Source of the DNA: a virus
Direction: 5' to 3' (one strand)
Length of the DNA stretch: 28,334 bases
Virus record (IMG/VR): IMGVR_UViG_3300035034_000221
Location: 1 to 28,334 of that record
In this document: positions 1-28,334 of the stretch, piece after piece
How positions within the stretch are numbered: the first letter of the stretch is position 1
Layout of the letters: each line of letters starts with the position of its first letter
Position numbers and translations under genes: made by a program
The notes under the pieces: model-generated
What the model was told of the DNA's origin: nothing
What the model saw: the letters and a program-made list of their open reading frames with translations, nothing else
Database searches by the model: none

Positions 1-301
1 CTAACCATTCCGTATTGTCACAATCTTCGGCAATCTCTTTATGTTTTTGCGTATATCTGGCTTGAATACGGCGGGTTTTTCCCGATACGTTTTTACCGAA
101 TAGATATATTAAACTCCCATCCTTCGGTGCGGTTTCAATCGGTTGCCACTGGTTGGCGGCGTACGCTTCGAGCGCTGCTTTGATGGTTTCAAATCTTGAG
201 CAAGAACCCTCAAGTCTTAATGATTTCTGCCCCGCCCATTCGGCCAATGTAGAAATAACAGCATCAATCGCCCTCTGTATTTCTTCTTTAGTGTTATTCA
301 T
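1..301 (-). CDS. DUF551-like protein (partial, runs off left edge)
   Basis: The frame is open from an ATG at 301 down to base 1 (100 codons visible) with no stop, so the C-terminus is outside the window. The centre carries WQPIETAPKDG, the signature of the DUF551 family, small proteins common in phages and prophages and of unknown function. A good Shine-Dalgarno site (GAAAGGA) lies about 8 bases before the ATG. The start overlaps the end of a 14-codon ORF (294-338). Base composition is odd: around 120-240 roughly half the bases are G or C, clearly above the AT-rich rest, which suggests recent acquisition from another phage or host. Family assignment rests on the motif only. Confidence 0.72.
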   Translation of the reverse strand, partial: MNNTKEEIQRAIDAVISTLAEWAGQKSLRLEGSCSRFETIKAALEAYAANQWQPIETAPKDGSLIYLFGKNVSGKTRRIQARYTQKHKEIAEDCDNTEWL

Positions 302-338
302 GGTCTGTTCCTTTCAGTGCTTCTGTTACTTTAATCAT
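294..338 (-). CDS. possible 14-aa leader peptide / minigene
   Basis: A very short frame (MIKVTEALKGTDHE) has an excellent Shine-Dalgarno site, AGGAG, placed 7-8 bases before its ATG at 338. Its stop overlaps the start of the DUF551-like gene in the arrangement ATGAATAA, which would couple translation of the two. It may be a coupling leader or simply the remnant of an older gene. Bases 339-454 upstream hold no other gene that I can see. Confidence 0.4.
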   Translation of the reverse strand: MIKVTEALKGTDHE

Positions 339-454
339 TTTAAATCTCCTATATGAAAAGTATTATGAGGTTTCGTTCTATCTATTAATTGTGTATGTAA
401 TACCAGATAATTTGCTTCTCATGACTATAAACAAGACACCGTCAACACCCATAT

Positions 455-757
455 CTAAGATAGTGCGTCACCAATGTCCAGGTTAACAAGATCACCAAAA
501 TGATATTCTACTTGTGGCACGTTGTCTAACAACAGCGTTAGTAGTTTGAATTCACCTTTAATATTGGTATACTCAACACATTCTTGTTTTGTTGTAATCT
601 TACTTATATAATATTGATCATTCTCTGCGTGCATAGTATTAACATCCAGCTTAATAGTCTGATCGCCTAAAACGATTTCACAAACAGAGTTCTTGTCTAT
701 TTTATTCATCCATTTATAAAAATCAAATGTTGGCCATTCTTTCCAATCCATGTCCAT
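455..757 (-). CDS. hypothetical phage protein (100 aa)
   Basis: I do not recognise this protein. It is acidic, soluble and has no signal peptide or membrane segment; the N-terminus is rich in Trp, Asp and Phe (MDMDWKEWPTFDFYKW). The ATG at 757 comes just after the stop of the upstream secreted-protein gene, in the arrangement TAG-ACA-ATG, so the two are probably co-transcribed. No clear Shine-Dalgarno site is visible, and the second Met two codons on is an alternative start. Size, orientation and tight spacing support a real gene. Confidence 0.6.
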   Translation of the reverse strand: MDMDWKEWPTFDFYKWMNKIDKNSVCEIVLGDQTIKLDVNTMHAENDQYYISKITTKQECVEYTNIKGEFKLLTLLLDNVPQVEYHFGDLVNLDIGDALS

Positions 758-760
758 TGT

Positions 761-1006
761 CTAGCAATCAATTATATATGTATTAGTTTCAGCGTCGTAA
801 GAATGTAAACAATCATTTTCTCTGATAATTGTAATATAGTCATCATCTTCTGACAAACCAATCAAATCATATTCAATTGTTTCTTCGACTGTTCCCGGTG
901 AAACGACCGTGGCGCTTACTCCAACAGACACAGTTTGGGCTAGTGAAGTGGTACTACAGCATGCACAAAAAGCAGATAGTAATATAACCGTAGTGATTGT
1001 TTTCAT
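761..1006 (-). CDS. small secreted/periplasmic protein (81 aa)
   Basis: Residues 1 to about 23 form a signal peptide: basic Met-Lys start, hydrophobic stretch (TVILLSAFCACC), then SLA-Q, a plausible signal peptidase I site. The Cys cluster at the end of the hydrophobic core could be a lipobox, but it fits the LxxC rule poorly. The mature part (about 58 aa) is acidic and has two Cys (NDC and the terminal DC) that could form a disulfide in the periplasm. A strong Shine-Dalgarno site (AAAGGAG) precedes the ATG. Just upstream lie a promoter (1066-1094) and a hairpin with a U-tract (1021-1042), so this gene may be subject to attenuation. Function unknown; early phage exported proteins often act on the envelope or in superinfection exclusion, which is inference here. 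Confidence 0.72.
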   Translation of the reverse strand: MKTITTVILLSAFCACCSTTSLAQTVSVGVSATVVSPGTVEETIEYDLIGLSEDDDYITIIRENDCLHSYDAETNTYIIDC

Positions 1007-1020
1007 TCTATTTCTCCTTT

Positions 1021-1042
1021 AAAAAAGATGGCGGCCATCTTT
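1021..1042 (-). terminator. hairpin plus U6 tract in the leader of the secreted-protein gene
   Basis: An 8-bp perfect stem (AAAGATGG / CCATCTTT) with a 3-base loop occupies 1024-1042. Read leftward it is followed at once by T6, which is intrinsic-terminator-like, then directly by the Shine-Dalgarno site of the gene at 761-1006. The stem has only three G-C pairs, so termination may be partial. It lies between the promoter at 1066-1094 and the ATG. Confidence 0.5.
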
Positions 1043-1065
1043 GTTTTCCTTGTTTATATTTTATC

Positions 1066-1094
1066 ATTATATATCACATTACATTCGTTATCAA
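1066..1094 (-). promoter_or_regulatory. early sigma70-type promoter
   Basis: On the minus strand TTGATA (1094-1089) and TATAAT (1071-1066) are 17 bases apart. Transcription would start near 1059 and give a leader of about 53 bases holding the 1021-1042 hairpin before the gene at 761-1006. Confidence 0.65.
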
Positions 1095-1108
1095 TGGTAA
1101 ATGTTAGA

Positions 1109-1447
1109 CTATATAACTCTTCTATTCCATTTTTCAATTGCTTCTTGTTCAGGGTCATCACCAGTTAAATCTATACTAACAACCATCGCGCAATCATCGT
1201 TTTCACATGAGATCGTTGTCATCGAATACTTGTCATACTTACCTGTGAATATTAATGGTGTAACTCCGCAAAACGGGCAGTCTGTTAGTCCTGTTTGTTT
1301 AAGTGCCTTCGGGTATAATTCATGAAACTTTGAAACCCAATAATGTCTAGTTAATCCACTTTCTTTTAATTCATCCTCAGACGCGTTGATGTATTGATAA
1401 GCAGCGTGTAGAGCATCTATTAACTTTTTATTTTCTTCTACCACCAT
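1109..1447 (-). CDS. Lar-like zinc-ribbon protein
   Basis: This 112-aa protein carries CPFCG about two-thirds along, followed by a second pair CENDDC and then an EAIEKWNRR ending. That order (CPFCG, CxxxxC, AI..WNRR) is the hallmark of the Lar / restriction-alleviation-like family of phage and prophage proteins. Rac prophage Lar modulates type I restriction; most relatives are uncharacterised, so an anti-restriction role is only possible here. The N-terminal 55 residues are helical and charged. I chose the ATG at 1447 over an upstream TTG at 1456 because AAAGG lies 9 bases before it. The start overlaps the end of the 84-aa gene upstream. Confidence 0.65.
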   Translation of the reverse strand: MVVEENKKLIDALHAAYQYINASEDELKESGLTRHYWVSKFHELYPKALKQTGLTDCPFCGVTPLIFTGKYDKYSMTTISCENDDCAMVVSIDLTGDDPEQEAIEKWNRRVI

Positions 1448-1682
1448 TTCCTCCAACCTTTAGAATTTTTCTAATTACACAGTATTTGTACGTGGGCCAC
1501 ATAATAGCGTGACTCTCTGCAGTTTTGTTTTTTAGAGACATAAAGTTTATACACGAACGTGGTTGTTCTTTTAGCCAGCATCTCATATGTCTATATAGTT
1601 TGTGTTCACATCTACTGTAGTCAACAATTATTGGTGGTCTGAGCGGACTTGTATAGTAATCATATTCAAGAACAACGAACAT
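1428..1682 (-). CDS. hypothetical basic protein (84 aa)
   Basis: Not recognised. The product is basic, rich in Tyr, Cys, Arg and Lys, and ends in a GGNGGRRK tail that suggests nucleic-acid contact, but no named motif is visible. A Shine-Dalgarno site (AAGGG) lies upstream of the ATG at 1682. The gene sits 12 bases after the stop of the 97-aa gene and overlaps the Lar-like gene by 20 bases in a different frame, consistent with one polycistronic message. Confidence 0.55.
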   Translation of the reverse strand: MFVVLEYDYYTSPLRPPIIVDYSRCEHKLYRHMRCWLKEQPRSCINFMSLKNKTAESHAIMWPTYKYCVIRKILKVGGNGGRRK

Positions 1683-1694
1683 CTTTCTATACCC

Positions 1695-1988
1695 TTATAA
1701 AGACGATATGTTATATATTTCTTCACCCACAATACCATTTAGAACAGAATTATGTTTTTCGTTTACAAGTTGATCATAAACTTCTTCACCATACATATAC
1801 GTTGGTGTAATAATCGCTTTCGGTGTTCTAAGTTCGATATACTTGTTAATCCAACCAAGTTTAGCTTCTTCGCCAGATAGGGTTTGCTTAGCGTTTCTAA
1901 TACGTGATTTTAGTTTGTTGATAAACTTAACAGATGATACTCTGGCCTGTTTTAACTCTTCGAGTGTTTGATGTTTAAGATTGCTCAT
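1695..1988 (-). CDS. hypothetical protein with N-terminal coiled coil (97 aa)
   Basis: Not recognised. Residues 5-50 are strongly helical with heptad spacing (TLEELKQARVSSVKFINKLK and onward), suggesting a coiled coil; the remainder is mixed. A Shine-Dalgarno site (AAGGA) lies 12 bases before the ATG at 1988. The start lies inside the end of the 59-aa gene upstream (14-base overlap), so translation is probably coupled. Confidence 0.6.
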   Translation of the reverse strand: MSNLKHQTLEELKQARVSSVKFINKLKSRIRNAKQTLSGEEAKLGWINKYIELRTPKAIITPTYMYGEEVYDQLVNEKHNSVLNGIVGEEIYNISSL

Positions 1989-2154
1989 TGTCTTTTAAAT
2001 CCTTGTATTGGTCTGAAATGTCTTTGCTGTAAATAGACGCAATTGCTAAAGATATTAGTCTGAGAATTGCGTCTATCAACACTTTTGCTGGATCAATCGC
2101 ATCCTGGCTGATTTTGGTGTAAGATTTAATTAACTGACCATTTAGCTTAAACAT
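1975..2154 (-). CDS. hypothetical protein (59 aa)
   Basis: This short gene fills the space between 1988 and 2185. It has an ATG at 2154, a Shine-Dalgarno-like TAGGGA 6-8 bases upstream, and a stop at 1975 overlapping the next gene. The product (MFKLNGQLIKSYTK at the start) has a central hydrophobic helix of about 18 residues (VLIDAILRLISLAIASI) that could be amphipathic or membrane-associated. A weak promoter (2182-2210) lies just upstream. Function unknown. Confidence 0.6.
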   Translation of the reverse strand: MFKLNGQLIKSYTKISQDAIDPAKVLIDAILRLISLAIASIYSKDISDQYKDLKDNEQS

Positions 2155-2181
2155 CTAATTTCCCTAACGATTGTTGGTTGT

Positions 2182-2210
2182 ATATTAACCCGCTTTAGAC
2201 ACCAAGTCAA
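2182..2210 (-). promoter_or_regulatory. weak sigma70-type promoter
   Basis: TTGACT (2210-2205) and TAATAT (2187-2182) are 17 bases apart on the minus strand, inside the 3' end of the Nmad5-like gene. Transcription from about 2175 would serve the 59-aa gene. The -10 matches only 4 of 6 positions, so this is tentative. Confidence 0.35.
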
Positions 2211-2775
2211 TAGGTAAATCCAATTCTTTGTTTAGTGCTTTAGTAACAACCATTGGGAGTTTTTGTTTGTGGCCGGCGGCATCTTCACTTCTTTTCTCTA
2301 AAAGTTCAACAACGTTGGCAATTTCTGGCCAGCCCTCTTTAAGTTGTTTTGACGTATTAAAAGAACTAACAGTAAGTCTAACTTGATATCTTGTCTTGTT
2401 CAATTCTTTTGTAAACAATTTAAGTTCTTCTTGTAGCTTTACGCATTCATCAATAAATTTATTATCACCTTTAGAAAACGGGCCTTGAACACCGTGGACT
2501 AGATAATACGGAAGAACAATTGATCTCTCTGGCGTATAAAAACTAATATACTCGCCCTCGTATTTTATTGAAAAGGAACGGCGGGCATTAAACCAACTTT
2601 TATCACACGAATTGAATTTTTCCAAGTCGGTTTTAGTCATCATATTTTCTATAAACCCATCAAGAAAAAACGTATTCATGTCGTTTTGCATCTTTACGCA
2701 TTTTTCTTGTTTTGCTTCCATTATCATAGAAACGATTTTATCTTTAATTGGGTTTGTTAATTTTATAGACTTCAT
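2185..2775 (-). CDS. Nmad5-like (putative nucleotide-modification-associated) protein
   Basis: The 196-aa product has the overall shape of the Nmad5 family: an N-terminal helix starting KLTNPIKDKIVSMI, a central FSIKYEGEYISFY strand region, and a C-terminal WPEIANVVELL followed by LPMVVTKALNKELDLP. Nmad families were defined from their association with phage DNA base-modification genes; no biochemical activity is established for this one. Similarity is judged from memory of the family pattern. I chose the ATG at 2775 because GAGGA lies 9 bases before it; an in-frame TTG at 2790 would add five residues. A perfect early promoter (2821-2849) precedes it. Together with the glycosyltransferase at 19684 it hints that this phage may carry modified DNA. 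Confidence 0.45.
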   Translation of the reverse strand: MKSIKLTNPIKDKIVSMIMEAKQEKCVKMQNDMNTFFLDGFIENMMTKTDLEKFNSCDKSWFNARRSFSIKYEGEYISFYTPERSIVLPYYLVHGVQGPFSKGDNKFIDECVKLQEELKLFTKELNKTRYQVRLTVSSFNTSKQLKEGWPEIANVVELLEKRSEDAAGHKQKLPMVVTKALNKELDLPIDLVSKAG

Positions 2776-2820
2776 TTGTATATTCCTCAACGGTTATGGG
2801 CGTGCGTATTTAATATATGT

Positions 2821-2849
2821 ATTATATATTGTGTTAACACTAATGTCAA
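2821..2849 (-). promoter_or_regulatory. consensus early sigma70 promoter
   Basis: TTGACA (2849-2844), 17-base spacer and TATAAT (2826-2821) match the sigma70 consensus exactly. The start would be near 2814, about 39 bases ahead of the Nmad5-like gene. It lies just after the stop of the PAAR gene, separating a late-type block from an early block. Confidence 0.85.
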
Positions 2850-2857
2850 TAGGAATT

Positions 2858-3142
2858 TTAGTTTGAAAAAACTTTTAGAGAACCTTCTGCAACAGCTGAA
2901 CCGCACGCAACAGGATCGCCGATTCTTGAAATCGGCAAACCGTTCACGAACACTTTAGATGAACCCCGTGCCAGAACAGAGTCGTGACACGAAACACAAC
3001 AATGTGTCGCCCAATGGTCCGTTTCTCTGTGTATTTTAATACCATCAGAAAAAACGTTAGGAGACCCTTGATCGCATGGCCTTGGTGGCCAACAGCCGTG
3101 TCCTGTGCAGAGGTCTCCTAGTCTTGTAACTGGAATTCCCAT
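2858..3142 (-). CDS. PAAR-domain tail spike tip protein
   Basis: The 94-aa protein is one PAAR domain: MGIPVTRLGDLCTGHGCWPP at the start, a central VFSDGIKIHRETD, and a C-terminal VFVNGLPISRIGDPVACGSAV. PAAR proteins fold as a small cone that caps the beta-helical spike of contractile tails and type VI secretion systems and holds a metal ion through His and Cys; several candidates (C12, H15, C17, C23, C48, C49, C52) are present. It should cap the spike encoded at 26540-27685, although the two genes are far apart and on opposite strands. A Shine-Dalgarno site (GAGGG) lies 9 bases before the ATG. It is last in the block fibre - PAAR. Confidence 0.9.
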   Translation of the reverse strand: MGIPVTRLGDLCTGHGCWPPRPCDQGSPNVFSDGIKIHRETDHWATHCCVSCHDSVLARGSSKVFVNGLPISRIGDPVACGSAVAEGSLKVFSN

Positions 3143-3168
3143 ATCTTATATCCCTCTTCTATACATAA

Positions 3169-6045
3169 TTACACGTAATAACCAAGACTCTTCATATATG
3201 TAACATATTCTCTTGATGTAATTTGGTTTCCATCGCCGTCAAATAGTAAAGCATCTTTAAGAATGATCTCTATAAAATTATCACGAGCCGAAGACAGTGT
3301 TGACGTTACATTTATACTAAAATCTCTATCTATATAATCTACTCTAGGGTCTTCAGTATCATCCCACGCCCTTAGCGTAAAATTAAACACATGGCCGTTT
3401 CCAACATAATCAAGATATTCTTGATAGTTCCCGCCAGATTTAGTTTCTGAGTTGAACGAGAAATCCTCTGGAACATCTAACGCATATGTGAACGACGGTT
3501 CAATAATCGGGCCGATCGTTAACTTTAACTCGTTATTACTAATTTGATTAAAAACAAACTCTCGTGGTATTGTGTTAATACCAGAAACAACCTCGAAATA
3601 CGTTTGTAGATCAAGACCAGAATTATCCACTTCAAACGTATACTCATACTCAACACCGTCGCTTGAATCTGCTATTGTGTCTAATAACCCAGACGACGGA
3701 GAAACCCATGTTAATCCTGAAGGCAGTTTAATAAAAATATCAACGGCGTTCCCAGCAGTTTCATACGTGTCTTGATTTAATTGTAGTACCCTGTCTAATA
3801 GTATATCTGTTGGTTTTAAACTTAGAGACAGAACACCAGTGTCTAGTTTAATTGAATTTACACGGGAGAATAATAATTCGTTTCCTGTTTGGTTGATTGA
3901 ACCGTCTATTAGGTTTAATATTCTATCTTGTAATATATTTGCTGAGTTTGTTGATATACCATAATCACCTGAGCTCAACACAAACGGTTTGTCTATGTTG
4001 AAGTTTATAGCTTTACCAGAATATAAGTATGATGATTGCCCAAGATTTATTATAGCATCGTGTAATATGTTTGTGGCATTGCCAGAATATGAATATGAAG
4101 AAGTTTCTAGGGTAAAGGTTTTATCGTCTACAGAAGTTTCACTTGCTATTGTCGAATCGAGATTAATAATACTAATACCAGATGAACCGGGTTGTGTGTC
4201 GTCATCGGCGCCGCCATCTCCCGCGGCAAAAGTTTGAACAGATATAGTGTCAGTGTCTGCAATACTGTAAATGCTACCAGCCGCAAAAGAACCACCAAAC
4301 GTATCTTGAGACCCTTGATTACCACGAATATAGTTTCCATGTTCACCAACAGACTGGCCTATACCATTAATTATAATTCTGGAACCGATTGTTGATCTTG
4401 TTCCTGATCCTACTACTCGTCTTGCGGCAAAAATATTAGAGAAACACACCATTGTATGGTCTTTATTTGCCACGGCTGTTGTATCGCTAACTCTTGTTAC
4501 ACTACCATCATGTATAACATCCCTAAATATATTAATATTGGTAGTAGTGCCTGATACAGTCTGAGCACCAACACTATCTGTTGACTTGAACGTTTCTGAT
4601 GATGTCGGTAATTCTATTACTGCTATCATCGTTTCGTTCGCTGCTGTTGACCACGACCCGTCCACATCGGATCCGCCCTCATCAGCCGCTACCCCTACAC
4701 CTCTAAAACACTCCAATTTAATGTTTGTATCTGGGCCAACCGGCTTTCTATAGACATCTTGAAGAGCAATACCGGTTAGCTCGTTTGACGAATCTCTGCT
4801 GTATACATACGACGTTGTGTCCACAGCAGGGACACCATCATAATTTATGTTAGCAAGGCGCTGTGTTCGTGCTGATTCTGTATTGGAGCCAAGTGTGCCT
4901 AATATTAGGTAGTCTTTACCGTCGTTCTTTATAGAAATAGTATTACCAGAGCGCTGAATAGAAGCTACGTTGCTTTCTAGTATTGTGTTGTTTAATTGAA
5001 CTACATTGCGAGTGGTGCCACCTAAAGAGTCACCGCCGACAGTGTTAGAATATATACCAATGTCGTCGTAGTTCATATCCGCAACAACAAGATCGCAATA
5101 CGAGCTTACCGTTGCGCCGGCCGGCGTTCCTGATCCTCCACGTATCCACTGTACTTGTACTTCGGCGTCCACAGAGGAATTAGTCAAGTATCCTACAACC
5201 CGCACCCACATTGTATTATTTGACGTATTTCTTGAATATGACGAGGCGAATGTTGTGAATAGATCGCCTGTACCCGACGTTAGCACCAATTTCGCTTTGA
5301 TGACTGCTCTATTATCATGCGTTGTATCTACCTTTATGTTGGCGGTAAATAGCTTGCCTTCGCCCGGCGATAATACCTTCCCAATCCTAACCGTTGAGTC
5401 GTTTGGTTTTGAAAGTGCGGCGGCAACATCGTTTTTTACTTCCGTAGAGAAATCACAACCGGTATATGATGTTGTTGGAAACTGTGTGCCCGCCTCATCT
5501 CTCCAATGACCAACATACGATGTACCGCCTACAGGGTCTGGGTCTGGGTCTGGGTCTGGGTCTGGGTCTGAGTCTGAGGTATTGTAAACTCTAACATTAC
5601 GATACGATACGTCCATAGATGCGTTTGCATCATTATCACAAACAAAACACAACTGTGTATACGCACCAGCCGCAATATGTGTTCCGATTGGTATTGTTAT
5701 TTTAACAAAACCAGAGCCAGGCGTATATGTTTTATATGTATCACTAAACTGTGGATGTGAATCGGTTCCTGATATTAAAAAGTTATAAGGTAAAGCTGGT
5801 GTGTTGAAGTCGTCGTCCGTGTCCAACGAGATGGCCAGAAGTTCATATGTACTAGATGTACTAACTTCAAACTCGAGTATGGTATCTGATACAACATCAA
5901 ACGGAGCCGGAAATACAGCCTTTTTCCACGCATTACCGGTAATATCTAAACCAACAGTAGACGGTATAGAGTATGACCCAGCATCTTGAGACCCATAGTA
6001 GCTTGTAATAGTTGCATCGTTAAAATCAAGGTATGTTATAGGCAT
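3169..6045 (-). CDS. large tail fibre / adhesin with carbohydrate-binding-like head
   Basis: The 958-aa protein is modular. Residues 1-155 resemble a carbohydrate-binding jelly-roll seen in secreted polysaccharide-active proteins (LDFNDATITSYYGSQD, GNAWKKA, ILEFEV, LDTDDD, DNDANASMD, NVRVYN). Residues 158-171 are an Asp-Pro repeat linker encoded by a hexanucleotide repeat (5534-5575). Residues 175-635 are beta-rich with Gly/Ser/Thr, typical of fibres. Residues about 642-773 hold degenerate repeats of about 25 residues with the pattern Y-x-Y-x-G-x-A-x-x-I-L-x-D-x-I-x-N-L. The C-terminus is a mixed domain ending SREYVTYMKSLGYYV. It probably binds host surface polysaccharide. The N-terminal placement of a sugar-binding module is unusual for a fibre, where the virion anchor is normally N-terminal. 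It lies between two structural genes. Confidence 0.75.
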   Translation of the reverse strand: MPITYLDFNDATITSYYGSQDAGSYSIPSTVGLDITGNAWKKAVFPAPFDVVSDTILEFEVSTSSTYELLAISLDTDDDFNTPALPYNFLISGTDSHPQFSDTYKTYTPGSGFVKITIPIGTHIAAGAYTQLCFVCDNDANASMDVSYRNVRVYNTSDSDPDPDPDPDPDPVGGTSYVGHWRDEAGTQFPTTSYTGCDFSTEVKNDVAAALSKPNDSTVRIGKVLSPGEGKLFTANIKVDTTHDNRAVIKAKLVLTSGTGDLFTTFASSYSRNTSNNTMWVRVVGYLTNSSVDAEVQVQWIRGGSGTPAGATVSSYCDLVVADMNYDDIGIYSNTVGGDSLGGTTRNVVQLNNTILESNVASIQRSGNTISIKNDGKDYLILGTLGSNTESARTQRLANINYDGVPAVDTTSYVYSRDSSNELTGIALQDVYRKPVGPDTNIKLECFRGVGVAADEGGSDVDGSWSTAANETMIAVIELPTSSETFKSTDSVGAQTVSGTTTNINIFRDVIHDGSVTRVSDTTAVANKDHTMVCFSNIFAARRVVGSGTRSTIGSRIIINGIGQSVGEHGNYIRGNQGSQDTFGGSFAAGSIYSIADTDTISVQTFAAGDGGADDDTQPGSSGISIINLDSTIASETSVDDKTFTLETSSYSYSGNATNILHDAIINLGQSSYLYSGKAINFNIDKPFVLSSGDYGISTNSANILQDRILNLIDGSINQTGNELLFSRVNSIKLDTGVLSLSLKPTDILLDRVLQLNQDTYETAGNAVDIFIKLPSGLTWVSPSSGLLDTIADSSDGVEYEYTFEVDNSGLDLQTYFEVVSGINTIPREFVFNQISNNELKLTIGPIIEPSFTYALDVPEDFSFNSETKSGGNYQEYLDYVGNGHVFNFTLRAWDDTEDPRVDYIDRDFSINVTSTLSSARDNFIEIILKDALLFDGDGNQITSREYVTYMKSLGYYV
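5534..5575 (-). repeat. GGGTCT hexanucleotide repeat encoding the Asp-Pro linker
   Basis: Six perfect copies of gggtct (5534-5569) plus one gagtct variant, in frame with the fibre gene. Each unit adds one Asp-Pro pair, so slippage changes linker length without breaking the frame. Confidence 0.95.
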
Positions 6046-6059
6046 ACAACATTAGTACC

Positions 6060-6482
6060 TTATGTTATAGTAAACAAGCCAGCTGGATTAAAGTCTAGAT
6101 TTAGTTTTTCACCATCAGCTGATGTAATAGACGAACCATAATCCCACCACGCAATTAGAGGATCTGCTGGAGATGTTGGTGTATCATTATATAGAACAGC
6201 ATAACGATATGGGCCGATAGAACCGCCAGACGCCGTCATCACAGCATCGGTTGCTACTATAGAATAGACACCAGCAGTTTGAGAGCTTGTGGTAATTGTG
6301 ATTGGAATACCACCAGCAGAATAACCATTGCCAGCAGAGATCTCGGTAAGATTTGCTTTAACGGTATTGCTAGCGGACGGTGCTGAATTTGTTAGTAGAA
6401 TTTTAAGGGTGTTTGAACCTAAGTTGTGAACCCCCTCTGCCATGTTTTCTACAAAGCAGTTGAATTTGTTGTATGATGCCAC
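6060..6482 (-). CDS. conserved phage structural protein (140 aa, GTG start)
   Basis: The sequence (MASYNKFNCFVENMAEGVHN at the start, then LKILLTNSAPSASNTVKAN, GNGYSAGG, SGGSIGPYRYAVLYNDTP, LIAWWDYGSS) matches a family of small beta-rich proteins found next to tail fibre and virion genes in many phages. Its role is not established; a decoration, capsid-associated or fibre-linked protein is likely. The start codon is GTG at 6482, with Shine-Dalgarno AAGGA 7 bases upstream. A late-promoter-like AATAAATA (6516-6523) lies about 30 bases upstream, making this the first gene of the unit 6060 - fibre - PAAR. The gap to the fibre start is only 14 bases. Confidence 0.7.
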   Translation of the reverse strand: MASYNKFNCFVENMAEGVHNLGSNTLKILLTNSAPSASNTVKANLTEISAGNGYSAGGIPITITTSSQTAGVYSIVATDAVMTASGGSIGPYRYAVLYNDTPTSPADPLIAWWDYGSSITSADGEKLNLDFNPAGLFTIT

Positions 6483-6515
6483 TTGTGTTTCCTTGTTATT
6501 TTGATATATAACAAG

Positions 6516-6523
6516 TATTTATT
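6516..6523 (-). promoter_or_regulatory. T4-type late promoter variant (AATAAATA)
   Basis: Minus strand AATAAATACTTG matches the T4 late -10 element TATAAATA in 7 of 8 positions. With T4 geometry transcription starts near 6510, 28 bases ahead of the GTG of the structural gene at 6482. Confidence 0.5.
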
Positions 6524-6531
6524 ACAAGCTA

Positions 6532-6717
6532 TTACCAATTACCATCATCAACTATAATATTAATAGCTAAGAACAACCATCTACAATCAATATGAACATG
6601 ATTGTATTCAGCGTTCTTAGTATTAAAACTATTGAATATAATAGGTATGAATATCCATTGTACTGGATTAAACTCTAGTGATACTTTGATAGATGAATGT
6701 TTAAACCATTTTAACAT
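6532..6717 (-). CDS. small phage protein with LEFNP...DDGNW pattern (61 aa)
   Basis: The product begins MLKWFKHSSIKVSLEFNPVQ and ends WLFLAINIIVDDGNW. Small proteins with this layout (basic start, LEFNP, aromatic middle, closing IDDGxW) recur in phage genomes, but I know of no function. The first in-frame Met lies within the tRNA 3' end, so I take the ATG at 6717. No convincing Shine-Dalgarno site is visible; translation may be weak. It directly follows the tRNA gene and stops just before the late promoter motif at 6516. Confidence 0.5.
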   Translation of the reverse strand: MLKWFKHSSIKVSLEFNPVQWIFIPIIFNSFNTKNAEYNHVHIDCRWLFLAINIIVDDGNW

Positions 6718-6733
6718 TGTATTATATAGAAGC

Positions 6734-6810
6734 TGGTACACCCGGCTGGATTCGAACCAGCAACAACTCGCTTAGAAGGCGAGGACTCTATCCAGTTGAG
6801 CTACGGGTGC
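6734..6810 (-). tRNA. tRNA-Arg (UCU anticodon)
   Basis: A complete 77-nt cloverleaf can be folded by hand: acceptor GCACCCG/CGGGTGT (G1-U72 wobble), D arm GCTC/GAGT, anticodon stem CTCGC/GCGAG with loop CTTCTAA (anticodon TCT at 6776-6774), variable loop TTGTT, T arm GCTGG/CCAGC with loop TTCGAAT, and an encoded A-CCA end. It decodes AGA/AGG, codons the AT-rich phage uses freely (AGA is abundant in nrdA, nrdB and the RNase H gene). It lies 11 bases after the SleB-like gene and is probably processed from the same transcript. Confidence 0.97.
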
Positions 6811-6821
6811 ATATTATATTA

Positions 6822-7472
6822 TTAACTCTTTTTCTCTGTATAGTAAACATGCCATTTACTTTCTACAGATACTTCTTTATGTTTATTCCATTTGGGGTTA
6901 ACGTAGTGCGTATGATAATACATTGCCCCATCTGTTATGTCATTGTAACCATTCTCTTGAACTTTGTCAATCAATAAAGATATTGCCTCTAAGTTTCTTA
7001 ATTCATATTCGTCGTCTTTGTATAGTTTAGAAATTGGAGTAACAGTTTTCTTCTTTTCTAGTGTCCATGAAAATTGTTTATACTGTTTAATTACTGCACA
7101 GAAAGAATTTGGGTATCTACTTGATTTTACACGATTATGAGTAACTCCAATAATTCTGATCCATTCTTTATATATGCGTTCAATGTATTCGTTTGACGAA
7201 ACGTTAAACTTCTTCTCGGCGCCTGGAAAATATCGTGGGCCTTCGTAGAAAACGTTTCTAATCAAACACGTTCTATCTTTGTTTGATAGTTCTAAATCCT
7301 CGGAAGGAGCTTCAACATATATGATATTTAAATCTATTGGGTAAATCTCTGGAACTTGTTCTTTCAACCAATCATCACGTTCAGATTGACTTGCTTTAAC
7401 AGAATCAACGGCTTTAATTGATAAGAATGTTCCTGCTATTAATATAGCAGTAATAAAGGATAATCTTTTCAT
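6822..7472 (-). CDS. SleB-family cell-wall hydrolase (probable endolysin or virion-release enzyme)
   Basis: The 216-aa protein starts with a signal peptide or signal-anchor (MKRLSFITAILIAGTFLSIK). The body matches the SleB/Hydrolase_2 family: IRNVFYEGPR (residues 71-80, with E77 as probable catalytic acid), GVTHNRVKSSRYPNSFCAVI (109-128), YKQFSW (131-136), and MYYHTHYVNPKW (184-195). SleB enzymes are lytic transglycosylases or amidases acting on peptidoglycan; the exported form suggests periplasmic action at lysis. A Shine-Dalgarno-like GTGAG precedes the ATG at 7472. It follows the RuvC-like gene in the unit led by the late promoter at 8442. No holin is evident nearby, consistent with a Sec-exported endolysin, although this is inference. 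Confidence 0.8.
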   Translation of the reverse strand: MKRLSFITAILIAGTFLSIKAVDSVKASQSERDDWLKEQVPEIYPIDLNIIYVEAPSEDLELSNKDRTCLIRNVFYEGPRYFPGAEKKFNVSSNEYIERIYKEWIRIIGVTHNRVKSSRYPNSFCAVIKQYKQFSWTLEKKKTVTPISKLYKDDEYELRNLEAISLLIDKVQENGYNDITDGAMYYHTHYVNPKWNKHKEVSVESKWHVYYTEKKS

Positions 7473-7494
7473 AATATAAATCTCACTTATTTTT

Positions 7495-8091
7495 TTATTG
7501 TGGAAGACCGTAAGTAGCTAGATAGTAGGAATCAACTATATCCGATATTGGATTGCCGATTGTAGATTTAGTATAACCTATATTCTTCATGATGTCAATA
7601 GAGTTATTAAACTTTTTATTAAAAGATTCAAACATCATATCTTTGTTTGCATTACCATTGTCAGCCGCAAACTTCTTTATAGTCTTTGGCGAAGGTATAT
7701 CATATTCTATTTTTGCAAGTTTTAACTTATACTTTAATATTCCAGTGTTTTCTGCGATGTTGAAAATTAGGCCTCCACGAGAGCCCATTGAATATCCTTC
7801 AAGCTGAAGTCTTTGTAATTTCTTATATTTAGACAACACTTCTATAAAATAACTAGATATAAAATCATATCTGTCTATATCAGTTTTGAAATCATGTTTA
7901 CCACCAACTAAGGCACCATTTATGTTATCATCAAATGTACCAACATATCTTTTATCTTGTGTAAGATAATACCATGATATTGGGTTACCGTCTTTGTCTA
8001 TTATGGAGAGTGCTGGGCATGACATTGAATAATCAACACCAGCCCAGCATTCTTTATTGTAATTGTTATCTATCACTAACGTTTGCACCAT
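7495..8091 (-). CDS. RuvC-like Holliday-junction resolvase
   Basis: The 198-aa product has the RNase H-fold RuvC layout: WAGVDYSMSCPALSI with D20, LQLEGYSMGSRGG with E98, SPKTIKKFAADNGNANKD with the lysines typical of phage RuvC relatives, and PISDIVDSYYLATYG with D184 and D187. Together D20/E98/D184/D187 form the expected metal-binding tetrad. RuvC cleaves four-way junctions; in T4 the unrelated gp49 does this late in infection so branched DNA can be packaged. Its place under a late-type promoter (8442-8449) with the SleB-like hydrolase fits that timing. The start overlaps the acidic repeat gene by 26 bases. Confidence 0.83.
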   Translation of the reverse strand: MVQTLVIDNNYNKECWAGVDYSMSCPALSIIDKDGNPISWYYLTQDKRYVGTFDDNINGALVGGKHDFKTDIDRYDFISSYFIEVLSKYKKLQRLQLEGYSMGSRGGLIFNIAENTGILKYKLKLAKIEYDIPSPKTIKKFAADNGNANKDMMFESFNKKFNNSIDIMKNIGYTKSTIGNPISDIVDSYYLATYGLPQ

Positions 8092-8401
8092 TAGGATTTC
8101 TAACTGTTCTACCTTCGCGGCGTAGTTTAGAAATGCGTCTCATGTATGCTTGGTGATAGACCTCAGTTGAAGTATCAACAACATCTTCTTGTTTTTCGAT
8201 ATCATCAGTTGGCGTAACTACAGGTTCTGTTTCAACAACATCTGTTTCAACTGCAGGTTCATCGATATCAACTACATCTGTTTCAACTACAGGTTCATCG
8301 ATATCCACGGCAACAACTTCGGGTGTTTCTGTTTCAACTGTTTTAGCATCTTCCAAAAGTTTTTCGGCTTTTAGTTCTTTTTTGGTTTTTTTCTTAGCCA
8401 T
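8066..8401 (-). CDS. acidic Val/Asp/Glu repeat protein (111 aa)
   Basis: The N-terminus is a lysine-rich block (MAKKKTKKELKAEKLL), followed from about residue 20 to 72 by an acidic low-complexity stretch containing repeats of the form VDIDEPxVETDV. The C-terminal 30 residues are basic (YMRRISKLRREGRTVRNP). The repeats are visible in the DNA (8238-8309). No domain is recognised; the charge pattern suggests a disordered protein that binds nucleic acid or a partner at each end. It is the first gene after a TATAAATA late element and overlaps the RuvC-like gene, so the two are probably made together late. Confidence 0.75.
   Translation of the reverse strand: MAKKKTKKELKAEKLLEDAKTVETETPEVVAVDIDEPVVETDVVDIDEPAVETDVVETEPVVTPTDDIEKQEDVVDTSTEVYHQAYMRRISKLRREGRTVRNPNGANVSDR
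8238..8309 (-). repeat. 36-bp tandem repeat (2 copies) in the acidic protein gene
   Basis: Two 36-bp units starting at 8238 and 8274 (each beginning acatctgtttcaact) differ at only a few bases; a shorter partial copy precedes them at about 8218. Each unit encodes 12 residues (pattern VDIDEPxVETDV). Confidence 0.9.
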
Positions 8402-8441
8402 ATTATATAAAATTCCTATATTTTGGTTTTAATTTATATAA

Positions 8442-8449
8442 TATTTATA
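8442..8449 (-). promoter_or_regulatory. T4-type late promoter (TATAAATA)
   Basis: Exact TATAAATA on the minus strand between the dCMP deaminase stop and the acidic repeat gene. T4 geometry places the start near 8436, giving a 35-base leader. It would drive the acidic protein, RuvC-like nuclease, SleB-like hydrolase and tRNA. Confidence 0.65.
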
Positions 8450-8455
8450 CTAAGT

Positions 8456-8896
8456 TTATAACGCCCACAGTCTTTCTATTTTAATACCAGACGCTTGTAT
8501 ATGTAAAACACCATCAGAACATCTATATGCTTCTTTATAATACACAGCTTCTAAGTCCATCATAGACATTAATTTAGCACATTCAATACAGGGCGAATGA
8601 GTTAAATATACAACCGAACCAGCAACGCTTTCTGTAGACTTTGCTAATTTAATTATCATATTCTGTTCAGCATGAAGAACTTCTTTTTTTGTTGCATTTT
8701 GACTATTTTCGCAACAATTATCAAATCCAGGCGGCATATCATTCCAGCCTTTTGATATGATATTGCCATTCTTTACACAAATTGCGCCAACTTTCAATCT
8801 TTGTGAATGCGACATTTCTGCTACTCTATAAGCTATGTCCATATAAAGCTTATGATACTTTAGTTCTTTTTTTGTATAGTCATTCATATTGGCCAT
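8456..8896 (-). CDS. dCMP deaminase
   Basis: The 146-aa protein has the zinc-dependent cytidine/deoxycytidylate deaminase signature: HAE at residues 75-77 (H75 ligand, E77 proton shuttle) and SPCIECA at 102-107 (C103 and C106 ligands). KVGAICVKNGNIISKGWNDM and PPGFDNCCE before it fit the dCMP deaminase subgroup. It converts dCMP to dUMP, feeding thymidylate synthesis. The upstream Shine-Dalgarno site (GAAGG) overlaps the nrdA stop region, and nrdA ends only 5 bases before the ATG, so it is the last gene of the dNTP operon. T4 cd is the functional equivalent. Confidence 0.93.
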   Translation of the reverse strand: MANMNDYTKKELKYHKLYMDIAYRVAEMSHSQRLKVGAICVKNGNIISKGWNDMPPGFDNCCENSQNATKKEVLHAEQNMIIKLAKSTESVAGSVVYLTHSPCIECAKLMSMMDLEAVYYKEAYRCSDGVLHIQASGIKIERLWAL

Positions 8897-8901
8897 TATA
8901 A

Positions 8902-10584
8902 CTAACCTTCACAAGAAGAGCAACCGTCTTCCATATATTTCTTTCTAGCATATGACTGGGCAGCGTTTAAGGAATATTGGTAGTATAAAGTTTTAACACC
9001 TAAAGACCAGGCCAACATGTATAAAGTATTAATATCTTTGATTGGAGTCTCAGGGTCTATAAACAAATTTAACGACTGAGCCTGGTCAATAAATTCCTGT
9101 CTTGCTGCTGCTTGATATATTGTAGATTCTGGACTAATTTCATATAGAGTTTTAAATACAGCACGTTCATTATCTGTTAAGAATTTTAAATGCTGACAAG
9201 AACCATCAGAGTCTTTGATAGATTGCCACGTTGCTACGTCGTTTTTATTGTGTGATTTAAGAACGGATTCAAGATACGGGTTTTTAAATGTTGACTTCGC
9301 TTTTGACAAATCTTTAATATAGTAATTAGAAAATTCTGGCTCGATAGACATGGACACTTGCCCTAATATAAAAGAACTTGATTTTGTTGGTGCAATTGCC
9401 ATTAACGTTGAGTTACGTAAACCAGTACCATTCATTAGTTCAGGTTCGCCCCATTCTTTAGCCATCCATTTAGATGCTCTCGTTGATTCCTTTTGAATGT
9501 GCTTAAATATTCTAGTGTTTAAAGTAGTAGCAGACTTTGATTCAAACGCAATCATGTTTTTCATTAGATACGAATGCCAGCCTAGAACACCAAGACCCAA
9601 GGCACGTTGATTCTTTACAAAATTATAAACTCGTTGTAATAAGAATCGTGTTTTTTCTGGCTGTGCCTCAATTTTATTAATGAATTCTGTTACTACAGTA
9701 TCTAGAAATATTGTTAGTGTTTGAACAGCATCGGTGTCTTTCCAATCGTCGTAGTGTAGAATGTTCATAGAAGATAGGACACAAACAAAGGATTCGTCTT
9801 TGTTTGACGATAGGGCGATTTCTGCACACATGTTTGACGCATGAATCTTCATTCCATTATCTTTGTATACTTGAGGAGCTGCGTTGTTTACATTATCAGT
9901 AAAGAAAATGTATGGGTAACCAACCTCTGATCTATTCTTAAGAACTTTTGCCCAACGACGTCTAGCTTCTTTATCCCCAGCAATCATCTTGTTCATGAAT
10001 TCATCTGTTACAGTAACAGCAGCAGTTAAAGTTTGGATAGGATGTTCGTCTGCTCCAATTTCAACGAATTCATCAAAGTCGCCGTGATCAATTGGAAGAT
10101 ACGGTGTAAAGAACCCTCTACGTACCGAGCCTTGCGATACAACGTCTGTTAGTTTATCAAACAACTCCATAAAGTGTACAGAACCTGTAGATTTACCAAT
10201 GTCCTTAATTTCAGAACCTCTAGGTCTAATATTGCCAATATAACCAGATGTGCCGCCGCCGAATTTTGAAAGTAAACCAATCTCAGCATGTGTATACATA
10301 ATTGATTCCATAGAGTCTTCAAAATATGAACCGAAACATGAAACCGGGAAGCCGCGATCGGCGCCATAGTTAGACCATACTGGAGAGCTAAGCGAATAAT
10401 ATCCTTTTGACATATAGTCATAGAACTTATCTGCGAATCCTTCTATTCCAGATATTCTTTCTGCGTTATCAGCAATTACTCTAACGCGATCTTGCGTTGT
10501 TTGCCCTTCACGTAGATATCCACGTTGTAAGAATTCTTTAGTGTCGTCATTAACCCACGCAAATGGTTTGTTCGTGTTTGTCAT
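8902..10584 (-). CDS. nrdA: class I ribonucleotide reductase, large (alpha) subunit, without ATP-cone
   Basis: The 560-aa protein carries the class I alpha core: SPVWSNYG (67-74), PVSCFG with C83 as first redox cysteine, SNMCAEI (250-256) with the N251/C253/E255 catalytic set, C268 as second redox cysteine, APTKSSSFILG (398-408) for the phosphate loop, YYQYSLNAAQ with the radical-transfer tyrosine pair Y534/Y535, and a C-terminal CSSC (555-558) that is recharged by the redoxin. It reduces ribonucleoside diphosphates with the NrdB radical. It is about 200 residues shorter than E. coli or T4 NrdA because the N-terminal ATP-cone is absent; that domain is on NrdB instead. Shine-Dalgarno AAGGA precedes the ATG. 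Confidence 0.96.
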   Translation of the reverse strand: MTNTNKPFAWVNDDTKEFLQRGYLREGQTTQDRVRVIADNAERISGIEGFADKFYDYMSKGYYSLSSPVWSNYGADRGFPVSCFGSYFEDSMESIMYTHAEIGLLSKFGGGTSGYIGNIRPRGSEIKDIGKSTGSVHFMELFDKLTDVVSQGSVRRGFFTPYLPIDHGDFDEFVEIGADEHPIQTLTAAVTVTDEFMNKMIAGDKEARRRWAKVLKNRSEVGYPYIFFTDNVNNAAPQVYKDNGMKIHASNMCAEIALSSNKDESFVCVLSSMNILHYDDWKDTDAVQTLTIFLDTVVTEFINKIEAQPEKTRFLLQRVYNFVKNQRALGLGVLGWHSYLMKNMIAFESKSATTLNTRIFKHIQKESTRASKWMAKEWGEPELMNGTGLRNSTLMAIAPTKSSSFILGQVSMSIEPEFSNYYIKDLSKAKSTFKNPYLESVLKSHNKNDVATWQSIKDSDGSCQHLKFLTDNERAVFKTLYEISPESTIYQAAARQEFIDQAQSLNLFIDPETPIKDINTLYMLAWSLGVKTLYYQYSLNAAQSYARKKYMEDGCSSCEG

Positions 10585-10598
10585 TTTATGTTTTATCC

Positions 10599-11846
10599 TT
10601 AAAATAAGTTCTCAGCAGCGAATGCTTTAGATTTGTTGTAGTTTGTTGATTTTTTATGGAATTGATCGTTGATCTTCGTTACTGAGATTTCGTCGTCAAA
10701 CCATTCAATTTTTTGTAGAAGTTCCATGTCCAAGCCGAAGACGGGATCAACACCAATAGCAATAAGAGAGTCATTTAAGCGTTTCTTAATATACTCAATT
10801 GTTATTTTCTTTGGAGCAAACTCAAGATCGCCTAGTTCATAAATCCAATCTACAATTTCCTTTTCGGCTTCGAAAGCATCATATGTTAATTCTTTAATAT
10901 ATTCAATAAGTTCGTCATCAAACCATTCTGGGTTTTCTTCTTTAATAATATTAACAATATCAAAACCAAATTGCGCATGAAGCTTTTCTTCTTTTGATGT
11001 TGCCTCGATTGCGTTTGACATTCCAGCTAATTTGTTATCGTGTTTATTGAAAGACATGATAACCAAGAACTGCGAAAACAACGATACGTTTTCAACAAAG
11101 GTAGAGAATAGAATTATCGTTTCAAAGAAATCCCTATCATCTGTTGCCTTCATGTTTCTATGAGCTTTTTCTAGATATTGAATACGCTTATTAATAGCAG
11201 GAACCTTATCTAAGTCTAGAAAACGTCCCGACAAACCAAGTTTAGCAATCAATTCAGAATATGCGTCTTCATGGCGAACTTCAGATTCAGCAAATGTTGC
11301 TCCGACTTTCTTAATCTCTGGTTTTGGTAGTCTGTTACCAATTTTTCCCCAGAATTCTTTAACGGCTGATTCAATTTGAGAAATAGCAAGCATAGATCTA
11401 ATAACAGCTTCTGATTCTTTTTCAGACATTAGAACTTTAATATCTTGAACATCTGAAACATAACTAAAATGCTCGTGTGTCCAGTAAGCACCACGAATGG
11501 CTGAAATATAATCAACTAGGGCTGGATACTCATAAGGTCTGATTGCCGTTCTAGGTCTAAAGATATCTGGTTTGTTTGCATCACGATATGTAATATATGA
11601 TCTTGCTACGTTATATAGTTTAGCATCCATTAAAGAATGTTCAACCAACGTATGGATAGCGTCAACATGTGGCGTATCTGTGCCCCAAGTTTTTAGTTTG
11701 TTTAGAACTCTGTTTTTTATTTTGATAGCTGTTTTATTATCGTCTTCGTTTGTCTCAGACGAACCCATTGCGCGTAGGATAGCAATAACAATTTTACTGT
11801 CGTCGAAAGCTACTACCTGTTTATTTCTTTTAATTACTAAATTCAT
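10599..11846 (-). CDS. nrdB: ribonucleotide reductase, small (beta) subunit with N-terminal ATP-cone
   Basis: The 415-aa protein is a fusion. Residues 1-92 are an ATP-cone: MNLVIKRNKQVVAFDDSKI, then AIHTLVEHSL and VARSYITYRDANK. Residues about 100-390 are a diiron NrdB core with metal ligands in order E159 (SQIES), E189 and H192 (SEVRHEDAY), E252 (VENVSLFSQF), E287 and H290 (EEKLHAQFGF). Y196 lies where the E. coli radical tyrosine Y122 lies. The C-terminal tail (about 390-415, ending KAFAAENLF) should dock on NrdA. ATP-cones normally sit on NrdA; cones on beta subunits that control activity by tetramerising beta are known from Leeuwenhoekiella blandensis. The Shine-Dalgarno site GAGGA lies at the very end of the thyX-like gene, one base away. 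Confidence 0.95.
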   Translation of the reverse strand: MNLVIKRNKQVVAFDDSKIVIAILRAMGSSETNEDDNKTAIKIKNRVLNKLKTWGTDTPHVDAIHTLVEHSLMDAKLYNVARSYITYRDANKPDIFRPRTAIRPYEYPALVDYISAIRGAYWTHEHFSYVSDVQDIKVLMSEKESEAVIRSMLAISQIESAVKEFWGKIGNRLPKPEIKKVGATFAESEVRHEDAYSELIAKLGLSGRFLDLDKVPAINKRIQYLEKAHRNMKATDDRDFFETIILFSTFVENVSLFSQFLVIMSFNKHDNKLAGMSNAIEATSKEEKLHAQFGFDIVNIIKEENPEWFDDELIEYIKELTYDAFEAEKEIVDWIYELGDLEFAPKKITIEYIKKRLNDSLIAIGVDPVFGLDMELLQKIEWFDDEISVTKINDQFHKKSTNYNKSKAFAAENLF

Positions 11847-11847
11847 T

Positions 11848-12258
11848 TTAATCCTCTATAATATATTTCATTGCCTCTTCAATACCCGTTGCAATTTCAG
11901 CAATTTCTTCACAAGCATGATTGCGTTTTGCTTTGTAGAAGTTAATCAAATCACGAATGTTACCAGATAGTGCTATACGCTGTACGTCGTCGCCTTCGCA
12001 ATGACTATCGTTATTTAGTAGCAAAACAACAAGAGATCTGTGTTTCATGATAACCCACAGATTTTCTTTCTTAACTGTAAGCTCAAAAACAATGTTAGCG
12101 CACTCCAACGGCGACCAATGGTCTTTCTTAATAAGATATGAAACAGAATTTTTAATGCCGTTATAATCTTCGACTGGAGTTGAAAAACTCTCGTTTGCTA
12201 GATACGCTATTGTGTTTTTATTTGGCGCGGATATGACGTCAATTTTCTTAATGTTCAT
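11848..12258 (-). CDS. shortened ThyX-like protein lacking the catalytic signature
   Basis: The 136-aa frame aligns by pattern with both ends of flavin-dependent thymidylate synthase ThyX (usually about 210-250 aa). The N-terminal half has IAYLANESFSTP and HWSPLECANIVFEL (47-60; H47 and E52 match the FAD-contacting HxSxLEH motif region), then MKHRS (71-75), where the ThyX motif RHRxxSxNExSxRY should begin. Instead about 20 unrelated residues follow and the chain rejoins at LSGNIRDLINFYKAK (97-111) and the closing HACEEIAEIA. About 60-70 residues of the core, including the SxNExSxR segment, are missing. The frame is clean and the sequence shows no ThyX coding in other frames, so it is an in-frame deletion. 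Perfect early promoter upstream (12293-12321); nrdB follows by one base. Confidence 0.6.
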   Translation of the reverse strand: MNIKKIDVISAPNKNTIAYLANESFSTPVEDYNGIKNSVSYLIKKDHWSPLECANIVFELTVKKENLWVIMKHRSLVVLLLNNDSHCEGDDVQRIALSGNIRDLINFYKAKRNHACEEIAEIATGIEEAMKYIIED

Positions 12259-12292
12259 TTATATAATCGCTTTCAATTTGCTGGTATGGTGT

Positions 12293-12321
12293 ATTATATC
12301 ACAGACTTTTGATTTTGTCAA
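12293..12321 (-). promoter_or_regulatory. consensus early sigma70 promoter for thyX-like/nrdB/nrdA
   Basis: TTGACA (12321-12316), 17 bases, TATAAT (12298-12293), with a TGA before the -10 (extended -10). The start would be near 12286, 28 bases ahead of the thyX-like ATG. It overlaps the 3' end of the redoxin gene. Confidence 0.85.
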
Positions 12322-12553
12322 TATTAAAACCAGAGAAGTGAATATCACCTTTGACGATAACAGGCAGCTGTTTATAGCCAAGATCTTGTACAACCTTGCG
12401 GCCTTCTTCGTCTTTTGTAATATCTATTTTTTCGAATTTCTTACCAGTTGAAGTAAGTATTTTACACGCAGCGATACATTGCATACAGCTAGGAGACGAG
12501 TATATAATAATCGTGTCATCGTCGTGCGACTGGTTGGTTGTTTTGCTTGTCAT
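12299..12553 (-). CDS. nrdH: NrdH-type redoxin (glutaredoxin-like)
   Basis: The 84-aa thioredoxin-fold protein has the redox motif CMQC at residues 23-26 (NrdH proteins usually have CVQC/CMQC), KLPVI-like QLPVI with the cis-proline in the middle, and the NrdH-specific closing FSGFNIDKI. It should reduce the C-terminal cysteines of NrdA after each turnover. An extra N-terminal TSKTTNQSHDDD tail precedes the first strand. Shine-Dalgarno AAGGG lies about 10 bases before the ATG. It stands directly upstream of the thyX-like/nrdB/nrdA unit, and the promoter of that unit overlaps its last codons. Confidence 0.88.
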   Translation of the reverse strand: MTSKTTNQSHDDDTIIIYSSPSCMQCIAACKILTSTGKKFEKIDITKDEEGRKVVQDLGYKQLPVIVKGDIHFSGFNIDKIKSL

Positions 12554-12677
12554 TATTAAGTACCCTTGTTATAGTTTGTTGCGGTTGGTGTTCTTCTGCT
12601 GCTGCTACCTGCAACACTATATTATTAAAATATTCATATAGCGATTTACACAAATAATATCCAGCTAGGTATTTCAT
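12516..12677 (-). CDS. possible small protein (53 aa) ahead of nrdH
   Basis: An ATG at 12677 opens a 53-codon frame (MKYLAGYYLCKSLYEYFNNI at the start, Gln/Ala-rich middle) that overlaps nrdH by 38 bases. It lies 21 bases after the predicted start of a TATAAATA element (12704-12711). No strong Shine-Dalgarno site is visible and the frame contains many Gln/Ala codons from a gctgctgctg run, so it may be fortuitous. Confidence 0.3.
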   Translation of the reverse strand: MKYLAGYYLCKSLYEYFNNIVLQVAAAEEHQPQQTITRVLNNDKQNNQPVARR

Positions 12678-12703
12678 TTTATTGTCTTTGTTGGTAGGGA
12701 TTA

Positions 12704-12711
12704 TATTTATA
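12704..12711 (-). promoter_or_regulatory. T4-type late promoter (TATAAATA) upstream of nrdH
   Basis: Exact minus-strand TATAAATA in the gap between the 68-aa membrane protein and nrdH. The predicted start is near 12698. A late element ahead of a nucleotide-metabolism gene is less expected than the others; the same stretch also holds a TATAAT but no matching -35. Confidence 0.45.
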
Positions 12712-12716
12712 ATCTA

Positions 12717-12923
12717 TTAGATTTTAGGACTAACCATTATAGATAAAGTCATGACAATTGATGATAACACCATTATACGAAATGTTATTAAATTAAACAC
12801 AACGTTATAAGCTCCTATGTCCCAAACCACAAAGGAAATTCCCGTAACTACTAAAACAAAACCTGTAGATAATAATGCAGCAACAGTCATAAACGTTATT
12901 ATTAATCGTGATATAAATTTCAT
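12717..12923 (-). CDS. small inner-membrane protein (68 aa, two TM helices)
   Basis: Two hydrophobic segments fill most of the chain: about residues 5-31 (RLIITFMTVAALLSTGFVLV and on) and about 41-64. No family is recognised. The start overlaps the stop of the 13189 gene in an ATGA arrangement, which implies translational coupling. Small membrane proteins of phages may act as holins, antiholins or superinfection factors; the two-helix shape would permit a holin role, but it lies in an early-looking replication cluster far from the SleB-like gene. Confidence 0.6.
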   Translation of the reverse strand: MKFISRLIITFMTVAALLSTGFVLVVTGISFVVWDIGAYNVVFNLITFRIMVLSSIVMTLSIMVSPKI

Positions 12924-13189
12924 GACTTTAACAGTTCCTTTAGTGCTTCGTTAGCGATATCTTCTTCATCACCATCGGCCAACTCAACAGGACAATAGTA
13001 CTTGTCAATTTCTTTAAATGTTTCAATAACTTTTACTACCGAATGAAAGAATTCTGTTCTACATGACCCACTTAGAACGTGTTTTTCCAGTTGTCTGTGT
13101 TTATCAACCATGTCACGTAAGTGTGGCTTTAACTCGGAATATTCAACATATGCCTTTTCTAGTTTATTATGTTGATGATCATTGTTCAT
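12920..13189 (-). CDS. hypothetical helical protein (89 aa)
   Basis: Not recognised. It is charged and mostly helical (HNKLEKAYVEYSELKPHLRD, then DMVDKHRQLEKHV), with a closing acidic DGDEEDIANEALKELLKS. I prefer the ATG at 13189, which directly follows the ligase stop (TAA-C-ATG) and has GAG about 9 bases upstream; an in-frame ATG at 13207 inside the ligase gene would add six residues. It is coupled to the membrane protein downstream through a 4-base overlap. Confidence 0.6.
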   Translation of the reverse strand: MNNDHQHNKLEKAYVEYSELKPHLRDMVDKHRQLEKHVLSGSCRTEFFHSVVKVIETFKEIDKYYCPVELADGDEEDIANEALKELLKS

Positions 13190-13190
13190 G

Positions 13191-14975
13191 TTACAATACT
13201 CTATCATAAAATTGTTTTTCTGTCAATATAATCATGTCTCTTTTTCTAGCATTCTTTACCTTAGACGATTGACTAGTAATATTATCAATAACAAGGAAGT
13301 CAGCATCCGATAAGTTGTTAACCATTGTGGCTTTGCCGCGAACTTTTTGTTCAACTTGTTTCTTTGTCATTCCAGACGGCATCTTACCTGTAATAATAAA
13401 CTTTGGCAGATCCTCTCCAGAATCTTCATCGAACTCTTCTGTAATAATAACATCCCAGTTTTCGTTAACAAACAACAAGATGTCTTGATACTCTTTATCC
13501 TGAAGAACCTTTTCAACTGTAATATTAACACCCGAGCTACTAACGATTTCATCAACGTCTAGATCGGTGCCTAGCGTAATGGCTTTAATATAATCATGAT
13601 AAAAATGTTTAAGAGAAGCTGTTGCGGTTCTACCAACACCATGAAAACCAAGGCTTGAGAATATAATAGACCCAGATATCGTTTTATTCTTTAAAACAGA
13701 TAACAACGTGTTTGCGCTTGAAATTAAACTGTTTGCTTTCAGCTTGTCTAATATTTCCTGATCATCAAGTTCTCTAACTTTAACCAAGTCTTCGTACGTG
13801 TAAATATTAAAGATCTCTTGGAGTTTATCAAAGCTCTTAAACCCGTCATACGTATAATACGTTTTCATAAAGTATCTAAGTGATTCGGCTTCTGTGTTGT
13901 GGTTGTTTGAATATGCATGTACGCCGTCTACTTTAAAGTTCTGCCATGGCCAAGGCGTACAATTTTCTTCTATTCCTGATATAACTTCAACAATATAAGG
14001 AATAATTTCGTTGCCCTTAGTTAATAATATCTTAGAACCAACACCAATTTTATTATCTGAAATAAACTTATAATTAAAACCAGAACACTTAGAACAATTC
14101 GTCCCATATAGTTCAACAGTTTCATAATGAATAATTGGGATTAGTTTACCGCCCTTATGAGAATTCCATTCAACTTGTGTTACAGTTGTTTCCGTTGTTT
14201 CGGTCTCAAACTTAAACGCATATGCTTGGTCTTTGTTGTTTGCATTAACATATACCACGCCGTCTACTGGAATATCAGAGTCAGATTTCCAAACCGTTCT
14301 GAGCTTTTCTTCAAGGTTTTCAACACGAACGGTCCATGGAGTTAAGCTCTTCATACCAAATTTATCTGTAATAGGAGTTTTTTCGTGAGCCACGAACGTA
14401 ACATATTCCAGCTTGTCTAATGACTTTGCATTTATAATACCAGAAACAGCATGTCTTGGAGTTGCATATTCGTCAGACAGATCTTTAGTAAATACAGAGT
14501 TAAGAATAATCAATTCGCCTCTAATTTCATATTTGCCTTTATCATCAACAGTCTTAGGAATACCAGGGATTAGTTTAACCTTTTCCATGATGTTAACGCC
14601 ATATTCACCATCGCCGCGTGTAGCAGCTAAAATCAACGACCCATTTTCATATTCTAAGATACACGACATACCATCAGCCTTCTGTGATAGAATATATAAA
14701 TCCCAGTCTTTATGAACGTCTTTAAAATCTTTAACTTTTGGGAGAGATTCGCGAATTGTGCAAGGAAGTTTAATCTTCTCACCATACACAGATATACCGA
14801 ACCCAACACCTTTAAGGACTTCACTCTTGGCGTTAATTGATTCTAGTTTATCTAAACAGTAATCAAATAAGATATCGTCCATTGATACCATGCCAAGATA
14901 ATAATCTTGAGATGCTTTAATAATTAGTGTTTCTAATTCAACAGACGATAGTTTATCAATATCAGAGCGTTTCAT
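13191..14975 (-). CDS. ligA: NAD+-dependent DNA ligase (LigA type) without zinc finger
   Basis: The 594-aa protein has a degenerate Ia-like N-terminus, then the nucleotidyltransferase motif KADG (K99 is adenylated; LSQKADGMSCILEY), TRGDG (119-123), EIRGELII, and an OB-fold segment ending IGVGSKILLTKGNEIIPYI. A helix-hairpin-helix region follows (SSLGFHGVGRTA) and the C-terminal 70 residues form a BRCT domain (FIITGKMPSGMTKKQ to EKQFYDRVL). The four-Cys zinc finger that normally follows the OB fold in LigA (about 670 aa) is not visible: only one Cys remains there. A CSKC pair lies earlier, inside the OB fold. It seals nicks at Okazaki fragments. T4 uses an unrelated ATP-dependent ligase. Shine-Dalgarno is weak (GAAAG). 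Confidence 0.92.
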   Translation of the reverse strand: MKRSDIDKLSSVELETLIIKASQDYYLGMVSMDDILFDYCLDKLESINAKSEVLKGVGFGISVYGEKIKLPCTIRESLPKVKDFKDVHKDWDLYILSQKADGMSCILEYENGSLILAATRGDGEYGVNIMEKVKLIPGIPKTVDDKGKYEIRGELIILNSVFTKDLSDEYATPRHAVSGIINAKSLDKLEYVTFVAHEKTPITDKFGMKSLTPWTVRVENLEEKLRTVWKSDSDIPVDGVVYVNANNKDQAYAFKFETETTETTVTQVEWNSHKGGKLIPIIHYETVELYGTNCSKCSGFNYKFISDNKIGVGSKILLTKGNEIIPYIVEVISGIEENCTPWPWQNFKVDGVHAYSNNHNTEAESLRYFMKTYYTYDGFKSFDKLQEIFNIYTYEDLVKVRELDDQEILDKLKANSLISSANTLLSVLKNKTISGSIIFSSLGFHGVGRTATASLKHFYHDYIKAITLGTDLDVDEIVSSSGVNITVEKVLQDKEYQDILLFVNENWDVIITEEFDEDSGEDLPKFIITGKMPSGMTKKQVEQKVRGKATMVNNLSDADFLVIDNITSQSSKVKNARKRDMIILTEKQFYDRVL

Positions 14976-14993
14976 TTTATATTCTTTCGTTTC

Positions 14994-15140
14994 TCATGTC
15001 ATTGCGTATAATTCGTTATACGCTGATGTTTTATCTACGTAATGGTATTTCATCTTGTTAAAAATTATTAGTACAAATATCATACTTAATAGTAAAACAA
15101 GAGCGCATAGAAGCTTTGTTGTGTTGGCGTTATACGACAT
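14994..15140 (-). CDS. small single-pass membrane protein (48 aa)
   Basis: Residues about 9-29 form one strongly hydrophobic helix (LLCALVLLLSMIFVLIIF) after a short polar start MSYNANTTK, with a basic side after it (NKMKYHY). I chose the ATG at 15140, which overlaps the stop of the 97-aa gene (ATGTCGTATAA); an upstream in-frame start at 15176 lies within that gene. The ligase gene follows 18 bases later. Function unknown. Confidence 0.55.
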   Translation of the reverse strand: MSYNANTTKLLCALVLLLSMIFVLIIFNKMKYHYVDKTSAYNELYAMT

Positions 15141-15423
15141 ATACTTTTTCTGGGCGTACCGGTGTACCAAAGTCATTTATAACTTCATGTGTTATTCTAT
15201 CAATATAGTATCCGCGCAGAATAAGATCGTTGTTGTATGCATATTGCGTATGTTTAATAACAATATCATATTCTTTAGCCATGGAACCTTCGTTTACACC
15301 AGGATTTTTATATCTGACAATTTTATTTTTCCATTCTATTAGTGCAGGATCAAAATCATCATCGCTTGAAATGTTAAAAACAGAAGGGATAATTGAGTTT
15401 TTTAATTGTTGGTTCATTGTCAT
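15130..15423 (-). CDS. hypothetical protein (97 aa)
   Basis: Not recognised. A soluble, slightly acidic protein with a Tyr-rich C-terminal half (YDIVIKHTQYAYNNDLILRG, then a TPVRPEKVYVV tail). The ATG at 15423 follows GAAAG by about 8 bases; the Met two codons on is equally possible. A promoter-like sequence lies at 15466-15494. It starts a small unit ending in the ligase. Bases 15495-15635 upstream hold no gene that I can support. Confidence 0.6.
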   Translation of the reverse strand: MTMNQQLKNSIIPSVFNISSDDDFDPALIEWKNKIVRYKNPGVNEGSMAKEYDIVIKHTQYAYNNDLILRGYYIDRITHEVINDFGTPVRPEKVYVV

Positions 15424-15465
15424 GATATATCTTTCAATTTGTTATTTGTTCGTTTCAATATAATT

Positions 15466-15494
15466 ATATTACAACAGAACCATATGGATGTAAA
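15466..15494 (-). promoter_or_regulatory. possible weak sigma70 promoter
   Basis: TTTACA (15494-15489) and TAATAT (15471-15466) are 17 bases apart on the minus strand, in the 212-base gap before the 97-aa gene. A perfect TATAAT overlaps but at 20-base spacing. This gap is the natural place for a promoter of the ligase unit, but the match is modest. Confidence 0.35.
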
Positions 15495-15635
15495 CCATTA
15501 AAATGCATTTAAATGTAACTTTTTTCATCGACTGATGGATTACCAATAGACGTCGTTTTAAATGATTTTTAAGCTAAATTCGTGTTTAATATCAACTACT
15601 TATTTTCGAGTATTCTCATAGATACCATGATATTA

Positions 15636-16094
15636 TTAGACATATTCGTAGTGTGTATATTTAAAAGTAACAGATCCCATTGGCTGGTTTTGAAATTCTG
15701 ATTCGGCCGCTGAAAATTTAATGCCAGATATAAATGTAGGCGAGCACGAATAAAATTTAACCATTTTATTTTCGTTCATATTATTATCTAGAACAGATAT
15801 TGTTATGTCTGTTAAATATTCACCAGTTTGCGTAGAAGCTTGAACCATCCATGAAACTATATCTCTCCAGCCAGCTAAGTCTTTATTAATAAGAAATGAT
15901 ATCTGTAGATCGTCAAACCTCATTTTATCACCAGTTGCATACGCATCAATATAAGTATTTGTTGGTACGTTAACACTTTGTAGTGACACTGATGGAATAG
16001 TTACATCTTGTGCAAAGTATTGAATGTCTTGAAACTTGTCAATACTAATAACAAATTTATTTGGGGATAGTAAATCTAACGTTCTCGTGGCCAT
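15636..16094 (-). CDS. T4-like tail tube / baseplate-fold protein (152 aa)
   Basis: The sequence (SPNKFVISIDKFQDIQYFAQ, then TIPSVSLQSVNVPTN, TGDKMRFDDLQISFLINKDL, WRDIVSWMVQ) follows the pattern of the short tube-fold proteins of T4-like phages of aquatic bacteria: F-x-F/I near the start, IPS-x-S-L, a GD-x-x-x-F-x-x-L-x-I-x-F core strand and a W-x-x-I-x-x-W-M helix. The strand-helix layout is that of gp19-type tube or tube-initiator subunits, which stack as hexameric rings. Which ring it forms cannot be told from sequence alone. It follows the ParB-like gene by 7 bases, under the late element at 16530. Confidence 0.65.
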   Translation of the reverse strand: MATRTLDLLSPNKFVISIDKFQDIQYFAQDVTIPSVSLQSVNVPTNTYIDAYATGDKMRFDDLQISFLINKDLAGWRDIVSWMVQASTQTGEYLTDITISVLDNNMNENKMVKFYSCSPTFISGIKFSAAESEFQNQPMGSVTFKYTHYEYV

Positions 16095-16101
16095 GTGTTA
16101 G

Positions 16102-16524
16102 TTATTCCTGATATTCTATAAAGTCTGCAGATTTCAACATAAGAATTATTTCTTTAACCGTTGCGTTTACTCTAATAGCTTCTATTGGTTCTTTTAATAT
16201 TTGAGCACATATAACTCTATGGTTGTCATCTATTACACAATTGGCTGAAGACACGAATATTTTACCGTTCTTATTAAGATTTTCTTTAGACTTTATCATT
16301 GATTCTATTTTGTCTTTATGAAAATTGCACTGAGCAAAATTTATATCCTCCGAAGGAACGGTTTCGGCTTTGTGCTCAATGTGATGGGCGTCTAATAGAT
16401 CTTTAAATTTCTGTACGTTATCTGCCTTAATCTGTGGCATGTGCTCGCGCTTGATTTCCATGCTATTGATTGTAGCATCAGCAATGTGATTGTCTATTAC
16501 ACAATTTTCTAGAAAAGTTAGCAT
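16102..16524 (-). CDS. ParB-like (partition-nuclease fold) phage protein
   Basis: The 140-aa product resembles a family common in T4-like marine phages: KREHMPQIKADNVQKFKDLL, VPSEDINFAQCNFHKDKIESM, IFVSSANCVIDDNHRVICAQ. The last segment occupies the ParB-type place IVSxDGYIIDGHHR, but with DDNHR in place of DGHHR, so a nuclease or CTPase activity is uncertain. The N-terminus begins MLTF, as does the partial gene at the right edge. A TATAAATA late element ends exactly five bases before the ATG at 16524 and no Shine-Dalgarno is present, so a leaderless mRNA is predicted. It is co-transcribed with the tube-like gene. Confidence 0.65.
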   Translation of the reverse strand: MLTFLENCVIDNHIADATINSMEIKREHMPQIKADNVQKFKDLLDAHHIEHKAETVPSEDINFAQCNFHKDKIESMIKSKENLNKNGKIFVSSANCVIDDNHRVICAQILKEPIEAIRVNATVKEIILMLKSADFIEYQE

Positions 16525-16529
16525 GAATT

Positions 16530-16537
16530 TATTTATA
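16530..16537 (-). promoter_or_regulatory. T4-type late promoter, leaderless geometry
   Basis: Exact TATAAATA on the minus strand, overlapping the stop of the 180-aa gene, then AATTC and ATG. With the T4 late-promoter geometry (element at -13 to -6) position +1 is the A of the ATG at 16524. Confidence 0.65.
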
Positions 16538-17075
16538 TGTTGCTTTCCTGTTCATCTAATCTGGCCAGCCGATCTTCTAGATCTTTACGTTGTTTATCTT
16601 TTCTGGCTTTATTATTAACATCTTTGGCTTTTGCATACCAGTCTTCTAACAACTTAAACAATTCTACAACGTCATTATCTGTTACATAAAAGTAATCGTT
16701 TAATGCGTCGTAATGAAAAACACAACTTTCATCCTTAATTGAACTTAGACCAGTATTAACACAATCTTCGCCAAAGAGGTCATATTGGCTTATTTTTATA
16801 CGCCATAGATATGTGTTATCTTTAACAATAACAGAACTATTAAAAATCTTTGATCCAGCTTTCATATACCATCTGCATACACCGTGGTATAAATCAGCTA
16901 CGCTACTATATGATACATTAACACTTCCAGTATATTTTTCGTTTAGTTTGTATTTAATGATCGTATCGTGTAAAACTTTGTTATCTGAGAATCTTAAAGC
17001 AAAATCCTGGCTATCTAACATTTTTTGTTTAAGAGTGTCCAGTTCCTCTTGATATTGTGGAATTAATTCTTTCAT
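16533..17075 (-). CDS. hypothetical protein (180 aa) with terminal coiled coils
   Basis: Not recognised. The N-terminal 25 residues and the C-terminal 45 (NNKARKDKQRKDLEDRLARL) are helical and charged; the middle has an alternating aromatic/polar pattern (YTGSVNVSYSSVADLYHGVC, YLWRIKISQYDLFGEDCVN) suggesting a small alpha/beta domain. The ATG at 17075 follows GAAAGAG by 8 bases. That ribosome site and ATG form part of a short tandem duplication (AACAGATGAAAGA twice). It follows the 54-aa gene by 3 bases and belongs to the early RNA ligase/ACP unit. Confidence 0.6.
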   Translation of the reverse strand: MKELIPQYQEELDTLKQKMLDSQDFALRFSDNKVLHDTIIKYKLNEKYTGSVNVSYSSVADLYHGVCRWYMKAGSKIFNSSVIVKDNTYLWRIKISQYDLFGEDCVNTGLSSIKDESCVFHYDALNDYFYVTDNDVVELFKLLEDWYAKAKDVNNKARKDKQRKDLEDRLARLDEQESNI

Positions 17076-17078
17076 CTG

Positions 17079-17243
17079 TTAAACTCTTTCATCTGTTGTT
17101 ATATAATCTTTAATATTACCAGCGATGAACACTTTCAATGTTTTACCATCGTCCTGTTCACTAAACGAAATTTCGCCACGAACAACCATGGCTCTACCAT
17201 TTGAATCAATAATCTCAAACCTGTTAACCGTTTTGTTTTCCAC
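17079..17243 (-). CDS. hypothetical protein (54 aa, GTG start)
   Basis: A GTG at 17243, one base after the RNA ligase stop, opens a 54-codon frame. It has CGGAG 10 bases upstream and ends four bases before the next ATG. The product reads like a compact beta-hairpin domain: RFEIIDSNGRAMVVRGEISF, then GKTLKVFIAGNIKDYI. Not recognised. Spacing, ribosome site and amino-acid make-up support a real gene. Confidence 0.65.
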   Translation of the reverse strand: MENKTVNRFEIIDSNGRAMVVRGEISFSEQDDGKTLKVFIAGNIKDYITTDERV

Positions 17244-17244
17244 T

Positions 17245-18486
17245 TTAATAATACTCCGTTGCGTTTTTACGTAAAAGGTAATCTGGACTAACGAATTTCA
17301 GTTGGGCACGGTTGCCTGGTAGTCCTCTAACGTCGTTTCTTTCTTTAAATAGCGGGCGGATGACAACACCCTCACGAATACAAGTCCCATTACCAGTTAC
17401 AGTTTTACCATCACGATGTTCAATTGCAACTTCTTTAGAATATGGCCCTTTATATAACGCATCAACAATAGGCATACCAAACTCTTCTTTCATCTCTTCA
17501 AGTTCAAACCACGATGAAAACGATTCCGTGCTTCCTGTACTGTCAATGTTATTATATAAAACATCAAACACTCTAACTTGTGGTGATTGTTCGCCGTATG
17601 ATAAATCCTGTATACCTGCGCCATAGATTTCTCCAAAGATATAAATCATTATATCTGTTTGATCTCCATCACCCAACATTCTATCAATAATACCAGTGTC
17701 GATAAACAATTCGTTTAATGTTTTTACATATATATTATCATGGTTGTTTGGGACGTTTAGTTGAACTACACCCCTAGAACCTAAACCCTTTGAAGTTACA
17801 TAAACATAAACATCACGATTACCAAGTTTAATAATATCGCCATTGTCCAATAAAGATTCTATTTGTGGTTTGCCGTTAAACTTATCACCAGACAAAATAC
17901 CAATTTGAACGTTTGTTCCATGAATCTTTTCAAGAATAACAACGTCTTCCCCATCTTTAAACACGTCTGTGTATCTTTGTATGTTCTCAATGTCGTATTT
18001 TCTGGTATACCCACGCATATTACCCGATAGTTGGCCTCGCATCTGTGCTGGAACAATTACTTCACGTTTTGTAATGTTTAGAAAATTAGAAGCGTCTTCA
18101 CCATCAGACATATAATAGTTTAAACCAAGTGGAATTGTTAGTTTAATAACGTCGTTTGATTCTTTGTAAACGTTACCGTATAAAATACCCTGACTAATCT
18201 CACCACGAAGTTTAATAATCTTTACTCGGTTGCCCTTAGAACCAGACAACATCCCAATTTTCTTTTCTTCGTTCCAAAACCCCATTACACACAATAGATC
18301 TTCATCTAGTATTGAATCTTCTGGTATATAAACAACGTAATCGCCTTCTTTATATCTATGAGAACCGTCTTCAAGTTTACCAGTTATACACTGATACCCA
18401 AGAACTTCTACTATTGATAATCTATCGGCGTTTGGGTGGTCTCTTACTGAAAGGACTTTAGTAAGGGGGCAAGAGTGTGTTGACAT
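17245..18486 (-). CDS. Rnl5-type RNA ligase
   Basis: The 413-aa protein has two parts. Residues 8-105 form an OB-like N-terminal domain (KVLSVRDHPNADRLSIVEVL, YKEGDYVVYIPEDSIL, GNRVKIIKLRGEISQGILYG), the arrangement known from the Deinococcus radiodurans RNA ligase (Rnl5 family). Residues about 150-413 are the ligase core: LEKIHGTN with K187 as adenylated lysine (motif I KxHGxN), FGEIYG (motif IIIa), REGVVIRP (motif IV), QLKFVS (motif V). It joins RNA 3'-OH and 5'-phosphate ends; the D. radiodurans enzyme seals nicks with a 3'-OH RNA strand. Phage RNA ligases often repair tRNAs cut by host anticodon nucleases. Shine-Dalgarno AAGGA is 10 bases upstream; acyl carrier protein gene precedes by 14 bases. 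Confidence 0.87.
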   Translation of the reverse strand: MSTHSCPLTKVLSVRDHPNADRLSIVEVLGYQCITGKLEDGSHRYKEGDYVVYIPEDSILDEDLLCVMGFWNEEKKIGMLSGSKGNRVKIIKLRGEISQGILYGNVYKESNDVIKLTIPLGLNYYMSDGEDASNFLNITKREVIVPAQMRGQLSGNMRGYTRKYDIENIQRYTDVFKDGEDVVILEKIHGTNVQIGILSGDKFNGKPQIESLLDNGDIIKLGNRDVYVYVTSKGLGSRGVVQLNVPNNHDNIYVKTLNELFIDTGIIDRMLGDGDQTDIMIYIFGEIYGAGIQDLSYGEQSPQVRVFDVLYNNIDSTGSTESFSSWFELEEMKEEFGMPIVDALYKGPYSKEVAIEHRDGKTVTGNGTCIREGVVIRPLFKERNDVRGLPGNRAQLKFVSPDYLLRKNATEYY

Positions 18487-18500
18487 GTTTGCAGATTTCC

Positions 18501-18755
18501 TTAATTGATTTTTGATTCTACTAGTTTGATAATGTCGCCGACGGTTTCTTTGCCTGAAATTTCAGAATCAGGTATTTCAATATTGAACACTTCTTCTAAG
18601 TGCATAACAACCTCAATACTGTCTAAGCTGTCTGCACCAAGATCTTGTTCCAAATTTTGATTTTCTTCGGTTAAGTGATCTCGACCAAGCGATAATACAT
18701 CTTGAATTGCTTTAATAACTTCGTCTTTGATATTCGATTGCGTAATAGTAACCAT
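18501..18755 (-). CDS. acpP: acyl carrier protein
   Basis: The 84-aa protein is a full-length ACP: DLGADSLDSIEVVMHLEEVF places the phosphopantetheine serine at S43 (D42-S43-L44), followed by the typical helix II and EIPDSE. A five-residue extension precedes the usual start. After modification by host holo-ACP synthase it could carry acyl chains to host or phage enzymes. Phage-borne ACPs are known from several large and marine phages but their role is unclear. Its partner here may be the membrane protein gene just upstream (3 bases away). Shine-Dalgarno GGAAAG lies before the ATG. Confidence 0.93.
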   Translation of the reverse strand: MVTITQSNIKDEVIKAIQDVLSLGRDHLTEENQNLEQDLGADSLDSIEVVMHLEEVFNIEIPDSEISGKETVGDIIKLVESKIN

Positions 18756-18758
18756 AAT

Positions 18759-19202
18759 TTAATTCTTTCCTATTGCTGCTTTAATGTTTGGGCCGATCGT
18801 TGCCATTATTGGTATTGCATGTTTTGGTTGTGTAAACGCAACAATGACTGTTATAATTAACAATGGAGAAAATAGAATCAACGCCAAGAAGTGGTAGAAG
18901 TATTCGGTGAAAGTAAAGCACGTTCTAAATTCAACAAAAACAGTTGTGTCGTTCTTAACACTCTCAATAACAATATTGCCTTTAAGTCCTGTCATTTTTA
19001 ATATATCACCAGCTTTTGAGATACCTTTAAACATATAACGGTTTACTTCTGAATTAGCTTTAAACATTGGTTCTGAGATATACCACGGTTTAATCTTTAC
19101 CCCAACAAAAGTGCCACGAAGAAACATAAGAGCGGTTTCCACAGTTTCTTCATGCGATACTCCAGTTTGGCGCTTAAAAGATATTAGATTGGTTCTTTGC
19201 AT
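18759..19202 (-). CDS. membrane-anchored protein of unknown function (147 aa)
   Basis: Not recognised. Residues 1-95 form a basic, beta-rich cytoplasmic-looking domain (VETALMFLRGTFVGVKIKPW, AGDILKMTGLKGNIVIESVK); residues about 101-127 form a hydrophobic helix (FYHFLALILFSPLLIITVIV); a short tail (IPIMATIGPNIKAAIGKN) follows, weakly hydrophobic. It starts with GAGGA 7 bases before the ATG, about 29 bases after the predicted start of its own promoter (19238-19266), and is followed 3 bases later by the ACP gene. A lipid- or acyl-linked function with ACP is possible but is inference from position. Confidence 0.65.
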   Translation of the reverse strand: MQRTNLISFKRQTGVSHEETVETALMFLRGTFVGVKIKPWYISEPMFKANSEVNRYMFKGISKAGDILKMTGLKGNIVIESVKNDTTVFVEFRTCFTFTEYFYHFLALILFSPLLIITVIVAFTQPKHAIPIMATIGPNIKAAIGKN

Positions 19203-19237
19203 TATATATTCCTCATTTTGTTTTAAATTATAAATCT

Positions 19238-19266
19238 GTTATACAACAAGTTTATATAGCAGTCAA
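19238..19266 (-). promoter_or_regulatory. early sigma70-type promoter for the ACP/RNA ligase unit
   Basis: TTGACT (19266-19261), 17 bases, TATAAC (19243-19238): one mismatch in each box. The start would be near 19231, 29 bases before the ATG at 19202. Confidence 0.7.
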
Positions 19267-19275
19267 TAGTTTTAT

Positions 19276-19596
19276 TTAGATAATTAAACCTTTGTTTGGC
19301 GTAATAATAGTAGAAGACCCAGTTACTTTTTTATAAAGTGCTGCAAGATCTTCGTTGGCTTCTTGACAATACACAACGGTCGCAACATTGAACTTAATGG
19401 TTTTTGTCTTTGTAAAATGCGTCATGTGATCAAAATGCGGCTGAGCTTGTGCGCCAGGATTATCTTGAACCAAATATACTGCAACTGGATTATCAAGAAT
19501 AACAATTCTATCATCAAGCTGGGCGTTAACTTCATCAAATTCGCCAACAACGTTTTTGCCATTGATTAGTTCTAGTGTGTAAATTTTCTTTATCAT
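19276..19596 (-). CDS. Sm/Hfq-like fold protein (tentative)
   Basis: The 106-aa protein has the strand pattern of Sm-like proteins seen in T4-like marine phages: YTLELINGKNVVGEFDEV (strands 1-2 with the ING turn), DRIVILDNPVAVYLVQ (strands 3-4 with the conserved NP), a loop with several His, then KTIKFNVATVVYCQEANED (strand 5) and a C-terminal helix plus IITP tail. Sm-like proteins bind RNA as rings; whether this one does is unknown. Perfect early promoter at 19638-19666, about 35 bases of leader. No strong Shine-Dalgarno site (AGGTTTATAAC). Assignment is by pattern only. Confidence 0.5.
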   Translation of the reverse strand: MIKKIYTLELINGKNVVGEFDEVNAQLDDRIVILDNPVAVYLVQDNPGAQAQPHFDHMTHFTKTKTIKFNVATVVYCQEANEDLAALYKKVTGSSTIITPNKGLII

Positions 19597-19637
19597 TTTG
19601 TTATAAACCTATTCTTTTTATTTTTAATCATGTTTGT

Positions 19638-19666
19638 ATTATATACTATTAATTGGTGGATGTCAA
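19638..19666 (-). promoter_or_regulatory. consensus early sigma70 promoter (leftward)
   Basis: TTGACA (19666-19661), 17 bases, TATAAT (19643-19638), exact consensus. It drives the Sm-like gene. Only four bases separate its -35 from the rightward late element at 19671-19678. Confidence 0.87.
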
Positions 19667-19670
19667 CCCA

Positions 19671-19678
19671 AATAAATA
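19671..19678 (+). promoter_or_regulatory. T4-type late promoter variant, leaderless geometry (rightward)
   Basis: AATAAATA (7 of 8 matches to TATAAATA), then AAATT, then the ATG of the glycosyltransferase at 19684. The spacing equals that at 16530 and 23463, so transcription is predicted to begin at the ATG. Confidence 0.5.
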
Positions 19679-19683
19679 AAATT

Positions 19684-20547
19684 ATGAAAAGAATTGGAAT
19701 ATATTATAACTGTAAATCGCAACATCAAATACGATATGCCTCACAAATGGCAATTGGAATGAAAAAACTTGGTTGTAGAGTTGACGTAATTCCAAAAGAT
19801 AGTACAGCTGTAAACGTTGAAAAATATGATTGTATTGCTTTTTGGGCCCACAAAGAAAGAAGATTAATGGAACTAGCAAGACAAGCAAAAGTTCCATATT
19901 TGGTAATGGAACGGGCATATCTTGGCGACAGACACAATTGGTTGTCTTTGGGTTTTAACGGTCTTAATGGTAGAGCTCGGTTTAATAATAAACACATAAC
20001 ATCAACAGAGCGGTTTAACAAATATTGGAAGATGAAAGATTGGAAAGTAAAAGAATCTGGGTATGTTCTGGTAATTGGGCAAGTTGCAGGCGATGCGTCG
20101 CATTCTCACGTAAGCATTGGTGATTGGTATATTAATACAATTTCTAATCTGGTTAGACTTGGACATAACGTTGTTTTTAGACCCCATCCTTTAGACAAAA
20201 ACAATTCCTTACATTGTATTAGAGGATTGGCCTGTAACATTGATCAGTGTAAGAACTTAGAAGATCATTTTACAGACGAATCAAATTGTAAAGCGGTGGT
20301 TACTTTTAATTCTAATTCTGGAGTTTTGTCTGTCATGAACGGCATACCAACGTTCTCCCAAGATTGCGGATCAATGGTTTATAGTGTTGCCAGTCACGAT
20401 TTAAACAAATTGATACAAACACCATGTAGAAACGACTGGGCCGCGAAAATAGCATATACACAATGGTTGCCAGAAGAGTTGGAATCTGGAGAATTTTGGG
20501 AACACTTAACGTCTACCAACACTACCGATTGCTTTAGCAAGTATTAG
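19684..20547 (+). CDS. Kdo-transferase/capsule-synthesis-like GT-B glycosyltransferase
   Basis: The 287-aa protein has the C-terminal nucleotide-sugar half of capsule-polysaccharide (KpsC/KpsS-like) transferases: YVLVIGQVAGDASHS (127-141), NVVFRPHPLDKNN (162-174), then AVVTFNSNSGVLSVMNGIPTF (a 21-residue stretch of which NSNSG at 209-213 is the core), and QWLPEELESGEFW (260-272). The N-terminal half is a short Rossmann-like domain (MKRIGIYYNCKSQHQIRYAS). It is the only rightward gene between 1 and 23475. It could glycosylate phage DNA bases, virion proteins or host surface sugars. I chose the ATG at 19684 because the longer frame (from 19630) would include the promoter region. It ends overlapping the RNase H-like gene tail-to-tail by 4 bases. 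Confidence 0.72.
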   Translation: MKRIGIYYNCKSQHQIRYASQMAIGMKKLGCRVDVIPKDSTAVNVEKYDCIAFWAHKERRLMELARQAKVPYLVMERAYLGDRHNWLSLGFNGLNGRARFNNKHITSTERFNKYWKMKDWKVKESGYVLVIGQVAGDASHSHVSIGDWYINTISNLVRLGHNVVFRPHPLDKNNSLHCIRGLACNIDQCKNLEDHFTDESNCKAVVTFNSNSGVLSVMNGIPTFSQDCGSMVYSVASHDLNKLIQTPCRNDWAAKIAYTQWLPEELESGEFWEHLTSTNTTDCFSKY

Positions 20548-21383
20548 AAATTCTGAAGTTCTTTAATCATTGATGGCATGTTATTATCCATAAAATACTT
20601 TTTGATTTTCATAGCATCACCAGCCACTTCCAATTCTTTATACGAATCAACTATACTAGACTTAATATTATCTGGAATACACGAAAAGTCAATTAGTTGT
20701 TTATTGCGTTTATAATTTTCTAACATGTCTAGTGTTTCACAGAAGTATTTTGGGTCATCGTATTTTGACCATTCAGCTAGTTTAACTTTAGAAATCGGCG
20801 GTTGTCTTTTACACTCGGTCATTAAAGTGTCGCCATCAGATTTAATGTTAGGAATACCATCGCCGGGATCGCCTGTTATAATCAACTCTCTAAGAGCAAT
20901 AACAGGATCATCACACTCAATGAATTTCTTTTGATTGTTTGAAAACTGTTTTACAAATTCAGAATGACACTGTTTAAAATCTTTATCAGAACCAACGATC
21001 ATTACCTTATCGTGGACGTTTCTAGATAAAATCCCAATTATATCATCAGCTTCCGCTTTATCAACTTCTATAATTTTCCATTTAAAATTATCGCGTAACT
21101 CTTGTTTTAACTCTGTTAAAATTTTAAAGATCTGATCCCAGTCTGTTGAAGATGTTTCGCGATTGTCTTTACGTTTGCCTTTATAATAAGGAAAGATATC
21201 TTTACGCCATATGTTTTTGGCATCACAACAAATAACCATCTCGCCATATTCATTCTTAAATCTTTTATATACAGCTAGTAGCGATCTAATAATTAAGAAT
21301 TTACAATAGTCAGCGTCTTTATGATCTCTTTGTGTAAGAAGCGCTGCATATGAGATATTTGAGAAGTCAAGTAATATAGTCAT
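20544..21383 (-). CDS. rnh: T4 RNase H-like 5'-3' exonuclease (FEN/PIN family)
   Basis: The 279-aa protein has the metal-binding pattern of T4 RNase H and related flap nucleases: MTILLDFSNISYAAL with D6, CCDAKNIWRKDIFPYYKGKR with D54 and the arch arginines/lysines, KAEADDIIG with E111/D113/D114, VGSDKDFKQ with D133/D135, and ITGDPGDGIPNI with D172 and D175 in the helix-hairpin-helix entry. T4 RNase H (305 aa) removes RNA primers from Okazaki fragments. It fits with the DNA ligase in lagging-strand repair. The ATG at 21383 follows GGGAAAA. It is last in the early unit started at 22998-23026. Confidence 0.92.
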   Translation of the reverse strand: MTILLDFSNISYAALLTQRDHKDADYCKFLIIRSLLAVYKRFKNEYGEMVICCDAKNIWRKDIFPYYKGKRKDNRETSSTDWDQIFKILTELKQELRDNFKWKIIEVDKAEADDIIGILSRNVHDKVMIVGSDKDFKQCHSEFVKQFSNNQKKFIECDDPVIALRELIITGDPGDGIPNIKSDGDTLMTECKRQPPISKVKLAEWSKYDDPKYFCETLDMLENYKRNKQLIDFSCIPDNIKSSIVDSYKELEVAGDAMKIKKYFMDNNMPSMIKELQNF

Positions 21384-21386
21384 AAT

Positions 21387-21593
21387 TTAATATTTTCCCA
21401 TCATTAATCTAAAGTCAATATACTCAGCAGCGTCTTCAAGCGTTTCTGTACTGGTCTTTTTAAACTCTAGAATGTTGTTTTTTATCGTCTGTATAGAAAC
21501 GCCATGTCTAATTGATATTTCATTGATTATTGATTGATAGGAACAGTTCAAGATCATTCTCCAGTTTTTGTTTATATTGCGATTGTAGATCAT
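21387..21593 (-). CDS. small helix-turn-helix-like protein (68 aa or shorter)
   Basis: The segment YQSIINEISIRHGVSIQTIKNNI has helix-turn-helix spacing (RHGVS at the turn), suggesting DNA binding; the rest is helical and acidic (KTSTETLEDAAEYIDF). The start is uncertain: ATG at 21593 has only a weak AAGAA upstream, and another Met 12 codons on has GGAG too close. A different frame (21520-21654) overlaps its first half. It is followed by the RNase H-like gene (3 bases). Confidence 0.5.
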   Translation of the reverse strand: MIYNRNINKNWRMILNCSYQSIINEISIRHGVSIQTIKNNILEFKKTSTETLEDAAEYIDFRLMMGKY

Positions 21594-21654
21594 ACATACG
21601 TTCTTGTTGAAACGCGGCGTATGTGTTAAACTTAAACGATACTCTGTTGGGCAC
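21520..21654 (-). CDS. alternative overlapping small ORF (44 aa, GTG start)
   Basis: A GTG at 21654 opens a 44-codon frame that overlaps the end of the 64-aa gene and the start of the helix-turn-helix-like gene. Its product (MPNRVSFKFNTYAAFQQERM, then a helical Lys/Glu stretch) looks protein-like and would fill the 38-base gap, but the ribosome site is weak. One of the two overlapping frames, or both, may be used. Confidence 0.3.
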   Translation of the reverse strand: MPNRVSFKFNTYAAFQQERMYDLQSQYKQKLENDLELFLSINNQ

Positions 21655-21826
21655 GAAATTCTGCGACAATTTTTTGATCTCCTGTTAACATATAAAGATG
21701 GTCTTCAAATAATTTATACATTAACTCTATATGGTTCTTTTCTTCTGGGTGTTTAATACCAAAATAATTAACACGTTGTGTAAACCATTCCAGTGTAGTC
21801 ATGGCTTGTTCTTTGTATGTTAACAT
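21632..21826 (-). CDS. hypothetical protein (64 aa)
   Basis: Not recognised. A soluble, helical protein (MTTLEWFTQRVNYFGIKHPE, then NHIELMYKLFEDHLYMLTGD). The ATG at 21826 directly follows the stop of the 378-aa gene (TAA-T-ATG) and has GAAAG about 9 bases upstream; a Met 8 codons in is an alternative. It belongs to the early unit 22964 to 20544. Confidence 0.6.
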   Translation of the reverse strand: MLTYKEQAMTTLEWFTQRVNYFGIKHPEEKNHIELMYKLFEDHLYMLTGDQKIVAEFRAQQSIV

Positions 21827-21827
21827 A

Positions 21828-22964
21828 TTAAAACGCTTTCAAAATTATACAATGTTGATTAATTCTGCCAGATGGAGTCTTTTCTTTACCCTTGATAGTA
21901 TCCATGAATTTTCTTTGAGATACCTTTGAACAATTGTTTAGCATACCAAATGATTCATGCGGTGACTTAAGTAACTTTTCGCATGAATCATCAGCATCAA
22001 AATTATAAACAGTAGATCCTTTCACGAGAATACCAATACTATCACAAGAAACAAAACGTGTCAACCTTTTTGTTTTAGTATTAAAAACAAATACGGCATC
22101 TTTACCTATCATATTAGATACTGGTGATATAGATGATATATTGTATGTTTCGCAGACCTTCAGATAGTTAAGGCGTGATACCATTTTAGATGGGATTATT
22201 TTCTTTGGTTTTGGGATTTTATCATCAGAAGATGAGGAAGATTTTGTCTTCCTTTTACTTGTTTTCTTTTCATATGAATCAAGATGATCTAAAACTAATT
22301 TATAAACTTTAGAAAAGAATTTAACATCAACATTTGTCTTATCCTTAACTTTCTTATTAGTATCTGGGCAAATATATGAATCTTCAATTGTTAACTCTTT
22401 TACATATGAATCTACTACAGATCTTAGATGTTTATTATCAAAACCCTCATTATTATTAAAGATGTCTATTGGATTTTTTAAACCTTTAGTTTTCTTCAAT
22501 AGACAGTCGTCGAAAAAGCCTTCAATGAAATCCATTACATTGTCAGTTTTAACTTGTTTAGATGTTCTAGATTTAATTTTAGAAGTCTGTTGTTTATGTT
22601 TAACACTGTTTTTTGATTCTTCGTCTTTTTCTTCGTGTTTTTTAATTATTTCCATTAGAATTGATTTTATTCTATTTGTTGTAGTATCATTCAGACCTTG
22701 CTCGTTTAGCCAACAGAGGGATCCTAGAGATGAAAATCTAAACGCTGATACTTGTGAAATATCTATTTTTAGGTTATTTCTAATAATCCATTCTTGTACA
22801 AAACCTTTACGTTGTTCAAGATCATATGATTGATCTACATAGTAAAGCGCTTGCGTTAACTTTGGAACATATCCAGCTTTCCCATACTGCATACTTTCAA
22901 TTGGAGGGCACGAAACTCCGCTCAGCGTTTTATTAATAGCTGAAATGCTTTTCTTTTTTGCCAT
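21828..22964 (-). CDS. conserved T4-like phage protein of unknown function (378 aa)
   Basis: N-terminal third (AINKTLSGVSCPPIESMQYG, ALYYVDQSYDLEQRKGFVQE, FRFSSLGSLCWLNEQG) and C-terminal third (MVSRLNYLKVCETYNISSIS, AVFVFNTKTKRLTRFVSCDS, GSTVYNFDADDSCEKLL) are compact. They are joined by long lysine- and serine-rich linkers (residues about 105-140 and 238-255). The C-terminal pattern (NTKTRKL-x-x-F, VKGTT-x-x-NF, KxLRKP-like) recurs in hypothetical proteins of T4-like phages of marine bacteria; no activity is known. It is the first gene of a unit with an exact consensus promoter, so it is expected to be abundant early. The basic linkers suggest nucleic-acid contact. Confidence 0.7.
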   Translation of the reverse strand: MAKKKSISAINKTLSGVSCPPIESMQYGKAGYVPKLTQALYYVDQSYDLEQRKGFVQEWIIRNNLKIDISQVSAFRFSSLGSLCWLNEQGLNDTTTNRIKSILMEIIKKHEEKDEESKNSVKHKQQTSKIKSRTSKQVKTDNVMDFIEGFFDDCLLKKTKGLKNPIDIFNNNEGFDNKHLRSVVDSYVKELTIEDSYICPDTNKKVKDKTNVDVKFFSKVYKLVLDHLDSYEKKTSKRKTKSSSSSDDKIPKPKKIIPSKMVSRLNYLKVCETYNISSISPVSNMIGKDAVFVFNTKTKRLTRFVSCDSIGILVKGSTVYNFDADDSCEKLLKSPHESFGMLNNCSKVSQRKFMDTIKGKEKTPSGRINQHCIILKAF

Positions 22965-22997
22965 GATTTTTGTGAAGCCTTATTTTTGATTTTAATT

Positions 22998-23026
22998 ATT
23001 ATATACTATATTGCGCGAAATGTCAA
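22998..23026 (-). promoter_or_regulatory. consensus early sigma70 promoter
   Basis: TTGACA (23026-23021), 17 bases, TATAAT (23003-22998), exact consensus, overlapping the last codons of the 116-aa gene. The start near 22991 gives a 27-base leader for the 378-aa gene. Confidence 0.87.
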
Positions 23027-23373
23027 CACGTTTTTTCGTTAAGCTTATTTTTATAGAAAGCTTCAACTGTTGTTTGTCTAACAAAACTTAATTCGTCTTG
23101 TATAACACCTGCTGGGTATTCATTGCTTAATAATTTATGAACAGATTTTTCAGAACTAGCTAATGTTTCTAGAATATTATCGTATTGTTCTTTAAGATCC
23201 TTTGTTTCTTGTTCTCCCAAGTTGGATCCACGACCAAGAACGTTTTCTTTATACCTCGACCATAAATCTAGATAGGCGGCATAGAACCTCACATATTGTT
23301 TTAATGCAGTATAACCATCGGCCTTACTTAGAAAATCTACAACATTGCTCTTTTTATTATTTACTTTAGACAT
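23023..23373 (-). CDS. hypothetical helical protein (116 aa)
   Basis: Not recognised. Mostly helical with many Tyr, Lys and Glu (ALKQYVRFYAAYLDLWSRYK, then EQETKDLKEQYDNILETLAS); no signal or membrane segment. It has its own promoter at 23419-23446 with a leader of about 39 bases. Its 3' end overlaps the -35 box of the next unit. Early timing is inferred from the promoter. Confidence 0.62.
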   Translation of the reverse strand: MSKVNNKKSNVVDFLSKADGYTALKQYVRFYAAYLDLWSRYKENVLGRGSNLGEQETKDLKEQYDNILETLASSEKSVHKLLSNEYPAGVIQDELSFVRQTTVEAFYKNKLNEKTC

Positions 23374-23418
23374 ATTAACGAATCCCCTTGATGTTTCTTT
23401 ATAATTAATGTTACGATC

Positions 23419-23446
23419 ATTATATTTTATTGTTTAAAGATGTCAA
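23419..23446 (-). promoter_or_regulatory. consensus early sigma70 promoter (leftward)
   Basis: TTGACA (23446-23441), 16 bases, TATAAT (23424-23419). It drives the 116-aa gene. The rightward late element at 23463 lies only 16 bases away. Confidence 0.8.
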
Positions 23447-23462
23447 TAGTATATTTTCATAG

Positions 23463-23470
23463 TATAAATA
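23463..23470 (+). promoter_or_regulatory. T4-type late promoter, leaderless geometry (rightward)
   Basis: Exact TATAAATA, then ATAAT, then the ATG of the tube-family gene at 23476. No Shine-Dalgarno site precedes this ATG. T4 geometry puts +1 on the A of the ATG. It leads the rightward virion block. Confidence 0.72.
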
Positions 23471-23475
23471 ATAAT

Positions 23476-24039
23476 ATGACTGTACTTAAAACAAATGATA
23501 TTCTAACTCACGTGTTTAGAAATTATCCTCTTCAACCATTTTTATATAGAGTATATATCAATGGAGGAGGACCAGTACCAGACGCAAACTCAGATATAAT
23601 GCTTAATTGCACGAGTATTATGGTTCCAGGCGAAAACATGGGCGTTAACTTTGTAAAACGCCACGGGATTGGAAGACCAACTAATATTGCAACTGGAAAA
23701 TCGTTTACGGAGGTCACGTTAGATTTTATGGAAGCTGATGGTTCCCCAGAGAAAAAATACTTTTCAGACTGGCAAAAGCAAATGTTTAATCCTGTTACAC
23801 AAAGAATTGGTTTCTATAAAGATTATACAAAGACAATATTAATAGATCAATACGATCGCTCTGGTAATATAACGTTTCAAGGCAAGCTCATAGAGTGTTT
23901 TCCATCTAACATTACTCCAGTTTCTCGTGGTTATGATATGACAAACCCGTCTACTGTGACCGTATCGTTCCAGATATATAACGTTGAAGAAATGTACTTT
24001 AATAAAGAACGCGGAGTAAACCCGTTTGGATTTATCTAA
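23476..24039 (+). CDS. gp19-family tail tube protein
   Basis: The 187-aa product follows the T4 gp19/gp54 tube fold: an N-terminal FLYRVYINGG strand, SIMVPGENMGVNFVKRHGIG (P-x-x-x-x-x-x loop and basic turn), TGKSFTEVTLDFMEADGSPE (T4 gp19 has GDRTFDDWTVTVMNDEA here), KKYFSDWQKQM (gp19 RQKFVDWQ), and a closing strand VTVSFQIYNVEEMYF. Tube proteins stack as hexamers inside the contractile sheath. Together with the hub gene downstream it may be the main tube or a tube-initiator ring near the baseplate. I chose the ATG at 23476 over an upstream frame start at 23440, because the latter would precede the late promoter. Confidence 0.75.
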   Translation: MTVLKTNDILTHVFRNYPLQPFLYRVYINGGGPVPDANSDIMLNCTSIMVPGENMGVNFVKRHGIGRPTNIATGKSFTEVTLDFMEADGSPEKKYFSDWQKQMFNPVTQRIGFYKDYTKTILIDQYDRSGNITFQGKLIECFPSNITPVSRGYDMTNPSTVTVSFQIYNVEEMYFNKERGVNPFGFI

Positions 24040-25354
24040 CCTATTCACCAGTTTTACAAATGAAGAATTCATGAGCTTTGATGGTTATGAAGTTGGGTAT
24101 ATGACTTCTCTTAATGAAATTGTTAGATTTGCGTCAAAAAGAGCTCAAGGTATATCAGAAAACAAATTACTGGATTGGATCATACCAGAGAACGATAAAA
24201 ACTATAACAGAGGGAATGTAGTAAATTCTAGAAAACTTGAATCTATTATATCTAAATTGTCAATGACTACAAGTATAGTTACATCGTTTGATTCGTTAAA
24301 TCATATGTTGGGTATTAGAGAGTTTTTTCCTGTCAACATCCAAACCCTTTTAAGAAATTTTCAGACAGTTTCAAATTCTTCTCAGAACATTTTAAATGTT
24401 TTAAATTCTACTTCACCATATAAAGGTATTGTACTATCGCTAGTACAGGACTATCAATTACAATTTGGCAACAATAAAATGTCGTTATCTGATATTCTTC
24501 AAATAAAAGACCAAATTCAGAACAGTATGCCGTCTAAAGGTTTAACGCCAAACAACGCACTAAGATCAATATTGTCTTTGCCAGTGAGATCGCTGTTACC
24601 AAACGGCTTTCAGAATATTTTAGAATATGCAGACGTTGCGTTAAGAATTCAAGAGTTTGCTCAAAATTCTCCAAATTTTTTAAACGGTCTAAAGGCACAA
24701 CTCAAACAGCTAGACAACAACACAAAAGTTAATTCTTATGTTAAAGCTTCTAATTATAATAAAGCTAACGTGTATCTTGGAGATCCACTTGGGTTTGTTG
24801 GTCGAGGATCTTTTGCCGATGAATATTCGCTAAATTCAAACAAAGTATTGTGTTCTGTTGTTTCAGATTATATTGGCAAAACCAATTTTGATAACTCTGG
24901 GTTAGTACACACAATTACAGAATATTCAGATGATGTAATTAAAGGTGAGATCGCAAGATCTAATATTATTCTTCCAAATTTATATGATGTTACAACTGGT
25001 ATTAAAGCTGATAGTTATAATAGAACACGTGATGCATTTTTAACAGCAACAGAAACGTTTGTTCAATCGGTTATAAACTCAGATAAAATTTATGATGTTA
25101 AGGATCCAGGGTTTTCTATTAATAAAATTGGGACAACAAAACAAGAGCCTTCATACGTTGATTATTTGGTTAATCTTAAACGTAATATAAGAGCTCGTAT
25201 TGAAATACTCAATATGGGAGTATCAACACCAGAACTGGCAAGATTAAACTCTGTTATAGAACCAAATATTAAATCAAAAGACATGTCAATAGAGAATTTA
25301 AACAAAATTCTAGATTCTATTAATTTAAGCACGAACGATGGGGATAACAGATAA
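24026..25354 (+). CDS. probable baseplate/tail structural protein (442 aa, TTG start)
   Basis: Not recognised by motif. It is largely helical with Asn/Ser-rich segments (LRNFQTVSNSSQNILNVLNS, LKAQLKQLDNNTKVNSYVKA); a middle part (SNKVLCSVVSDYIGKTNF) is beta-like. It lies between the tube-family and hub genes, so a baseplate or tube-cap role is likely. The best start is TTG at 24026, which has CGGAG 9 bases upstream and overlaps the previous gene by 14 bases; the first in-frame ATG is at 24071 with a weaker GAAGAA. The stop overlaps the next ATG by one base (TAATG). Confidence 0.65.
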   Translation: MDLSNLFTSFTNEEFMSFDGYEVGYMTSLNEIVRFASKRAQGISENKLLDWIIPENDKNYNRGNVVNSRKLESIISKLSMTTSIVTSFDSLNHMLGIREFFPVNIQTLLRNFQTVSNSSQNILNVLNSTSPYKGIVLSLVQDYQLQFGNNKMSLSDILQIKDQIQNSMPSKGLTPNNALRSILSLPVRSLLPNGFQNILEYADVALRIQEFAQNSPNFLNGLKAQLKQLDNNTKVNSYVKASNYNKANVYLGDPLGFVGRGSFADEYSLNSNKVLCSVVSDYIGKTNFDNSGLVHTITEYSDDVIKGEIARSNIILPNLYDVTTGIKADSYNRTRDAFLTATETFVQSVINSDKIYDVKDPGFSINKIGTTKQEPSYVDYLVNLKRNIRARIEILNMGVSTPELARLNSVIEPNIKSKDMSIENLNKILDSINLSTNDGDNR

Positions 25355-26535
25355 TGAATTCTTCTGAAATGTTCATGGGCAAAAACGGATTTTACTGGTG
25401 GTTTGGCACAGTAGAAGATAATGGTGATCCTTTGTCACTTGGAAGGTGTAGGGTTCGTATAACAGGGTGGCACAACGAAGATTTTATTATTCTTCCATCT
25501 GATGCTCTACCGTGGGCATACCCTTTAAGCAGTATTGATAATACAGCAATTTCTGGTATTGGTAAAAAAACAATGGGACCAGTTCCAGGAACTCGTGTTT
25601 TTGGGTTTTTCTTGGATGGAGAATCTGGCCAGCAACCGATAATAATGCACACGGTTCCAGGAATGACAAATGTAGAACATGGTAGAAGAACTCCTGTTGG
25701 TTCTGTTCCGTGGTTTCCAAATTTTAATTTTAATTTTCTTTCACGAGAAACGCACAAATCCGAGGGCGAGAACCCGTTAGCAGGCAATGGCTCTCAGACA
25801 ACAAACAACATAATTGTTCCTGATTATGAAGTGATAAAGAATCTAGACCCCTCTGAATGGGTTTTACCAGCATCTGGTTTTGTTTCTGCACCGTATGGTG
25901 ATCCACACCGACAATCTAGGCATGTTGGTGTTGATATATGTCCAGCTGGTTTCTTTAAACAAACAGAACCAGGCGCAAAACACCTTAATGGCGCAATGAA
26001 GGGACCAACTGGTCTTCCGGTTGTGTCTGCAGCCGCTGGTGAGGTTGTTTGGGTACAGACATCAGACGTTGGTCAACGGGGGATATTTTCTGACTATGAC
26101 AAGAATGGGCCAAAGAACGGCGGCAGAGATGGTAGGAGGTCTTATGGTAATGTTGTTGGTATAAGACACAATTTAAGTTCTGGAACTTTCACAACAATAT
26201 ATGCTCACCTTGGTTTGTCTCAAGACCCTAGTCTTGACCAGCCAGGCGCCGGTGTTCTTGTGAGAGTTGGTGATAAAGTATCAAAAGGCCAGATAATTGG
26301 TAACATGGGAAGATCGCACTGTTGGGATGTACTAACACACTTGCATTTTGAGATACGAACAGACACTGGTTTGCCGAAGTCCACTAACGCCATAAACCCA
26401 GGACAGATATTTCCACAGTTGTTATCAAGACACACGGGTTTCGACTCGGCGGCAAGGAACGCAATCAAATATGATCAAGATTTAGGATTAACAGCATCGG
26501 TGATGCCAGTCGTTCAGGGTAAGGGCCCAGCATAA
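25354..26535 (+). CDS. gp5-like baseplate hub protein with M23 peptidase
   Basis: Residues 8-105 form the gp5-type OB-fold (FYWWFGTVEDNGDPLSLGRC, RVRITGWHNED, PGTRVFGFFLDGE, QQPIIMHTVPG). Residues about 168-355 form an M23/LytM peptidase: RHVGVDI with zinc ligands H190 and D194, PVVSAAAGEVVW, YGNVVGIRHN, TIYAHL with H285, VGDKVSKGQIIGNMG, and THLHFEI with H329 and ligand H331. T4 gp5 carries a muramidase lysozyme between OB-fold and spike; here an endopeptidase takes that place and the spike is on the next gene. The enzyme would cut peptidoglycan cross-links during DNA entry. Shine-Dalgarno GGGGAT precedes the ATG; the stop lies 4 bases before the spike gene. Confidence 0.92.
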   Translation: MNSSEMFMGKNGFYWWFGTVEDNGDPLSLGRCRVRITGWHNEDFIILPSDALPWAYPLSSIDNTAISGIGKKTMGPVPGTRVFGFFLDGESGQQPIIMHTVPGMTNVEHGRRTPVGSVPWFPNFNFNFLSRETHKSEGENPLAGNGSQTTNNIIVPDYEVIKNLDPSEWVLPASGFVSAPYGDPHRQSRHVGVDICPAGFFKQTEPGAKHLNGAMKGPTGLPVVSAAAGEVVWVQTSDVGQRGIFSDYDKNGPKNGGRDGRRSYGNVVGIRHNLSSGTFTTIYAHLGLSQDPSLDQPGAGVLVRVGDKVSKGQIIGNMGRSHCWDVLTHLHFEIRTDTGLPKSTNAINPGQIFPQLLSRHTGFDSAARNAIKYDQDLGLTASVMPVVQGKGPA

Positions 26536-26539
26536 CAAC

Positions 26540-27685
26540 ATGACAGACGATCTAAGTAAAATATCTATTTCTGAAGAGCTTGATGCGCCACAAGGTTCAA
26601 TCGGAGACACGTATTCTGTTCATAACAAAATAAAGATGAATAGAACCGAGACGATATCAACAGCAGATGACGAAATTAATATTACAGAGCCATCATCTGC
26701 TAGTCACCCGGTGTACCCGTATAACAACTCAGAACAAACAATGTCTGGTCATGTTAGAGAACTGGATGACACTCCTGGTGCTGAGCGTATCTTTGAGATG
26801 CACAAATCCGGAACGTTTTATGAGATTCACCCAGACGGCACAAGGGTTCTTAGAGTTTATGGTGATAACTTTGAAATAGCCCTATCAGATAACAACTTGG
26901 TTGTTGGTGGCAATTTAAACATAACGGTTCAGGGCGATGCTAATATACTCACAAAGGGTAATGTTAAGCAAAAAGTTGGTGGCAATTATGAATTAACAGT
27001 TCATGGTAATATGCAAACACGTGTTCGTGGTACTAGAATGGACTATACTAAAGGTGATACAACTATACAAACAAATTCTAATATGGAGATTAGAACAGAG
27101 GGAACAAGGCTTGATTATACTAAAGGTAATATGACGGTCCAGACAAAATCCACGTTTGAACGAAGAGTTGATGGAGATACTCTTGAATATACTAAAGGAA
27201 CTGTTGATATGCAATCAGGCGATGATATGTTTGTTAGATCAGAAGCGATGTTTCAAGTGTATTCTCAAGACCTGTTATCGTGTAAAACAAACGCAGACAT
27301 GTATTGGGAAGCCAGGGACCAAATTCTAGGAGCGGCTTCAGCGTTCGCGATAGATTCATCTGGAGATTTCTCGTGTCACTCATCTGGTACTATTAAAATT
27401 ATATCAGACCAAAATGTGTGGATAGATGGAGCGCAAGTACGGCTCGGTGAATCCGGTGATGGTACTACTCCAGTAGACATTAATATCGACGAAATAGAAG
27501 ATAAAGATCCAGAAGATAAAGATCCAGAAGATAAAGATCCAACCGGCGGTCTTACAGTAGAAAAATCTGTTACATATCCGTCTAGCGACATTATTAAAAC
27601 TTTATCTTTAAACGATCATGGTGTATTATCTCTTTTAGACGGAGATGACACAACATATCCTAAAGATAGAACGAAAATAGACTAA
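26540..27685 (+). CDS. gp5C-like beta-helical central spike protein
   Basis: Residues 56-120 match the entry of the T4 gp5 C-terminal spike: HPVYPYNN (56-63), SGHVRELDDTPGAER (69-83), MHKSGTFYEIHPDGT (87-101). Residues about 120-300 hold short G-x-x-x repeats (VGGNLNITVQGDANILTKGN) typical of the triple-stranded beta-helix, including three longer repeats with TRxDYTKGxxTxQT between about 163 and 225. A tripled EDKDP stretch (27497-27541) and a 50-residue tail follow. It should trimerise under the hub, capped by the PAAR protein (2858-3142). T4 makes hub and spike as one chain that is cleaved; here they are separate genes. No strong Shine-Dalgarno site, so coupling to the hub gene is likely. 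Confidence 0.88.
   Translation: MTDDLSKISISEELDAPQGSIGDTYSVHNKIKMNRTETISTADDEINITEPSSASHPVYPYNNSEQTMSGHVRELDDTPGAERIFEMHKSGTFYEIHPDGTRVLRVYGDNFEIALSDNNLVVGGNLNITVQGDANILTKGNVKQKVGGNYELTVHGNMQTRVRGTRMDYTKGDTTIQTNSNMEIRTEGTRLDYTKGNMTVQTKSTFERRVDGDTLEYTKGTVDMQSGDDMFVRSEAMFQVYSQDLLSCKTNADMYWEARDQILGAASAFAIDSSGDFSCHSSGTIKIISDQNVWIDGAQVRLGESGDGTTPVDINIDEIEDKDPEDKDPEDKDPTGGLTVEKSVTYPSSDIIKTLSLNDHGVLSLLDGDDTTYPKDRTKID
27497..27541 (+). repeat. 15-bp tandem repeat (3 copies) in the spike gene
   Basis: Three perfect copies of gaagataaagatcca, each encoding Glu-Asp-Lys-Asp-Pro. They form an acidic linker between the beta-helix and the C-terminal tail. Confidence 0.95.
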
Positions 27686-27689
27686 GAAA

Positions 27690-27705
27690 TATAAATATAT
27701 AAATA
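27690..27705 (+). promoter_or_regulatory. two tandem T4-type late promoters (TATAAATA x2)
   Basis: Exact TATAAATA occurs at 27690-27697 and again at 27698-27705 in the gap before the last gene. Predicted starts are near 27703 and 27711, giving leaders of about 39-47 bases with a normal ribosome site. The doubling may raise expression or be a simple AT expansion. Confidence 0.6.
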
Positions 27706-27749
27706 ATATCTATACTAAAACATAAATCATAGAGAGATTGAGAACACGC

Positions 27750-28334
27750 ATGCTTACGTTTAGAGAATTTGTAATACAGATGCAAGAAGCCATGGAAAAT
27801 CCAGCAACGGTCGATCCACGCACTTTAACACATCTTGGAAAGTTTGCAGATCAAATCTCAAACGCATTTCAACCAACGTTGCCAAGACTGATTAAAAAAA
27901 TCGAATCAGAACTTAGTAAATTTGCTCTTACTCTTGGTGAGCTTGACATGGAAATGGATAGCGATGATGGCGAGAAGGGTTCTGAAGACTTTATGGTCTA
28001 TGATCATTCAACAGGCGAACCAATGAAAAACATTTTCATTACGCTTAAATGGAAGTCCGCCGCCGCTAAAATCTATGACCAATCCCCCGACAAATTAGAA
28101 CTTTCTGTTACACTAACAATCAACGAAATTGATCCTGCTGAATTTGACACGCTGACCAAGGACGCTGTTGTTACTGTTGAACCAGAAGTTTCCGATGCTG
28201 AAAAACCAGTGAACGAAGACACAGAGCAACTTGACGAATTGTCTGGTGCTACACTTGGTTCTTACATCCAAAAAGCAAGAAAAGACATAAAGAAAAAAAT
28301 TACAAAATCTAAAGAACTAGACAATGATGAAAAG
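27750..28334 (+). CDS. probable internal/prohead-core-type protein (partial, runs off right edge)
   Basis: The ATG at 27750 opens 195 codons to the window edge without a stop. The N-terminus MLTFREFVIQMQEAMEN resembles the capsid-targeting sequences of T4-like internal proteins (short MxTFxEF-type helix ending near a Glu where the prohead protease cuts). The visible part is helical then acidic, with a beta-like middle (MKNIFITLKWKSAAAKIYDQ) and a segment LDELSGATLGSYIQKARKDI, a short pattern found in many virion proteins of T4-like phages. A scaffold/core or packaged internal role is inferred. Ribosome site GAGAGATTGAG lies 8 bases before the ATG; two late elements precede it. Confidence 0.65.
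   Translation, partial: MLTFREFVIQMQEAMENPATVDPRTLTHLGKFADQISNAFQPTLPRLIKKIESELSKFALTLGELDMEMDSDDGEKGSEDFMVYDHSTGEPMKNIFITLKWKSAAAKIYDQSPDKLELSVTLTINEIDPAEFDTLTKDAVVTVEPEVSDAEKPVNEDTEQLDELSGATLGSYIQKARKDIKKKITKSKELDNDEK

Follow-up and report, generated by a model that had tools for sequence, protein, structure and literature searches.

A viral gene lying directly ahead of the ribonucleotide reductase (RNR) genes encodes a ThyX-family protein from which the catalytic core has been lost in frame. The gene was found in IMGVR_UViG_3300035034_000221, and the whole stretch analyzed, 28,334 nucleotides in length (hereafter, the window), is a fragment of a phage genome. The ORF begins with ATG, ends with TAA and specifies 136 residues, both ends of which resemble ThyX. 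As judged from its residues, the protein is almost certainly catalytically dead. The reading that we favor, and to which we would give an even chance, is that this dead ThyX derivative has been kept on in an RNR operon as a pseudoenzyme that is still translated.

Family membership and operon setting

The preliminary description of this DNA had proposed a ThyX-like gene with an in-frame loss of its core, and both a family search and a dedicated profile bear this out. The protein matches Pfam Thy1 (PF02511) with 34.7 bits against a cut-off of 24.8, the match being split into two stretches; this places the ORF in the ThyX family. The equivalog cut-off of NCBIfam thyX (TIGR02170), 87.9 bits, is not reached (38.1 bits). 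A custom profile of 219 positions, constructed from ~80 viral ThyX sequences, also matches both ends, and the two matches are collinear, with 12 residues of the ORF spanning 80 of the 219 profile positions. The C-terminal segment scored alone gives 9.2 bits, a value reached by none of 5,000 shuffles, the best of which gave 7.5. In a MAFFT alignment homology can be traced through residue 83, along the strand that follows KHRS and in which the catalytic letters are replaced (SFSFQEFSQ after KHR in ThyX, SLVVLLLNN here), and a gap then extends up to the segment before SGNIRD. Judged by the profile and the MAFFT gap, the first estimate, that 60-70 core residues were lost with about 20 unrelated residues in their place, was about right.

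The closest known system is the viral clade of the ThyX/Thy1 family (PF02511, TIGR02170), of which PBCV-1 ThyX (2cfa, 4fzb) is a solved example. The ThyX-like protein shares with this clade the N-terminal third containing HWSPLE and KHRS, the C-terminal SGNIRD segment and a predicted alpha/beta core. In contrast to these enzymes, which are ~210-230 residues long, it has 136 residues and is without the RHRxxSxxExSxRY signature, the R147 region and the dUMP residues.

Table 1. The ThyX-like gene, its segments and its operon neighbors, in window coordinates
Feature	Coordinates	Strand	Basis or remarks
ThyX-derived ORF, core-deleted	11848..12258	-	136 aa; ORF list, Pfam Thy1, frame-specific coding signal
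N-terminal ThyX-homologous segment, residues 13-76 (IAYLAN..HWSPLE..MKHRSL)	12031..12222	-	Profile positions 19-82, 43 bits
Deletion junction, residues 77-88 (VVLLLNNDSHCE)	11995..12030	-	Replaces ~70-80 core positions; gap between profile stretches, and alignment
C-terminal ThyX-homologous segment, residues 89-133 (GDDVQRIALSGNIRDLINF...)	11860..11994	-	Profile positions 163-208
Sigma-70-type promoter, TTGACA-17-TATAAT, TG before -10	12293..12321	-	12/12 match; unique within 8000-13500
Glutaredoxin, upstream of the ThyX-like gene, 3' end overlapping the promoter	12299..12553	-	Pfam Glutaredoxin
nrdB with N-terminal ATP cone	10599..11846	-	Pfam Ribonuc_red_sm and ATP-cone
nrdA, RNR large subunit	8902..10584	-	Pfam
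dCMP deaminase (makes dUMP)	8456..8896	-	Pfam dCMP_cyt_deam_1

The gene order is glutaredoxin, ThyX-like, nrdB, nrdA and dCMP deaminase (Table 1). The promoter match ends ~35 bases upstream of the ThyX-like start codon. This site, a putative early promoter in the preliminary description, is indeed perfect, with a match of 12 of 12 positions and a 17-base spacer. Taken with the gene order, the match does support the placement of the ThyX-like gene between a strong promoter and nrdB, and the dCMP deaminase reported earlier was likewise recovered. At the other end, a single base separates the ThyX-like stop from the nrdB ATG, and the ribosome site of nrdB, GAGG, falls within the ThyX-like gene. 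This site is predicted to be mostly unpaired (0.75 unpaired) and looks strong, and nrdB is therefore probably not strictly dependent on translation from upstream. No introns or other RNA families were found beside the ThyX-like gene; one tRNA lies elsewhere.

The ATP cone (PF03477) of this operon is N-terminal on NrdB, where it is less usual than on NrdA, and the glutaredoxin is a separate upstream gene. Facklamia ignava contains a Grx-ATP cone-NrdB fusion (PMC6187632), in which a glutaredoxin likewise precedes an ATP-cone NrdB; in contrast to that fusion, the genes here are separate and the ThyX derivative lies between them.

Residue losses and predicted structure

The changes in the protein are not confined to the deletion. 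We scored as near-invariant the 68 residues shared by 90% or more of 51 full-length ThyX proteins of phages and viruses; the ORF keeps 17 of these and has replacements at 32, and the other 19 lie within the gap. The ThyX-like protein thus keeps 17 of the 49 near-invariant positions outside the gap, compared with 22-24 in Thermotoga maritima ThyX and two distant phage ThyX proteins, and with 38 in the most divergent ThyX of the viral set. A stricter set consists of 26 residues common to the viral set, T. maritima ThyX and the two distant phage ThyX proteins; here 8 are deleted, 8 are replaced and 10 are kept, so that 8 of the 18 universal residues outside the deletion have changed.

In T. maritima numbering, the replacements include R28N, Q75V, R78K, E86L, S88N, R174K and Q180E, and R90, Y91 and R147 are deleted; L173 and H178 are also changed. 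The RHRxxSxxExSxRY signature is absent: KHRS is followed by LVVLLLNN, R90 and Y91 are missing and S88 aligns to an asparagine. At the dUMP site, to which Q75, R147 and R174 of the T. maritima enzyme belong, the residues Q75, R78, E86, R147 and R174 correspond to V69, K72, L80, a deleted position and K111, respectively. Identical counterparts are aligned for S30, H53, E58, H79, R80, N163, R165 and N169, of which the last three, among others, belong to the flavin site of T. maritima ThyX. The FAD site of ThyX is formed at subunit interfaces, and it needs the tetramer and the lost loop. Both S88 and Y91 are critical for the activity of T. maritima ThyX, and R78, E86 and S88 contact the flavin (PMC11940539). 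The T. maritima reference sequence that we used is numbered consistently with the residues that this paper names.

The preliminary description had suggested comparing a predicted structure with ThyX, and the outcome was divided. AlphaFold2 supplied with a ThyX alignment, which left out the rows of the phages collection, produced a compact ThyX-like core (pLDDT 81.7, pTM 0.76), and the best matches of this model among solved structures are all ThyX, with TM scores of ~0.7-0.8 on the query. The single-sequence AlphaFold2 model, by contrast, is all helical, with a pLDDT of 50 and no confident fold. Given this poor model, the good one may owe its fold to the alignment; on modeling grounds, it is plausible that the protein can fold.

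Relatives of the short form and a candidate origin of the deletion

A copy of the gene with 100% identity is present in a second contig, IMGVR_UViG_3300023049_000071, within a 20.4-kb overlap that differs from the window at 18 positions. Same-length homologues in related phages, a check proposed at the outset, were sought among viral contigs, species genomes and phages, and this sister contig was the only one found. In the viral contigs, a protein search gave one true match (L002) and a chance match to an unrelated protein (L003), and degenerate DNA searches for HWSPLECA and GNIRDLINF recovered the sister contig only. The species genomes contained no relatives of the short form. In the phages, tblastn gave only partial matches to annotated thymidylate synthases, and the four inspected are full length. 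In the 77 complete viral ThyX ORFs whose N-terminal ends are most similar, the core is present in full. The short ThyX form is known from one phage lineage, its relatives amounting to one near-identical contig.

Among 50 contigs with a related nrdB, ThyX is present in only three: the sister contig, a contig with a full 222-aa ThyX ~3.5 kb beyond nrdB (L005) and one with an N4-type ThyX. Thus, thyX does not generally lie ahead of nrdB. An N4-type ThyX of 319 aa is encoded at L086:1429-2388; this type occurs widely in phages, in 1022 records, some of which have two annotated genes over it.

ThyA (Pfam PF00303) has no match in the window or the sister contig, and neither a second ThyX piece nor the missing core as a separate ORF was found within the 28-kb fragment, in agreement with the earlier statement that the window holds no complete thymidylate synthase. 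A search for sequence extending the phage past the window returned none at the right end and the sister contig only at the left end.

The thyX gene of Vibrio phage vB_VspP_pVa5 (KX889068; L177:1879-3288) is interrupted at the RHR signature by an insertion encoding an HNH endonuclease and annotated as a joined CDS. It is therefore disturbed at nearly the same spot as the gene described here, a few codons from our junction. The two cases differ in that the missing part of the pVa5 gene lies downstream and is annotated as joined, whereas in our case the window does not encode the core and there is no adjacent HNH gene. By analogy, damage linked to a homing element may have caused the core loss, and we offer this origin as a lead.

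Pseudoenzyme, relic and other explanations

In the reading that we favor, a former flavin-dependent thymidylate synthase would have lost catalysis and would still be translated, as a pseudoenzyme in which the alpha/beta core of ThyX is shortened. Its gene would head an RNR module (thyX-like, nrdB, nrdA and dCMP deaminase) that is transcribed from the strong promoter. We infer that the protein can fold and that it owes its retention to a role in binding or as a partner, with a flavin, a nucleotide or a protein of the RNR pathway, and not to dTMP synthesis; the dTMP of the phage would be supplied by the host or by a gene outside the 28-kb fragment. A regulator or partner role in RNR itself may also be considered, for which gene order is the basis.

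Two lines of evidence bear on whether the frame is being kept. The coding signal of the ThyX-like frame is +37 bits, with the remaining frames at -29 to -170, and the signal per codon, 0.275 bits, is ordinary when compared with the 0.22-0.55 bits of other genes of the phage. In addition, when neutral decay was simulated to the point at which 8 of the 18 universal residues had changed, the frame was stop-free in ~3-8% of runs at the most compatible distances; the simulation is rough, as its starting point is the gene in its present form and the 18 positions are free to vary once the loss has occurred, and this range reflects stops alone. When indels were added, at an assumed one per ten substitutions, an open frame was far rarer. 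The simulation favors retention of the translated product, be it for the protein or for translation itself, and what is retained may be a former enzyme that now serves a different purpose, its frame open for longer than simple decay predicts. A fresh pseudogene, considered as the leading reading, is weakened by the simulation and by the residue losses outside the deletion.

The most serious alternative, which we regard as a real but clearly lesser possibility, is that the gene is no more than a relic, a remnant of thyX drifting since an in-frame deletion. The protein would then be inert, and the frame would be open through a short time since the loss or because translating ribosomes shield the operon mRNA from polar effects on nrdB. 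The loss of the catalytic core, the finding of the short form in only one lineage and the poor single-sequence model are all in keeping with a relic, as is the junction with nrdB, where the position of the stop and of the ribosome site means that a frame-breaking change could be polar. A premature stop in the ThyX-like gene could still be polar on nrdB, and the open frame could be held by such polarity instead of by protein function. However, neutral drift this far rarely leaves an open frame, the coding signal is normal, and the nrdB ribosome site is strong and largely unpaired, so that strict coupling is unneeded. Strict translational coupling as the cause of the clean frame is weakened by this same open site.

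A specific form of the pseudoenzyme reading, which we hold to be improbable, is that of a mini-ThyX that still binds flavin and either regulates the adjacent RNR/glutaredoxin module or exchanges electrons with it as a partner. The counterparts of S30, H53, E58, H79, R80, N163, R165 and N169 remain while dUMP-side residues are lost, and the gene sits between the glutaredoxin and the ATP-cone NrdB. An FAD-binding remnant, as suggested in the preliminary description, would be compatible with these counterparts. Against the partner role, R78, L173 and H178 are changed, the ThyX FAD site, which is built at subunit interfaces, includes parts of the lost loop, and such a neighborhood is no evidence of interaction with RNR. 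The loop parts concerned are E86 and S88 (PMC11940539).

That the true phage has a full-length thyX of which the assembly skipped a segment, a possibility named in the preliminary description, is very unlikely, because the identical short gene is present in the second contig, which differs at 18 sites over 20.4 kb. Both sequences are metagenome contigs and possibly do not come from independent samples, but the retained parts are themselves degraded at catalytic sites, which a skipped segment would not bring about. Least probable of all, and hardly credible, is a still active minimal thymidylate synthase: the counterparts of S30, H53, E58, H79 and R80 are present, but S88, R90, Y91, E86, R78, R147 and R174 are all lost or changed, S88 and Y91 being critical in the T. 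maritima enzyme (PMC11940539), and the earlier suggestion of a new minimal enzyme is contradicted because dUMP-site and catalytic residues beyond the deletion are altered too.

Should the pseudoenzyme reading hold, with the protein folded and kept, an unusual ThyX would have persisted in a nucleotide operon of a phage despite the loss of its whole active-site core, and it would serve as a natural experiment on how minimal a ThyX fold can be for a stable core or flavin binding. If the gene is instead a relic, it would record a phage that sheds its thymidylate synthase but retains RNR and dCMP deaminase. In either case, a Pfam Thy1 match above threshold is no proof of a thymidylate synthase in lists of viral metabolic genes.

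Several other genes of the window were noted. An Nmad5 domain (nucleotide modification associated domain 5), at 2185-2790 on the minus strand, may hint at modified bases in this phage, and a Lar-like restriction alleviation protein (PF14354) is encoded at 1109-1456, also on the minus strand. An acyl carrier protein gene (18501-18755, minus strand) adjoins an RNA ligase gene. The tail-tube family phrog_45 is represented by two proteins within the 28-kb fragment, one encoded at 15636-16094 on the minus strand and the other at 23440-24039 on the plus strand.

Follow-up and report, generated by a model that had tools for sequence, protein, structure and literature searches.

Do three genes of a T4-superfamily phage produce late mRNAs that begin at the start codon itself? 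T4 is the textbook case of late transcription, with late mRNAs that carry leaders, and a first-pass annotation of the fragment analysed here (28,334 nt, 35% GC; hereafter the window) had placed a late promoter exactly five bases before the ATG of three genes, predicting leaderless transcripts. We found all three sites at the positions given: TATAAATAAATTCATG at 16537..16522 (−), AATAAATAAAATTATG at 19671..19686 (+) and TATAAATAATAATATG at 23463..23478 (+), each consisting of a TATAAATA-like box of the T4 late type, five bases and an ATG. WATAAATA-N5-ATG occurred three times in the window against a mean of 0.27 in 100 dinucleotide shuffles, none of which reached three. The TATAAATA box alone was not enriched (6 seen, 5.25 expected), so what is unusual is the spacing rather than the number of boxes. 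Three of the eight ATAAATA occurrences were followed by exactly N5-ATG; within gaps of 0–23 bases to an ATG only gap 5 was used, followed by gaps of 24, 26 and 40, one each. At called window genes the expectation for gap 5 was 0.05, with a maximum of 1 among 20 permuted 7-mers. Only ATG was counted as a start, so that an AUG at these sites is given by construction. With just three sites, a box at its expected number and a gap picked after looking, the pattern might be a set of coincidences spotted by eye in an AT-rich sequence; the shuffles, the gene-start expectation and the independent enrichment of the same spacing in phages of the marine bacterium SAR11 described below make this extremely improbable. 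On the question of a −35 element, inspection of base counts by eye gave no strong upstream element.

The minus-strand box (16530..16537, TATAAATA), five bases ahead of the ATG at 16524..16522, shares bases with the stop codon of gene 16533-17075 upstream. Downstream of it, a predicted leaderless transcript begins with a gene of 140 aa (16102..16524, −) that resembles phrog_2859 and also matched phrog_11358, both of unknown function; the label ParB-like found no Pfam support (0 families). The 16102..16524 gene is followed on its strand, after 7 bases, by a gene for a gp19-family tail tube protein (15636..16094, −; phrog_45, with Pfam Phage_T4_gp19 slightly under the cut-off). The second box, AATAAATA at 19671..19678 (+), lies in a divergent junction five bases ahead of the ATG of a predicted leaderless gene of 287 aa (19684..20547, +). 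This gene had been called a glycosyltransferase, a reading that drew no Pfam family and no PHROG match; 10 of its 11 matching phage records are hypothetical proteins of Caulobacter phages, and in the best-matching phage record the feature is named a putative PLP-dependent enzyme. The third box, TATAAATA at 23463..23470 (+), is likewise in a divergent junction, five bases ahead of the ATG of a predicted leaderless gene of 187 aa (23476..24039, +) whose tail tube assignment was borne out by phrog_45 (E 1.7e-24). The remainder of the unit that it heads (24026..27685, +) contains a 442-aa ORF, a gp5 OB and M23 peptidase protein (25354-26535) and a gp5 C-terminal-like protein (26540-27685). The link to virion genes in the window is thus a tail tube gene heading the gp5 unit and another standing second after the 16524 gene.

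Both divergent junctions also hold a perfect sigma-70-type promoter pointing the opposite way: TTGACA-N17-TATAAT at 19638..19666 (−), ahead of gene 19276-19596, and TTGACA-N16-TATAAT at 23419..23446 (−), ahead of gene 23023-23373. Longest-ORF calling would put the two plus-strand starts upstream, at 19630 and 23440; in-frame ATGs arise at 19660 and 23440 because they belong to the complement of the TTGACA boxes of the opposite-strand promoters. Three perfect sigma-70-type promoters excepted, a consensus promoter and terminator scan of the window returned no more than shuffles did. No gp55, gp33 or clamp was recognised among the window proteins searched; the annotation of the SAR11 phage HTVC008M includes a late sigma factor, a putative late promoter factor and a clamp.

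The spacing count that the first-pass annotation had proposed was run in other phages and came out in its favour. In a set of eight records, comprising the window and seven pelagimyophage-type records (HTVC008M, Mosig, Melnitz and the contigs G019–G022), 38 called genes had a gap of five, against 0.90 expected from permuted motifs. T4, KVP40, Syn9, P-SSM2, phiM12, Cr30, PhiW-14, Moby and Vi01 together gave 1 against 0.40; among these, phiM12, Cr30 and PhiW-14 are weak controls because the box is not clearly in excess in them at any gap (at gaps 18–40, 4 v 3.6, 2 v 1.65 and 1 v 0.5, respectively). All nine ATAAATA-N5-ATG matches in HTVC008M coincide with NCBI-annotated CDS starts, including one at 75559 that our longest-ORF caller missed. 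Against a reversed-pattern control, whole-record counts were 9 v 1 in HTVC008M, 8 v 0 in Mosig and 4 v 0 in Melnitz. The same count pooled over 20 records, of which only Mosig, Melnitz and G019–G022 entered the called-gene count, was 48 v 11; four of the 20 had no match (one, G024, 0 v 2) and G029 had 2 v 2. Gap-5 counts were 3 v 0.45 in PA5oct (permutation maximum 3) and 2 v 0.1 in G003, and a search by pattern alone gave no match in either Astolliot or V45v66. Two SAR11 phage isolates show the five-base layout most fully and one OM43 phage to a lesser degree; it also occurs in related contigs.

For gene calling, a simple longest-ORF rule was applied to sequence cut into pieces no longer than 20 kb, which loses any gene lying at a cut. 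Coverage was 140000/141461 for Mosig, 140000/141548 for Melnitz, 180000/183755 for G001, 100000/100911 for G004, 80000/82636 for G020, 60000/88138 for G021, 280000/286783 for PA5oct and 240000/244834 for KVP40, and two pieces of G005 were left out. Two single-protein scans gave no closer relatives of the window phage. Of two further searches, one returned only a near-identical contig (99.9%), which is not independent of the window, and the other added 79 kept contigs with 58–63% NrdA identity; in NrdA-related contigs, boxes stood at gaps of 7–11 before other genes.

Where transcription would start can be judged from the bases around the ATG. A pyrimidine stood at −1 in 36 of the 38 gap-5 genes, the three window sites included, compared with 332 of 718 other genes (Fisher p 6e-10). 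In the same records, 70 late promoters are followed by a leader; the sixth base after their box was A in 53, and a YR step was commonest at that place (31/70); the same peak appeared at 37 of 89 sites of T4, KVP40, Syn9 and P-SSM2. With the +1 position taken from T4 plus this sequence bias, the evidence points to the A of the ATG as +1 at spacing-5 genes, and genes with gaps of 6–9 would carry leaders of 1–4 nt if +1 is fixed. We dropped the idea that empty gaps of 0–4 prove the +1 position, since 5 were seen in the pelagimyophage-type set against about 8 by permutation.

Shine–Dalgarno (SD) use follows the same division. At −18 to −5 the three window genes all lack an SD-like 4-mer, as the first-pass annotation had noted; its statement that most other genes have one holds in the sense of more than half (21 of 37 called window genes) and in no stronger sense, with random window positions at 12%. 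Across the eight records, SD-like words preceded 7 of 38 gap-5 genes, about the random rate of 0.12–0.17, none of 9 genes at gaps 6–9 and 59 of 69 leadered genes at gaps 15–45. Leadered late genes of Syn9 and P-SSM2 also mostly lack SD words (4/14 and 7/31), so that, over the family as a whole, a missing SD does not single out the leaderless class.

An AT-rich element at this place might instead act in translation, as an enhancer or S1-binding site within a longer mRNA with its start elsewhere. These genomes are AT-rich and often have AT-rich sequence close to starts, and most element-bearing genes (27/38) come after a same-strand gene. Yet permuted motifs of equal composition did not reproduce the spacing effect, a YR initiator is present at the expected +1, the remaining 11 of the 38 stand first after a divergent junction and must have a promoter of their own, and the window's two divergent junctions contain no other ATAAATA. 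Outside the window, moreover, the bases following the box (G, T and A commonest) are common to promoters 15–45 bases upstream, although all three window sites lack this G-T-A. We consider a purely translational element very unlikely.

Gene position accords with promoter function. The upstream neighbour was divergent for 11 of 38 spacing-5 genes, against 65 of 900, and all 27 spacing-5 genes with a same-strand gene upstream lay at least 7 bases from it, against 370 of 835, a clearance that is partly built in because the box has a stop codon in one frame of three. Exactly five is not a general rule, and we rejected it as such: using T4-equivalent names for annotated products (gp25, gp48, gp2), the gp25 box gap was 5–9 in all 80 retrieved contigs (the best 80 of 241 relatives), which are related and do not represent 80 independent events. 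The corresponding gap is 23 in KVP40 and 30 in both P-SSM2 and phiM12. In HTVC008M the spacing-5 genes include tape measure, end protector, tail tube cap and baseplate genes as well as CsgF, an oxygenase and a regulator. The annotated major head, sheath and portal genes fall outside the set, so the layout does not just serve to maximise translation late in infection.

These data also bear on pure genome compaction, according to which leaders are dispensable and promoters drift against the ATG with no regulatory role. Genes are tightly packed (median 3 bases between same-strand genes) and the gp25 gap varies between 5 and 9, as drift would allow; against it, the same kinds of gene recur (gp25 type, end protector, tail tube cap, baseplate), and HTVC008M keeps boxes 61 bases upstream of sheath and 30 upstream of portal. 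Compaction alone is a possibility of some weight, though we would not expect it to be the answer.

Taken together, the enriched spacing, the bases at the expected initiator, the scarcity of SD words, the gene position and the conservation of the layout make leaderless or near-leaderless late mRNA a well-supported prediction, which we hold to be probable. The spacing, however, is not always five, given gaps of 6–9 at gp25, and the idea of altered ribosomes in the original proposal, taken up below, is at most a possibility. The three window sites would be T4-type late promoters (gp55-class TATAAATA box) shifted against the gene: five bases separate the promoter from the start codon, and the late mRNA is hence predicted to start at the A of the ATG, with its AUG at the 5′ end and neither leader nor SD. 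The window and the pelagimyophage-type records would then use two layouts, one with a leader, an SD and a box about 15–45 bases before the ATG, the other with little or no leader, no SD and a box 5–9 bases before the ATG. We infer the actual 5′ ends, and likewise translation through recognition of a 5′-terminal AUG. Such a design might let firing of the late promoter render translatable an SD-less gene that would otherwise be poorly read from read-through transcripts, and would in this way restrict baseplate, tail and accessory proteins to late infection while taking up very little DNA. This is the use that we favour, as plausible but somewhat short of an even chance.

Leaderless mRNAs, such as that of lambda cI transcribed from PRM, are known from bacteria and temperate phages. 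The spacing-5 genes share with these a predicted 5′-terminal AUG and the lack of an SD; they differ in forming a lytic late gene set that includes virion genes, in their phage-specific promoter type and in that their 5′ ends are predicted. The layout is a new form of a known promoter type. It resembles T4 late promoters (gp55/gp33/gp45), as far as the available text of PMC1524935 and PMC2988020 describes them, in a box at −13 to −6, A/T at −13, an AT-rich segment downstream and a YR step at the same place; the T4 box is TATAAATA-like with variation tolerated at −13 (PMC1524935). In contrast, T4 box–ATG gaps are mostly 17–29, with none below 12 at called genes (two gap-5 pattern matches both lie elsewhere), against 5 (up to 9) in the window and pelagimyophage-type records, and SD words are usual in T4 (21/23), whereas spacing-5 genes mostly lack them. 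T4 gene e offers a parallel in that its late transcript is translatable and its longer early transcript is not; there, the available account attributes this to an inhibitory RNA structure (PMC3014915), whereas spacing-5 genes would have no ribosome-binding site and only a 5′-terminal AUG. Late promoters were sought in the same phage group in a pelagimyophage study whose authors report that middle and late promoter prediction failed; its accessible text does not describe a leaderless layout ('leader', 0 occurrences; PMC7029224). The layout may help to account for that failure, and it corrects start-codon calls. Among the matches listed from the open-licence literature, seen in part, we found no description of late mRNAs of T4-type phages as leaderless.

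A further explanation, which the first-pass annotation had put forward in general terms as altered ribosomes, invokes the ribosome: phage-encoded bS21 would replace host bS21, and the modified ribosome would select leaderless late mRNA. Six records with the five-base spacing (HTVC008M, Mosig, Melnitz, G019, G020 and G021) encode bS21, and the portions available of published work describe S21 as core to pelagimyophages (PMC7029224), HTVC008M bS21 as incorporated into E. coli ribosomes (PMC6375957, PMC9976891) and bS21 expression as late (PMC9723584). Against this, G001 and G002 carry bS21 and have no spacing-5 gene, although they are weak counter-examples because they show little box excess (10 v 6.65 and 9 v 4.75 at gaps 18–40); on these two records, bS21 was not upheld as a predictor of spacing. 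An SD site is retained by many late genes (59/69), so these phages have not given up SD use; shared descent could also produce the association, and bS21 is absent from the window fragment. The word 'leaderless' does not occur in the available text of PMC9976891, PMC9723584 or PMC6375957, the last of which, for HTVC008M bS21 in vitro, used a GFP template with a T7 promoter. We judge selection by bS21 unlikely. The broader scheme, in which T4-type phages of SAR11 and OM43 run SD-led and leaderless late regimes whose balance is shifted by phage bS21, so that leaderless late mRNAs make up a dedicated expression class, with the window phage as a second, distant lineage that has the same device, seems to us distinctly unlikely as a whole. 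Spacing-5 genes do provide a concrete substrate for testing phage-encoded bS21.

A host explanation, in which SAR11 itself has leaderless genes, was supported neither by TATAAT-N6-ATG counts nor by the gap profile. In five SAR11 genomes the pattern and its reverse occurred 38 v 35, 41 v 36, 31 v 27, 25 v 20 and 27 v 27 times, and a 400-kb SAR11 sample gave no sign of leaderless sigma-70 genes (gaps 4–8, 5 seen v 10.4 from permuted motifs); there TATAAT was less frequent than its own permutations, and start calls were crude. In that sample, under the same crude calls, SD use was near random (60/376 v 281/2000). The SAR11 anti-SD core TACCTCCTTT was present in the 12 ends listed out of 61, and the alternative anti-SD word CACCTCCTTT matched in 1 of 66.

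Elsewhere in the window, late-type boxes stand further from their genes. On the minus strand, AATAAATA at 6516..6523 is separated by a leader from the 6060-6482 gene that it precedes (GTG start, AAGGAA upstream), TATAAATA at 8442..8449 lies 40 bases ahead of the ATG of 8066-8401, and TATAAATA at 12704..12711 lies 26 bases ahead of the ATG at 12677. On the plus strand, two adjacent TATAAATA boxes at 27690..27705 precede an open-ended ORF listed from 27738.

The first-pass annotation had placed a T4-type late promoter exactly five bases before the ATG of three genes in the window, and all three sites (ATGs at 16524 on the minus strand and at 19684 and 23476 on the plus strand) proved real and exact in position. 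The spacing was confirmed by WATAAATA-N5-ATG occurring three times vs 0.27 expected, with at least three copies in 0 of 100 shuffles; no excess of TATAAATA itself was found in the window. ATAAATA occurs eight times, with an ATG at a gap of five bases in three cases and every other gap from 0 to 23 empty. Two of the sites occupy junctions between divergent genes (87 and 102 bases long), both of which hold a perfect TTGACA-N16/17-TATAAT promoter reading the opposite way. These 12/12 sigma-70-type promoters (minus strand, 19666-19638 and 23446-23419) stand back to back with leaderless-type late promoters, and a further perfect 12/12 consensus match lies at 23026-22998 (minus strand). We read the junctions as early (minus) and late (plus) promoters back to back, the term early being used by analogy with T4. 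In the complement of the TTGACA boxes lie in-frame ATGs (19660 and 23440) that mislead a longest-ORF caller. The remaining site, at 16524, shares bases with the stop codon of the preceding gene, and a tail tube gene comes next after its own gene.

The proteins encoded by this 28,334-base viral record place it within the T4 superfamily. They include two gp19-family tail tube proteins, a gp5 OB/M23 protein, a gp5 C-terminal-like protein and T4-type RNase H, alongside both ribonucleotide reductase subunits, dCMP deaminase, an RNA ligase and an NAD-dependent DNA ligase. In the phage collection, relatives are distant: among the matches listed for the tail tube at 23476, the best reach about 31% identity. 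Contig L004, 99.9% identical across 20,449 bases, is not independent. The tail tube genes lie on opposite strands, 15636-16094 (minus) being second in one leaderless-type promoter unit and 23476-24039 (plus) first in another. At 25354-27685 (plus), gp5 is apparently divided between two genes, one joining an OB domain to an M23 peptidase and the other encoding a C-terminal spike-like protein.

Because the window is only a fragment, gap counting (ATAAATA to the ATG of a called gene, with 20 permuted 7-mers as control) was extended to other T4-type phages. The spacing proposed from the window recurred there: gap 5 exceeded the permuted mean in the SAR11 phages HTVC008M (8 vs 0.10) and Mosig (6 vs 0.35), the OM43 phage Melnitz (3 vs 0.05) and the IMG/VR contigs G019 (7 vs 0.25), G020 (4 vs 0.05), G021 (2 vs 0) and G022 (5 vs 0.05), as in the window (3 vs 0.05). 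Counts were 0 vs 0.10 in T4, 0 vs 0 in KVP40, 0 vs 0.05 in Syn9 and 1 vs 0.05 in P-SSM2, which are true leadered controls because they show a clear box excess at gaps 18-40 (25 vs 6.2, 20 vs 4.15, 15 vs 2.5 and 33 vs 7.0, respectively); the commonest gap is 28 in T4 and 22 in P-SSM2. Further phages gave 0 vs 0.05 (phiM12, Cr30, PhiW-14, Vi01) or 0 vs 0 (Moby), phiM12, Cr30 and PhiW-14 being weak controls since their excess at gaps 18-40 is not clear (4 vs 3.6, 2 vs 1.65 and 1 vs 0.5). Other records gave 0 vs 0.45 (G001), 0 vs 0.55 (G002), 0 vs 0.10 (G004) and 0 vs 0 (G006), with matches in G003 (2 vs 0.10) and PA5oct (3 vs 0.45). HTVC008M, Mosig and Melnitz are classed in Kyanoviridae, as are the leader-keeping cyanophages Syn9 and P-SSM2.

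Whole-record pattern searches, controlled with the reversed pattern, mostly agreed with the gap counts. The first found at least one match in 12 of 31 records (pattern vs reversed: HTVC008M 9 vs 1, T4 2 vs 0, neither at called genes, KVP40 0 vs 2, Syn9 1 vs 1, P-SSM2 3 vs 3, PA5oct 8 vs 4, G001 1 vs 4, G003 2 vs 0, G006 2 vs 0). The second found matches in 16 of 20 records, 48 vs 11 for all 20 together (Mosig 8 vs 0, Melnitz 4 vs 0, G019 8 vs 1, G020 5 vs 1, G022 5 vs 1, G021 2 vs 1), the exceptions being G029 (2 vs 2) and G024 (0 vs 2).

Each of the nine HTVC008M matches coincides with a CDS start annotated at NCBI: gp010 (oxygenase), gp014 (CsgF), gp020 (putative tape measure), gp025 (DNA end protector), gp027 (tail tube cap), gp053 (baseplate wedge, gp25 type), gp063 (baseplate wedge initiator), gp092 (next after the major head protein) and gp190 (regulator). 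The predicted leaderless set comprises baseplate, tail and accessory genes and does not include those annotated as sheath, portal or major head. Among the boxes listed, one lies 61 bases before sheath and one 30 before portal, with none just before the major head gene. This division suggests that the arrangement may serve as a late lock combined with compact layout rather than to maximise translation.

The T4 late element is described as spanning -13 to -6 (PMC1524935). A pyrimidine (C or T) immediately precedes the ATG in 36 of 38 spacing-5 genes vs 332 of 718 other ATG genes in the same records (p = 6e-10). In 53 of 70 leader-bearing late promoters of these records, A is the sixth base after the box, the position where the pyrimidine-purine step is commonest (31/70); T4, KVP40, Syn9 and P-SSM2 peak at the same position (37/89). 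Directly after the box, G, T and A are commonest in both layouts across the whole set, an extension that the window's own three sites lack. The shared initiator peak and shared G, T, A point to one promoter type in both layouts, so that in one class the start codon would itself be the initiator.

Shine-Dalgarno-like 4-mers precede 7 of the 38 genes at gap 5 and none of the 9 at gaps 6-9, close to the 12-17% expected at random, vs 59 of 69 genes in the same records with a box 15-45 bases upstream and 21 of 23 in T4. Syn9 and P-SSM2 speak against a simple rule, since most of their late genes with leaders lack such words too (present in 4/14 and 7/31, respectively). The upstream neighbour is divergent at 11 of 38 spacing-5 genes vs 65 of 900, and same-strand spacing is at least 7 bases at 27 of 27 vs 370 of 835. 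Both meet the needs of a promoter, although part of the clearance follows from the box itself, which carries a stop codon in one frame.

Among 80 IMG/VR contigs (the best 80 of 241 relatives), the gp25 box gap was 5 in 36, 6 in 20, 7 in 3, 8 in 19 and 9 in 2; farther upstream, the sequence differs among clades. Elsewhere it was 8 in Mosig, 16 in Melnitz, 23 in KVP40, 30 in P-SSM2 and phiM12, and 21 in G003. No box lay within 60 bases of the gp25 ATGs tried in T4, Syn9, G001, G002, Moby and PhiW-14, and PA5oct gave no gp25 match. Another short-leader layout appears in 16 NrdA-related IMG/VR loci, where a large gene, putatively baseplate-like on our own reading (N-terminus MAxxKISYTERDF or MAxxRISYTVRDF), has a late box 11 (L049, L054, L056, L057, L058, L060, L066, L068, L075, L079, L080, L081) or 9 (L045, L055, L077, L083) bases before its ATG.

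Comparison across these phages thus makes leaderless late mRNA a well-supported prediction at the spacing-5 genes; the promoter kind itself is known, and the predicted layout is a variant of it. Most likely, RNA polymerase carrying the phage's late sigma factor would begin transcription at the A of the ATG, and ribosomes accepting a 5′-terminal AUG would translate the product. HTVC008M is annotated with a late sigma factor, a putative late promoter factor and a clamp. As for the altered ribosomes suggested by the first-pass annotation, the phage-encoded ribosomal protein bS21 occurs in 7 of 25 records, plus Mosig and Melnitz. Its presence matches the SAR11-type group. G001 and G002 do not fit, but with little excess of the box they are weak counter-examples. 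Sections of PMC7029224 describe S21 and peptide deformylase as core in pelagimyophages and report that late-promoter prediction failed in them, and phage bS21 has been proposed to redirect ribosomes (PMC9723584, PMC9976891); the portions of these three papers considered here draw no link between bS21 and leaderless mRNA. In a SAR11 sample, nothing indicated that sigma-70 genes are leaderless.

In SAR11 itself, SD-like 4-mers precede genes at a near-random rate (60/376 vs 281/2000; L477-L496, 400 kb), although its 16S has the anti-SD core and its phages often use SD words. The window also carries a phage acyl carrier protein gene at 18501-18755 (minus; phrog_5934, E = 2.2e-16) and a tRNA-Arg (tct) gene at 6810-6734 (minus); tRNA-Arg genes also occur in Mosig (tct) and Melnitz.
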